Below, piece by piece: positions 1 to 53,202 of a DNA stretch of 53,202 nt. Positions within the stretch are counted from its first letter, which is position 1, and every line of letters starts with the position of its first letter. This DNA is from a virus: positions 1 through 53,202 of IMG/VR virus record IMGVR_UViG_3300033273_000307, one strand, 5' to 3'. Below the pieces are notes generated by a model. The model ran no database searches. It had not been told where the DNA came from and saw only the letters and a program-made list of their open reading frames with translations. Made by a program: the position numbers and the translations under genes.

Positions 1-1
1 T

Positions 2-175
2 GAGAACTATGTCTGGCATATTATAGAGGGGTTGGATACTGATTCCCTCGTGCATATGTGTGCTGATTTGTTAGATCGTGAATACGATAGATTGACATGG
101 GACGAGATCACTGATGAGATCGTAGAATTATACGACGAAGACACTTTGATCGACCTAATCCCTGATGCAAACTAA
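2..175 (+). CDS. 3' end of a small acidic protein (5'-truncated by window edge)
   Basis: An open frame runs in from the left edge and ends at TAA 173-175, giving 57 residues rich in Asp and Glu. No family is recognised. The frame could also be a complete short gene starting at the ATG at 56, but the frame is open to the first base, so truncation by the window is more likely. It lies in the same G+C-richer block of tiny genes as its right-hand neighbours, and about 140 non-coding bases with a hairpin separate it from the next gene. Confidence 0.5.
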   Translation, partial: ENYVWHIIEGLDTDSLVHMCADLLDREYDRLTWDEITDEIVELYDEDTLIDLIPDAN

Positions 176-219
176 AGACAATTCAGGCATCCTCCATTGT
201 CTCACGATTCCACGTCCTG

Positions 220-239
220 CCTGCACACCGCTGTGCAGG
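220..239. other. Perfect 8-bp inverted repeat (hairpin) without T-run
   Basis: CCTGCACA and TGTGCAGG flank a 4-base loop (CCGC). There is no T-tract, so this is not a classic intrinsic terminator. It lies in the gap between the first partial gene and the promoter at 286. It could protect or process an mRNA end, or be a protein site. Confidence 0.5.
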
Positions 240-285
240 TTACAGGACTGCACCCTCATCGCCGCATTTTGCGCTGGGTTGCCCT

Positions 286-316
286 TATACTAGGTGCATC
301 GAAACGAACCAAGCAA
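286..316 (+). promoter_or_regulatory. -10 element with CAT initiator, long CA-rich leader
   Basis: TATACT at 286-291 is followed five bases later by CATC, so transcription should start near base 298. No convincing -35 box is seen at the right spacing. The leader to the ATG at 316 is C/A-rich with no Shine-Dalgarno sequence. The same box recurs before the next four genes. Confidence 0.5.
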
Positions 317-531
317 TGACCCACGCTATCGCCGTCCAACCCGCAGCATGGGGCAAGTTCGATCCTCACGGTTGCGACTGGGCGACCGACATGAACCACG
401 CCTACCGCATCGCTAAGCAATGGGGCGAGACCTGCATGATCTGGATGTGCCCCGCCAAGGGCGAACCGATCCGCTGGTGTCGGTCCGATGCTAACACCAA
501 CGCCATCGCTGACCTGGTGTTCGGTTGCTAA
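316..531 (+). CDS. Small hypothetical protein, 71 aa
   Basis: A 71-residue protein with four cysteines, several tryptophans and an N-terminal stretch rich in His, Asp and Trp. No family is recognised. It is the first of five tiny genes in the left block, each with its own -10-like box. The start at 316 is chosen because it follows the promoter box at 286 and a CA-rich leader resembling the one before the gene at 1064. Synonymous codons favour C in the third position, unlike the A/T-rich structural genes downstream. A long reverse frame over this region looks like a shadow of this codon bias. It may be an early host-takeover protein, which is inference from position and promoter type only. Confidence 0.6.
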   Translation: MTHAIAVQPAAWGKFDPHGCDWATDMNHAYRIAKQWGETCMIWMCPAKGEPIRWCRSDANTNAIADLVFGC

Positions 532-546
532 GGTGTCCACTATCGC

Positions 547-584
547 TTGACTTTTGCCCGATTCTGTGCCATATTAAGAGCATG
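547..584 (+). promoter_or_regulatory. Sigma-70-like promoter placing +1 at the ATG
   Basis: TTGACT at 547-552, a 17-base spacer and CATATT at 570-575. The ATG at 582 begins six bases after the -10 box, inside a CATG, so the predicted start of transcription coincides with the start codon (leaderless mRNA). Confidence 0.5.
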
Positions 585-749
585 AACAAAACCACTTCCA
601 ACCCCTACGCTCAGCAGATCCTCGCCAAGGGTCGGGACCTGCCCAAGGCACAACCCAGCACGGGTGAGGTGCCCGCTCGCTTCCGTGATCGCTTCTCCAC
701 CTACGAGGCATACGAGGAAGCGATGGCAGACTTCCTCAACGGTCTGTGA
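582..749 (+). CDS. Small hypothetical protein, 55 aa
   Basis: A 55-residue protein. The first half is polar and proline-containing. The second half (about residues 30-55) is a likely amphipathic helix rich in Arg, Glu, Tyr and Ala. No family is recognised. The start at 582 is preferred over an upstream in-frame ATG because a promoter-like TTGACT/CATATT pair at 17-base spacing lies just upstream and would itself be inside the longer frame. No ribosome-binding sequence is visible, in keeping with a leaderless transcript. It sits between two similarly organised tiny genes and is probably an early phage gene; function unknown. Confidence 0.55.
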   Translation: MNKTTSNPYAQQILAKGRDLPKAQPSTGEVPARFRDRFSTYEAYEEAMADFLNGL

Positions 750-789
750 AGAGATGTAACAAAGGGGGCGATCTGCTCCCCTGACCCCT

Positions 790-804
790 TATACTAGGCA
801 CATG
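790..804 (+). promoter_or_regulatory. -10 element with CATG initiator (predicted leaderless start)
   Basis: TATACT at 790-795, then six bases, then ATG at 802 within CATG. No -35 match is visible at 17 bases. The box shares TATACTAGG and the CAT position with the element at 286. Confidence 0.45.
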
Positions 805-1017
805 ACAAACAAACTTCCTTCCCACCTCCAAGACCGTTACGAGATCCGCGACGGGTTCATCATCAAGAAGGGCGAGACCGATCCCGCCATCTTCGCCGCC
901 ATGGAATCGATCAAGCGTAGCATGGCAGCAGAGACTGCTCGCCGCGATCGTATCCGTCAGGGTCTCGAACCCGCTGGCGGACAGTGGGGAGTCTGGCACA
1001 TCAGCGACCGCCACTGA
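802..1017 (+). CDS. Small hypothetical protein, 71 aa
   Basis: A 71-residue basic/acidic protein with a predicted central helix (about residues 27-52) containing a run of Ala, Met, Arg and Glu. It ends in a Gly/Trp-rich tail and His. No family is recognised. The ATG follows a TATACT box by six bases, so no leader or Shine-Dalgarno sequence is expected. Codon use is G+C-rich as in the neighbouring tiny genes. A convergent longer reverse frame (736-1014) is judged a shadow. A role in early host interaction is plausible but only inferred from promoter type and neighbours. Confidence 0.6.
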   Translation: MTNKLPSHLQDRYEIRDGFIIKKGETDPAIFAAMESIKRSMAAETARRDRIRQGLEPAGGQWGVWHISDRH

Positions 1018-1030
1018 GCGGCGCTGCCTC

Positions 1031-1063
1031 TAGACTAACCACATCAACCAAACAAACCACATC
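1031..1063 (+). promoter_or_regulatory. -10 element with CAT initiator, CA-rich leader
   Basis: TAGACT at 1031-1036, then CATC five bases later, followed by a leader made almost only of C and A up to the ATG at 1064. No -35 box and no Shine-Dalgarno sequence are seen. The layout is like the element at 286. Confidence 0.45.
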
Positions 1064-1312
1064 ATGAACGGATTCGCCAACTACGAAACGTGGAACGCTG
1101 CCCTCTGGGTTGGCAATGATGAGTTCCTCTACAACACCGCTAAAGCGTGCGTTGAGTTCTGCTCTGACGACGAGACCCCATGGCAGAAGTTCGTCCGCTG
1201 CATGACTGACGGCATGGTCGGTCGCTACCTCGTCAAGACTGGCGACGGTGTGGCATGGGATGACCCCGCCATCGATGCCGACGAGATGAACGAAGTTCTG
1301 ACCGATCTCTGA
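1064..1312 (+). CDS. Small protein of the NYETWN-type phage/cyanobacterial family, 82 aa
   Basis: An 82-residue acidic protein. Its N-terminus carries the NYETWN motif (residues 6-11) followed by ALW and NDE. This signature occurs in small uncharacterised phage and bacterial proteins (a DUF7249-like family, from memory). It has two cysteines in the middle and an Asp/Glu-rich C-terminus. The start at 1064 follows a TAGACT box and a C/A-rich leader. The G+C-rich codon use and single-gene promoter match the adjacent tiny genes. Function is unknown; family membership is by eye only. Confidence 0.65.
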   Translation: MNGFANYETWNAALWVGNDEFLYNTAKACVEFCSDDETPWQKFVRCMTDGMVGRYLVKTGDGVAWDDPAIDADEMNEVLTDL

Positions 1313-1316
1313 GGGG

Positions 1317-1354
1317 TTGACCCCCAGACCATGACCCTGTAGACTGACAGCATG
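1317..1354 (+). promoter_or_regulatory. Sigma-70-like promoter placing +1 at the ATG
   Basis: TTGACC at 1317-1322, a 17-base spacer, TAGACT at 1340-1345, then six bases and ATG at 1352 in a CATG context. It is the best two-box promoter of the left block. It overlaps the stop region of the preceding gene (ends 1312) by only a few bases of separation. Confidence 0.6.
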
Positions 1355-1522
1355 ACAGACAAGCAACTCAGGAAACTCGCCAAGGTGGAGGGATGGATAA
1401 AGCACCGCAACGGCGGCAAGCATGAGATATGGCGACGAGGCGACAGCGAGCAGATCACCATCCCCTACCGATGCCGTCCCTTCGTCGCCCACAACATCGC
1501 CAAGCAACTCACAGCAGCATAG
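1352..1522 (+). CDS. HicA-like (YcfA family) toxin-fold small protein, 56 aa
   Basis: Reading from ATG 1352 to TAG 1520-1522 gives 56 residues. The layout fits the HicA mRNA-interferase fold: an N-terminal helix with LxKxxGW, a GGKH segment (residues 21-24) at the place of the catalytic GSH histidine, a strand with arginines, an ITIP strand (residues 35-38), then a C-terminal helix ending KQL. HicA toxins cleave mRNA independently of the ribosome and usually pair with a HicB antitoxin. No HicB-like gene follows, so here it could be an orphan RNA-binding protein, an early host-shutoff factor or an inactive relative. The gene has its own promoter-like pair and a terminator directly after it. 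Family call is by motif, not by search. Confidence 0.6.
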   Translation: MTDKQLRKLAKVEGWIKHRNGGKHEIWRRGDSEQITIPYRCRPFVAHNIAKQLTAA

Positions 1523-1524
1523 CA

Positions 1525-1561
1525 GACCCCGCCCCCTGACAGTATGTTGGGGGGTATTTTT
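1525..1561 (+). terminator. G+C-rich hairpin with T-run
   Basis: A C-run (1527-1536) can pair with GGGGGG (1549-1554) across a loop of about 12 bases, and TATTTTT follows. It lies directly after the HicA-like gene and marks the end of the G+C-rich early-type block. Confidence 0.6.
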
Positions 1562-1631
1562 GTACTAAGGGTGCGCCGAGCGATTCCCAAAAACGCAAAC
1601 TACCCTAACCTACAAAAGTATCCAGACGAGC

Positions 1632-1639
1632 GATAAATA
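1632..1639 (+). promoter_or_regulatory. T4-type late promoter motif GATAAATA
   Basis: GATAAATA matches the T4 late consensus TATAAATA in seven of eight positions. It lies in the 160-base gap between the early-type block and the first structural genes. It is the first of eight such sites, all in intergenic positions. It is proposed to be read by the phage gp55-type late sigma factor. Confidence 0.5.
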
Positions 1640-1684
1640 TTAATCGAGGGACCCGTATTAAAAAAATTTGCCCAGAAAAAAATT

Positions 1685-1930
1685 ATGGAAAAACCCGACT
1701 TTGAAAATTACGCCAAAATTTTAGAAAACTTTGATGCGTTTTGCGATGAGTTTGAGAGTCGAGCGTCCAATGCATTTATGAGAGGAGATCAGAACGATGG
1801 AAGAGTTACTGGAGAGGTTGAGCGAATTGGAGAGGACTGTCCTATGGCAGTCAGAGAGATTGCAGAGCCTGGACCAACAGATCTCCCAGCTCAGGCAGCC
1901 CACCTTAATGTACCATCGACCGAATTGTGA
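1685..1930 (+). CDS. Possible small acidic ORF overlapping the next gene (doubtful)
   Basis: An 81-residue frame starts at ATG 1685. Residues 1-37 look protein-like (Glu, Asp, Phe and Asn rich). The rest overlaps the coiled-coil gene at 1797 by 134 bases in another frame and looks like a shadow. No Shine-Dalgarno sequence precedes the ATG. Options are a real overlapping gene, a short leader peptide, or the 5' part of a gene joined to the 1797 frame by a +1 shift. No slippery sequence was recognised. Confidence 0.3.
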   Translation: MEKPDFENYAKILENFDAFCDEFESRASNAFMRGDQNDGRVTGEVERIGEDCPMAVREIAEPGPTDLPAQAAHLNVPSTEL

Positions 1931-2030
1931 GGAATACGAGACTGTGGCACAGACACTCGATTATCTTCACAATAATGTCGAAGGAATCAAAGGAGACCTG
2001 TCTAGGATCGCCCGTAGCGTGTCTTACTAG
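1797..2030 (+). CDS. Small coiled-coil protein, 77 aa
   Basis: A 77-residue protein. Residues 1-33 form a clear heptad pattern of Leu with Glu, Arg, Ser and Gln, so a coiled coil is likely. Residues 45-77 may form a second helix. The start is well defined: GAGGAG lies nine bases upstream of ATG 1797. It precedes the 382-aa protein at 2038 by seven bases and so opens the late structural operon downstream of the GATAAATA site. Small coiled-coil proteins are common among T4-like cyanophage structural genes, sometimes as oligomerisation or assembly factors. The specific role is unknown. Confidence 0.65.
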   Translation: MEELLERLSELERTVLWQSERLQSLDQQISQLRQPTLMYHRPNCEEYETVAQTLDYLHNNVEGIKGDLSRIARSVSY

Positions 2031-2037
2031 GTAAACC

Positions 2038-3186
2038 ATGGCAGTACCTTGGATAAACATTTTAGCGCCCTCTATGGGCGGTATAGGACCGATAGAGTTG
2101 AATGATCTCAATAAGTTGCAACAACTTGACAATGGGATCCCATTTTATGCTGGAAGGTTTTATCCAAAGGACTCCCAGGCATTTATTGAGGGTTTAGAGT
2201 TTGGGTTACTTGCTCAGACACCTCCATGGTTAACATGGGAAGATATTGAAAAGACTCAGATATGGATGGTGCCTGTTTTTGAGGATGAGAGGATTATATC
2301 CACTCAAACAAGTATTGAGAGGATTGATCTATGGCCTAGGGATGAGGATGATGAGGAGGTAGGAATTCCTCCGTATGAGGCAACGCTATATGATGAAGAA
2401 ATGCAACAGAGGGGATGGGGGGAGCAAGCATTCCTTTCAGGTCCTTCTGTGGATTGTATCGATCCAGGTGTTACGATAACCCAAAACGTGGTTCCTCCAC
2501 TGTTATTTGCAGGTTACGTTGGCATATCGGAAATCAGTGGATATTTTTCAGAGTATGCATTTTATGATCAGGAGGTTATATTTGCGAATGGTGCCGAGTA
2601 TTACCAACCAGATTACTATGGGTCTGAGGAAGGTTACAAAGAGTTTTACAGACTTAGGCACGATGGTGCCTGGTTTAGTAATGACTTTGAATACAATCCA
2701 GTAGGGCGGTTAGACTTTCCAGATAACGGCGGATATCCCGCGCCACCTTTTAGGAATAATAGAGATCCTTACGAGGATTATCGTATCATGACAATTACTG
2801 ATAGAGACATTGCGGGTAGGTGGGGTAACGTTACTATAGATCAGTACACCGAATACGCCGACAATGGTTTAGGAGCGAGGTGGCCGAGGATGGGGCAATT
2901 GATCGCCCTAAAGCCGACGCGTTTGGATACTGTCATGTACACTATCAAGGTTTCATGTGTTACTGCTATTGTACCCGATACGGTCCCTGCAGATACTGCA
3001 ACGGCATTAGGTGATTTAGCAGCGGGAGCACTTGAGACGTTAGGTAGTAACCTTTCGAATAATGTGTGGTACTTCTATTTGCCTGTTAGGTACAATTGGG
3101 AGAAATTCAATGAGCGCAGTAAGTTTCTTCTAAATAGGGGAGGCATAAAGCGCCGAGAAGATCCCGAGTATGTTCCAGTAGAATAA
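2038..3186 (+). CDS. Unknown acidic protein upstream of PAAR, probable virion/spike component, 382 aa
   Basis: A 382-residue protein rich in Asp, Glu, Tyr, Pro and Trp. It has an acidic patch near residues 100-125 and a Tyr/Gly/Asp-rich middle (about 175-255). No signal peptide, membrane segment or known catalytic motif was seen. The stop overlaps the ATG of the PAAR gene by one base, so the two are translationally coupled. PAAR proteins cap the central spike of contractile tails, so this gene may encode a spike, hub or baseplate-associated protein. It does not resemble T4 gp53 or gp5 by eye. Placement in the late operon is firm; function is inferred from neighbours only. Confidence 0.6.
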   Translation: MAVPWINILAPSMGGIGPIELNDLNKLQQLDNGIPFYAGRFYPKDSQAFIEGLEFGLLAQTPPWLTWEDIEKTQIWMVPVFEDERIISTQTSIERIDLWPRDEDDEEVGIPPYEATLYDEEMQQRGWGEQAFLSGPSVDCIDPGVTITQNVVPPLLFAGYVGISEISGYFSEYAFYDQEVIFANGAEYYQPDYYGSEEGYKEFYRLRHDGAWFSNDFEYNPVGRLDFPDNGGYPAPPFRNNRDPYEDYRIMTITDRDIAGRWGNVTIDQYTEYADNGLGARWPRMGQLIALKPTRLDTVMYTIKVSCVTAIVPDTVPADTATALGDLAAGALETLGSNLSNNVWYFYLPVRYNWEKFNERSKFLLNRGGIKRREDPEYVPVE

Positions 3187-3554
3187 TGCAATTCGGATTA
3201 GCAGCACCAGGATTTTATACATCTCATGATATCCATACGCCTCTATTCTTCTCTGAGGCAGGTACTGGGTATAGTGAAAATGTAAAAATTAATGGTTTAC
3301 CTGCACATCGTATAGGAGATAAATCAGATCTACACTATTTACCAATACCACCATTTCCTGCTCACTACGAATTTATTATAGAAGGTATGGAAGGTGTATT
3401 GATCAATGGACGCCCTGCTGCCCCATCGATGGCATTCACGGGTCCTGGGGGAGGTAGAGTGTTGATGGGTAGTCATTCTGTGTATGCTAACGGCACACCT
3501 ACTCTGTTTAGTGTTGCCGACTTATCACAGTATGGTATTGACACCACGCAGTGA
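3186..3554 (+). CDS. PAAR-type tail spike-tip protein (T4 gp5.4-like)
   Basis: A 122-residue protein with PAAR-family hallmarks: KINGLPAHRIGD (about residues 34-45), a His-containing loop (HYLP), an H near the I-x-x-G turn, VLINGRPAAP (about 70-79), then GGG and the C-terminal VYANG turn. In T4-like phages and type VI secretion systems, PAAR proteins form the sharp cone on the central spike. They often bind a metal through histidines at the tip and help puncture the outer membrane. Length fits the family. It overlaps the upstream gene by one base. Its last codons overlap the -35 box of an embedded sigma-70 promoter at 3538. Confidence 0.85.
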   Translation: MQFGLAAPGFYTSHDIHTPLFFSEAGTGYSENVKINGLPAHRIGDKSDLHYLPIPPFPAHYEFIIEGMEGVLINGRPAAPSMAFTGPGGGRVLMGSHSVYANGTPTLFSVADLSQYGIDTTQ

Positions 3555-3566
3555 TTCTTGTATAAT
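3538..3566 (+). promoter_or_regulatory. Consensus sigma-70 promoter TTGACA-N17-TATAAT
   Basis: TTGACA at 3538-3543 and TATAAT at 3561-3566 are both perfect matches at the optimal 17-base spacing. The -35 box lies inside the 3' end of the PAAR gene. Transcription should start near 3573, 18 bases before the ATG of the 48-aa basic gene. This is the strongest host-type promoter in the window and lies within an otherwise late operon. Confidence 0.8.
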
Positions 3567-3590
3567 ATCAAAGTCAACCGAATTCGACTA

Positions 3591-3737
3591 ATGGCAAAAG
3601 CAAAAATTGGCATCTCTGGTGGTGTGTTCATTGAGGGCACGCCCAAGCGTACTCGCCAAGGATCTTCTAAGAACACCAAGTATGCTGCTACTTCTCGTAA
3701 CAATGCGAAGAAGAAGTATCGCGGTCAAGGACGATAA
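3591..3737 (+). CDS. Very basic small protein, 48 aa
   Basis: ATG 3591 to TAA 3735-3737 encodes 48 residues. About a third are Lys or Arg, with no Trp or Cys, a GISGGVF segment near the N-terminus and a KKKYRGQGR C-terminus. The composition suggests nucleic-acid binding or a ribosome-associated role, but no family is recognised with certainty. It is the only gene between a consensus sigma-70 promoter and a strong hairpin terminator, so it can be made by unmodified host polymerase early in infection while all its neighbours are late genes. Its codons are cleaner and more G+C-rich than those of nearby structural genes. The stop codon overlaps a GATAAATA late-promoter motif. A host-takeover or transcription-modulating role is an inference. 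Confidence 0.7.
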   Translation: MAKAKIGISGGVFIEGTPKRTRQGSSKNTKYAATSRNNAKKKYRGQGR

Positions 3738-3740
3738 ATA
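3733..3740 (+). promoter_or_regulatory. Late promoter motif GATAAATA overlapping a stop codon
   Basis: GATAAATA includes the TAA stop of the basic gene. Late transcripts starting about 7 bases downstream would begin just before the hairpin at 3755 and then read into the gene at 3800 and gp25. Confidence 0.5.
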
Positions 3741-3754
3741 TTCTTAGAGATAGT

Positions 3755-3798
3755 AACCTCTCTAAAAGTTCTGGAAACAGACTTTAGGGAGGTTTTTT
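3755..3798 (+). terminator. Long hairpin with GAAA tetraloop and T-run; contains the next gene's SD
   Basis: The arms 3755-3773 and 3778-3794 pair along about 17 positions with two single-base bulges and one G-T wobble. They close on a GAAA loop, and six T's follow. It terminates the short sigma-70 unit. The 3' arm contains GGGAGG (3787-3792), the only ribosome-binding sequence for the ATG at 3800, so folding would also mask that start. Confidence 0.75.
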
Positions 3799-3799
3799 C

Positions 3800-4015
3800 A
3801 TGGGACTATTTCCAGTAGATAAAGGTGAAGAATTTATTCAAGAAGGCATGACATTAATCACCGAGACAGATAGTGACAGACTCTTAGACGCTGCTGCAAG
3901 GAAGCGTAGAGCAAAGAAGAAGGAAGAACTATACCCACTGCCCGAAGACCGTCTAGAACGCCCTTGTGGAGGCGCAGGTGGATTTGATGATTTTGTAGAG
4001 CGTTGGCACGAGTGA
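3800..4015 (+). CDS. Small charged hypothetical protein, 71 aa
   Basis: A 71-residue protein. Residues 1-27 are mostly acidic. Residues 28-42 are a basic helix-like run (Arg, Lys and Ala), followed by Pro-Leu-Pro and a Gly-rich C-terminal tail (GGAGGF). No family is recognised. The start at 3800 is fixed by GGGAGG seven bases upstream. That site lies in the 3' arm of the hairpin at 3755-3798, so translation may depend on whether the hairpin is folded. It precedes gp25 by 31 bases containing another late-promoter motif. It may be a small structural or assembly protein; this is a guess from position. Confidence 0.55.
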   Translation: MGLFPVDKGEEFIQEGMTLITETDSDRLLDAAARKRRAKKKEELYPLPEDRLERPCGGAGGFDDFVERWHE

Positions 4016-4040
4016 ATAAATAGAAACAGCCTATTGCTGT
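4015..4040 (+). promoter_or_regulatory. Late promoter motif AATAAATA followed by a small hairpin
   Basis: AATAAATA at 4015-4022 overlaps the stop of the previous gene. ACAGC (4026-4030) and GCTGT (4036-4040) form a short stem just before the gp25 start at 4047. The order late motif, hairpin, start codon is the same as at 3733 and 52293. Confidence 0.45.
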
Positions 4041-4046
4041 GTCTAA

Positions 4047-4439
4047 ATGCCGACCTTTCAGACATTCAAGGATTTGAGTGTTACTTTTAAGAAGCATCCC
4101 GTTACCGACGATATTGTGGTAGCGAAAGATAAGGCAGCTATTACGCAATCTATCACTGCCCTTCTTCTTACAATTAAGGGTGAAAGACCATTTCAACCCA
4201 ACTTAGGGTCTGATTTGACTAGTTTGTTATTTGAACCACTTGATTATGGTACTAGTGCTTTGATTACATCTAGAATTAGAGATGTATTGAATCGCTATGA
4301 ACCACGAATCGAAGTAGATGCAATTCGTTGTATTCCTGATGAAATGAACAACGGTTATGAGGTTGAGATGACGTATAGTATTGTTGGTAGAAAAGACACA
4401 CCAGTAACTGTAGAATTCTTCTTAGAGCGTACACGATAA
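4047..4439 (+). CDS. 25: Baseplate wedge protein gp25
   Basis: A 130-residue protein of the T4 gp25 / type VI TssE family. The diagnostic segment is the N-terminal-side turn GERPFQPNLGSDL (about residues 48-60), including the conserved GERxxxPxxG-type loop. It is followed by L-F-E-P and a helix with I-R-D-V-L and Y-E-P-R-I. gp25 clamps gp6 and gp53 in the wedge and helps trigger sheath contraction. The stop overlaps the gp6 ATG by one base, a tight pair that matches their physical interaction. No Shine-Dalgarno sequence is evident before 4047; a late-promoter motif lies 25 bases upstream. Length matches T4 gp25 (132 aa). Confidence 0.92.
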   Translation: MPTFQTFKDLSVTFKKHPVTDDIVVAKDKAAITQSITALLLTIKGERPFQPNLGSDLTSLLFEPLDYGTSALITSRIRDVLNRYEPRIEVDAIRCIPDEMNNGYEVEMTYSIVGRKDTPVTVEFFLERTR

Positions 4440-6232
4440 TGCCTTATACTCAGGTTGCCAACTTAGACTTTGAAGATATCAAGATTGCTCTAAAGGAGTA
4501 TCTTAGATCACAATCGGATTTTACTGATTATGACTTTGATGGATCTGCGTTATCAACGCTGATCGATACCCTTGCCTATAATACGTATTATACGGCATTC
4601 AATGCCAATATGGCAGTCAATGAACTATTCCTTGAATCTGCTACGTTGAGAGACAACGTAGTATCGTTAGCGAAGCAATTAGGGTACAGACCCAAGAGTG
4701 CTACCGCTCCTACTGCGTATGTCTCTTTTACTGTCACATATGACAATCCAACAACTGACACAGAACTGGTTCTTAAGAAGGGAACAGGATTCATTGCTTC
4801 TTATGATGAGAACATCTATCAGTATGTTGTACAAGATGATGTAACAGCACAAGTAGCAAATAATACAGCAATCTTTGAGAATGTAGAGATCAAAGAAGGA
4901 TCTTTGCTAGTAAACACATTTGTTGTCAATGCTGCTAGCAAGAGTCAGAGATTTATTCTTGATAACGAAGATATCGATACCACCACTATTAGAGTAAGAG
5001 TATACCCAGGTGGCGGAAGTTTTAATGAACCATATCTATTAGCAGACAATATCCTAGGTGTTGATAGTACATCTAAGGTATTCTTCCTTGATGAGATTGA
5101 GGATGAAAGATATGAGATTCTATTAGGAGATGGTGTTCTTGGTAGAAAATTAGAGAACAACTCTCGTGTTGAAGTATCATACCTGACAACAAATGCTGCT
5201 GAAAGCAATGGGGTCAAGACATTTGTATTCAGTGGTGTTCTAGAGAACCCCAATGGTGTTACTCCACAAACAAGCGTAACTATTGATTCTAGCGTTGCTG
5301 CTTCTGGTGGAGAAGCACTAGAGAGTCTAAAGAAGATCAAGTATACCGCACCTAAAGCATTTGGTGCCCAGGACCGCGCTGTAACCGCCCAGGACTACGA
5401 AGCAATTGTTCGTAAGATGTATCCTGCCACCAGTGACATTATCATCTTTGGAGGCGAAGATCAGGAGCCACCAGAGTATGGTAAAGTATTCATTGCATTG
5501 AAACCAAAGGATGCAAGTTACTTGACATCTTTAACAAAGGGCAAGATCGTTGCTGAGTTAAAGAAGTATGTTGTTGCATCTGTAGAACCTAGGATTGTTG
5601 ATCCATCTATTCTGTTTGTTGAGTTGTCTAGTAAGATCTATTACAATGGATCTTCGACTGATCAGACGCCATCTCAAATTAGAGACAAGGTAATTGGTGC
5701 TGTACAAAACTATCTTGATAATTCTGATACAGAAAAGTTCAATGGTAAGTTTAGATACAGTAAAGCAGTTGGTGTTATTGATGATGCAGACCGTAACATC
5801 AATTCCAATTTAACAGAAGTCACAATGAGAAAAGACTTCTATCCTTCTCTCAATTCTACATTCTATTATGAGGTATGTTTCCAAAATGCGTTCGACAGTG
5901 AATGCGACGATCCTGTTCTTTCGTCTACTGCCTTTAGGGTTACTGAGTATCCTAATTTCGATGTCTATGTCGAAGACAGGGCAGGCAAAATCGTCCTATA
6001 TACAATAGATAGCGCATCTGGCGAAAAAGTTGTCCTTGACAGCGATATTGGCGATATTGATTATGTAAAAGGTGAACTGAAGATGTATGCTCTGACTATC
6101 ATCAGAGGCAGTTTCTTCGACAACCGTATTTCTGTAAGAGTCAAGCCCCTTTCAAATGATATCAAGGCAGTCCGTGAGGTCTATCTTGACGTTGACGTTG
6201 CGAATTCCTCGTTCACTGCATACAAAGAGTAA
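4439..6232 (+). CDS. 6: Baseplate wedge protein gp6
   Basis: A 597-residue protein homologous to T4 gp6 (660 aa). The N-terminal third holds the family signature DYDFDGSALSTLIDTLAYNT (about residues 29-48), then NMAVNELFLESA and VVSLAKQLGYRP. Residues about 290-320 carry the GGEALESLKKIKYTAPKAF-type segment seen in gp6/J-like baseplate proteins, followed by an AQDRAVTAQDYEAIV motif. gp6 dimers form the inner ring of the baseplate and change shape during infection. It overlaps gp25 by one base and is followed four bases later by the giant gp7-position gene, so the three are one translational run. Confidence 0.93.
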   Translation: MPYTQVANLDFEDIKIALKEYLRSQSDFTDYDFDGSALSTLIDTLAYNTYYTAFNANMAVNELFLESATLRDNVVSLAKQLGYRPKSATAPTAYVSFTVTYDNPTTDTELVLKKGTGFIASYDENIYQYVVQDDVTAQVANNTAIFENVEIKEGSLLVNTFVVNAASKSQRFILDNEDIDTTTIRVRVYPGGGSFNEPYLLADNILGVDSTSKVFFLDEIEDERYEILLGDGVLGRKLENNSRVEVSYLTTNAAESNGVKTFVFSGVLENPNGVTPQTSVTIDSSVAASGGEALESLKKIKYTAPKAFGAQDRAVTAQDYEAIVRKMYPATSDIIIFGGEDQEPPEYGKVFIALKPKDASYLTSLTKGKIVAELKKYVVASVEPRIVDPSILFVELSSKIYYNGSSTDQTPSQIRDKVIGAVQNYLDNSDTEKFNGKFRYSKAVGVIDDADRNINSNLTEVTMRKDFYPSLNSTFYYEVCFQNAFDSECDDPVLSSTAFRVTEYPNFDVYVEDRAGKIVLYTIDSASGEKVVLDSDIGDIDYVKGELKMYALTIIRGSFFDNRISVRVKPLSNDIKAVREVYLDVDVANSSFTAYKE

Positions 6233-6236
6233 GTAA

Positions 6237-9200
6237 ATGCCTGCTGTAAAGACTAAGAGAATTTCTGCTCTGATTGAGTCCCAGCTTCCAGAATTCATTT
6301 CTTCCGAATACGAACTATTCAGCAAGTTTGTATCGAAGTATTATGAAGCACAGGAAGTTCAGGGTGGTCCCTTGGATATTCTTAGTAATATTCAAAAGTA
6401 TGCTGATATTAGTTACTACGAGAAAAATCTTCTGAAGCAGAACGATGTTCTTGCTGTTGGCATTAATGAGTCATCTTCTTTCATTACTCTTGGGGACGCA
6501 ACTTCATTTCCAAAGAAAAATGGTTATGTAAGAATTGATGATGAGATCATCTTTTATGAAAGAAGAACAGATACAGAACTACAGAACTGTTTTAGAGGTG
6601 TTAGTGGTAACACATCTCTAGGTGATCTATACGAAGCAAGTAATTTTAAGACTACAGAGTCTGCATCTCACAGTGCAGGGCAGAGGGTTTACAACGTTAG
6701 TAACCTTTTCCTGTATGCACTTGTTAGAAATTTCGAAAGTCAGTATCTAGCAGGATTTCCTCAAAAGTATTTGAGGGGTGAGGTAGATAAGAGAACTCTA
6801 ATCAAGAACATCTCTAAGTTCTACAGAGCAAAAGGAACTACAAGTTCCATCAAGTTTATCTTTAATACTATTGTTACTTCTGATGCTGAGAATAAGCCAG
6901 AAGTATACAAACCAAAAGATTTTACATACAAGGCATCCAACGCTGATTGGATCAGTGTATACGCTGTAAAAGCGAAAGTTATCAGTGGTGATCCTAAGAG
7001 TCTCATTGGACTCAAAGTAGAGCAAGTTGCTACCACTGAATATGGATACGCTTCTGCTACCGTAGATAACGTTTATGCTGACGGTACATCAGATGGTGAG
7101 CAAATCTACAACATTGTCCTAGCACCAGAGACGGTCAATGGCAAATTTGCTGTATCTACAAAGACTAAACTAAGACAAACTCTTGCAGGAACTGCTTCTA
7201 CTGGAGATAGGATCAACGTAGAATCTACAGTTGGTTGGGAAGCACCTGGATCAGTAACTATTGGAACTGAGATTATTAGTTTCAAAGAAAAAACCATAAC
7301 TCAGTTTATTATTGAAAGCAGGCAACCATCTGGTGCTGTAGTTCATTCTGCAAATACACCAGTATACAAACCTGTTCTACTAAAGAGTGGTAATGTATCT
7401 CTGCTATCTCTTGGTGTAGTATATAATCTTCTCCCTAAAGATGGTCAACCATATGCAACACCTGGAGATCAAATCCAAGTTTCGAAACCAGGATTTGAGA
7501 CTGATGATCCAAAAATTATTAAACTAGGAACAAATCAACCACGTTGGTTGTTTGATCAACTGACAAATCCTGTTGCACCGACTCAAACCGAAGTTCAAAC
7601 TGCACTAGAACAAGTATCTACTGATGTCTCTGCTATTTTTGCAGATGATCAATACTATTATATCACATCTTCTAGTTTCCCATCACACAAGATTCTAGAT
7701 GGATCTACTGTCACTCAGACAATTCAAGATCAGAAGTTACTTCGTATCATTAGGAAGCAAGCAAGTAGAACTACTGAAGTATACAAGACTCCAAAAAGAG
7801 ACGTTGGTATTGCAGTAAATGGTGTTCCTTTCTATGGGTTCAGAGATACTAACAGTATTAGATTTGGTAAATTAGAAAAAATTACTGTTGATATTCAAGG
7901 AAGAGGATACAACAAACCACCATTTGTTTTGGTCGATGGTGTACCAAACAAAGCGCGAGCAATCTTGTCTGGACAGGTAGTTGAGAGCATTACTGTAGAC
8001 ACTGATGATGTTTTCCCAAGAACTCCCGAGATTACTATTACTTCTGGTAGAGGAGCAGATGTTAGAGCTGTTGTTACTGATGGAAAAGTAACAAGTCTAG
8101 TTATTGATAATCCTGGTGAGTTCTATTCTTCACCACCTGTTGTTCAGATTAGAGACAGAGCAGGAAGAGGAAGATTTGCTAATTTTGAGGCAATCGTCAA
8201 TACTGATGGCGAAATTACTGGATTTACCAAGATTGAAGAAGGAAACTTCTATAATCAAGATACAGTCATTGTAGACATCATTCCTGCTGGTACTGGTGCT
8301 GTTGGCATTCCAGAACTAAAAGAATGGAACTTTAACAGATACGAAAAACTCAAGGATAGATTCCTTGATACTGAAAATGGATACGTTTTCAAAAATTACA
8401 ATGGTGTTTTGGAATATGGATATGGTTACGTTGCTAACCCCAAAGCACTTCGTGTTGCTCTCAATGACAACATCAACAACGCAGGATCTGAACCTGCTAC
8501 AAAAACTCATTCACCTATTATTGGATTCGCTTATGATGGCAATCCAATCTACGGTCCATTCGGTCATGAGAATCCATTAGATTCTAACTCTTCCATTGTT
8601 AGAATGACTTCTAGTTATGCTATCAATGGTAGTAGAAGAGAAGGACCATCTATTTCCCAATATCCATTGGGATCTTTTGTCAATGACTACACCTATACCC
8701 ATAAGAGTGGTTCACTAGACGAAAACAATGGAAGATTTTGTATTACCCCAGAATTTCCGAAAGGAACTTATGCTTATTTCCTTACTATTGATAGCAATCA
8801 AGTACCGCAATATCCGTACATTCTAGGAGATAAGTTCTATTCACTACCCGTGGATAGTAACTACAATTCAAATATCAACCAAGAAGACATTCCCAAGAAT
8901 TCTAAGAAGTTCTTTACTGCTGGAATGCAAGGCAATGGTTCTGGTCTAATTGCAAATATTGCAGAAGTTAAGTCTGGAACTATTGACAGTATCGATGTAG
9001 TAAGATCTTCAAATAACTTCTCTGTCAATTCAAAACTGTATTTCGAAAACAGAGGAACTGAAGGATCTGAAGTAGAAGCGTTAGTTTCTTCTGTCAAAGG
9101 AAGAGATGTAGAATATATCGAGTCGAAAGAAAACAAAGCAGTAAAACTCACTACTATCCAAAATGCATACTTATTTGTTGATGATACTCTAAATCAACCA

Positions 9201-12200
9201 TCATCTGGTGCATATGGATCTATTGTAGGAACAGTTAAGAGCGATAACGAGATTGTTCTTAGAAATGTAGTTGGAACCTTTGATAATACAGGAACTTTCT
9301 CTGCTACTATCAAAACTTTTACAATTCTATTAGATGAGAGAAGTTCTTACACTCAAGGTGCTATTCTTAGTCTCACTGATGGTGTGAACGCACCTGTTGC
9401 TAAAGGTGAAGTTCTAGAAGGAACCAGTGGTCAGAATTTGGTAAAAATCAAGGTTACGGAGGGAACCTGGGTAGTCAACGATGACTACTTCATTCAATCT
9501 AGTGATCTATTCAATACTTCTGGTACTAAGGTTGTTCGTCTAACATCTACTAGTGATGGACTAGAACCATTTGAAGTCAACCAAAGCGTCGCACTCATCG
9601 AGACATCTGATAACCATGGTCTAGGTGTTGGTGATAGAGTCAAGATCGATGTAAACCCAGACGATGCTCTCAAGACAAAAACATACTATCTCAGAAAGAG
9701 ACTATATCAAGAAGCAACTCTAGTCCCACCTGAGAATAATACAAAGATTGAATTCACAGGAATCGGTCGCTATGAAATTCTTAATGGTGGTGCTGATTAT
9801 ACAGCTGGCACTTACACTAATGTTGCTCTTACTGGTGGATCTGGATCTGGAGCAACTGCTACCTTTACGGTATCTGATGCAGGTGTAGTTTCTTCTATTC
9901 AATTCCAAAACCTAGGTTCTGGATATGCAAGAGGAGATTATCTTACTGTCGCAGATGAATCTCTTGTCAGATCTGGTGGATCCGTATCTACTGCTAGATT
10001 TACTCTATATGTTGGACATGCAGGCATTTCTTCTTCTGCTACACGTCTAGTAGTACAAAGTGCTATTGGATATGCTGTAGGAGATCAGATCCAAGTTGGT
10101 GCAGAGGTAATGAGAATTGGATCTATTATTGATGGAGATCTGATCGTAGAAAGAGCACAAGAAGGAACTAAAGCAGTAGATCACTTTGATGGTCAGGTTG
10201 TCTCTCTATACAAACCAAGATACAACTTTGCAACTAATTTCCAGATCTTCTCTACAGGAACTTCTGGTTACATCCAGTCTTACGATCCAGATACTCAAAA
10301 AATTATCATTACTTATGACTATTCAACTCTGAAGTCTAATGCTGATGAAGTTGTCTTGAGTTCTAGTTTCTTTGATTCTAGCGATCCACAAAGATTGGTA
10401 TCTGTTCAGTCTGCAACAGAACTAGAATATAAGTTTGAATTCTCAGAAGACAACGTAACGTTTGTTCCTAATCCAAATATTGCTCTACAAGAGTTCTATA
10501 AGTATAAGTTTGATACGTCTCATTCTAGTCTCACTGGAACTTACTTTGATGTAAGTCCCAGCAGAAACTATAATGTCATTACGCAAGAGAAGTTTGAATC
10601 GACTATCTTACCTGGAAACCCTGGTGCATTTACAGATCTTAAGTTTGGTTTTGGTTCTAGGTTGTCTGATAATGATTATCAAACTAAGAGAGGAACTGAT
10701 TTTACAAACTTCTATTATTTTGATAGAAAGAATGTAGTTTTCTCTGGTGGCGCGTATTTCAATATTATAACAGATCCTCTTCAGGGTGACAAGACCGTAA
10801 TTTATGTAACTCCAAATAGATTTGTTTATGATGTTCCATCCACACCACTATGGGACGGTTCTGGAACTATCACATACACTACGACTGGTCAGTTTGCAGT
10901 TGGAAGAATCAATTCTACTTCTCTAATCAACCTAGGTCTAAACTACAAGAAAGTCCCTACAATTATTGGTGTAGAACCAAATACCAATTTCAGAGCAAAA
11001 GCAACTGTTTTGTTTGATAATGACAGTCAGACTATTGTAGGTATCCGTATTGATGATAAAGGATCAAATTATGTCAATCCAAGAGTCGTAATTACTAAGG
11101 GTGATGGAGTAGACGCTACATTTAATATTGTAGCAAGAGAAGGAGAAATTTTCTCGGTAGTTGTTGATAACCCTGGAAGAGGATATACATTTGCTCCAGA
11201 AGTCGAAATTATTGAAAGTGATATCGAACTCTATGCAGAAAGTACAACTGTTGGTGTTCCTCAGAGTGTTAGCATTGTAAACAATGGCGGAGCATTCCAT
11301 TTAGATAGTACAGTATCACCAGACTTTACTTCCAAGTATGTTGTATCTCTAACCAACATTGTAGGCAATTTTAGAATTGGTGAGAGAGTTGAGCAGGTCA
11401 TAGATGGTAATGTAGTTTTCCGTGCAGTTGTTTCTGAATGGAGACCTGGGTCAAACCTATTGAAGATTGAAAAAGCAGAAAACATCCTAAGACAAGGTAT
11501 TGCGCTAACAGCACAGCAAGGAGTCTCTGGTATTGTTAAGTCTATTTTTGTTACCGAGTTTGATTCTGTAATCTCTAGTTTCTATGATAATCTAGGTTAC
11601 TACAACTCTGATCGTGGTAAACTGGGTGTATCTAACCAGAAGATTACTGATAGTTTCTTCTATCAAGATTATTCTTATGTTGTAAAATCCAGAACACCCA
11701 TTGAACAATGGCGTGATCTAATCAAGAGCACTACTCACCCTGCTGGATTCAAACTGTTTGGTCAAGTAGACATTGAAGCAACTGCTGCAGCAGAAATGCC
11801 AGTAGAGATGCCAAAAGCATCCCACTTTAGTGTCATTCAACTTTGGGATCCAAATAAGAACAAGATTACTGTAGAAAGTACAAAGAGAGTAGTTACTCAA
11901 GTAGTTCAGAAAGTAGAAAATCAAAGAATCAGAAAGGCACAGGGATCTGCTGCTACATCTGAATTCTTATTTAATGAACTTCGTGCATTTGAAATTACAT
12001 TGAATGGTGCCTTTGACGGTTACTATGATAATGATGGAAGATTGCAGGGAACTACAAGTTTCCAAATGCTAGATAATCAAGGCAATGCATTCTTCCCTGC
12101 AAACTTCAATGCTACTGCAAACAATTTGATTATATCTTTGGATGGTGTTCTACAAGAACCTGGAGTTGCATTTACTGTTAGTGGAGATCAAATTGTATTC

Positions 12201-15200
12201 TCTGCTCCTCCACTTGGACCCAACCAAAAACAGACTGGCGAAGGACAGACTGATGTTACTTCATATGAAGGTGTTACTTTCTATGGGAAGTATATTGCAT
12301 TCAAGGACAGTCAGTATAACGATAGATATTTCAAAAAGATTAGAAACATTTATCAAAGAAATGGTAGATGGATTGATGCTGCTAACCAGATTGAAAGAAA
12401 TATTGACTTCATCATTGAAGAGTCTATTGGATATGGACAAGCAACTCATCCCACATTAGATTGGGCAACTAAAAAAGACGATTACCAAAAAGATATCCGT
12501 GAACTATTAAAAGGATATGAACACGATCTAAGGTTTGGTGGTAATGTAAAAACATATGATTTTGTTGATAATTTCTCTGAAAGCACTGATTATGACTACA
12601 TCACAAACAACAAAACCAAATCACTTGATATCTTTAGTTACACTACTAGACTAGCAAAACTAGCAATTCGTAATTGGGACTATGTTGATACTAATGTATC
12701 TTACATTCTAGGATCTACCACAGTTACTGTTACCGATAGTAGCAATCTTGCTGTTGGTATGTACATCAGTTCTGGCAGAGCATATCCAGAGGGAACTAAA
12801 ATTGTATCTATTGATAGTGCTACACAGGTAACACTTTCCAGAGCGGCAATCGCTAACTCTGGTGGTGGCGGTGGTGCTGCACAAGGAGTCACTAATGTAG
12901 ATGGTACAACTGGTAATGGAGTTGGTGCAACAAATACAATTGCTGTCCAACCAGGAGATACATTCCAAGTAGAAGAAGGTGCTACTTATGTTGTGCCAAT
13001 TTCTTTCTCTGGAAGTGACCAGGCAACATTCTACTGGAGTGGAATCAACAATGGAGCATATTACGATGCATCTAATCTAATTTCTTCCAACAAAAACTAT
13101 ATTATCGAAGAAGCACTTGGTTGGGCACAAGCAACATATCCTGGTCTCAACTGGGGAACTATCTCCACCAAGTGTGGTAGAGATTTGGGTTACATGCTTG
13201 ATGCATACATCTATCACTTAAAATGGGGTGGTAATGAAAGACTGGTAGAATTTGGACAACTATACTACAAGTCTGCTAAGTATCCAGATTCCGAAGAACT
13301 TTTACACATCGATGATGAACTAACTGAAACTATTGCAACTTTCAATTATGCTAAGGATCTTATGATTCTAGCAATGAGAAATGCATTGCCATCTGGAACA
13401 TACACTTCTACTGCTCCAGTAATTGATAGCACTGTTCTCACTGATACTCAGTTTCCACTTTGCATTGAAGTAGAATCTACTCTACAAACATATCATGAAA
13501 TTATCAATACTATTTTGACAGAGGGTAAAGGACTAGTCGCAAAGACAAGTCAAAATCCAAATAAAAGAGGTAATTGGAGCACCTCTCTAACATATAGTAA
13601 CATCAATATTATTGGTGATCCTCTACTTCTTGCAAGTGAGTGTAATGATGTTATTTCTTCTGTTGATAGTCTCTATACAAACGTAGAAGAGTTACTCAAT
13701 GATAACCCTGCTACAAGAACACTACCCGATTATGTTGACGGTGAAAATAAAGAATTTGAACTGTATTGGGAAGATGGAACAGAAGTTAATGTAGAGGAAG
13801 ATGAAGATCTATTCCTCACTCTAAATGCTGTTTTACAGAGACCTAAGTTTACAGCAAACTTCCCACAAGAAGATGCATATTATATTGACAGAACTGTAAT
13901 TCCAAACGTATTGAAGTTCGATGTTGCTCCTATTTGGGATCAAGACTTTAGTGCAAAGACTGTTGGGGAACCAACAGCAGTAGAAAAAGTTGTTGGTATT
14001 GGAGTTGGTAATTATAAGAGACTTACCATCGATTACAATCTAGTTGATGGTATCCGCAGTGGTCCATTCCTAATTCTAGATGTAGAAGATAATACTGTAC
14101 AGAGCATTGAAGCAGAAGACAATATGTATGTCTTCCTTGATGGTGTTCTTCAACGTAAAGGATTTTCGTACACTGTTGCTGGTCCAAACATCTACTTCAA
14201 TGTTCCTATTAAAAAGGAAATGAAGATTGACATCCGTTATCTGTACGGAAGAGATGTTGGACAAATTCTAAACATCTATGATTTTGCTCCAGATACCTAC
14301 TTCTCCAGAGGTACACTGGAAATTCCTGGTATACCATTAGCTATCAGACAAGCATTCTCTTCGTTTGCATGGATGGGTGATAAGATTGGACAACCAATTC
14401 ACCTCTGGCAGCAAAGAGCGAATGGCACATACAACGTCATTGCAGAACTTGGAAACTTTAGTATTAATGGATCCAATTTCAACTTTGACATCAAATCTCA
14501 GAAAGCATCTTTTGAAGAGAATTTAGATTATGTGTTTGCTGTCAAAGGAGCATATGATCGTACATTTACCATTGCACATGGCGATGTAGGAACACCAGTA
14601 TTGATTTATGACACAGATGATTTAGGCAGAAATCTATTAAGAGATGATAGTCAGATTTGGGCTGGAACTATTCTAAGAAAAACATTCAAAACTCCATTCG
14701 TATCTTTGTCCAATGATGACAAGATTCGAGTTGAGGGTGAGGATGTATTCAGAAAGGTCAAACTTCTTCCTAGTGTTACAACTAGCACAGAAGGTAGAGA
14801 TGGAGAGCAGGTTACTAATAGCAACTTTGGATCTGTCTCAATCGAGACCTACACTGGAATCACTCGTGGCGAGGGTCTGAGTGTTATTGCTACAATTGAA
14901 AATGGAAGTGTTGTATCACTATCCTGGAACCAACGTAGTTATGACCCACTAACACAACCAACTGCATATCAATATTATACACCACCTGTACTTAATTTCA
15001 TTCCTAAGAATGGACAAGGTGGTGGTGCTAGTGCAAAAGTTCTAGTAAGTAAAGGTCAAGTTGTTAGTGTTGAACTAATAAGTGGTGGATCTGGATACAC
15101 AGAAGCGCCACAGGTAGTTGTAGCAAGAAGATTTGAAGTTCTAACGGAAAGAGACATTGGTGTCTCTCTAATCAATGTCCGCATGAATCCTTATGTCGAA

Positions 15201-16640
15201 GGTTTTGGCATGTCTGCCATCTCCACAATCGACACTATTAGCGATGCTGGTTTAAACGCTATTGATACCGTTTCTAGTGTAACATTTGGTCCACTAACAG
15301 ACGCAAGGATCAAGATTGAGAGAGAACTTACTCCAGATGAAATTGAAGTATTCTCGATTGGTGGACCACTTGATCCACAAAGAGATAAAGTAGAAATCTT
15401 TAGTTCTACCGATACTTCTGCTGATGATGTTCAAATTATTGATGTATTCCCAGAAGTAACAGTTGTCTCTGCACAAATGCAGAGAGTTGTTTCTGCTACT
15501 ACTATTAGTGTTGACAGACAAATCACCACTACAGTACAAAATCTCATTCCTAATGATGCACTATCTAACATCAACTACTTTGAAGTTGGTGCATACTTGG
15601 ATGTTGACTTTGATTCTACTGACACAATTGCATTCATTCCAGACACTTACAAGTTCTACCCACAAGGTTACTTGTTAGTTGGTAATGAAGTAGTTTACTA
15701 CAACCGCAAACTTGATGATCGTTTCCTTTACATTCTTCGTGGTGAAAATAATACTACTGCACAAAACTGGCCAGCTGGAACGTTCTTAAGACAAATTCCT
15801 GCACCTGTTTCTGTATCCTCTGCTGCGATTGTTGCAATCGAATCTGAAAGCAAAATTACTACAGTCAATGTAGGAGCAACTGCTAAGGTTGAAAGAGTAA
15901 CTCAAATACAAATTACTTCTCCAACGTCCTCTGTAACTAAGGATGCACTTGAGATTGTAATTACTCCACCCCCAGGAGGTGCAGTTGACGGATATGAAGA
16001 ATCTGCATTTATTGCAGATCCTGTTATCAAGAGAGATGGTTCTTCCGTTGATCTTATTGATGTTGGTGGATTATATTTTGTTACCAAACGAAATCTAACA
16101 GAAGTACAAGTTACAAACTCTGTATTTGGCGCTGATCAAGAATATGTTGGCAAGTATGAGAAAACAAATGCTGGACATGTCATCTCATTCTTTAATGGAA
16201 TCTTTGATGATGGTGCATGTGGAGTATCTGGTATCACTATTAATGAGTTTAGCACATACTTCCCCGCATTCACTCTTGCAGACTTTATCGAAAGAGGAAA
16301 CTCCAGTTACACCAAGGCAGGTCCTAGATTCAACTTGTTACCTCCTTCAATTCAAAATCCAGCAACAATTGTCACATCTTCGGATGCAATCACTGGTGGA
16401 ACGTATGGTGGAACGGCAACAACTCTTTCCGTTACCAGCACAGAATTCTTCCCAAGTTCTGGATATCTCTTCTTAGCAACTTCATTGGTTGGTGTTGGTG
16501 GTTGTGTTGTTTCTTACACAGGCAAGACAGCGACTACGTTTACAGGATGTGCAGTTGTTAGAGAACATGAAGTCTTAGGATCAAATGGAGGACTAGTTGT
16601 TGCGAGCGACACTAATGTTGTTCCGCATGTTCTTTCCTAA
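6237..16640 (+). CDS. Giant baseplate-region structural protein (gp7 position) with YHYH domain, 3467 aa
   Basis: A 3467-residue protein between gp6 and gp8, the place of T4 gp7 (1032 aa). By eye the sequence is not clearly gp7-like, so the symbol is withheld. N-terminal residues 1-230 look like a conserved attachment domain. Modules visible: five beta units ending in 'E-I-I-x-Y...RG' (near residues 90, 340, 1280, 3150 and 3400); GxGYxxxP repeats near 555-690, 1590-1660 and 2950; a YHYH-type domain near 755-875 (HSPIIGFAYDGNPIYGPFG, then GTYAYFLTI); and two copies of a helical module near 2030-2145 and 2270-2390 separated by a Gly-rich beta insert. No transmembrane segment or signal peptide is seen. 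Its ends abut gp6 (4 bases) and a late promoter before gp8. It probably forms a large wedge arm or peripheral fibre mount. Confidence 0.8.
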   Translation: MPAVKTKRISALIESQLPEFISSEYELFSKFVSKYYEAQEVQGGPLDILSNIQKYADISYYEKNLLKQNDVLAVGINESSSFITLGDATSFPKKNGYVRIDDEIIFYERRTDTELQNCFRGVSGNTSLGDLYEASNFKTTESASHSAGQRVYNVSNLFLYALVRNFESQYLAGFPQKYLRGEVDKRTLIKNISKFYRAKGTTSSIKFIFNTIVTSDAENKPEVYKPKDFTYKASNADWISVYAVKAKVISGDPKSLIGLKVEQVATTEYGYASATVDNVYADGTSDGEQIYNIVLAPETVNGKFAVSTKTKLRQTLAGTASTGDRINVESTVGWEAPGSVTIGTEIISFKEKTITQFIIESRQPSGAVVHSANTPVYKPVLLKSGNVSLLSLGVVYNLLPKDGQPYATPGDQIQVSKPGFETDDPKIIKLGTNQPRWLFDQLTNPVAPTQTEVQTALEQVSTDVSAIFADDQYYYITSSSFPSHKILDGSTVTQTIQDQKLLRIIRKQASRTTEVYKTPKRDVGIAVNGVPFYGFRDTNSIRFGKLEKITVDIQGRGYNKPPFVLVDGVPNKARAILSGQVVESITVDTDDVFPRTPEITITSGRGADVRAVVTDGKVTSLVIDNPGEFYSSPPVVQIRDRAGRGRFANFEAIVNTDGEITGFTKIEEGNFYNQDTVIVDIIPAGTGAVGIPELKEWNFNRYEKLKDRFLDTENGYVFKNYNGVLEYGYGYVANPKALRVALNDNINNAGSEPATKTHSPIIGFAYDGNPIYGPFGHENPLDSNSSIVRMTSSYAINGSRREGPSISQYPLGSFVNDYTYTHKSGSLDENNGRFCITPEFPKGTYAYFLTIDSNQVPQYPYILGDKFYSLPVDSNYNSNINQEDIPKNSKKFFTAGMQGNGSGLIANIAEVKSGTIDSIDVVRSSNNFSVNSKLYFENRGTEGSEVEALVSSVKGRDVEYIESKENKAVKLTTIQNAYLFVDDTLNQPSSGAYGSIVGTVKSDNEIVLRNVVGTFDNTGTFSATIKTFTILLDERSSYTQGAILSLTDGVNAPVAKGEVLEGTSGQNLVKIKVTEGTWVVNDDYFIQSSDLFNTSGTKVVRLTSTSDGLEPFEVNQSVALIETSDNHGLGVGDRVKIDVNPDDALKTKTYYLRKRLYQEATLVPPENNTKIEFTGIGRYEILNGGADYTAGTYTNVALTGGSGSGATATFTVSDAGVVSSIQFQNLGSGYARGDYLTVADESLVRSGGSVSTARFTLYVGHAGISSSATRLVVQSAIGYAVGDQIQVGAEVMRIGSIIDGDLIVERAQEGTKAVDHFDGQVVSLYKPRYNFATNFQIFSTGTSGYIQSYDPDTQKIIITYDYSTLKSNADEVVLSSSFFDSSDPQRLVSVQSATELEYKFEFSEDNVTFVPNPNIALQEFYKYKFDTSHSSLTGTYFDVSPSRNYNVITQEKFESTILPGNPGAFTDLKFGFGSRLSDNDYQTKRGTDFTNFYYFDRKNVVFSGGAYFNIITDPLQGDKTVIYVTPNRFVYDVPSTPLWDGSGTITYTTTGQFAVGRINSTSLINLGLNYKKVPTIIGVEPNTNFRAKATVLFDNDSQTIVGIRIDDKGSNYVNPRVVITKGDGVDATFNIVAREGEIFSVVVDNPGRGYTFAPEVEIIESDIELYAESTTVGVPQSVSIVNNGGAFHLDSTVSPDFTSKYVVSLTNIVGNFRIGERVEQVIDGNVVFRAVVSEWRPGSNLLKIEKAENILRQGIALTAQQGVSGIVKSIFVTEFDSVISSFYDNLGYYNSDRGKLGVSNQKITDSFFYQDYSYVVKSRTPIEQWRDLIKSTTHPAGFKLFGQVDIEATAAAEMPVEMPKASHFSVIQLWDPNKNKITVESTKRVVTQVVQKVENQRIRKAQGSAATSEFLFNELRAFEITLNGAFDGYYDNDGRLQGTTSFQMLDNQGNAFFPANFNATANNLIISLDGVLQEPGVAFTVSGDQIVFSAPPLGPNQKQTGEGQTDVTSYEGVTFYGKYIAFKDSQYNDRYFKKIRNIYQRNGRWIDAANQIERNIDFIIEESIGYGQATHPTLDWATKKDDYQKDIRELLKGYEHDLRFGGNVKTYDFVDNFSESTDYDYITNNKTKSLDIFSYTTRLAKLAIRNWDYVDTNVSYILGSTTVTVTDSSNLAVGMYISSGRAYPEGTKIVSIDSATQVTLSRAAIANSGGGGGAAQGVTNVDGTTGNGVGATNTIAVQPGDTFQVEEGATYVVPISFSGSDQATFYWSGINNGAYYDASNLISSNKNYIIEEALGWAQATYPGLNWGTISTKCGRDLGYMLDAYIYHLKWGGNERLVEFGQLYYKSAKYPDSEELLHIDDELTETIATFNYAKDLMILAMRNALPSGTYTSTAPVIDSTVLTDTQFPLCIEVESTLQTYHEIINTILTEGKGLVAKTSQNPNKRGNWSTSLTYSNINIIGDPLLLASECNDVISSVDSLYTNVEELLNDNPATRTLPDYVDGENKEFELYWEDGTEVNVEEDEDLFLTLNAVLQRPKFTANFPQEDAYYIDRTVIPNVLKFDVAPIWDQDFSAKTVGEPTAVEKVVGIGVGNYKRLTIDYNLVDGIRSGPFLILDVEDNTVQSIEAEDNMYVFLDGVLQRKGFSYTVAGPNIYFNVPIKKEMKIDIRYLYGRDVGQILNIYDFAPDTYFSRGTLEIPGIPLAIRQAFSSFAWMGDKIGQPIHLWQQRANGTYNVIAELGNFSINGSNFNFDIKSQKASFEENLDYVFAVKGAYDRTFTIAHGDVGTPVLIYDTDDLGRNLLRDDSQIWAGTILRKTFKTPFVSLSNDDKIRVEGEDVFRKVKLLPSVTTSTEGRDGEQVTNSNFGSVSIETYTGITRGEGLSVIATIENGSVVSLSWNQRSYDPLTQPTAYQYYTPPVLNFIPKNGQGGGASAKVLVSKGQVVSVELISGGSGYTEAPQVVVARRFEVLTERDIGVSLINVRMNPYVEGFGMSAISTIDTISDAGLNAIDTVSSVTFGPLTDARIKIERELTPDEIEVFSIGGPLDPQRDKVEIFSSTDTSADDVQIIDVFPEVTVVSAQMQRVVSATTISVDRQITTTVQNLIPNDALSNINYFEVGAYLDVDFDSTDTIAFIPDTYKFYPQGYLLVGNEVVYYNRKLDDRFLYILRGENNTTAQNWPAGTFLRQIPAPVSVSSAAIVAIESESKITTVNVGATAKVERVTQIQITSPTSSVTKDALEIVITPPPGGAVDGYEESAFIADPVIKRDGSSVDLIDVGGLYFVTKRNLTEVQVTNSVFGADQEYVGKYEKTNAGHVISFFNGIFDDGACGVSGITINEFSTYFPAFTLADFIERGNSSYTKAGPRFNLLPPSIQNPATIVTSSDAITGGTYGGTATTLSVTSTEFFPSSGYLFLATSLVGVGGCVVSYTGKTATTFTGCAVVREHEVLGSNGGLVVASDTNVVPHVLS

Positions 16641-16647
16641 ATATCGG

Positions 16648-16661
16648 TATAAATATAAATA
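16648..16661 (+). promoter_or_regulatory. Two overlapping perfect T4 late promoters (TATAAATA)
   Basis: TATAAATA occurs at 16648-16655 and again at 16654-16661, sharing two bases. It lies in the 58-base gap before gp8, 37 bases upstream of its ATG. Both copies match the T4 late consensus exactly. Confidence 0.7.
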
Positions 16662-16698
16662 ACTCAGGCACAAACTACAACGTCGGACAAAGAAACCC

Positions 16699-18513
16699 AT
16701 GGCTGCTATTATTTCTGATAAGTTTCGTATTTTTAATGCGAAACAATTCCTAGAGTCTCTAACAGAAGGTGCTACTGACACCAGTGCAGAGCGTTCTAGA
16801 ATGTACTTCTTTGTGGGTCGTCCACAACCTTGGAGAGCATATCTAGAAATCTACTCCAAGAACGCTACCTCATTTACAGTTGGTGACGAAGTGTACGTAG
16901 GAACTTATGCTTCTACTCCCTTCCGTGCCACGATTGCTGCCGTTTATGATAGTGCCCTTTTAGTTTACGACGTTTTTGGCAGCAATGGTGTCAATTCTGC
17001 TCCAGCTTTAGGAACTGCACTGAAGTGTAGAACTGGCGGCGCAGGTGGATCCGATACAGGTGCTACTGCAGTCTCTGGTGTATATCGTTACGCAGACGAG
17101 AACGTTCCCCCTCTGCCTCTCGATAACCAAACAGAAAAGGTTGGTCTCTACGACGAAATTATCGCTGCTAAGCGTATCACTGATGCTTATGCAAGAACAG
17201 TCATCCGCCGTTACAACTGGGATCTAGTTGCTAATCCTAAGTTTGACATGTGGAAGCCTGACTACTCTGATACCCCTGGTGGCGGTGGTCAGATTGGTAA
17301 GGCAACTGCAACTGGTGCTACCAGCATTGCTGATGCTAAGTTCTATGTAATGAACTCTGCATACGAAGTATTTAAGTGTCTCTACAATGGTGAGAATCCT
17401 TCTAACAGCACTGGTCAGAACGCAACTGAGGAACCAACTGTAGCAGGTGCAAACTATGATGCTGCTACTGGTCTCTATACCGAAAGCACTGGCGCTGGTT
17501 ACATCTGGAAGTACATGTACACCATCCCAACCGATGATGTTCTGAAGTTCCTCTCTTCCGACTTCATGCCAATCGTTCTTCCTGGCAACACTTCCAGAAC
17601 AAACGTTGTTTCTCTTGCTGTTGCTGGTGCATGTGATGTTGCACTAATCGAAGACACTGGCGCAGGTCTCCCCGCTTCCCAGACACTATACACTTCTATC
17701 AAGGGTGATGGAACTGGTGGTGTTGTTGAGTTCGTAACAAATGGTTCTGGTGGTATCACTTCCGCAGCTATTCAAGCACGTGGATCTGGTTACACCTATG
17801 CTAATGTCCTTCTTGGAAATGGCAACCTCTTCTCTGATGCTGGTCTAACCTCTGCAGTTGCTACTGCTAGTGGTGCAACTGGTGCTATTGAAGTTGTTCT
17901 TCCTCCTCTAGGTGGTCATGGTTCTGACCATGAAACAGAACTTAATGGTAAGCGTGTGATGACAAACATCCGTCTAACCTACTCTGAAGGTTCTGGTGAC
18001 TTCCCTGTTGATAACGACTTCCGTCGCATCGGTATCGTTGCTGACCCATACAACTATGGCACAACTTCCTATGCAACTGCTGATACCCTCTCTGGTCTAA
18101 AGGCAGTCAAGATTACTGGTGCTACTGCTGATTACAACCCTGACGAGACTATTGTTCAGACTGTAACTGGTGGTACTGCAAGAGGAACCGTTGTTTCCTG
18201 GACACTTGATAGTGGTTCGACTACTGCTGGTGTTCTCAAGTACATCCAAACGTCTGATGCACACACGGATCAGGGTGTTGTAAGAGCATTCGAGAGCAAT
18301 GCTGCTAACGCAATCACTGGTGAAGCATCTGCTGCATCGGGTAACGTTGATACTGCTTACGCTTCTGCACTTCTAGGTTCTTCCTTCACTGCAGGTCTTG
18401 CCAATCCAGAGATTGAGAACAACTCGGGTAATGTAATTTACATCGAGAACCGTCGTCTTATCACCCGTGCTCCTGACCAGATTGAAGATATCAAACTAGT
18501 AATCGAATTCTGA
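16699..18513 (+). CDS. 8: Baseplate wedge protein gp8 (enlarged)
   Basis: A 604-residue protein recognisable as T4 gp8 (334 aa) by several features: the N-terminal SDKFR and FFVGRPQPW segment, the YNAYEVFKC-like stretch (here NSAYEVFKCLYNGENPS), GAGYIWKYMYTIP, NIRLTYSEGSGDFPVDNDFR with IGIVADPYNYG, and the C-terminus GNVIYIENRRLITRAPDQ ending DIKLVIEF. gp8 is a wedge dimer that binds gp7, gp10 and gp53. The extra length comes mostly from two inserts, about residues 303-416 (with a GSGYTYANVLL repeat unit like those of the neighbouring giants) and 469-554. It has its own perfect late promoter pair and a hairpin terminator 21 bases after the stop. Confidence 0.9.
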   Translation: MAAIISDKFRIFNAKQFLESLTEGATDTSAERSRMYFFVGRPQPWRAYLEIYSKNATSFTVGDEVYVGTYASTPFRATIAAVYDSALLVYDVFGSNGVNSAPALGTALKCRTGGAGGSDTGATAVSGVYRYADENVPPLPLDNQTEKVGLYDEIIAAKRITDAYARTVIRRYNWDLVANPKFDMWKPDYSDTPGGGGQIGKATATGATSIADAKFYVMNSAYEVFKCLYNGENPSNSTGQNATEEPTVAGANYDAATGLYTESTGAGYIWKYMYTIPTDDVLKFLSSDFMPIVLPGNTSRTNVVSLAVAGACDVALIEDTGAGLPASQTLYTSIKGDGTGGVVEFVTNGSGGITSAAIQARGSGYTYANVLLGNGNLFSDAGLTSAVATASGATGAIEVVLPPLGGHGSDHETELNGKRVMTNIRLTYSEGSGDFPVDNDFRRIGIVADPYNYGTTSYATADTLSGLKAVKITGATADYNPDETIVQTVTGGTARGTVVSWTLDSGSTTAGVLKYIQTSDAHTDQGVVRAFESNAANAITGEASAASGNVDTAYASALLGSSFTAGLANPEIENNSGNVIYIENRRLITRAPDQIEDIKLVIEF

Positions 18514-18533
18514 TGTGAAAGAGAGACATCAAG

Positions 18534-18563
18534 AATCCCTCCAGCAATGGGGGGATTTTTTTT
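18534..18563 (+). terminator. Intrinsic terminator after gp8
   Basis: AATCCCTCC (18534-18542) pairs with GGGGGGATT (18549-18557), with one G-T wobble, across a six-base loop. A T-run of eight follows (18556-18563). It separates the gp8 transcript from the DUF4815 gene, which has its own late motif. Confidence 0.8.
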
Positions 18564-18570
18564 ATCTCTA

Positions 18571-18602
18571 CTAAATACTAGGGACAAGATGCTAGTATTT
18601 GG
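18571..18602 (+). promoter_or_regulatory. Late promoter motif CTAAATA embedded in an 11-bp inverted repeat
   Basis: CTAAATACTAG (18571-18581) pairs with CTAGTATTTGG (18592-18602) with one wobble, leaving a ten-base loop. The left arm is itself a CTAAATA late motif. GGAG (18604-18607) and the ATG at 18612 follow directly. Confidence 0.55.
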
Positions 18603-18611
18603 CGGAGTACA

Positions 18612-21600
18612 ATGCCACAAAAGACTAACCTTAATGTAAATCCTTACTACGAGGACTTCGACGCGAACAAGAATTTTTATAAGATTCTATTCCGTCCTGG
18701 TTACTCTATCCAAGGTAGAGAATTAACACAAGTTCAATCGATTCTTCAGAATCAAATTGAATCCTTCGGTAAGTATGCATTTAAACAGGGGGAATTGGTA
18801 ATCCCAGGTGAAGTTGGACTCAACACCAAATTAGATTATGTAAAATTATCTTCCGTATCAGAAGTAGCAATAGGCGAAGGAAATGATATTGTCTACAGAA
18901 AGTATGATATCACACAGTTGGTTGGACAACAACTAACTGGACTAACATCTGGTGTCACTGCAACAGTTTTAGCAGCAAGATTATCAACCGAGTCTAGTGC
19001 TGATACTGTTTATGTAAATTATATTAACAGTGGTAACTCTAACACAGAAGAAACTTTTAGGCAAGGCGAAACCCTAGAGGTTGTTGATGGTGTCAATACA
19101 CCACTTCTAGTTGTCGGTACAGACGGTAGTGTTCTACCAACTAGCATCCAAGTCACAAATCCAGACACACAAGAAGTAACATCCATTGACAGTCCTGCAA
19201 TGGGTTATGGTTCAGCTGTAAAGGTCCAAGAAGGTATTTACTTTGTTAATGGTTACTTTGTTCGTAATGACGAGCAACTCCTCATTATCGACGAATACTA
19301 CAACAAACCTTCCGCAAAAGTTGGATTTACAATCAAAGAGTCGATTGTAACTCCAGAAGAAGATGCATCTCTATATGATAATGCAATTGGATCTTCTAAC
19401 TACACTGCTCCTGGTGGTCACAGACTGAAGATTAGTCTAGAACTAAAAGAGTTTGCACTGAATGCAATTACAGATAAGAACTTCATTCAGTTACTTACTG
19501 TATCCAGAGGTAAAATTCAAAGAAAGATCCAAGGAACAGATTTCAGTGTTCTAGAGCAAACTCTAGCACGTAGAACATTTGATGAGAGTGGAGATTACGT
19601 TGTAGACAACTTCGCTGTAGATATCAGAGAGTATGCTCAGAAAGATGGCAATCGTGGTATCTATGCTGCAGATGAATTTGGTCTGTATAACAATCTGACT
19701 TCTACCGAAGCATCCAGAAAGATGGTGGCTACCATTGGTCCTGGTAAAGCATATGTCAAAGGATATGAAATTGTCAACAAAGAAACTAAGTATCTAGATA
19801 TTAGTAAGGCAAGAGAGAGTTTGTCCTCTGACAATGTAACTCTAAAGACAAAGGGTCTGCCAACTTACAGCATTACAAACGTATTTGGTAGTGTACCTCT
19901 CAACAAAGAAGGGTCTGAACTTACAGCGTATCCAGATCTATTCTTCTATGCATCTTTCAACGATGGTTCTATTGGTCTAAATGATACAGAACTTGCAAGT
20001 GATCATAGACAAACTATCAACAGAAGAGGGGAAGTATTCAGTGTAGATGATGGCATCAAGACTATCACTTTGCAAATCACAAATACTGTAACTCTTATTG
20101 GTGCAGTAACTGATGCAACTTTTGATTCTCAATTCTCTGAGCTGTTCTTTATTAAGACTAGAACTGACACAGGATCTACTGCTGCTATCTCAAGTTTCAA
20201 ATCTTTATCATTTGCTACAACCAACAAACCACTAATCAATCCAGCCGAATCTGTTCAGTTTTTAGAACTCACTGTTTCTGGTAGAAAAGATGAACTGGAA
20301 CAACTCTTGCTGGAGTATGATGATTCTGATTCTGAATACAAGAGAAAAATCTTCTTAACCGAGGCAGATGCTGCTAACAATTCGAATGAATTTGGTTTCA
20401 TTGTAGATTATACTGACACCATTACTCCTGTTATTGGTAAAGCAAAACCAAGTAATTTTGTACTGCAAAAATTAGGATCTGGTTTCAACTCAGACTCTGA
20501 TATTGTCCTATCTAGAGGGCGTTTAGCAAACGGAGATGCTACTTACAATTCTATCTTTGGATTGTCTTACTTTGATCCAACATTCTACACCAAAATTCAG
20601 TTAGATGCAACTCCTACTGGATCTAATGCATTCCAAGCAGGTAAGTATATTTTTGGATTAGGGAGCAAAGCTTATGGTGTTGTAGAAGGATCTGATACTG
20701 GAGTATATTCCATTGGAAGTCTCCTTTACATTAAAACTCTATCTGGTAGATTTACTTCTGGTGAAACAGTAAGAGATGAAGATGGCAATACCGCTAGAAT
20801 TGCAACCGACAATACTATTTCCCATTTTGTTGTTCAAAACAGAGGACTTGGTTATGCTGATGGCGTAACTCTACTAGTTAATGGTTTTGAATTTGACTCT
20901 TCTAAGATTGCAATTTCTAAGACCAGTGATGGTAAGGTCTACAAGGCAGTTATTGCAGATAGAAATGCAGTATCTTTACAATATGCACAACCACCTGCTG
21001 TAACTGTCAAAAATCCAGATGCTGCTGGTGCTCCAAACTCTGCAGCAGCAGTTGTCCCTGTTCTATTCAGAAACAGCGTAACAACTTATACACCACAGAA
21101 CGTCAAGTCACTTGGTTGCAGTTATGGTTCTGGTAACTCTAACAACTTCAGTGCTGATGTTGTTGTGGATAGTCAGACATATTCTGAAATTAAGTCCGTT
21201 ACTGACTTTACATTCTTCGGATCTCAGGGATCCAACTTCATTGAATCTACAAGTTTCAGTGCAGATGCATCCACTATTCTACAGCAAGGAGATCTAGTAC
21301 AATTCTCTGATGATAATAATAATCTAGTAAGAGCAATTGTTCAGTATGCAACTGAGCAAAACGGACCATTCAAAACTAGAGTTTATTTTGATACCGCTCT
21401 ACCAGGACCAGTAACTAATACTAGTATCGTTCGTTTACGTCCTAAAGTTGTCAATGCAAATAGTGGCACACTAATCTTCCCAACTGGAAGTAAGCAGGTA
21501 TCTCAACTAGCATACAGTGACGAAGAGAGCAAGATCAAATACTACTTCCGTAGAGATTTTGTCACTACTGCTTCTGGTGATGCTAACGCAATTACATTCA

Positions 21601-24600
21601 AAGCACAACTTCCATTTGGAACACAGAGATTTGCTGCATACAGCAAAGAGAACTTCGTGATTACAGTTCTCGATCCTGGTGATGCTCCCAATATTGCAAT
21701 TGGTGATATTCTATATGTTTCCCAGGACGAAGTAAATATTACTTCTAAGACAGATACTACCAGTGGTCTAACTTCTGGAAGTATTAGTCTAGCACTTCCT
21801 TCATCTTACTTTGGAACAATTCCTTCTAATGGAACATATCCAAAATTAAAACTGACTGCAACAGTTGAAGTAAGCAATGCTAAACCAAGACTAAAAACTG
21901 CAATTAGAAATAAGAGAATTACAGTTGCATCCGCAGGTGATCGTGTAGTTCCATTCAGAGGATCTGATTATGATACTAAAGCAGTAGAGACTATTTCTTA
22001 CTCTGATGCATTCAAACTGAGATACGTATATGAAGGAACTTCTTCTCAACCACCTGAACTCGATAGTGCAGGCAATCTAATTTCTGGTACAGATGTAACT
22101 AATAAGTTTACGTTTGACAACGGTCAAAGAGACACTGTTTATGATGTCTCCAGACTTGTTCTAAAACCAGGATTTGAACCTACAAGTGGTCAGTTGGTAA
22201 TTGCCTTTGATTATTTTGTACATTCTCAAGGTGACTTCTGTACCATTGATAGTTATCTACATGAAGCAGGTGTTCCTGAAGATGAGATTCCTACATTCAA
22301 TTCTTCTGTTCATAAGGTAGTAGAACTTAAAAACGTACTAGACTTTAGACCTAAGGTAGATTCCAACGCTATTATTTCTGGTTTCCAGAATAACACAAGT
22401 CTTGGATCAACATCTGGTTCGTTTGCTGGTTCTGGTGCTGTTGTTTCTAGCACTCCTGCTCCAGATAATAATATTGAATACACATTCTCCTTCAGTCAGG
22501 TACAATACTTAGATCGCATTGATGGTATTTTCTTAGACAAGAAAGGCAACTTTATAGTCAAAGAAGGTAACTCTTCCCTCAATCCATCTAAACCAGATCC
22601 TATTGAGGATGCAGTTCCTCTCTTCTATGCATACATTCCTGCATTCACAAAAGACAGTAAGGACGTAAGAATTACTCCTGTTGATAACAGACGCTACACG
22701 ATGCGTGATATTGGTAAGTTGGAGAAGCGCATTGAGCGTCTCGAATACTATACCACACTTAGCATTCTAGAGCAACAAGCTCTCAACATGCAAGTCAAAG
22801 ATGAAATTGGACTTGATAGATTCAAGTCTGGATTCTTTGTTGATAATTTTGAGGCACATAGAGTTGGCAACCTCAATTCTCTTGACTACAAATGCTCTAT
22901 TGATAGCAGACAATCTACACTAAGACCACAGTCAAAAGAAGATTCTATTGATCTTGTAGAAGTTAATACTAGAAATGATCAAAGATCTGTTTCTGGATAC
23001 ACCAGATCTGGTAATATTGTTACTTTGCCATATGGAAGTCTAGAACTACTAGGGAATGATTTTGCTTCTAAGACTCTAAATCCAAATCCATTTGTTGTTC
23101 TACAGTATGTTGGTGACGGTGAAGTTTCACCATCCATCGACCAGTGGTATGATGATTCACAAGAACCATTGGTTGTAGACACAAACACCAATCTATACAC
23201 AATTTTCCTTGCAAAAGAAAATGTAAAAGAGAGTCTATCGAGTCTCCACAACTCTTTCGTTGTAAACTGGGTAGGAACTTCACCTGCATTTACTTCTATC
23301 AATTCTCTTGGTGAACTGAATACTCAGGATGCAATTTCTTCTGTTGCTAGTGCATCTGTTGGAAGTTCCTCCAACATCAGTCCACAGAATAATGACATTG
23401 CAAAAGGTGTTCAGTCGAAGAGTGTTGGTGAAACTCAAGTGTCTACAGCTCTTGCATTCTTCGCAAGAAGCAAACCAGTCAAGTTTGTTATTCGTAGACT
23501 GAAACCAAATACTAAGATCAATGTATTCCTTGAGGGAAGAAACATTAATCGTTGGGTCAATCCCGATCTAAGATTCACTGGTATTGCTGGCAACTCGTTG
23601 TCTGCTTTCAATGGAAGTGTAACCACTGATGAGTATGGAAATGCTAGTGGTTTAATTCTTCTGCCTTCTGGTTATCCACCACTACAAAATGCAACTTGGG
23701 GTGGAGATGTAAGCACTGTATCATATGACACCAACGCTGAACAATTGAACTTCACCACAGGTGAGTTGACATTTAGATTTACATCTAGTGCTACAAATGA
23801 AAGCAAAGAGACAGTTGATACTTATGCAGAAGTAAAATATTATGCTTCTGGAACTCTACCACAGAATCCTTCCAGCATTGTATCCACAAAACCATCCTAC
23901 TTCAAAGCGAACGAGGGTGTACAACTTATCGAAAGCAATACTGATAATCCAGTAAGACCAAATCCTCTCGCCCAGACTTTCAAAATTGAGAATCTGGATG
24001 GTGGTTGTTTTGTTACTGGTGTTGATCTCTACTTCAATAAGAAGAGCACCAACATTCCAATCAAGACATACATTACTAATGTAGATGCAGAAAAACCAGG
24101 CAAGAATATTGTTCCTGGAACAGAAAAGGTACTATCTCCAAATACATTCCTCAAGTGTACTGCTAGTGGAAACATGTCGGTATACAAAGGAGAAAATGTA
24201 ACTGGTGCTTCTTCTGCTGCTTCTGGTCCTATTCTCCAGATCTTTGATAAGAACAATGTAGAACTAGTTGCTACTGCATCTGGCAGATACAGTCTTACCA
24301 ATGAGCAAGTCTATACTGTAGTCTTGAGCAATCACAACGGCAGATCTTTCTCTGCAAATGAAGATCTAATTATCCCATCCGTAACACTAGCAAATGCTAC
24401 TGATGGAACAGACTTTGTTCTAAGTATTGCTAAGGATAGTGGAAAACTATCGGACATCAGAGTTACTAATCCTGGTACTAACTATGACAGTGCTGTTCTG
24501 ACTCTAGAGAGTCCACAACTTCCTGGTGGTTCTACTGCTACTGCATCTATTAAAGTTTCTGGTGGTAAGATCTATAATGTAGAAGTTTCTTTACCTGGAT

Positions 24601-26747
24601 TCGGATACACCGAAGCACCTTCTGTTGTTATCAGAGGTGTTGGTAATGGTGCTGGCGGATGTGAAGTAGAAACTTTCATCGAGATTGATACACCTGCAGT
24701 AAGAATGGGAGTTGCTGTTGATAGAGACGGTGTTACTGAATCTACAACTCCAACACACTTTGGGTATGATTATCCCGTATATCTACAAAATGATACTGAG
24801 TATGCACTTGTAGTTGAAACTGATTCTGTTGATTATGAGATGTGGGTATCTAGACTAGGTGAGACTGACATTGCTACAAGCACTGTTATTACTACCCAAC
24901 CAGCACTGGGTTCTGTATACAGATCTCAGAATACTGAAAGTTGGACAGAAGATATCTTTGAAGATCTCAAGTTTACCATGTATCGTGCAGAGTTTGCTAT
25001 TGAGCGTCCTGCAGAATTGGTACTAAGAAATGCTTCTCTTGGATACGAGTTATTGGATGAAAATCCATTTGAGACAAATGCAAGTTCCAGCAGCAACTCC
25101 ACATCTAAGTTGTTCAAGAACAACAATGCTATTGTCAAAGTATCCCATAGAGATAACGGATTTGAAACTGGTGGAGATTCTTATGTATTTTACAGAACCG
25201 CCAAGACAGTTGGTGGAATTACTGCTTCCACACTAAACAATGGGTTGTTTCAAGTTACCAACTCTGGCATAGATCATTATAACATTAATACGGTATCCAA
25301 AGCAGCTGCTAATGCTATTGGTGGCGGAGATGCAGTTTATGCTTCTTACAACAGAAAATACGAAACTCTATATCCACAGGTTCATTATCTATCGTTTACT
25401 GGAACAACTCTTAGCACAGAAGTCAAAACAACTAACGTTGTCCCTGTAGATAGTTCTACAACTAACTACACTTCTTATTCTCAGAGTCAGTATGAAAAGA
25501 CATTCTTGAATGAGTCTCACTATTTCACAAATCAGAAGTTTATTGCATCTGATATTAATGAAACACTAAACGGTATTACAAGTTCTCTGAACTATAAGAT
25601 GACTTTGACTTCTACAGTATCTCATCTATCTCCTGTAATTGATCTTTCTAGTGCATCTGTCAAGACTTCTACAAACAGAGTTGAGAATGCTAAAGGACAA
25701 GAGAATCGTTATGGAAGAAGAGATCAAATCATCAAATTCTATCCAGTATATCAATTTGAAGTATCTGGTCAAGGTGGAGCAGATATTAGTGTCAACCAGT
25801 CTATCGTTGGTAACACAACCAAGGCATCTGGTATTATCGCTCGTGTAGACGGAAACGTTCTTTATGTAAGATTGAAGACATCCCAATTCTTCCAGAAAGG
25901 AGAGGGTGTAACTCTCAGTGACGACACTGGATTGACCGCAGTAGTTGTTGATTCCAATCCAACACAACTATTCTTTGACATTGCCGACTCTGCCACAATT
26001 ACAGCACGCAATCCAGTTGCTGTCTATAATACTGTCGAAGAAGGAACGGAAGCATATTATAATATTATTACTGGTAAGTCTGTTGTCTGGAATAGTAAAA
26101 CACAAGAACTAACTGTACGAGTTGATACACAACCAATTGGTGATGACTATACTTCCAGAATTGTAGATGACAATACTCAGTTTGGCAGAAAAGTATTTGA
26201 TTCTAATGGCACAACTGCTCAGCAAGCAGATATCTTCCGTGTAGGAGATTTCATTATGCATCCAGATGCAGATGAAACTAACGAAAGAGCATACTTGGAA
26301 GTTGGAACTATTACATATACTGATGGTATCGAGTTTGTTGCAGAAAATACATCTAAGAATGGATCCGCTGCAGCAAAATATGTTACTAAAGAAATTGCAA
26401 TTAACAGTCCTGCAACTTCTATTGACGTACACCTATTAGCAAATGTCAAAGACATTGCTGATGTCAAAGTTCTGTATAGATTCAAGAAAGCATCCAGTCA
26501 AGAAAACTTTGAAGATATCGATTGGGTATTCTTCAATGAAACTGGAATGCCAGATACAGCAGAAATTGCTACCAGCGAAAACACCATCTCTGGTGTAGTT
26601 GAAAAGCAATCTGCATATCAGGATCTCAAGTACAGTGTAGCAGATCTACCAGAATTCTCCTCATTTGCAATCAAAATTGTAATGGCATCTGTAGATCCCG
26701 CGTTTGTACCCAAGATTCAAGACATTAGAGCCGTAGCGTCCTTCTAA
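18612..26747 (+). CDS. DUF4815 baseplate/fibre-mount protein (gp9/gp10 position), 2711 aa
   Basis: A 2711-residue protein. The N-terminus carries the DUF4815 signature: NPYYEDFDANKNFYKILFRP, then QGRELTQVQSILQNQIESFG (about residues 9-55). A short heptad stretch (KLEKRIERLEYYTTLSILEQ, about 1370-1390) may trimerise the protein. GxGYxxxP-type beta repeats occur near 745 and 1950-2015. The C-terminal about 110 residues end in a segment with IKIVMASVDPAFVPKIQDIRA, which recurs at the end of such phage proteins. In T4 this position holds gp9 and gp10, which mount the long fibres and tail pin. It is preceded by gp8, a terminator and a late motif and is followed ten bases later by a small coiled-coil gene. 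Exact role inferred; family call firm. Confidence 0.82.
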   Translation: MPQKTNLNVNPYYEDFDANKNFYKILFRPGYSIQGRELTQVQSILQNQIESFGKYAFKQGELVIPGEVGLNTKLDYVKLSSVSEVAIGEGNDIVYRKYDITQLVGQQLTGLTSGVTATVLAARLSTESSADTVYVNYINSGNSNTEETFRQGETLEVVDGVNTPLLVVGTDGSVLPTSIQVTNPDTQEVTSIDSPAMGYGSAVKVQEGIYFVNGYFVRNDEQLLIIDEYYNKPSAKVGFTIKESIVTPEEDASLYDNAIGSSNYTAPGGHRLKISLELKEFALNAITDKNFIQLLTVSRGKIQRKIQGTDFSVLEQTLARRTFDESGDYVVDNFAVDIREYAQKDGNRGIYAADEFGLYNNLTSTEASRKMVATIGPGKAYVKGYEIVNKETKYLDISKARESLSSDNVTLKTKGLPTYSITNVFGSVPLNKEGSELTAYPDLFFYASFNDGSIGLNDTELASDHRQTINRRGEVFSVDDGIKTITLQITNTVTLIGAVTDATFDSQFSELFFIKTRTDTGSTAAISSFKSLSFATTNKPLINPAESVQFLELTVSGRKDELEQLLLEYDDSDSEYKRKIFLTEADAANNSNEFGFIVDYTDTITPVIGKAKPSNFVLQKLGSGFNSDSDIVLSRGRLANGDATYNSIFGLSYFDPTFYTKIQLDATPTGSNAFQAGKYIFGLGSKAYGVVEGSDTGVYSIGSLLYIKTLSGRFTSGETVRDEDGNTARIATDNTISHFVVQNRGLGYADGVTLLVNGFEFDSSKIAISKTSDGKVYKAVIADRNAVSLQYAQPPAVTVKNPDAAGAPNSAAAVVPVLFRNSVTTYTPQNVKSLGCSYGSGNSNNFSADVVVDSQTYSEIKSVTDFTFFGSQGSNFIESTSFSADASTILQQGDLVQFSDDNNNLVRAIVQYATEQNGPFKTRVYFDTALPGPVTNTSIVRLRPKVVNANSGTLIFPTGSKQVSQLAYSDEESKIKYYFRRDFVTTASGDANAITFKAQLPFGTQRFAAYSKENFVITVLDPGDAPNIAIGDILYVSQDEVNITSKTDTTSGLTSGSISLALPSSYFGTIPSNGTYPKLKLTATVEVSNAKPRLKTAIRNKRITVASAGDRVVPFRGSDYDTKAVETISYSDAFKLRYVYEGTSSQPPELDSAGNLISGTDVTNKFTFDNGQRDTVYDVSRLVLKPGFEPTSGQLVIAFDYFVHSQGDFCTIDSYLHEAGVPEDEIPTFNSSVHKVVELKNVLDFRPKVDSNAIISGFQNNTSLGSTSGSFAGSGAVVSSTPAPDNNIEYTFSFSQVQYLDRIDGIFLDKKGNFIVKEGNSSLNPSKPDPIEDAVPLFYAYIPAFTKDSKDVRITPVDNRRYTMRDIGKLEKRIERLEYYTTLSILEQQALNMQVKDEIGLDRFKSGFFVDNFEAHRVGNLNSLDYKCSIDSRQSTLRPQSKEDSIDLVEVNTRNDQRSVSGYTRSGNIVTLPYGSLELLGNDFASKTLNPNPFVVLQYVGDGEVSPSIDQWYDDSQEPLVVDTNTNLYTIFLAKENVKESLSSLHNSFVVNWVGTSPAFTSINSLGELNTQDAISSVASASVGSSSNISPQNNDIAKGVQSKSVGETQVSTALAFFARSKPVKFVIRRLKPNTKINVFLEGRNINRWVNPDLRFTGIAGNSLSAFNGSVTTDEYGNASGLILLPSGYPPLQNATWGGDVSTVSYDTNAEQLNFTTGELTFRFTSSATNESKETVDTYAEVKYYASGTLPQNPSSIVSTKPSYFKANEGVQLIESNTDNPVRPNPLAQTFKIENLDGGCFVTGVDLYFNKKSTNIPIKTYITNVDAEKPGKNIVPGTEKVLSPNTFLKCTASGNMSVYKGENVTGASSAASGPILQIFDKNNVELVATASGRYSLTNEQVYTVVLSNHNGRSFSANEDLIIPSVTLANATDGTDFVLSIAKDSGKLSDIRVTNPGTNYDSAVLTLESPQLPGGSTATASIKVSGGKIYNVEVSLPGFGYTEAPSVVIRGVGNGAGGCEVETFIEIDTPAVRMGVAVDRDGVTESTTPTHFGYDYPVYLQNDTEYALVVETDSVDYEMWVSRLGETDIATSTVITTQPALGSVYRSQNTESWTEDIFEDLKFTMYRAEFAIERPAELVLRNASLGYELLDENPFETNASSSSNSTSKLFKNNNAIVKVSHRDNGFETGGDSYVFYRTAKTVGGITASTLNNGLFQVTNSGIDHYNINTVSKAAANAIGGGDAVYASYNRKYETLYPQVHYLSFTGTTLSTEVKTTNVVPVDSSTTNYTSYSQSQYEKTFLNESHYFTNQKFIASDINETLNGITSSLNYKMTLTSTVSHLSPVIDLSSASVKTSTNRVENAKGQENRYGRRDQIIKFYPVYQFEVSGQGGADISVNQSIVGNTTKASGIIARVDGNVLYVRLKTSQFFQKGEGVTLSDDTGLTAVVVDSNPTQLFFDIADSATITARNPVAVYNTVEEGTEAYYNIITGKSVVWNSKTQELTVRVDTQPIGDDYTSRIVDDNTQFGRKVFDSNGTTAQQADIFRVGDFIMHPDADETNERAYLEVGTITYTDGIEFVAENTSKNGSAAAKYVTKEIAINSPATSIDVHLLANVKDIADVKVLYRFKKASSQENFEDIDWVFFNETGMPDTAEIATSENTISGVVEKQSAYQDLKYSVADLPEFSSFAIKIVMASVDPAFVPKIQDIRAVASF

Positions 26748-26756
26748 TCTCCGCGC

Positions 26757-26963
26757 ATGGATTATATAAAGGTAAGTGGTCATGATGGTCTCGTAAGAGA
26801 CCAAAACACTGGTGCCATCATCAATCTCGACGATTCTGCTATTGATGCAAGACGTAAATCGAAACATCTCGGTTCCGCGTTAGAAGACATAAATATGTTG
26901 AAGAATGAAATCTCCGAAATAAAATCACTACTGAGAGAGTTAATCAAAAATGCCAGCAGTTAA
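26757..26963 (+). CDS. Small coiled-coil protein between fibre genes, 68 aa
   Basis: A 68-residue protein. Residues 1-30 contain DGLVRDQNTGAIIN, a recurring phage motif resembling the tip of small tail-associated proteins. Residues 37-65 form a heptad helix (alternating Leu, Ile and Met with Glu and Lys). It starts ten bases after the DUF4815 gene and its last 14 bases overlap the start of the next fibre gene, so the three are co-translated. The motif is common in T4-like cyanophage structural operons. It may be a linker, tail-length or assembly factor; the function is not known. Confidence 0.65.
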   Translation: MDYIKVSGHDGLVRDQNTGAIINLDDSAIDARRKSKHLGSALEDINMLKNEISEIKSLLRELIKNASS

Positions 26964-29900
26964 CGTCGCAAGAACCGATACCTTTGAACAACAAAGGGTC
27001 AAAATCAATGAACTCGGTTCTCAGTTATTCCAAATCAGTAGTGGTGGGTCTGACCTATCTACTGGTAATTTGAAACTTGGTGATGGTTCGGTAACGACAC
27101 CATCACTAGCGTTTGTTAATGATACCACATTAGGTGTATACAGATCAAGTAACGGTGTTCTTGGTTTTGCAAGTCAAAGCAAGAAACTTGCTGATTTATC
27201 CGCTAGTTCCACTAAGTATTACAAAGACTTTATTATTGAGAAGAACAGTCTCGACAGTTTGTTCATATCAATTCAAAATGCTGGTCAAAACTATGATGGT
27301 GGTGACTATACAGACATTCCTGCCATTGGCGGTACTGGCGACTCTGCACTATTAGGTCTCACCGTCGATGGTTTCCAAGGTGCTATTTCTAATACTGGTA
27401 CTGGATATACTCCTGGTTCTTATCTAAACATTCCACTGATTGGTGGTAGTGGTAGTGGAGCTCTGATTGATTTTACAGTACCACAAATCTCTGGTGTTGT
27501 CACCAACGCTGGTATCAACTACTATCCTGGAACATATAACAATGTTTCTCTGACAGGTGGTAGTGGCAGTGGCATGGAAGCACAGGTTGAGGTCAGCCTG
27601 TTTGGTGCTACTATCACATCTGGTTCGAACTATCCAGATGGCACCTGGAAGAGTATCCAGATGACAGGTGGTAGTGGTGCTGGAATGAAGTGCAACCTTC
27701 GTGTTGTAAACGGTGGTGTGCAGCAGTTTGGTGGAGTTGACAGCAGTGAGTTTGTATCTGTCACTTCTCAGTATACTGTAGGCGATGTACTAACTGCAGC
27801 AATCACTACAACTGGTACACAAACATTTGAAGTCAAATCTTCCCTTGGTAACCAGTATTTTATTGATGGTTTCTTGGGTGGAGACTTCAACCTCCTAAAA
27901 GGGAAAACTTATGTGTTTGATGTGAGTGATTCTACATCAAATCAACACCCATTTTACATCTCAACTGCAGCAGATGATACCAATGCTCTGATCGATTCTG
28001 CTGATGGTGTTGTTTATGAACTAGATGGCGTTACTGTAACTGGAGTAAACTTCCTTGCTGGTTACTTTAACGCTACATCCAAGATTGTTACTTTCACAGT
28101 ACCAGCAACACCTAATAATAACACACTATTTTACAATTGTAGCGTTCACCCAAATATGGGTGGTCGAATAACTCTAGTTGATCCAAGTCCATCACAGTCT
28201 GGATTCTCTATGACTGTAGATCAACTTGGTGGTGTGATTGAGACTGTTACCATTACAAATGGTGGAGATGGTCTGTATCAATTAAATGATGTTCTATCTG
28301 TCGATCCCTTAGATCTCTATGATGCCAACAGTCTGCAAGCAGCAGTAGAGGGTTCTGGTTTTGCATACACTCTTGGTGGAAACTTTGGATCTATTGATGA
28401 GTTAGATCGTATTTCAAACTTTGGTCTTGGGTATCAGACTGGAGATGTCCTTACACTAGCAACCGCTGTTAATAATGTCAGCACATATGCTAGAGGAGAG
28501 ATTCAATTCCTTGGTGTTACATTTACATCTAATTCTGGTGTTACTGCAATTCAATTTACTGGTAACGCTGCTGGTCCTAATACCACGTATTCAAATATTT
28601 TAGTTTCCACCCTAAACAGTAATGGTTCTGGACTGGTTGTAGATGTCGTTGTCAGTAGTGGTGGTGGAAACACTTTCTATGACTCTGTAATCATCGTCAA
28701 CCCTGGTTCTGGATACTTACCAGGAGATACGCTCTATATCCCTGGAGGATCGCTTGGAGGCGTTTCTGGTGGTGTACCAGGATCTGGTGGTAACGACCTT
28801 GCTATCTCTGTTTCTACTATTGAAGCAGGAAGTCCACAGATTACTGTTCCTTCTACTGCTGGTATTGAAGTTGGTGACGCAGTTGATCTAATTCAAAATA
28901 TTAATAATCCTGGTCAAATTCCTGGTGGAGCTGTTGTTGTTAGTGTTGATAGCGCAACTCAGTTTACGATCTCTGAAGCACCAACTGTCCCTGGTAATGC
29001 AGACCTGAGAGTTACAAACCAAAATCCAACAAACCTTACTGTACCTGATACATCTGGAATCACAACTGGAATGGAAGTTGTGTATGTAAGTGGTGCAGGT
29101 GGACTTATTGCTGGAACAACTGTTACCGCTATTGTAAGTGCAACAGAAGTTACATTGTCTATTGCACCAATTACCGCTGGTGCAATGGTTGTAAACTTTG
29201 AACCAGAATATGGCGGTGGTACAGGATTCCAGTATACTGTTGGTACACTTGGCGTAATTAGCGAAGTAACGGTTATTGATGGTGGTAATGGATATTCTCA
29301 AGGAGATACATTAACTGTCAATCCATTTGACCTCGTACAACCAGAAGTTTACACAGTCACAAACGCTGAAGTTGATATCATTGACTTTGTAAGTAATGTA
29401 ATCCCCGCCGCAACGTTCTCTGTAGGAGATCAGGTAAGAGATGCTGGCGGATCTATCCTTGCATCTACAGTAACCGTTTCTACAACAGTTGCAGGAGCAG
29501 CAGATGGTGTATACACAGCAGTTTCACAGATCAATACATCTGGAAATGGTACTGGCGCTACGTTTGATGTACAAAGAGACAACACAGGTGCTGTTCTTTC
29601 TGCTGTTATTACAACAGGATCTGAGGGATCTTTCTACGCAGTAAACGATACAATTACTCTTGCTGGTGCTTCTGTTGGCGGTTCTACTCCTGCAGACAAC
29701 ATTGTTCTAACAGTTAATGCTGTTAATGACGCAGGAGATCCTGTTACTGTTAGAAAAGTCAATACATCTGGCGGCAATATTACTACTATTGTTATCGACA
29801 CGTTTGGTTTTTCTGATGGAGATGTCCTTGTAAATGAGAATGCTCCTGCTGTTGGTTATGATATCGACACAGCATCACTAGAGTATAGATTCTACATTGA

Positions 29901-32442
29901 TCTAAACGATGGCAACGGTGCTCAAATGACACCATCTTGGACCATGTATGCTGGTAACTCTTACCAGTTTAATTTACAAGATGGATCACTGGGATCACAC
30001 ATCTTTGCTCTATCCCAGTTTAGAGATGGACAATGGGGTCCAAGTAGATTTGAAGGTGTAAGCACAACAGTTTCCACAACATCTAGAAATATCATTGTTG
30101 CAAGCACAACTGGTATGTTTGCTGGAATGGAAGTTGTAAAAGAGTCTGGTGATGGTATTCTAGCAGACGCAACTATAATTGAAGAAGTTGTAAACGGAAC
30201 TACACTAAGACTTAATAATACACCCACAACAGCGGGCGATATTGTAGTAACTGTTCAGGGTGCTGAGTACACTACTGGTGTTACTAGAACAAATCAAGAT
30301 CTAACAATCAAAATTACTGAGAACACCCCAACTCTCTATTACTACTGTGCTACAGAAGATCCTTCTCATGTCAATGAGGGTGGAGATGATAATGACGAGG
30401 CAACTCTAACTATTGATCCAAATAATCCAAAGACATTTGGTACTGGTCTTGAGATTTTAGTTACTGATGTAACCACAGAAGAAATTGTCAAAGGTGAAGT
30501 CCTGACAGGTGAGTTTACTTGTAATCTTCTAACGACTCGGGATATCTCGTCGCCAGACGCTACAATCAATGCACTTGCATCTTCAACAGTTGTTGCTACT
30601 ACTAGTGTAACAACTCCACTGCTCCAACCTGCTTCTGGAAACTTAGATCTGACGGTTCAAGAACCAACACTAGACAGCATCAATTTCACTGCTTTAGCGT
30701 TCAACTTTGGTTCCCAATTTGCTATCACTGGTGCAAGTGGTAACTTAACTACTGCTGGATATCTTGAGTCTCCAGAAATTCGTGTTGGCGCAAACTTAGT
30801 CATTGACTCTGCTACAACATCTATCACATCTCAGAATACTCAAGACATCAGTCTTGTTCCTGACTTGGGTAGAATTGTACATACAAACACTGTTACAGCA
30901 CTTGCAGTCCCTGCTGGTAATACTGCAGAAAGACCTGGACCTGGCATTGTAAGAGATGGTTGCATCCGTTTCAATACAGAAACAAGTCAGTATGAGGGAT
31001 ACAGTGTATCAACCACCACATGGTCTTCTCTTGGTGGTGTTAGAGACCTAGACGGTAACACCTACATTCTAGCAGAAGAGACGATTGGTGCTAATGATAA
31101 TACTCTATGGTTTATCAATGATAATGTCAACACCATTAAGGTAACTCCACAGCATCTGGAGTTCCAGAACATGAAGAAGATTCGTTCTAACAATGTTCTG
31201 GCACCTGATTTTGTTCAATACAATGCTAACACTCCAGTAACGCTAGGTCAATATCTCAAGTATAAAAACAATCTATATGAGGTAACCACCGCAGGTACAA
31301 CTGCTACTACTGGTAATGAACCAACTCATACCACTGGAGCAGAACCAAATGGTTCTGCGGTTCTTACTTTCTGGGGTCTTGCTGTTGCACCACTAGAGTT
31401 TGAAGATATCGAAGAACTCAGAATCGGCAAACTTGGCGGTCTTCCACTGGTTGTTAGTGGAGAATTAAGATTCTTAGACAACGTAATTTCTACTGATGTC
31501 AACGATCTTCTAATCAGACCAAACCCTGGTAAGAAAGTCAAGATTGATACGAATACAACACTGGTCATTCCTAGTGGTACTACAGCAGATAGAGGTGCTG
31601 CTGAAGTTGGTTCTATCAGATTCAACACCAGTGACCAACTATATGAAGGTTATGATGGAACTAACTGGGGATCTCTTGGTGGCGTCAAAGACGTTGATCA
31701 AAACACATATATTATTCCAGAAACATCTCCTGGTGCAAATGAGAACATCCTGTACTTCTACAATGATGGAAACAATACCGTACAGTTGACTACAACTGCT
31801 ATGGACTTCTTCTCTGTAGATACTATTAGATCTCGGACAAGCAACCAGTTTGAAATTACTGCAAACTTGATGACATTCAACAATGCAGAAACCACACTAG
31901 ACAACACTGCAGTAGACACTACTTTCTTACATACATCTAAGCAATACTTTGATCTTGGATTATCTGGTGGTCTAACTGTAGACCCCGTTCTAAGATTGGA
32001 CAACCAGGGTGATGTATATTTCAATACAACATTTGGAACTGGCACATTCACTGGAGTCAAGGTATTTGATGGAGATCTAAAAGAGTTTGAACTTGCTGAT
32101 GTCAAGATTCTAACAGAAAAGATTTCCTTAGTCAAAGGAACTTCCAACAATGGCAACTCTGTTCTATATGAGACTGCAACTAATGCAGGATGTAAGACAG
32201 TTGTTATTGCAACTAACCCAACAACAGGTGATAGTGAGTTCATTGAGTTTGGTGTTACAAATAACACAACTGATGTATATCACACTGAGTATGGAAACCT
32301 GAGAACTGGTGTACAACTCATCATTCCAACCTTCGAAATTACTCCACAGAATGAAGTTAGAATTAATTTCCTACTGGGTCAAAACGTTGCACCAACAAAT
32401 ACAGTAAATATTACTGTATCATCCACCATCACTAAGAAGTAA
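26950..32442 (+). CDS. Fibre-like virion protein with cupredoxin-like domain, 1830 aa
   Basis: A 1830-residue protein. The N-terminal 100 residues look like a fibre-mount (TPSLAFVNDTTLGVYRS). Residues about 105-260 carry four tandem 37-39-residue beta repeats (GxxYxxGxY...GGSGSG). Residues about 295-415 resemble a cupredoxin: H333 in QHPFYIS, then C397-x2-H400-x2-M403, the ligand spacing of amicyanin-type blue copper proteins. A second, degenerate copy (H1017, C1133, H1140, no Met) is split by an inserted beta module. Two 'RFNT...YEGY...W' fibre repeats lie near 1335-1420 and 1550-1630. No signal peptide is present, so it is not a secreted electron carrier. It most likely is a tail fibre or baseplate appendage with copper- or cupredoxin-based stability. 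Confidence 0.78.
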   Translation: MPAVNVARTDTFEQQRVKINELGSQLFQISSGGSDLSTGNLKLGDGSVTTPSLAFVNDTTLGVYRSSNGVLGFASQSKKLADLSASSTKYYKDFIIEKNSLDSLFISIQNAGQNYDGGDYTDIPAIGGTGDSALLGLTVDGFQGAISNTGTGYTPGSYLNIPLIGGSGSGALIDFTVPQISGVVTNAGINYYPGTYNNVSLTGGSGSGMEAQVEVSLFGATITSGSNYPDGTWKSIQMTGGSGAGMKCNLRVVNGGVQQFGGVDSSEFVSVTSQYTVGDVLTAAITTTGTQTFEVKSSLGNQYFIDGFLGGDFNLLKGKTYVFDVSDSTSNQHPFYISTAADDTNALIDSADGVVYELDGVTVTGVNFLAGYFNATSKIVTFTVPATPNNNTLFYNCSVHPNMGGRITLVDPSPSQSGFSMTVDQLGGVIETVTITNGGDGLYQLNDVLSVDPLDLYDANSLQAAVEGSGFAYTLGGNFGSIDELDRISNFGLGYQTGDVLTLATAVNNVSTYARGEIQFLGVTFTSNSGVTAIQFTGNAAGPNTTYSNILVSTLNSNGSGLVVDVVVSSGGGNTFYDSVIIVNPGSGYLPGDTLYIPGGSLGGVSGGVPGSGGNDLAISVSTIEAGSPQITVPSTAGIEVGDAVDLIQNINNPGQIPGGAVVVSVDSATQFTISEAPTVPGNADLRVTNQNPTNLTVPDTSGITTGMEVVYVSGAGGLIAGTTVTAIVSATEVTLSIAPITAGAMVVNFEPEYGGGTGFQYTVGTLGVISEVTVIDGGNGYSQGDTLTVNPFDLVQPEVYTVTNAEVDIIDFVSNVIPAATFSVGDQVRDAGGSILASTVTVSTTVAGAADGVYTAVSQINTSGNGTGATFDVQRDNTGAVLSAVITTGSEGSFYAVNDTITLAGASVGGSTPADNIVLTVNAVNDAGDPVTVRKVNTSGGNITTIVIDTFGFSDGDVLVNENAPAVGYDIDTASLEYRFYIDLNDGNGAQMTPSWTMYAGNSYQFNLQDGSLGSHIFALSQFRDGQWGPSRFEGVSTTVSTTSRNIIVASTTGMFAGMEVVKESGDGILADATIIEEVVNGTTLRLNNTPTTAGDIVVTVQGAEYTTGVTRTNQDLTIKITENTPTLYYYCATEDPSHVNEGGDDNDEATLTIDPNNPKTFGTGLEILVTDVTTEEIVKGEVLTGEFTCNLLTTRDISSPDATINALASSTVVATTSVTTPLLQPASGNLDLTVQEPTLDSINFTALAFNFGSQFAITGASGNLTTAGYLESPEIRVGANLVIDSATTSITSQNTQDISLVPDLGRIVHTNTVTALAVPAGNTAERPGPGIVRDGCIRFNTETSQYEGYSVSTTTWSSLGGVRDLDGNTYILAEETIGANDNTLWFINDNVNTIKVTPQHLEFQNMKKIRSNNVLAPDFVQYNANTPVTLGQYLKYKNNLYEVTTAGTTATTGNEPTHTTGAEPNGSAVLTFWGLAVAPLEFEDIEELRIGKLGGLPLVVSGELRFLDNVISTDVNDLLIRPNPGKKVKIDTNTTLVIPSGTTADRGAAEVGSIRFNTSDQLYEGYDGTNWGSLGGVKDVDQNTYIIPETSPGANENILYFYNDGNNTVQLTTTAMDFFSVDTIRSRTSNQFEITANLMTFNNAETTLDNTAVDTTFLHTSKQYFDLGLSGGLTVDPVLRLDNQGDVYFNTTFGTGTFTGVKVFDGDLKEFELADVKILTEKISLVKGTSNNGNSVLYETATNAGCKTVVIATNPTTGDSEFIEFGVTNNTTDVYHTEYGNLRTGVQLIIPTFEITPQNEVRINFLLGQNVAPTNTVNITVSSTITKK
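27268..27712 (+). repeat. Four tandem 37-39-aa beta repeats (GxxYxxG...GGSGSG)
   Basis: Copies begin near 27268, 27385, 27497 and 27605. Each has an N-x-G-x-x-Y turn, a short strand and a Gly-Gly-Ser/Thr-Gly loop. The DNA of the loops (GGTGGTAGTGG) is nearly identical in copies 2-4, which suggests recent duplication. Confidence 0.75.
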
Positions 32443-32443
32443 A

Positions 32444-32944
32444 ATGCCAGTCAATTTAGAAAAGTTTGATTCTACAGGTGGGTTTTCTATTGATAAAACC
32501 ACTATTGTAGATGAACTAAGAAATGCTAAGGATATAAACACCTTAGAAATCAAAAATTCTGAGTATGCTGATAGTAAAATTACCAGATATATTCTTAGGG
32601 GACTGAACACAGCAGTTCTATCTTTAGATCCTGTTGGTACACAGATTCCCATTGATAGTTCAACACTAAATTTTATTACAGGACATATTATTGCCGTCAA
32701 TCCTCAAGGCGTAGTGTATTCTGCAAAGCAAGAAAGCACAGCATTTTGCGATGGTGCTGGAAATGTTACAGTCATGTCTACGATGACAACAGCTATCAAA
32801 GATGATATTCCCATCGGTCAGACTTGGAGCATTGCACCACAAGGAGCTTCTAATCGTTTTAGTTATAGCACTATCAGAGCAGGTACTACTTCAAATATCA
32901 AGTGGGTAGTTTCTACAGAAGTTGTAAGCATTGCCTGGGCATGA
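32444..32944 (+). CDS. Unknown structural protein, 166 aa
   Basis: A 166-residue protein with mixed beta character and one cysteine. It contains a DSSTLNFITGHIIAVN segment and a polar C-terminus ending in Trp-Ala. No family is recognised. It begins two bases after the stop of the 1830-aa fibre gene and is followed by a CTAAATA late motif before the 3441-aa fibre gene, so it belongs to the same late transcript as the fibre upstream. Size and place suggest a head-of-fibre connector or assembly protein, but nothing in the sequence proves it. Confidence 0.6.
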   Translation: MPVNLEKFDSTGGFSIDKTTIVDELRNAKDINTLEIKNSEYADSKITRYILRGLNTAVLSLDPVGTQIPIDSSTLNFITGHIIAVNPQGVVYSAKQESTAFCDGAGNVTVMSTMTTAIKDDIPIGQTWSIAPQGASNRFSYSTIRAGTTSNIKWVVSTEVVSIAWA

Positions 32945-32946
32945 TG

Positions 32947-32984
32947 CTAAATATAAACGAGGATAAACGGGCTAGGAGCTAGTT
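32947..32984 (+). promoter_or_regulatory. Late promoter motif CTAAATA with a short hairpin before the start
   Basis: CTAAATA at 32947-32953 lies just after the previous stop. A CTAG-GAG-CTAG element (32972-32982) with an AGGAG ribosome-binding sequence in its centre precedes the ATG at 32991 by about 12 bases. Confidence 0.45.
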
Positions 32985-32990
32985 GGCACC

Positions 32991-35900
32991 ATGAGTTTTA
33001 ACATTAATTCCGATAAAGAGACTTTTAGAGGTTCAAAACCTGCCTTTATCGGTGATAATGAACTAACAATTAGGGGAGGCGTTGGGGCGGATGAGAAAGA
33101 AATTCTCAGAACTCAACTCGACGCTGATACATCCTTGCCACGTGTTGGTATCAATAGAACTGGACAGAGAGTAAACACTGTAACCGTAACAGATGGTGGT
33201 TCTGGTTACACTGTTGTTCCTTCTGTTACTATTGATCCTCCATCTACTCCTGGTGGTGTACAAGCACTTGCTTCTGCGTTTATCTTCAATGGCAGAGTAA
33301 TCAACGTTGCTGTCAACAACCCTGGTAGTGGATATACAACTGCTCCTAATGCTGTAATTACTGGCGGTGGCGGTGGTGCTGGTGCTACAGCAACCGTACA
33401 ACTTGACACAGTTGATTTTGAACTTGACATCAATGGTGCTATTAGAACCTCTACGTCTATCATTTCTGATACGGCGAGAATTCTAAACCTTGATATCGAC
33501 AACTTTATCACACCAGACCTACAATTAAGAGGTCCAAATTTTAAAACATATGTCAACAACACAGGTACTCCCTGGGCTGACAATGTTATTATCCAAAAAG
33601 ATTCTTACAGATATTTTGGTGCTAATGTTTATCAAGCACTAAACACTGGACAGACTGGATCCGATGCACCTGAGCATGTAGATGGTGTAGAACTAAACGG
33701 AGAAGTCAACTTCAAACATATTGGTTTCCGAGTTATTGACGAGGAAGCATTTGGTTACAATACTACTGGAGAAGCAGGCGTATTCCCAAGATCTATCACA
33801 CCACTATTAGGTGATAGATCGGACAAGATTGCGACTACAGAATACGTTCTAAACCTAGCAACCAACGACGTTGGTGGCAGAATCTATGTTTCTCAGCAGA
33901 TTGGTTCTGACGAAAACGATGGTCGCTCTGCTGTCAGTCCTGTTCGTACAATCAAGAAGGCAGCACAACTAGCGTGGGCAACTCCTGGTGTCAAAGAAAC
34001 ACTGATTGTTTCTGGTGGCGATTATGTAGAAGATAACCCAATCTCACTACCACCCGATTGCTCGGTTGTGGGTGATAACTTGCGTCTGGTAATTATCAGA
34101 CCCGCTAACCCCAAGAAGCACATCTTTAAGTTTGGTGATAAGAACTACGTTATTGGTGTTACCTATAGAGACCAAGTTGACGCATTTGGAGATTCTGTCG
34201 CAACTTGGGACTTTGCGATGGTCTTTGACGATAAACAGCGTGTTATCGTTGACTATGATACTAATGGAGATTTTGGAACTAACTTCCCAATCGGTCACCA
34301 GATTTTTGGACCTGATCAGTTCCGCTTAGCTTTCCAAGATAACACAGGTTTATCACAACTACAAACTGGTCTAGAGATTGTTGGTATCAACTCGGGTGCT
34401 AGAGCAGAAGTTATTGATGTATCTTTTACAACCACAATTGGTGCTAGTGCATACCTAACAGGTACAATTGATGTTACTCTGAAGTCTGGTTCTTTTATTC
34501 AGGGTGAAAGTTTTAGATACCTGATCAGCGGTTCTGATGGTGGTAGTTTACTACAGTCATCGTCAGAAATCTACGCATCAAATACTCTTAAGTTTAGCAG
34601 CAATCCAGAAAGCGTATCATTTACTGGTGGCGTTTATGTTGCTATCGATGACGTTCCAAATACATTCTTCACTGGAACTCAATTCTACGAAATCATTGAG
34701 GTAAATGATAACGAGGATGTTGAGAATAGCATTCCTGCTACAGAGTGGTATGTGTCATTCTCCCCAATTTTGGGAGCACCTACCTTTGATACTATTGGAC
34801 CATGTAACTTCACTATCAATGATGCAAATATCATTGAAGAAGAAATTGATACCACTGATCTAACTTCGATTAGAGCAGAAGGTGAAGTTGTATCCGTTGA
34901 TGAGAACATCACGGCAACTCTCCCCATTGTAAAAATTGACTTCTCTTTACAGGGAGATCCATCTATTGCTCAGGATGGTGTACATTCTGCACAATTTGGT
35001 AATGCCGAAGACCTTGGTGGTGTTATATTCTACACTAGTGAACTAGTCGGTAGAACAAACTTCCACGATTTCAAAGAAGGTCAAGAGATTGAAATTAGCG
35101 GTCTTCCTACTGCTGGTCCTGATCTGTCTGCATTAAATGGTAAGCAGAGGATCTACAAAGTTATTGAAGATGCTGATGGTCGCTGCAGAAGATTTGTAAT
35201 TCCCAAGAAGTTCCCAGCAATTGCAGACGCTAACTTCCAACCAGGATCCAGTGCTGTTGTCAAGTCATACTCCAAGAGTATCACTCTAAGCCTACTAAAC
35301 TCTCCAAACAAATTCCCACTATCTTCTCCTGTCGATAGAAGATACCAGGATGCTGTTACCTTCATCCGTAACAACAGAGATTTCATCGCTGATGAAGTTG
35401 TAGGAAAGATCAACGATCAATTCAAGAAAGAATACTACTCTGTATATGATATTGGCGGTGCTGTAGATTCCTCTTACACTCCAACTAATGTAACATACGA
35501 TCCTGCTACAGGCGATGCTGTATTCACAGTAGCAAGTCATGGTCTGTCAGTTGGTGATGGTATTAAAATTGCTGATGAATCCATCACATTTACATGTACG
35601 ATGGATGGTAACAAGACAGAGCACGCTCTGCCTGAGTCTGATCAGTATGCAAGTGGAAAAGCACTTCCTATCACTGCTGCAGACACAAATACCTTTACTG
35701 TAAATGTAGGTGCATCTGGAGCAGATCAACAGTGGACTCCATCAGGTGCTGCTTATGATCCTGCTACTGGCAATCTAGTCCTCACAATCGGTACACATAC
35801 ACTTTCTGTTGGAGAAGGTATTGTCATCGATGACAACTCCTTGTCGTTCACTTGCGACATGGATGGCAACCAGTCAGTCAAGACATATCCACGTCCTGGT

Positions 35901-38900
35901 ATTGATCCATTTGCTGGTAGGTCTATGCCTATCACAGCAGTTGGTGCAAACACTATTACTGTAAATGCTGGTGCATCTCAATCAAACCAGTATTTCCAAC
36001 CATCTGCGGTAAACTATAATCCTGCTACAGGAGATATGTTATGCCAAATCGGTCAACATGGTCTTGGAGTTGGACGTAGTGTAGTTCTTTCCGATAACTC
36101 ATTTACATTTACTTGTGATCAAGACGGCAACGCAACCCAGCATACCTATCCACGTCCTGGTTCTGACCCATATGCTGGTCAGTCTATTCCTATTACTGAT
36201 GTTGGATATACAGAGCATACTCCTACTGACGCGCCATATAATGCTGCAACAGGAACGGTAACATTTACAGTTGCTAATCATGGATTTACTAGTGGTGACT
36301 ATGTACAGATTCAAGATGGATCTCTTACATACACTTGTGATCTAGATGGAAATACTGCACAGAAGACATATCCACGTGCTGGTTATGACTATCCATCTGG
36401 ACGTTGGATGCCAATTGTAGTTGTTGACGCAAATACATTCACAATCAATGTAGGATCTTCTCCATATACAGGAGCACACACGTTTGTTAGTGCTTCTGCC
36501 AATGCGATCAGAAGACAAGATGGTTGGATTTCTCTCAATGTTGGTAGTGCAGGAACTGCATCTGGTTCTGTTCACACCTTTGTTTCTGCTACTGCTAATG
36601 CAATTAAGTTTGAACCACAATCTGCACATTCGTTTGTTGGTGCAACTGCTAATGCTGTCAAGCATTTACCACAGTCTGCACATACATTTGTCAGATCTGT
36701 ATCCAACGCATTGAGTGTTGGTGGTTCTGAATTCAAGATTTATCTTGGTTTTACAAGTCAAACACATACCTATGTAAGTGGCGGTACGGTTACTTATGGT
36801 GGAAACTCTTACAACATCACAAACTTTGTTTGGGACAACGTAGTCAGTGGTGCTGCAACAGTCACTCTAGCAGCTCCAATTCCTGGAATTGCAGAAGATG
36901 ACACAGTTCAGATCAACAATATTCTACTGGAATGTGATAATGGTCAGAAACTATATCCAAGTTTCAGCATTCCTGTTGATGATGATCAGTGTCGCCAAGA
37001 CGTTGTTCACTTCTTGAATGCTCTATCCAGAGACCTAGAATTTGGATCTAACTTTAACGTAATCGAAGCTGCTAAGAAGTATATTGTTGGTGCTAAGATT
37101 GGATTTGTAGAAAATGAGATCATTCAAACAGTTCGTGCGATTGAGTATGCTAGAGAACTAGCAACATTCGCAATGTGTAACTGGAGAACTGGTAACAGAA
37201 CTGCAAGTGATCCTGTCTATACACCTGTATATTCTACTCTACCAAGATATTTCGATGATACTGTTATCACAACAACAGCAGGAACACCTGCTTGTGCTAA
37301 CGTAGCATCTGCTATTGATACTTTAGCATATCTTTGGGTAGATGTTATTTCAAATAATGCTTCTGGAACATATCTAGATGCAGCATATTTGATTGCTCGT
37401 AACAAGGATCTCATTGCTGATCAGGCATATCTCGATACTCTTGTTCAGTATCCAGCACTAGGACTTAATAATGTAGATGAAAGAAAGTGCAGAAGAGATA
37501 TTGGATTCATCCTCAAGGGTCTTGTAAGAGACTTGTGCTTAGGCGGTAACTCTGGAACTGTAACTAATGCAGAGTTTTACTACACTGGAGCACAACTAAC
37601 AGGTATTGATTCTGCATACTTACCACAAACTCTGTATGCATATCAGCAAGTAAGAGATTACGCTATTGCTGCTATGCGTAATTGGACTGATGGTAATGTA
37701 ATTAGCACCACACCAACAAATGCTACATACAACTCAACAACTGGCGATCTAACCCTAACAATTCCAAGACCAGCAACAGATCTTGGAGGATTGGCAGTTG
37801 CTGGAAATGATAGGGTTTCTTTTGCTGAAGGAGCACTAACTTTCAACTGCGCTTCAAATGGTGGTGGAGACTTAGCAAGCCCAGGGAAATTAGATGCAAA
37901 TTATGGAAAAAGTTTCCCAATTATCTCTGTTGCAAACCTAAGTCTAACTGTAACTGAAATTACATGCAATGTTGGTGATGCTGGATCTGCTGCTGGTGTA
38001 GCACATACATTTGTATCTGCTCTGGCAAATGGAACAAGATTAATTTATTCTCCAGTAGAAACAACTTCAGATATTCCAAAATTTGAAGATTGGAATATCG
38101 GTCTATATCCAACAACACCTCTTTGTGCAAACGTTGCGTCTACAATCACAACACTATTCGCTTTACTAGAAGATATTCTAGACGGTACAGTTGCTCCTGG
38201 TGCTACGACTAAGAATACAGGAACTCTGTATGATACTTCACAAATTCTAACCTATCCTGACAGTTATGTCTACGATCAGGATGGTGTCAGAATGGCAGTT
38301 CGTGGTGACTTTGATGACTTCCCAATCATTGAGGCATCACCATACACCCAGAACTCTTCTGTTATCTCCTTCCTAGGTGGTGGCGGTGCTCTGATTGACG
38401 GTTCTAAGGTCAAGCAACCTAACTGTCCTTTCCCTGGTCTAGAACTAGATGGTTCTGCATCTTTCCCCAATCAGGGTAAGTCGATGGTTGCTTCGGCATT
38501 TACGATCGTCTCCTTTGGTGGTACAGGTTATAAGGTTATCAACGATGGTTACACCCAGTTGGTTTCGGTCTTCGTTATCTTCTGTTCTGATGGTGTCCTT
38601 TGTGAGTCTGGTGGTTACGCATCTATCACCAACTCTGCTACCAACTTCGGACAGTATGCACTAAGAGGTACAGGATATAGAAAAGATCCATATGTCTTTG
38701 ACATTGCAACAATCACCAATGTATCCGCAACCCCAACTGGCAGAACTATCCTGACAGTTAGTGGACTTGGAAGAGAACCTCTAGAGCACTATGTCGTCAA
38801 GATTGACGGTGTTACAAACACCAACCCTGAAATTGAATACTTTGTCGATGCTGTTGGTTCGGTAACTGTTGGTCCTCCTTTCTCTGCACAGTTGACCATC

Positions 38901-41900
38901 GATGATGGAACTGGTCAGGCAATGGATCTAACCAGTATTGCTACTGGAAACCCAGTCTCTGTAGGAACACTAACTGGTTCTACAATTAATCTCCATAGAC
39001 CATCTATCGTCAACTCTTCTTCCCACACTTGGGAATTTGCGGGTTCTGGTACTAACTATCTTGCTCTACCTGAAAACGGCGGTACTAAGGTTGAAGCATA
39101 TGAACAAGTCTCTGAGAACTACGGTCGTGTTTATGTTTCTGGTACTGACGAACTTGGTGACTTCAAGGTTGGTACATTTGCTCAGATTGAGAACAGAACT
39201 GGTAACATTACCTTCACAGGTACTGTTACGATCTCTGAAGTTGAGTTCCTCAAACTGAAAGGTGGCGACGTTGTTGTTACTGGTTTCGATGCATCTAACA
39301 CTCTTGGTGGTGCTAACGCAACTGACTCTAAACTACCTACTCAGAAGGCAGTTAGAGACTACATCACCAACAACCTTGGTCCATACATCAACAAACCATA
39401 CTCCACAAACGCTGTTCCTAGAGCACTGGTTGAACTAACCGACTCTGGTAAGATCTCGATTGACCAGATCCCAGCACTCAGACCATTCAGTGTCTACACT
39501 GTTCCCGATCAAAATGCAAGACTTTCTATCGAAGGCGCACTTGCTGGTGACATCGCAATCCAACAGGATACATCCACATCGTTCATTCTGAACAATGATA
39601 ACTCCAGTCTGTTCGTTGCATTCCCCGTAGATCCCACACTGCAGTTTACTATCAATGATATCTTCACTGGTAGTATCTCTGGCGGTAGAATTCAGGCAAC
39701 CGAATACAGAACTGGTGTAGTCTACCAGATTAATATCACTGATGGTGGTTCTGGATACACTTCCCCACCAACGGTTACAATCTCTGGCGGTAACCCTGGA
39801 CTAGGTGCAATTCCTGCACAAGCAGAATGTACCATTGCTAACGGTGAGGTTGTTACCGTTACAATTATTGAGTTCCAGAGTCTCAAGGGCGGTAAAGGAT
39901 ATACAACTCAACCAACTGTTACGTTTGCTGCTCCAACTGGTGCAGGTACACAAGCACAAGGTGATGCATTCATTGAAAGCAGACTGTACGGTAACATTGT
40001 TAATAACGTCAAGATCACTGATACTGACAATATTGACTCTAGTGATGTTCCTCCAGTTGCTGTCAACATTAGCAGAGTTGTCAACACTTCTTCTAGCAAC
40101 TCTAACAACTGGGTATCTCTATCCTCCAACCAGATCGCTGCTTCTGATATCACCTCTGGTGTTCTTGAGACAGATAGATTAGCAACTGGTGGTGCTGCAA
40201 ACTCCTTCACATTCCTACGTGGCGACCAGAACTTCGCACTTGCGGTTCAGTCAGTCAAGGGTTCTGAGACAAGATACTTTGCTCAACTTTACTCTAACGT
40301 AAATGCTGGATCCAGTTCTCTAATCTTTACAACCAACTCGGATGTATTGATTGGACATGAAGTTCTAAACAATGTTTCTGGTATCCAATCCAATACCAAT
40401 ATTACAGGTGTTATTACTGCTGCTGGTCTGACGACAGTTTCGATTAACAACCCAGTAACCGCTACAATCCCTGCAGGAACCATCATCGAGTTTGAGCGTG
40501 GTGGATCTCCAATGATCTTCGAGTCCAGCTACACTCAAGGTGGATTCATCGATGACGTTATCATTTCTGCTGGTGGTAGTGGATTCACCAATGGTCAATA
40601 CTTTGACGTTGGACTGACTGGTGGAACTGGTACTGGACTACGTTGTAACATGATTGTTGCAAACAATACAGTCACTGAGATCATTGTTACTGACGGTGGT
40701 ACTGGATACAACGCTGACTTCTCAATCACAAATCCACCACCAGAAATTGGTGGAGGATCTGGTCTGGTTCTAGAAGCAAAACTAAGTACAGTCAACAGAC
40801 AGTATGCAAACGTTTCTATTGACGTTCAGAGAGTTACAGATCTAACGATCTCCTCTGACTTGTATGGAACGATTGGTGTTTCAAGATTTAAGAAGTCTCA
40901 GTTCACCATCGGTCAATCTGGAAATGGTTCTGTCGAACTAAAAGTCGGTCCTGACTCTGGTCTTGACGCTGACCTTCTCGACGGCGCACAAGGTTCCTTC
41001 TACCTAAACTCTAGCAACCAGAACGCTGGTACGCTACCAACAGATAGACTGTCTGGTACTTACAACATTGACATCTCTGGTTCTTCTGGTAACACACTCA
41101 GAGTTCTAACTGGTACTAACAACCCAACATCCAACCCAACTCCAAACTTCTTCCAAGAAGGTATTGTTGCTAACACTGTAAACAACTCTTCTAACCAGTT
41201 GCTAGACGGTGGTAACAAGCACCTCGTCATGACTATCAGACAGTTTGGTAGCAACTTCGACGCATCTGGTGGTGGTGTAAGACAACTTGCATTTACCGAC
41301 AATGACAACATGTGGTTGCGTGGATCTGGAACTGGTGTTACCAGCTTCGGTTCCTGGGCAAAGATCTGGTCCTCTCTAAATGACGGTGTTGGATCTGGTC
41401 TAAACGCAGACAGACTAGATGATAAGCAAGGAACATGGTATCAGAATGCTCTGAACATTAATGATGGAACACTCTCTGATAATAGACTTCCAAGATTCAT
41501 TAGTCCAACAGCATTCAGAGATACTGTTACCCTCAAGTCTTTCAATGGTGATCCTAAGTATCGAATCTATGTAAGTGGCAGAACTCTAACAACTTCTCCA
41601 TTCACCCCTGGTAACAACGTCAACCTGTACAACGCAAATGGTCAAGGTACAGGTCAGATCGCAATTGACAATATCATCGTCAATGATGATCTCGCTGACA
41701 ACTTCAATGACTACACCATCATCATTGGTAGACTAACAACTGGTAACTTCATTGGTGCAATCAACATTGGTAGCACTGCGATCAACGTACCATTCCAAGA
41801 ATTCACTATTGAGGATGACAACACAGTAGAAGTTGCTAAGTGGGAAAGTGACGGCGGCACAGCAAACCTAAGACTAGGTAGAAAGGACGGAGTTCAATCT

Positions 41901-43316
41901 TCTCCTGGTCTATACTTCAACTCCTCTGCTCAGGCAGCAAACTACAACTCAGCAATTATCGCTTCTGGTGGTAATGCATCTGACGGATCTGGTACTCTCA
42001 ACGTACAGGTTATCAATGCTGATGGTTTCTCTGTCAATGGTAGTAAGGTTTGGAACGAAGGTAATATCGAATTCCAATCTGCAAACATTGGAAACACCGC
42101 AGTCAAGCGTGATGCTTCTGGTAACTTCTCTGCTGGAACGATTACGGCATCTATCACTGGTGCTGCTTCACTGAACGTTCTAAAGGCAGGCGATACCATG
42201 ACTGGTTCGCTGACTTTAACTGGTGCTGCATCTAACTTCCAAGTACAAGGTACAGGTACATTCCTGAGCACCGTTTCGATCACAAATGATCTTGCAGTTG
42301 ATACTGACACATTATTCGTTGATGTATCCACCGATCGTGTTGGTATCAATGCTGGTGCGAACCCAGCTGCTCCTCTAGAGGTTAGAGGTGACGGCGGTAT
42401 CATGGTCCGCAGTATTACCACGTCTCCTTCTACTGGTGCAAGAATTAGATTTAGTGATGCATCTGGAAGCAGTTATGATCAGACAGGTACTATCAGATAT
42501 AACCATGCTGACAGTCAATCACCTAATAGTAATTATGGTGAAAGTTTCACTATGGAAGGTACAGAGACAGAACTGGCATTCCGTGTTGTTGGTGACATTA
42601 TTGCATCCAGATATATTGGTATTGGTATCAACCGTCAACCAAATTACACTCTCGAAGTTGCTGGTGATGCTTTGTTCACCACTGGCGTTACTATTGATAG
42701 TGCTAATGATAACTCTGGCGCTCCACTATACTTCCTAGGTTCCTCTTCTGCAAGAAACTTCAGAGTTGGTAACCAAATTGGATTCAATGATTGTTTTGAA
42801 ATTACCGCATCTACCAACAATGGCGGTACTTCCTGGAATGGAACACCTGCTCTCTTGATTGATGGTTCTGAGAACGCAATTGCAGTCAACACTTCTGCAT
42901 TCTCTGGTGTTGATCCTTCCAACAACCAGACCAGAAACTACAAGTTGAATGTTCAGGGAGACATGAACATCAACGGTCAGTTGTTCCAGAACAACTCTGA
43001 ATTCGTTACTTCCAGATGGACCGAAGCATCCAACCAAGCAGATATCTATAGACTGTCTAAAGTTGGTATTAATAGAGTTGATCCTACATATGAATTACAC
43101 ATTTCTGGTGATACTAACATTGAAAACGGTGCTCTGTATGCTAACGGTGTCAGACAATGGATTGACTCCTACGGTATCTTCAAGTCCAACAGTAATACTG
43201 TTGCTGAAAATATCACAATCCCCGCAAATATCAACTGTGTAAGTGCAGGACCTATCACTATTGCAAACGGTTACACTGTAACTATAAATAGTGGTGGTAA
43301 CTGGGCTATTGTATAA
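32991..43316 (+). CDS. Giant tail fibre: beta-helix, nested repeats and LDG-type fibre shaft, 3441 aa
   Basis: A 3441-residue protein. The N-terminus (1-60) is a mount-like segment, followed by two GSGYT repeat units (65-135). Residues about 294-395 look like the start of a right-handed beta-helix (GSDENDGRSAVSPVRTIKKA, then GGDYVEDNPI). The helix seems to resume near 1760-1900 after a long insertion. Inside lie helical modules (782-817 plus 1329-1404, and 1461-1567), four 74-87-residue tandem repeats (830-1160) and 18-residue HTFVSATANA repeats (1162-1244). Residues 2240-2620 have more GSGYT units. After about 2650 come LDGAQGSFYL/LDDKQGTWY fibre repeats (AD-x-LDG type). The C-terminus ends in GPITIANGYTVTINSGGNW, a closing motif common in phage fibres. 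No intramolecular chaperone (S74) is seen. Probably the main host-contacting fibre. Confidence 0.8.
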   Translation: MSFNINSDKETFRGSKPAFIGDNELTIRGGVGADEKEILRTQLDADTSLPRVGINRTGQRVNTVTVTDGGSGYTVVPSVTIDPPSTPGGVQALASAFIFNGRVINVAVNNPGSGYTTAPNAVITGGGGGAGATATVQLDTVDFELDINGAIRTSTSIISDTARILNLDIDNFITPDLQLRGPNFKTYVNNTGTPWADNVIIQKDSYRYFGANVYQALNTGQTGSDAPEHVDGVELNGEVNFKHIGFRVIDEEAFGYNTTGEAGVFPRSITPLLGDRSDKIATTEYVLNLATNDVGGRIYVSQQIGSDENDGRSAVSPVRTIKKAAQLAWATPGVKETLIVSGGDYVEDNPISLPPDCSVVGDNLRLVIIRPANPKKHIFKFGDKNYVIGVTYRDQVDAFGDSVATWDFAMVFDDKQRVIVDYDTNGDFGTNFPIGHQIFGPDQFRLAFQDNTGLSQLQTGLEIVGINSGARAEVIDVSFTTTIGASAYLTGTIDVTLKSGSFIQGESFRYLISGSDGGSLLQSSSEIYASNTLKFSSNPESVSFTGGVYVAIDDVPNTFFTGTQFYEIIEVNDNEDVENSIPATEWYVSFSPILGAPTFDTIGPCNFTINDANIIEEEIDTTDLTSIRAEGEVVSVDENITATLPIVKIDFSLQGDPSIAQDGVHSAQFGNAEDLGGVIFYTSELVGRTNFHDFKEGQEIEISGLPTAGPDLSALNGKQRIYKVIEDADGRCRRFVIPKKFPAIADANFQPGSSAVVKSYSKSITLSLLNSPNKFPLSSPVDRRYQDAVTFIRNNRDFIADEVVGKINDQFKKEYYSVYDIGGAVDSSYTPTNVTYDPATGDAVFTVASHGLSVGDGIKIADESITFTCTMDGNKTEHALPESDQYASGKALPITAADTNTFTVNVGASGADQQWTPSGAAYDPATGNLVLTIGTHTLSVGEGIVIDDNSLSFTCDMDGNQSVKTYPRPGIDPFAGRSMPITAVGANTITVNAGASQSNQYFQPSAVNYNPATGDMLCQIGQHGLGVGRSVVLSDNSFTFTCDQDGNATQHTYPRPGSDPYAGQSIPITDVGYTEHTPTDAPYNAATGTVTFTVANHGFTSGDYVQIQDGSLTYTCDLDGNTAQKTYPRAGYDYPSGRWMPIVVVDANTFTINVGSSPYTGAHTFVSASANAIRRQDGWISLNVGSAGTASGSVHTFVSATANAIKFEPQSAHSFVGATANAVKHLPQSAHTFVRSVSNALSVGGSEFKIYLGFTSQTHTYVSGGTVTYGGNSYNITNFVWDNVVSGAATVTLAAPIPGIAEDDTVQINNILLECDNGQKLYPSFSIPVDDDQCRQDVVHFLNALSRDLEFGSNFNVIEAAKKYIVGAKIGFVENEIIQTVRAIEYARELATFAMCNWRTGNRTASDPVYTPVYSTLPRYFDDTVITTTAGTPACANVASAIDTLAYLWVDVISNNASGTYLDAAYLIARNKDLIADQAYLDTLVQYPALGLNNVDERKCRRDIGFILKGLVRDLCLGGNSGTVTNAEFYYTGAQLTGIDSAYLPQTLYAYQQVRDYAIAAMRNWTDGNVISTTPTNATYNSTTGDLTLTIPRPATDLGGLAVAGNDRVSFAEGALTFNCASNGGGDLASPGKLDANYGKSFPIISVANLSLTVTEITCNVGDAGSAAGVAHTFVSALANGTRLIYSPVETTSDIPKFEDWNIGLYPTTPLCANVASTITTLFALLEDILDGTVAPGATTKNTGTLYDTSQILTYPDSYVYDQDGVRMAVRGDFDDFPIIEASPYTQNSSVISFLGGGGALIDGSKVKQPNCPFPGLELDGSASFPNQGKSMVASAFTIVSFGGTGYKVINDGYTQLVSVFVIFCSDGVLCESGGYASITNSATNFGQYALRGTGYRKDPYVFDIATITNVSATPTGRTILTVSGLGREPLEHYVVKIDGVTNTNPEIEYFVDAVGSVTVGPPFSAQLTIDDGTGQAMDLTSIATGNPVSVGTLTGSTINLHRPSIVNSSSHTWEFAGSGTNYLALPENGGTKVEAYEQVSENYGRVYVSGTDELGDFKVGTFAQIENRTGNITFTGTVTISEVEFLKLKGGDVVVTGFDASNTLGGANATDSKLPTQKAVRDYITNNLGPYINKPYSTNAVPRALVELTDSGKISIDQIPALRPFSVYTVPDQNARLSIEGALAGDIAIQQDTSTSFILNNDNSSLFVAFPVDPTLQFTINDIFTGSISGGRIQATEYRTGVVYQINITDGGSGYTSPPTVTISGGNPGLGAIPAQAECTIANGEVVTVTIIEFQSLKGGKGYTTQPTVTFAAPTGAGTQAQGDAFIESRLYGNIVNNVKITDTDNIDSSDVPPVAVNISRVVNTSSSNSNNWVSLSSNQIAASDITSGVLETDRLATGGAANSFTFLRGDQNFALAVQSVKGSETRYFAQLYSNVNAGSSSLIFTTNSDVLIGHEVLNNVSGIQSNTNITGVITAAGLTTVSINNPVTATIPAGTIIEFERGGSPMIFESSYTQGGFIDDVIISAGGSGFTNGQYFDVGLTGGTGTGLRCNMIVANNTVTEIIVTDGGTGYNADFSITNPPPEIGGGSGLVLEAKLSTVNRQYANVSIDVQRVTDLTISSDLYGTIGVSRFKKSQFTIGQSGNGSVELKVGPDSGLDADLLDGAQGSFYLNSSNQNAGTLPTDRLSGTYNIDISGSSGNTLRVLTGTNNPTSNPTPNFFQEGIVANTVNNSSNQLLDGGNKHLVMTIRQFGSNFDASGGGVRQLAFTDNDNMWLRGSGTGVTSFGSWAKIWSSLNDGVGSGLNADRLDDKQGTWYQNALNINDGTLSDNRLPRFISPTAFRDTVTLKSFNGDPKYRIYVSGRTLTTSPFTPGNNVNLYNANGQGTGQIAIDNIIVNDDLADNFNDYTIIIGRLTTGNFIGAINIGSTAINVPFQEFTIEDDNTVEVAKWESDGGTANLRLGRKDGVQSSPGLYFNSSAQAANYNSAIIASGGNASDGSGTLNVQVINADGFSVNGSKVWNEGNIEFQSANIGNTAVKRDASGNFSAGTITASITGAASLNVLKAGDTMTGSLTLTGAASNFQVQGTGTFLSTVSITNDLAVDTDTLFVDVSTDRVGINAGANPAAPLEVRGDGGIMVRSITTSPSTGARIRFSDASGSSYDQTGTIRYNHADSQSPNSNYGESFTMEGTETELAFRVVGDIIASRYIGIGINRQPNYTLEVAGDALFTTGVTIDSANDNSGAPLYFLGSSSARNFRVGNQIGFNDCFEITASTNNGGTSWNGTPALLIDGSENAIAVNTSAFSGVDPSNNQTRNYKLNVQGDMNINGQLFQNNSEFVTSRWTEASNQADIYRLSKVGINRVDPTYELHISGDTNIENGALYANGVRQWIDSYGIFKSNSNTVAENITIPANINCVSAGPITIANGYTVTINSGGNWAIV
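35479..36470 (+). repeat. Four in-frame tandem repeats of 222-261 bp
   Basis: Copies begin near 35481, 35738, 36000 and 36222. Shared pattern: YDPATGDxxxTxxxHxLxVGD, then FTCxxDGNxxxxxYPRxGxDPxAGxxxPIT and an N-T-F-T-V-N-x-G end. A divergent fifth copy lies near 37713-38035. The array encodes part of the 3441-aa fibre. Confidence 0.8.
36474..36722 (+). repeat. Short in-frame repeats encoding HTFVSATANA units
   Basis: Four units start near 36474, 36570, 36624 and 36678. The last three are spaced at exactly 54 bases (18 codons: A-H-x-F-V-x-x-x-x-N-A). They directly follow the larger tandem array. Confidence 0.7.
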
Positions 43317-43321
43317 AGATT

Positions 43322-44077
43322 ATGGCTGGTATTCTAAAGGTTGACCAGATCCAAAACACCGCTGGTGTTAATATTATGGATCTGCAGAATGATGAAATCA
43401 GAGTATGGAATGGCAGTGGATACTCTCCTATGACCACTCCTGGTGCTTTGATTGGTATTCAAGTGTACACATCTCAAGATGGAACTTGGAATAGCAAATC
43501 AACAGGTGGCGGATCTGGAACATGGACAAAACCTGCAGGTTGTACCCACGTTCTAGTGTACGTAACTGGAGGTGGTGGCGGTGCAAGAGTAAACGATAAT
43601 AGTTATCGTGGTGCTGGTGGTGGTGGCGGTGCCACTGCAATTAAATATATCGATGTTTCTAACGTTGGTAGCGTCTCATACCAATATGGTGGTGGTGGCG
43701 GATACGCCAGAAATGGTGGTCGTGGGGGATCTGGAGGAACTAGTTCTTTTGGTTCTTACTGCACTGCGGGTGGAGGACAAGGCGGTCAAACGGATGTTCC
43801 CCACCAAGGTGGTCCTGGCGGAGATGCTAGTGGTGGAGACATAAACATCCCTGGTGGCGGTGGAGAAATGGCACACGGTGCCGATAGAGAAGGTGGCGGT
43901 GGATCAAGTTACTGGCATAAAGCTGGATCTTCTCACCACTACTACAACAACCAAGAAGAAGTTACTCACGGTCAGTGGGGATCTGGTGGTGCATATGGAT
44001 ACTATTCACAGAATGGTTTTGCACACAACAATGGCAACGGCGGTGCTGGTTGCGTTATCGTATGGGAGTATACTTGA
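43322..44077 (+). CDS. Glycine-rich adhesin-like tail protein, 251 aa
   Basis: A 251-residue protein. The N-terminus (MAGILKVDQIQN...) is a motif shared by many marine phage tail proteins. Residues about 65-75 (GTWTKPAGC) begin a domain in which runs of glycine (GGGGG) alternate with short polar loops up to the C-terminal VIVWEY strand. Such Gly-tract layouts resemble the tail-tip adhesins of T2/S16-type phages (gp38), where glycine strands pack as polyglycine-II and the loops between them contact the receptor. That is an analogy, not homology I can prove. The gene lies six bases after the giant fibre and 1 base before an assembly-type gene, the order expected for fibre, adhesin and chaperone. 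Loops are rich in His, Tyr and Asn. Confidence 0.7.
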   Translation: MAGILKVDQIQNTAGVNIMDLQNDEIRVWNGSGYSPMTTPGALIGIQVYTSQDGTWNSKSTGGGSGTWTKPAGCTHVLVYVTGGGGGARVNDNSYRGAGGGGGATAIKYIDVSNVGSVSYQYGGGGGYARNGGRGGSGGTSSFGSYCTAGGGQGGQTDVPHQGGPGGDASGGDINIPGGGGEMAHGADREGGGGSSYWHKAGSSHHYYNNQEEVTHGQWGSGGAYGYYSQNGFAHNNGNGGAGCVIVWEYT

Positions 44078-44078
44078 T

Positions 44079-44435
44079 ATGTATCAATCATTAGTAAATA
44101 AAAACACAGGTCGCATCATCGAAATGAAGAAAGGCGGCACTGATGTAAGATTTGAAGTTCATGAAGGTTTCTTTTGGGTCGAAGGTCCATATGAACTAGA
44201 ACCAAAAACTACAGAAGCAGACTACTTCTATAATTTTCAAGATAGAAGTATTGACAGAGTGCAATACAAAGAACCTTCATATGATCTTAGTAGAAGAATG
44301 GAATATCCAGAACTATCAGATCAATTAGATATGTTGTTTCATGATATGGAATCTGGTCTTATACCAGGAAAAGATACTTCCACTTGGTATGTTGCTGTGA
44401 AATCTGTCAAAGAAAATCATCCCAAACCAGAATAG
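44079..44435 (+). CDS. XkdW-like tail-fibre assembly protein, 118 aa
   Basis: A 118-residue protein. The C-terminal part has the XkdW/fibre-assembly pattern YPELSDQLDMLFHDMESG followed by W and a VKENHPKP tail. The N-terminal half (residues 1-65) contains EVHEGFFWVEGPYEL, typical of small fibre-associated proteins with a W-V pair. ATG 44079 is chosen because it directly follows the upstream stop (44075-44077), whereas the longer frame would overlap 225 bases of the adhesin gene. Members of this family are found next to tail-fibre genes and are thought to help fold or attach fibres. It is followed by a CTAAATA motif and another fibre gene. Confidence 0.65.
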   Translation: MYQSLVNKNTGRIIEMKKGGTDVRFEVHEGFFWVEGPYELEPKTTEADYFYNFQDRSIDRVQYKEPSYDLSRRMEYPELSDQLDMLFHDMESGLIPGKDTSTWYVAVKSVKENHPKPE

Positions 44436-44437
44436 TC

Positions 44438-44445
44438 ACTAAATA
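44438..44445 (+). promoter_or_regulatory. Late promoter motif ACTAAATA before the 427-aa fibre
   Basis: ACTAAATA directly follows the preceding stop. A GGATAGGA ribosome-binding region (44451-44458) and ATG 44467 follow. No hairpin is seen here. Confidence 0.45.
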
Positions 44446-44466
44446 AATCAGGATAGGAATACACCC

Positions 44467-45750
44467 ATGTCTCAATTAACTGTTGGAACAGTTGTTACAG
44501 GTAATGCTAGTTTGACCACACAGGGTCTCAAGCTACCATCATTTACTAACAGCAATAGACCAGCTTCTCCAAATGTCGGTCAGATTATTTACAATACTGA
44601 CGAGAATAAAGCACAGATCTGGAATGGATCTGATTGGGATGAAGTTGGTGGTGGTATTCCCGAACCTGCAAATGAAACCAGAGGTGCTTATCTAGTATCT
44701 GATGGTGAGAACGGTGTGTTCTGGGCATATCCTGGACAAACCGTTGCATCTGCTCCCCTTACTGGATTTAGATACAGAAGTTTGATAACCCACGGTTATC
44801 TGGTGGCGGGGTACAAGGGATCTAACCCTTGGAGAACAGTCAATAAGACTTGGCACGCAAATGACATCACGTTCTATTGCGGCGAGCAGTTGACTAGAGC
44901 ATTGACCTATGCTGACTGTACCTGGAGTGATTACTTCGGATATGGTCATGGTTGCGTCAACTCGTTTACGGGATCTTCCAGTCATACAGACTCAATTAAC
45001 CTGCACACAGGTATGAGGAGAATGTTTGGTACTACAGGAGATAACCCTGGCGGCGGTACTTACTCACCTTCGAACTATGGTTATGAAGGTGATGACCCTA
45101 GAGGCGTCATGGGATACACCGTTGTTGGTGGTTGGAACATGCCTGTCAACAGAGACAGAAACGCATGTGCTACTGCACAAAAACAACAGTTTGGTTACAA
45201 CCTAGGTGGCGGTAATGATGCTGTTGGTAAACTACACTTCCCTTCTGAGATTATGTATCAGGTAGGCAACTCGCCTTCTGGTTCTGACCACACCGCATCT
45301 TGTGGTGATGAGGATAGATCATGGGCATCCTTCCGTGGTAGCAGACATTATGTCAATCATTCCAACGATAGTTGGGCTGGATGGTCTTCTAACGCCGCTC
45401 CTGACGGAGTTTGTAAGTTCCTTCCTTCCAAGTACGGTCATTTCTATGCTGGTACTGGAAACAATGTTACCTCACCATGGACTAAATACAGCGGTTCTTC
45501 TGGAGCTGGTCTCAAGAACGGAACCAAGGTCCGTGCTTATGGTGAAGAGAACTTCCAAATGGGTCAAGACCATGGTTACATGATGGGTCAGTATGATGGT
45601 CAGCAGAATAATCACACAACTAAGTGGGATTACACTACTGATGTTGAGACCAACCTTGGTGCTGCTGCAAGACCCAAGGGTCATTATGGTCAATCTTCTG
45701 GCGGTTGCTGTTCTGCTGCCGCTGCTGTCACTGTAAATCAGGCACAATAA
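44467..45750 (+). CDS. Tail-fibre-like protein, 427 aa
   Basis: A 427-residue protein. Residues 21-58 have the fibre-mount pattern LKLPSFTNSNRPASPNVGQI, then YNTDE...WNGSDW, also present in modified form in the 1830-aa fibre. After residue 100 the protein is Gly, Tyr, Trp, Asn and His rich with several Cys (in GEQL, ADCTW, GHGC, NACA, TASCG), suggesting a globular receptor-binding head, perhaps metal- or disulfide-stabilised. The C-terminus is SGGCCSAAAA. No catalytic motif was recognised. It begins behind a late motif and overlaps the next gene by one base. It may be a second, shorter fibre with its own specificity. Confidence 0.68.
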   Translation: MSQLTVGTVVTGNASLTTQGLKLPSFTNSNRPASPNVGQIIYNTDENKAQIWNGSDWDEVGGGIPEPANETRGAYLVSDGENGVFWAYPGQTVASAPLTGFRYRSLITHGYLVAGYKGSNPWRTVNKTWHANDITFYCGEQLTRALTYADCTWSDYFGYGHGCVNSFTGSSSHTDSINLHTGMRRMFGTTGDNPGGGTYSPSNYGYEGDDPRGVMGYTVVGGWNMPVNRDRNACATAQKQQFGYNLGGGNDAVGKLHFPSEIMYQVGNSPSGSDHTASCGDEDRSWASFRGSRHYVNHSNDSWAGWSSNAAPDGVCKFLPSKYGHFYAGTGNNVTSPWTKYSGSSGAGLKNGTKVRAYGEENFQMGQDHGYMMGQYDGQQNNHTTKWDYTTDVETNLGAAARPKGHYGQSSGGCCSAAAAVTVNQAQ

Positions 45751-46559
45751 TGAGATATCTAATCATCAACGAAAAGGAAATCAAGCAAGAACAGTTTGTC
45801 AACGCATCGGCAACTGGAGATCTTCGCTTGCACTACAACGAAATGTTTTCGCTGATGCACTTCTCTTGTGTAGAGGTCAGCGAAAATATCTTCCAAATCA
45901 TCTATAAAGAGTGGGAGCACAAATATAGAGAAGTTACTAAGCAACAAGCTTATAACGGATCTAACTTCTTCTCTGAGATTAGACCGTTTGGTAAGGTCGC
46001 TGTAAATACAGGTGAAGCAGGTTTTGCATGGACACCTGCTAACGAAATCATGAAGGTGCCCATTGAGTTGACAGATAATATTCTTAAAGATGTTATTGAT
46101 TTCATGATTGCTTTCGCAAAAGAAATCATTGAGGATGAATATAATACTAGATTTAGAAATCTAAAAAATACTACAGATCTGGAGTCTGCATCCTGGGAAA
46201 TCCAGAAGCATGAAGCAAGAGAGTGGTTGACTTATAGAGGAGCAGATGGACACAGAACTCCTTTCTTAGATTATCTCTCTATGGAGAGACATATCGATAA
46301 AGATGCCCTAGCAAATAAGATTCTACAAAAAGCAGAAGAGTGGGAAGATAAACTTTCTACAATGCTTGTACAGTATCAAACACTAGTCAAAAAGTTCGAA
46401 AGTTGCACTACTGTTTGGGACCTAAATATCTTATATGAGGATTACATGGGAATCCTATTGCCCCAAAAACAAGCGATTGAAATGGGCAGAACGATCTCTG
46501 AAACTGATTGGGATCGCAAACCAGAGTATGAGGTTGATGCATATGTCTTTAAATTCTGA
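45750..46559 (+). CDS. Unknown protein, 269 aa
   Basis: A 269-residue, mostly helical, charged protein. It is rich in Glu, Lys and aromatic residues, with a Trp-containing helix near 170-185 and amphipathic helices near 200-235. No family is recognised. The ATG at 45750 overlaps the TAA of the fibre gene by one base; the upstream in-frame ATG is inside that gene and is rejected. It is the first of three consecutive unknown genes leading to the oxygenase cassette. Its 3' end overlaps the next gene by 17 bases. It could be a fibre chaperone or a partner of the cassette; the sequence does not decide. Confidence 0.6.
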   Translation: MRYLIINEKEIKQEQFVNASATGDLRLHYNEMFSLMHFSCVEVSENIFQIIYKEWEHKYREVTKQQAYNGSNFFSEIRPFGKVAVNTGEAGFAWTPANEIMKVPIELTDNILKDVIDFMIAFAKEIIEDEYNTRFRNLKNTTDLESASWEIQKHEAREWLTYRGADGHRTPFLDYLSMERHIDKDALANKILQKAEEWEDKLSTMLVQYQTLVKKFESCTTVWDLNILYEDYMGILLPQKQAIEMGRTISETDWDRKPEYEVDAYVFKF

Positions 46560-47391
46560 CGCAAGTTTATCTGATATCATTTCAGACGTAAGAAACATTA
46601 TTAGCTCAGACACGGGCGAAATTCATTTATCAAAATCTTTTGTAGACGAGTTTGGTCTAACATCGAAAGACTTTGATGTATTGTCTGCCAGTATGAGATT
46701 CAATAGTGGCATGACAGAATATGAGTGTGAGCACTTTGTTGCTGATACTCAACTCACTCCATGGAGAAAAGTTCGTCAAGCATTGATGGAACTTGAGACT
46801 AGGTATCATGCTTACATGGAGAATAGAAACAGTCTTAGAAAAGCAGAAATTTTAAGAAAGAGATTAGTTAGGGACATGGAACTAGTTCCTGACGAACTCG
46901 ATAAAGAACTAATGCAGATCGATCTAGAAAAGAACGATTATGATATTGGTATCTGGAAAAGAAAACTTAGACAGTCTGAACTGGAGCTCAAGTATTTCTT
47001 GAATGTTGTTGACAAATATGTTGACGAAGAAAATGGTTATCCTCTAGAGTATTTTACAACAGAGCAACCACATGAAGTCAAGACTTATTGGATTGCCCGT
47101 ATGGGTAAGCAGGCAGCAATGGACATCGTTTCATATGGTAGGATTGGCGCTGGTAACATGACATCAATCATGGACATGCCAGAAGAAGATCAAGTAGAAG
47201 CACTTGGTATCGCAGTCAAATACTCTGGTATGATTGGTGGTGGAATTGATAAACTTAATAAGATGATCGCTCCACAAGTTCAGGCACAGTTGCAGCAAGA
47301 GGGTATTGCATTACCTAAGCTCCAACAACATAAATACTCAGGACAACTACAAATCGAGCAATCTAACGATGGCGAGTCAAAGACACCTTGA
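46543..47391 (+). CDS. Unknown helical protein, 282 aa
   Basis: A 282-residue protein, largely alpha-helical. Residues about 100-160 contain long charged helices (Lys, Arg, Glu and Leu). The C-terminal about 60 residues are Gln/Met/Ile rich. ATG 46543 is preferred because GAGG (46530-46533) lies nine bases upstream; another ATG at 46537 is too close, and 46435 is deep in the previous gene. It overlaps both neighbours (17 and 23 bases), so it is coupled to them in translation. No family was recognised. Possibly a structural or scaffold protein. Confidence 0.6.
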   Translation: MSLNSDASLSDIISDVRNIISSDTGEIHLSKSFVDEFGLTSKDFDVLSASMRFNSGMTEYECEHFVADTQLTPWRKVRQALMELETRYHAYMENRNSLRKAEILRKRLVRDMELVPDELDKELMQIDLEKNDYDIGIWKRKLRQSELELKYFLNVVDKYVDEENGYPLEYFTTEQPHEVKTYWIARMGKQAAMDIVSYGRIGAGNMTSIMDMPEEDQVEALGIAVKYSGMIGGGIDKLNKMIAPQVQAQLQQEGIALPKLQQHKYSGQLQIEQSNDGESKTP

Positions 47392-47599
47392 ATTACTTCC
47401 CATCATCCATTACTCAATCTATCATAGATTTGAGTTGGAAGATAAGAACAAAGATCTTGATCGCAACAAGCTAAGGCAACTTGCGGAAGAGAACAAGTAT
47501 ATTCTGGAAACTAACCCAGAAGCTGAACACATTTATATGGAGAAAGTGATTGTAGAGTATGGAAAGATTCTCGATCCCGCTGAATACAAAGCTTCCTGA
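47369..47599 (+). CDS. Small helical hypothetical protein, 76 aa
   Basis: A 76-residue protein, with an N-terminal LLPIIHYSIYHRFELEDKN segment followed by a charged helix. No family was recognised. ATG 47369 is chosen because the earlier in-frame ATG lies 63 bases further inside the upstream gene. Its 3' end overlaps the U32/methyltransferase gene by 41 bases, the largest overlap of the run, which suggests tight translational coupling. Confidence 0.5.
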   Translation: MASQRHLELLPIIHYSIYHRFELEDKNKDLDRNKLRQLAEENKYILETNPEAEHIYMEKVIVEYGKILDPAEYKAS

Positions 47600-49241
47600 A
47601 GATTTTGTACTAAACACCTTTATTCCTTTTCTCAAGGAACATAAAGAATACATCTACGATATTTACTTCACCTGTCGTATGCCGCCCTTTGTGCAGGATG
47701 CGATGGGTGATGTTATTGATGGGGATATGAGAGATACTACTCTCAATGCCTTATTTGTTTCTCGGGAGACAGGTATTCCCCTGTCTGCTACATTTAATAA
47801 TATCCAAGTTCCTCCCACTCAAGAGAACCTGGATATTTTTATTGAGAATTTTAGACCCTTGTATGAGGCAGGAATTCGTATCATCACCATACCACATACA
47901 TCATGGGTGTTGACTGGACAGTTGCAGAAGGAATTTCCCGAACTGTTTATCAAGAATACTATTCTTAGGGAAGTTACTAGACCTAATGAAATTGTAAACC
48001 TAGCAAAAGCAGGGTTTCATTATGTCAACCTAGATAGAGATCTTATGCGTGACAGAGATACTCTACTAAGAATCAAAGAAGCAAAAGAATACTGTGCTGA
48101 GATTGGCAAACCAGTCAAGATTTCATTACTTGCTAACGAGTGGTGCTGGGGCGGTTGTCCTATTATGCCAGAACATTATCACTACAACATGGTGAGAGAA
48201 AAAGATGACCCTCAGTATTTTAATACTAGTTTGAGTAGGGTATCTTGTTCTACCTGGGACGAGAGAGATCCTGCTGCGTCATTGAAAGCAGCAACAATTC
48301 CGCCATGGAAGAAAGATTGGGAAGAGTTTCTTGATCTAGGTATTGATGTATTCAAGATGCATGGCAGAGAAAATGCAATGCGTCTCATGGAAAGCATGGA
48401 CATCATCAAACGATGGGCATCAGATGAGGAGTTGCTACACCCACAGTTCAATGACTACATTGAAGATGTAACTCTCGAAGAGAAACCAATTGATATCTGG
48501 AGAGAGAAGATCAAGACCTGTGGTTTTGATTGTTGGAAGTGCAACTACTGCGACTCGGTTGTGCAGTCCAGAATGAAGAGGAGCGATAGGCATTTTGATG
48601 AGGACATCGAATTGGTTCTGTCATCTATCGAGAAAGCAGCAAGAGGAGATAGTGAGTTTGTAGAAGAAGGATTTAGTTACGAAGGATTGTCTTCTAATAC
48701 AGTAAGACATTTCTTGAATAATCTACTATCTAAACCCGACGCTATCTACATGGAATTGGGTGTACATGCTGGCAGTACATTCTTTGCTGCTACTATGAAC
48801 AGAGATGTAGAAGCGTTTGCTGTTGATGATTACTCTGAGAAAGAGATCTCTCCATTTAGAGATGACATTGAAATGGAATCATATGATGATCCAAAGAAAG
48901 TTTTCTTCCGTGGATTGAGAGAGAAACAATACTTTTGTCCGAATACTATTCAGGATCTGACTCCCAGACACGTACATAAAAAACCTAATGTTATTTTCTA
49001 TGATGCTGATCACGATCCACAAGCTCAATATGATAACCTCACATTCCTGATTCCAGCATTTGCAGACAAGTTTATCCTTGTTGTTGACGATGCAAACTTT
49101 ATGGGTGTTGTGCAAGCAGCAGAGTTCTTTGTAAAAGAGAACAACTTAAATCTTTTGTTTGAAAGAAAGATTCTAACCAAGATTCCAGAAGATCCTAATG
49201 GATGGTGGAATGGTATACATGTTATGGTAATTTCGAAATGA
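47559..49241 (+). CDS. U32-peptidase/hydroxylase-like domain fused to SAM methyltransferase-like domain, 560 aa
   Basis: A 560-residue protein with two parts. Residues about 1-340 recall the U32 collagenase-like family: a TIM-barrel-like order of strands and helices, the NLDRDLMRDRDTLLRI segment (about 152-167), and Cys clusters C196-x3-C200 (CWGGCP, followed by H), C230 and C321-x3-C325-x2-C328-x2-C331, fit for one or two Fe-S clusters. Bacterial U32 relatives (UbiU/UbiV, RlhA, TrhP) carry out oxygen-independent hydroxylation of quinones or RNA. Residues about 395-555 look like a class I SAM methyltransferase (Methyltransf_24-like): motif ELGVHAGST (about 398-406), an acidic DD end of strand 2, and YDADHDPQ (about 485-492). 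The first start overlaps the previous gene. It directly precedes five oxygenase-like genes. The U32 assignment is moderate; the methyltransferase half is more secure. Confidence 0.62.
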   Translation: MERFSIPLNTKLPEDFVLNTFIPFLKEHKEYIYDIYFTCRMPPFVQDAMGDVIDGDMRDTTLNALFVSRETGIPLSATFNNIQVPPTQENLDIFIENFRPLYEAGIRIITIPHTSWVLTGQLQKEFPELFIKNTILREVTRPNEIVNLAKAGFHYVNLDRDLMRDRDTLLRIKEAKEYCAEIGKPVKISLLANEWCWGGCPIMPEHYHYNMVREKDDPQYFNTSLSRVSCSTWDERDPAASLKAATIPPWKKDWEEFLDLGIDVFKMHGRENAMRLMESMDIIKRWASDEELLHPQFNDYIEDVTLEEKPIDIWREKIKTCGFDCWKCNYCDSVVQSRMKRSDRHFDEDIELVLSSIEKAARGDSEFVEEGFSYEGLSSNTVRHFLNNLLSKPDAIYMELGVHAGSTFFAATMNRDVEAFAVDDYSEKEISPFRDDIEMESYDDPKKVFFRGLREKQYFCPNTIQDLTPRHVHKKPNVIFYDADHDPQAQYDNLTFLIPAFADKFILVVDDANFMGVVQAAEFFVKENNLNLLFERKILTKIPEDPNGWWNGIHVMVISK

Positions 49242-49822
49242 ACTCTTTTAAATATCAATACTTCAAAATCAAATTAGAAGAAGATTTTTTTAATATGCTG
49301 ATGCAAGCAATCAATGAATCTGGGCATATGCAAAAAGAAGGATTGGCTATTGCAGAAGAAAATCTGATGGTTGCAAAAGTTGGTGGTGGTCAAATAACAA
49401 AGGATAGGCAATGTAAAGTATCTTTTATTGACAATCCAAGAGTGTTTGAGTTATTAGATGGATTGGTAGAGTTTGCTAACTCAAAAATGCTTTGGAATAT
49501 AAAATTAGACTTCATCGAACCTCTTCAATATACTGTTTATGGTCCCACAGATTATTATGATTGGCATATTGATGAGGGAGATTGGACTCCAAATAGGAGA
49601 GAGGGTAACAGAATTAGAAAAATGAGTTTCAGTATTGTTTTGCCAGGTGAGTTTGAAGGTGGTGAATTTTCAATTGATGCAGCAGGAGAAAGAAAAACCA
49701 TGGACTTGAAAGAAAGAGAAGCTATTTTCTTTGGAGCAGATACACCACATACTGTTCTTCCTGTTACTAGTGGTACTAGAACATCTCTGGTAGGATGGGT
49801 ACAAGGACCAGCTTGGCAATGA
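49238..49822 (+). CDS. 2OG-Fe(II) oxygenase 1 (P4H/PKHD-like), 194 aa
   Basis: A 194-residue protein. The iron triad is visible: H110-I-D112 in DWHIDEG and distal H171 in DTPHTVLPV. A basic residue, R181, in SGTRTS is positioned for 2-oxoglutarate binding. The layout LSF-x-I-V-L-PG-x-F-E-GGEF and the end VTSGTRTSLVGWVQGP are typical of PKHD-type hydroxylases (PiuC/P4Hc-like). Such enzymes use O2, Fe(II) and 2-oxoglutarate to hydroxylate a protein or small molecule. The ATG overlaps the stop of the fusion gene (ATGA). Substrate unknown. Confidence 0.85.
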   Translation: MNSFKYQYFKIKLEEDFFNMLMQAINESGHMQKEGLAIAEENLMVAKVGGGQITKDRQCKVSFIDNPRVFELLDGLVEFANSKMLWNIKLDFIEPLQYTVYGPTDYYDWHIDEGDWTPNRREGNRIRKMSFSIVLPGEFEGGEFSIDAAGERKTMDLKEREAIFFGADTPHTVLPVTSGTRTSLVGWVQGPAWQ

Positions 49823-50382
49823 AATTTATTAGAGAGTACACACTATCGGACCTTTCTATCTGTGATAGACTTATAGATCTTTTTCATGATGCAGATAAAA
49901 AGGATCTGACATACGCTGGACGTGTAGGGGGTGGTAGTGTCATTCCAGAAATTAAAAAAAGCAAAGACTTTTTTATTGAAGATGCAGGTCCTTTAGGATC
50001 CGCAATGGATTACAAATTTGATAAGTATAGAGCGGAGTTGGATAGTTTTGTTGACGACTATCTAAACTCTCTTCAGATTATGAATCAAGAATTTGTAATG
50101 GAACGTTTGCCACAGATTCAGTATTACAAACCTGGAGATGGATTCTACACTTGGCATGTTGATGGTTCTGGTAAAGATGGATGTGATAGAGCATTCGTGT
50201 ATATCACATATCTAAATGATGTTCCAGATGGTGGAACAGAATTTTTCTATCAAGACTACACAGTCAAGGCAGAAAAAGGTAAAACTGTAATCTTCCCCGC
50301 CGCATTAACTCATAAGCATAGAGGACAGATATCAGAGACTCAAGAAAAATATATTATGACTGGTTGGATTTGGTGGGTATGA
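49819..50382 (+). CDS. 2OG-Fe(II) oxygenase 2 (P4H-like), 187 aa
   Basis: A 187-residue protein. H113-V-D115 in TWHVDGS is the HxD pair. The distal His is H165 or H167 in THKHRG. GGTEFFYQDY and the end with TGWIWW match prolyl-4-hydroxylase-type oxygenases. ATG 49819 overlaps the previous TGA (ATGA). By eye it resembles oxygenase 1 in order of motifs but not in sequence outside them, so it is not a recent copy. Proteins of this type commonly hydroxylate prolines or other side chains of peptides. Target unknown. Confidence 0.85.
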   Translation: MKFIREYTLSDLSICDRLIDLFHDADKKDLTYAGRVGGGSVIPEIKKSKDFFIEDAGPLGSAMDYKFDKYRAELDSFVDDYLNSLQIMNQEFVMERLPQIQYYKPGDGFYTWHVDGSGKDGCDRAFVYITYLNDVPDGGTEFFYQDYTVKAEKGKTVIFPAALTHKHRGQISETQEKYIMTGWIWWV

Positions 50383-50960
50383 ATAAACCGATTGTTATTA
50401 ACAACGTTCTATCAAAATCAGAGCGACTTACTTTGTGGGACTATTTTGATCGCAAATCACCTTCTATGAATAGTCTTGCCACGTGGACGTACAACAATGC
50501 GTCTTATGGTCAGGGAGATCCTGTATCGTGGCAACATCCTCTTAGGACAGATTTGATCTTTACTAAGTGTGCTACTACAGTTAGATTGAAAATGATGAAG
50601 CACTTGCGTAGAGATATCAAACTATGCAAGATCCATGCTAATGGTCAGACTGCAGGTCAGAATACCCTCTTCCATAAAGACTGGGAAGAACATGGAGTAT
50701 GGACGTTCATCTATTTCAATCAACCATACTGGGATGTAGAATGGGGAGGAGAGTTTGTATGTCAAACTCCTGATGATGAATATCATTTCACTCCATATGT
50801 CCCTAACAGTGGTGTATTCATTCCATCTAACTGGTTACACAAAGGTCAACCTCCCAATAGTTTGATTGGCAATGAACTTAGGACTACTATAGCATTCTCA
50901 TTTTGTGATCCTGATATCCATGATAAAATTATTTCACAAACGAAAAGAAAATGGTATTAG
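50379..50960 (+). CDS. 2OG-Fe(II) oxygenase 3 (phage type), 193 aa
   Basis: A 193-residue protein. H99-K-D101 in LFHKDWEEH is the HxD pair, and H154 in NWLHKGQPP is the distal ligand. LRTTIAFSF supplies the likely 2-oxoglutarate-binding Arg. GGEFVC and FIPSNWLH match oxygenases of the cyanophage/2OG-Fe(II)_Oxy type. The N-terminal 90 residues differ from the other four copies and may bind the substrate. It overlaps the previous gene by four bases (ATGA). Substrate unknown. Confidence 0.8.
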   Translation: MNKPIVINNVLSKSERLTLWDYFDRKSPSMNSLATWTYNNASYGQGDPVSWQHPLRTDLIFTKCATTVRLKMMKHLRRDIKLCKIHANGQTAGQNTLFHKDWEEHGVWTFIYFNQPYWDVEWGGEFVCQTPDDEYHFTPYVPNSGVFIPSNWLHKGQPPNSLIGNELRTTIAFSFCDPDIHDKIISQTKRKWY

Positions 50961-50970
50961 GAATCAAACA

Positions 50971-51576
50971 ATGATTTATCAACAAAGTAATCTCTCATTT
51001 GTATCTGAGAAAATACCCGACAACTTATACAGAGATCTTCTCGCTTATACAAGAAAGCGTAGAGGAGATGAGACATGGAACTACAATATAAGATTAGCTG
51101 GTGCTCTAGAGCAACAGTCAAGTTTGTCTGAGTGGAAGTACGAGTGTCCTGGATTTGAAGACTATGTTGTTGATTTATCTAGAGATCTGTGGAATGAAGT
51201 ATATGAAACTTGTCCATGGGATTTTCAAGAGACAAGGGACATATCTCCTTTTATCAAACTAAGAAACCTTTGGGTAAATTACCAAAGACAGAATGAATAC
51301 AACCCAGTCCATACACACTCTGGTATTGTGAGTTTTGTTATTTTTGTCGATATACCATATGGAGCAGAAGAGAGAACTACCCATAGAAGTAATGGTGCGT
51401 TTCAATTAGAAGCAGAAGTATTGCCAGTTGACAAATCTTGGAATGGTGTTATACTCATGTTTCCGTCTACCACAAAACATGCAGTCTATCCATACAAATC
51501 TACTACTGATGAGAGAGTGACTGTATCTGGAAATCTTACTTGGAATGTGGAGGGACCAGATGAAGAACATTATTAA
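50971..51576 (+). CDS. 2OG-Fe(II) oxygenase-like protein 4 (HxH variant), 201 aa
   Basis: A 201-residue protein resembling the putative 2OG-Fe(II) oxygenase family of PF13759 type: N-P-V-H114-T-H116-SG, then SFVIFVDIPY, and distal H170 in TTKHAVYPY, followed by ERVTVSGNL, where the Arg would hold 2-oxoglutarate. The second ligand of the usual HxD pair is His here, so activity as a standard oxygenase is uncertain. ATG 50971 has TAGGA upstream (10 bases) and avoids a long overlap. It is separated from oxygenase 3 by ten bases. Gene 5 overlaps its end by 17. Confidence 0.7.
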   Translation: MIYQQSNLSFVSEKIPDNLYRDLLAYTRKRRGDETWNYNIRLAGALEQQSSLSEWKYECPGFEDYVVDLSRDLWNEVYETCPWDFQETRDISPFIKLRNLWVNYQRQNEYNPVHTHSGIVSFVIFVDIPYGAEERTTHRSNGAFQLEAEVLPVDKSWNGVILMFPSTTKHAVYPYKSTTDERVTVSGNLTWNVEGPDEEHY

Positions 51577-52102
51577 AGATAATTGCATCAATCCCAACTA
51601 CCAAAATCTCATTGAAGAAACTATGAGATTTGATACAGATTTTAGGTGGATCTATCATGATAATCTATCTGAAGATGGAGAGAGTCAACTACCAGGATTC
51701 TCTCATATGTTTTTGTTAGATGGTAAATCTACTACATCATACACTGGGTTGTTCATGCCTCTTTTATTTGAAGCGTGTTATAATACAGGTATCAGTGTTT
51801 CGAAAGTCATCCGTGGTAGATGTTTTTTGCAGACACCTGGCATTAGACATAAAGAATATGATTCTATGCATGTAGATCTGGCAGATCCGCATATGGTTTG
51901 TCTATATTATGCCAATGATAGTGACGGTGATACGTACTTCAGTGAAAGGATGTACGGAGATCCCATTGCCGAATATCCCATAAATAGCACTGTCACACCA
52001 AAAAAAGGACGTTGTGTATTTTTTGATGGTTTGCGTTTTCATTCAAGCAGTAAACCAATACACAACTCTCGATTTGTTATCAACTTTAATTTCATTCCTT
52101 GA
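51560..52102 (+). CDS. 2OG-Fe(II) oxygenase-like protein 5, 180 aa
   Basis: A 180-residue protein. H104-V-D106 in SMHVDL, distal H161 in RFHSSSKP and R171 in NSRFVINFNF form a complete HxD...H...R set. The beta-strands between them (VCLYYAN, DGDTYFSE, KGRCVFFDG) fit a double-stranded beta-helix. GGAGGG-like ribosome-binding sequence (51549-51554) lies five bases before ATG 51560. It overlaps oxygenase 4 by 17 bases. Sequence outside the motifs is unlike the other four. Last enzyme of the cassette; substrate unknown. Confidence 0.75.
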   Translation: MKNIIKDNCINPNYQNLIEETMRFDTDFRWIYHDNLSEDGESQLPGFSHMFLLDGKSTTSYTGLFMPLLFEACYNTGISVSKVIRGRCFLQTPGIRHKEYDSMHVDLADPHMVCLYYANDSDGDTYFSERMYGDPIAEYPINSTVTPKKGRCVFFDGLRFHSSSKPIHNSRFVINFNFIP

Positions 52103-52108
52103 ATAATT

Positions 52109-52297
52109 ATGGACCCAGCAGCACTAAAGAAAAACTTTGAGGAGCAAATTGCTACTACTATAAAGCAAATTGGAGAACTCGAAGAAAACTTGCGTAAAGC
52201 AAAAGAATATAAAATCAAACTAGAAGGAGGTCTTGAGACTCTCGGACTTCTAGAGGGAGAACCAGAAGCACCAGCAGAAGAAACTCCCGCTGAATAA
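52109..52297 (+). CDS. Small coiled-coil protein, 62 aa
   Basis: A 62-residue protein. Residues 5-45 are a heptad helix with Lys, Glu, Leu and Ile. The C-terminal 15 residues are acidic and rich in Pro, Ala and Glu. It follows oxygenase 5 by six bases and precedes the terminator and gp13. Small coiled-coil genes of this kind are common beside cyanophage gp13; the function is unknown. Confidence 0.65.
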   Translation: MDPAALKKNFEEQIATTIKQIGELEENLRKAKEYKIKLEGGLETLGLLEGEPEAPAEETPAE

Positions 52298-52300
52298 ATA
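52293..52300 (+). promoter_or_regulatory. Late promoter motif AATAAATA before gp13
   Basis: AATAAATA overlaps the end of the previous gene. It is followed at once by the hairpin at 52303. The order late motif, hairpin, start codon is the same as at 3733 and 4015. Confidence 0.5.
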
Positions 52301-52302
52301 CT

Positions 52303-52340
52303 AAATCCCTTCTTCCTAAATAGGTAAGAAGGGATTTTTT
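52303..52340 (+). terminator. Strong 12-bp hairpin with T-run upstream of gp13
   Basis: AAATCCCTTCTT (52303-52314) pairs perfectly with AAGAAGGGATTT (52326-52337), with CCT/AGG inner pairs and an AAAT loop. Three more T's follow. It can terminate upstream transcripts; for a transcript starting at the adjacent late motif it would instead be a 5' leader hairpin. Confidence 0.8.
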
Positions 52341-52347
52341 GTGTGTA

Positions 52348-53148
52348 ATGGCATCTCCAAATTCAAGAGCTGAACTCATCACATATTGTAAGAGGCAGCT
52401 TGGTGAGCCTGTCCTACAAGTAAACATTGACGACGAACAGGTAAACAACGTTATTGATGACACGTATCAGTTCTTCCAAGAAAACTGCTACAACGGTATG
52501 GAGCGTGCATATCTATTCCACGAAATCACTGCTGACGATAAGACAAGGTTTGCTGCTAGTGTAACAACTACGACTGGTACAACTGATTGGAAAGAAACAA
52601 CAAACTACATCGACATCCCGTCTCATGTAGTTGGTATTACCAGAGTCTTTGGTCTTGTCAGCAACTCAATCCGTTCTAATCTTTTTGGTGTTGAGTATCA
52701 GTTGTTCTTGAATGATCTCTATGCATTCGGATCACTTGATATCCTCAACTATTATATGAATAAGCAGTATCTAGAGACACTGGATATGATCCTTAATAAT
52801 GGATCGTTCCAGCAATTTAGATACACAATGCGTCGTGATCGTCTCTACATGGATCTAGACAAAGACTTCCTCAACGAAGGATCTAACATCTTGATTGAGT
52901 GTCATCGTCTCATCGATCCCGCAGATGCTACAGAGATGAACAATGATATGTTTGTCAAGAGATATGCTACTGCTCTCATGAAGAAGCAGTGGGGTCAGAA
53001 CTTGATTAAGTATAACAACGTTCAGTTACCTGGAGGTGTTACTCTCAACGGTAGAGAGATCTACACAGACGCACTAGCAGAAATTGAGAAAATCGAAAGC
53101 GAAGTTCTCAGCAAGTATGCAATCCCACCAATGGATATGATCGGATAA
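52348..53148 (+). CDS. 13: Neck (head-completion) protein gp13
   Basis: A 266-residue protein matching T4 gp13 (309 aa). The N-terminus MASPNSRAELITYCKRQLGEP and the DDEQVNNVIDDTYQFFQEN stretch (about residues 28-46) are the family signature. The centre has ITRVFGL and NDLYAFGSLD (about 95-130). The C-terminus is helical. gp13 forms the neck with gp14 after DNA packaging and allows tail attachment. ATG 52348 is preferred over an earlier in-frame ATG because the known N-terminus starts MASPNSR. The ATG is 11 bases past the end of the terminator stem, and AAGAAGGG in the stem is the only ribosome-binding-like sequence. Confidence 0.92.
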   Translation: MASPNSRAELITYCKRQLGEPVLQVNIDDEQVNNVIDDTYQFFQENCYNGMERAYLFHEITADDKTRFAASVTTTTGTTDWKETTNYIDIPSHVVGITRVFGLVSNSIRSNLFGVEYQLFLNDLYAFGSLDILNYYMNKQYLETLDMILNNGSFQQFRYTMRRDRLYMDLDKDFLNEGSNILIECHRLIDPADATEMNNDMFVKRYATALMKKQWGQNLIKYNNVQLPGGVTLNGREIYTDALAEIEKIESEVLSKYAIPPMDMIG

Positions 53149-53149
53149 G

Positions 53150-53202
53150 ATGCCTACCAGTCCCTACTTTCCAACTTACTACCAAGGTCACAGTGGCGAA
53201 CA
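53150..53202 (+). CDS. 14: 5' end of neck protein gp14 (truncated by window edge)
   Basis: ATG 53150 starts one base after the gp13 TAA and is open to the window end. The N-terminus MPTSPYFPTYYQGHSGE has the Tyr/Pro-rich start seen at cyanophage gp14. The gene order gp13-gp14 is as in T4. Only 17 codons are visible, so the name rests mainly on synteny. Confidence 0.7.
   Translation, partial: MPTSPYFPTYYQGHSGE

Follow-up and report, generated by a model that had tools for sequence, protein, structure and literature searches.

What does a phage gain from several different oxygenases encoded side by side, and on what do they act? The question is raised by a marine T4-like cyanophage (IMG/VR record IMGVR_UViG_3300033273_000307; its whole stretch of 53,202 nucleotides is called the window) with five different adjacent oxygenase ORFs at 49238–52102 beside tail-fibre genes. 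All are on the plus strand: A (49238–49822, 194 aa), B (49819–50382, 187 aa), C (50379–50960, 193 aa), D (50971–51576, 201 aa) and E (51560–52102, 180 aa). An earlier note, made from the sequence alone, had described one translational run, and its junctions were found as given: ATGA overlaps join the upstream ORF MT to A, A to B and B to C, D and E overlap by 17 bases, and a gap of 10 bases separates C from D. Among relatives, the ATGA was present at A–B in 22 of 22 cases and at B–C in 15 of 15, and the 17-base D–E overlap in 18 of 19. The array is one translationally coupled unit placed among the phage's virion genes. It neighbours fibre/adhesin genes (32991–45750), and its right border is gp13, the neck protein or head-tail adaptor (52348–53148, plus strand), with a small conserved plus-strand ORF of 62 aa (52109–52297) in between.

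MT (47559–49241, plus strand, 560 aa) belongs to phrog_1458 (function unknown) and had been taken for a U32/methyltransferase fusion. This could not be upheld. Peptidase_U32 (PF01136) had no profile match in any part of the window at E values up to 10, so the domain was dropped; all that MT shows is a Cys-rich pattern, in which eight Cys are invariant (179, 196, 200, 230, 321, 325, 328 and 331). The C-terminal methyltransferase match was weak and sub-threshold in the profile search (3.9e-4).

All five ORFs are members of the 2OG-Fe(II) oxygenase (double-stranded beta-helix) superfamily. Profile searches of each protein, as suggested in the earlier note, gave oxygenase matches for all of them, those of C and E being sub-threshold in the window. 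With a curated cut-off of 27 bits, PF13640 was matched by the PiuC/YbiX-like A with 48.5 bits (E 1.8e-12) and by the prolyl-4-hydroxylase-like B, also a phrog_61 member, with 47.7 bits (E 3.2e-12). C and E, both phrog_274, reached 22.6 bits (2.2e-4) and 19.6 bits (1.9e-3); their orthologues matched PF13640 in 16 of 16 and 17 of 17 cases, respectively (E up to 0.1; best 4.4e-5 and 2.9e-5). D is filed under PF13759 and not PF13640 (43.2 bits against a cut-off of 27, E 5.3e-11) and is TIGR02466-like, with 28.1 bits against a cut-off of 62.5. The PHROG names 'DNA endonuclease V' (phrog_274, on E) and 'DNA endonuclease' were dropped; the name on E is apparently wrong because its sequence, ligands and fold are those of an oxygenase. 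Cross-family profile scores among the five were near zero bits, which agrees with the view that they are not a simple recent duplication. Recent tandem duplication was dropped on these scores, the exceptions being A2–B (both PF13640) and the PF13759 members among themselves.

The active-site residues named in the earlier note are at their sites, and the ligands for metal and 2OG are invariant in 19–23 distinct relatives per gene. The HxD...H iron triad is conserved in A (H110, D112, H171), B (H113, D115, H165/H167), C (H99, D101, H154) and E (H104, D106, H161). D is of the HxH type (H114, H116), and these two residues and H170 do not vary among 23 relatives; a further oxygenase of related arrays, G2, is also of the HxH type. 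The activity of D is not certain because HxH stands in place of HxD. An invariant basic residue for 2OG follows 10–14 residues after the distal His. It is the expected Arg in A (R181), C (R168), D (R182) and E (R171), but in B it is Lys177, B's own R168 not being invariant. Collagen-type prolyl 4-hydroxylases also use Lys at this position.

AlphaFold models of E, the weakest profile case (pTM 0.73), and of D, the odd case (pTM 0.82), both have the double-stranded beta-helix fold. When compared with the PDB by Foldseek, the 50 best matches of each were 2OG oxygenases or PF13759 structures (best 5e-7 for E and 7e-8 for D). The nearest solved folds of E were PHD2/EGLN1 and an algal P4H (5e-7), which share its fold, HxD...H and R/K but are only about 20% identical or less. 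D was nearest to 3bvc and 2rg4 (7e-8), two PF13759/TIGR02466 proteins, themselves uncharacterised, with its HxH motif region and fold. These were followed by P. putida P4H (1.6e-6), the same enzyme in complex with EF-Tu (4iw3, 6e-6) and PBCV-1 collagen prolyl hydroxylase (1.5e-5); the alkaloid oxygenase OkaE was also among the matches. The run is thus supported as a tightly coupled set of genes for five oxygenases of the 2OG-Fe(II) type, divergent and intact.

The array was compared with 23 distinct related arrays from IMG/VR. Its genes are under purifying selection, with median dN/dS of 0.10–0.26 across relatives (the value for X46 was set aside owing to a wrongly framed X46 reference), and such conservation over large synonymous distances indicates that the array is more than chance. 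Gene order is conserved, as is the location with the fibre-region/MT genes on one side and gp13 on the other, but the composition is not: the locus holds 2–7 oxygenase genes in seven compositions, and members are present or absent singly, some relatives lacking A and C, some E, G1 or G2.

The window itself appears to have lost a member. In 19 of the 23 related arrays a full-length G2 separates C from D, and the window holds the first seven codons of G2 followed by a stop (ATG GTA TTA GGA ATC AAA CAA TGA, MVLGIKQ and stop; 50951–50974, plus strand). Judged by this 5' remnant, the 10-base gap between C and D is a deletion scar left by the internal oxygenase, and the ATGA coupling to D survives the deletion. 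A and B, in turn, appear to sit in a recombined or replacement tract (49238–50330): DNA identity to the nearest relative, L056, is about 49–85% in 150-base windows there, against 91–98% in the flanks. The dS values are 1.12 for A and 1.38 for B, compared with 0.14–0.29 for eight neighbouring genes, and the A allele is just 44–52% identical to A of all relatives. By these comparisons, single genes of the array are gained, lost and swapped between relatives.

A row of five oxygenases is not the first of its kind, as comparable runs are already in public cyanophage records. That the same block might already have been described with a known substrate, a possibility raised in the earlier note, was nearly the case: similar runs are deposited for S-RSM4, Syn9 and HTVC008M, but without a known substrate. 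In S-RSM4 (SRSM4_132–142, NC_013085), the interval between tail fibre and g13, the position that the array also takes in the window, contains eight Pfam-detectable 2OG domains, five of them in one run; its members are other and divergent, however, Gly-rich proteins flank the run, an Fe-S-like gene is interspersed and no MT-fusion ORF is annotated in the interval. Four consecutive annotated 2OG oxygenases and a 'ferrochelatase' adjoin gp13 in HTVC008M (gp069–gp072, NC_020484), but this is a SAR11 phage with other family members on the opposite strand. The 2OG-type run of Syn9 (gp45–gp54, NC_008296) is larger, and its genes overlap by short stretches; Pfam detects four domains in succession where the annotation lists more, but the run lies beside two tryptophan halogenases and not at gp13. 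S-SCSM1 carries 24 2OG-Fe(II) oxygenase genes of the PF13640 and PF13759 subfamilies with low mutual identity and unknown function (PMC9602691). It resembles the window in combining both subfamilies within one phage, while its genes are mostly scattered, in runs of at most three by our Pfam search. Marine T4-like phages strongly amplify these enzymes: the genomes of 18 phages each hold 4–21 detectable domains. Several phages with 83–92% identical gp13 have no or one Pfam-detectable oxygenase there, and oxygenase genes elsewhere in phage genomes adjoin DNA-replication, halogenase and sugar genes.

On the established ground of superfamily, intact ligands, purifying selection, overlapping junctions and single-member gain, loss and swapping, the array is tentatively read as a plastic set of five small oxygenases working in parallel, with virion proteins as the best guess for their targets. 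Every enzyme would hydroxylate a target of its own with O2 and 2-oxoglutarate, and the five would not act one after another. The most likely targets are side chains of proteins (Pro/Lys/Asp/Asn type), since prolyl hydroxylases are numerous among the nearest solved folds. The virion proteins made from the neighbouring fibre/adhesin genes would come first and host proteins second, and member turnover may adjust the virion surface, or the response of the host, in each strain. Virion-protein hydroxylation is the leading guess, and the location supports it weakly because only a mild excess was found just upstream of gp13 (22 of 223 domains in the 18 phages versus 13.8 expected). Fibre side chains would suit the neighbourhood, but the scatter of oxygenase genes over whole genomes, and the phages with a closely similar gp13 and no or one oxygenase beside it, speak against this reading. 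It is unlikely that this goes as far as a combinatorial cassette, in which strain-specific sets of 2–7 oxygenases would pattern the phage's own fibres and adsorption would change by enzyme swaps and not by fibre sequence.

Less probably, the enzymes act on glycans or small molecules (nucleotide sugars, lipids, free amino acids) destined for the surface of phage or host; the array would then be part of an island for sugar or metabolite tailoring. The fibre–gp13 interval of S-SSM7 points this way, with 2OG oxygenases interleaved with Nol carbamoyltransferases, a heptose kinase and a phosphoheptose isomerase as well as cysteine dioxygenase, tryptophan halogenase and a sugar epimerase. So do the S-SCSM1 oxygenases among epimerases and O-fucosyl/glycosyltransferases, the halogenases adjoining the Syn9 array, and the insertion of speD that separates A from B in L077. 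Apart from speD, however, no sugar or lipid genes were seen in the window's block or the related arrays inspected, and the nearest solved folds of D and E include peptide/protein hydroxylases, although D also matches OkaE.

Somewhat less probable again is an action on the host, by modification of proteins such as EF-Tu or ribosomal proteins or by draining 2-oxoglutarate and thereby steering NtcA and nitrogen metabolism, the place in the virion region being incidental. Cyanophage 2OG enzymes have been proposed to modulate 2OG levels (PMC3037559), D matches the P. putida enzyme solved with EF-Tu, and the oxygenase genes of the 18 phages lie at many different loci. For draining, however, five divergent active sites, each conserved separately, would be unnecessary, and within the lineage the array keeps to the region of virion genes, where late expression would be expected.

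The earlier note had favoured an ordered multistep pathway in which all five enzymes hydroxylate one substrate. The overlap of nearly all junctions and the conserved order are consistent with it, but the single-gene absences among relatives and the loss of the internal G2 in the window disfavour an obligate chain and favour separately dispensable enzymes, which makes the pathway improbable. Least likely of all, some members may be structural or binding proteins that decorate the virion with a retained beta-helix fold, as the HxH of D and G2 and the 'minor coat protein' label of phrog_1644 on related phage proteins (matched by B at 0.0037) might suggest, but none of the families varies in its Fe and 2OG ligands, and this holds for the H and R/K of D and B as well.

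Returning to virion proteins as the leading guess, the fibres were examined as substrates. No demonstrated substrate for any marine T4-like phage 2OG oxygenase was found in the literature searched, nor anything relevant on phage fibre prolyl hydroxylation. A collagen-like fibre as prolyl-hydroxylase substrate was dropped, as the 11 virion-region proteins of the window contain no run of at least five Gly-X-Y triplets. Tests for shared divergence of fibres and oxygenases gave a mixed picture. The window and L056 differ in both A and the Gly-rich fibre F43, but this pairwise hint did not generalise across relatives, where F43 did not co-diverge with the oxygenases (r -0.05 to -0.12). Divergence of A tracked that of the fibre-region gene F44 beyond the backbone (partial r 0.38–0.51, p 0.0005–0.010), while that of gp13 did not (0.11, p 0.27); the signal between A and F44, one of about a dozen exploratory tests, is a weak lead only. 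Natural single-gene differences exist between related phages: the window lacks the G2 that its nearest relative L056 has, and G1 distinguishes L112 from L059. With such pairs, mass spectrometry of virions could in principle assign a single modification to a single gene.

The gp13 region of the 53,202-base viral record is closest to Synechococcus and Prochlorococcus T4-like myoviruses, with Sf-CH1b and S-RSM4 at 80-85% DNA identity. Upstream of gp13 (52348-53148), the plus strand carries the oxygenase genes A (49238-49822), B (49819-50382), C (50379-50960), D (50971-51576) and E (51560-52102). When checked in the window sequence, the ORFs, overlaps and named residues all agreed with the earlier note. 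In profile searches, A and B matched PF13640 and D matched PF13759 above cut-off. C and E stayed below cut-off for PF13640, to which all their aligned orthologues match as well (best E 4.4e-5 for C and 2.9e-5 for E). The AlphaFold model of E (pTM 0.73) resembled the solved 2OG hydroxylases EGLN1/PHD2 and an algal prolyl 4-hydroxylase (5e-7), and that of D (pTM 0.82) first 3bvc and 2rg4, which are of PF13759 type (about 1e-7), and then a Pseudomonas prolyl 4-hydroxylase. A structural similarity of such phage proteins to EGLN3 has been remarked upon (PMC12774648).

A downstream Arg had been proposed for all five proteins; in B, the putative 2OG-binding residue after the distal His is instead Lys177, invariant in relatives, while Arg168 varies among them. 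The iron site of D is HxH and not HxD, and this HxH is invariant in relatives. The genes evolve under purifying selection (median dN/dS 0.10-0.26) and their ligands do not vary among the relatives, which indicates that A, B, C and E are catalytic, and D probably so. B, C and E also matched the PHROG families phrog_274, phrog_2297 and phrog_1644, which include 2OG-Fe(II) oxygenase-like proteins. The family names 'DNA endonuclease V', 'DNA endonuclease' and 'minor coat protein' are used in RefSeq cyanophage records.

IMG/VR was searched with A, C, D and E, yielding about 150 loci. A complete array between the upstream ORF and the small ORF/gp13 was present in 69 loci including the window, several of them sharing one contig, and collapsing at 98.5% DNA identity left 23 distinct arrays. 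Their gene order was constant and their content variable: A B C G2 D E in ten, A B G1 C G2 D E in seven, A B C G2 D in two, and one each with A B C D E plus P1 beyond the small ORF, A B C D, B D only, and the window's A B C D E. G1 matched PF13640 above cut-off (30.0 bits) and P1 matched PF13759 (80.8 bits), while G2 is only weakly related to PF13759 (16.3 bits) and has an HxH motif as well as invariant H and R. In one sub-lineage, speD (S-adenosylmethionine decarboxylase; PF02675, 3.6e-31) is inserted between A and B (L077:8537-8914; same gap in L080 and L114). This member-by-member turnover disfavours the obligate chain implied by the previously proposed multistep pathway and argues for parallel, separately dispensable activities. 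As a natural experiment on the turnover of genes, the locus is informative.

By comparison with the nearest relative, L056 (98%, 96% and 98% identity in C, D and E), the 10 bases separating C from D are the scar of a deletion. A full G2 of 171 codons occupies this position in L056. The window retains ATGGTATTAGGAATCAAACA, the first seven G2 codons except one base, joined to ATGATTTATC, the start of D, at a 2-base microhomology; the scar translates as MVLGIKQ* and keeps the ATGA coupling. A and most of B form a divergent tract, with dS against L056 of 1.12 and 1.38, compared to 0.14-0.29 for the fibre-region gene F44, its neighbours X45 and X46, the upstream ORF, C, D, E and gp13. Identity to L056 is about 0.49-0.85 over about 49,240-50,330 and 0.91-0.98 outside, and the A of each relative shares 44-52% identity with the window's. 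Scar and tract, each known from a single contig only, may reflect assembly chimerism, but the intact frames and junctions argue against this. A second divergent patch like the A-B tract lies in the glycine-rich fibre gene (43450-44050; 69-81% DNA identity to L056, flanks 89-97%).

The upstream 560-aa ORF (47559-49241; phrog_1458) had been called a U32/methyltransferase fusion. No Peptidase_U32 match was found up to E=10, and the methyltransferase match is sub-threshold; with this match and eight invariant cysteines, a metal or iron-sulphur site is plausible, whereas U32 lacks support. Relatives of this ORF occur in 123 cyanophage records. The ORF is also present in P-HM2, with no oxygenase domain detected in its vicinity. 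Since the array sits among virion genes, late expression and a virion substrate are plausible. Tests of the suggested fibre substrate were mixed: neither collagen-like tracts nor co-divergence of the glycine-rich fibre gene F43 with the oxygenases was found, while A and F44 showed a modest partial correlation (0.38-0.51), not seen with the gp13 control, among about a dozen exploratory tests.

The locus is real and well conserved, and its kind is fairly ordinary for marine T4-like phages. A 2010 paper described several 2OG oxygenases per cyanophage and proposed that they act in 2OG/NtcA control and in DNA repair (PMC3037559); 24, ten and nine were later reported for S-SCSM1 (PMC9602691), S-CREM1 (PMC9964418) and S-SZBM1 (PMC9146016). 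The deposited S-RSM4 and HTVC008M genomes also have oxygenase runs at gp13, whereas the long run of Syn9 lies away from it. In the open-licence literature, nothing was found that names a substrate or describes gain or loss inside such an array. Eighteen reference phages contained 223 PF13640/PF13759 domains (4-21 per phage). By length, 13.8 of these would be expected in the 12 kb upstream of gp13; 22 were counted there, most of them in S-RSM4, HTVC008M, S-SSM7 and S-CAM4. At other loci, oxygenase genes adjoin recombination and replication, sugar and halogenase, or high-light and photosynthesis genes, so location points to no single substrate class.

Phage proteins called 'ferrochelatase' (phrog_3531) show HxD...H-like motifs and lie within 2OG arrays, as at L006 (NC_013085) 4235-4870, L177 (NC_008296) 9603-10145 and L167 (NC_020484) 10215-10856. 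Oxygenase B matched phrog_3531 at 4.4e-5, and SRSM4_132 gave weak PhyH/2OG matches. The label may be a misannotation, and a published 2OG-ferrochelatase partnership in pelagiphages depends on it; 2OG oxygenases and 'ferrochelatases' have been described as co-located there (PMC9599517). In the middle of the S-RSM4 run, SRSM4_134 (L006, NC_013085, 5441-6142) carries ferredoxin-like CxxC...CP motifs, which suggests an Fe-S redox partner.
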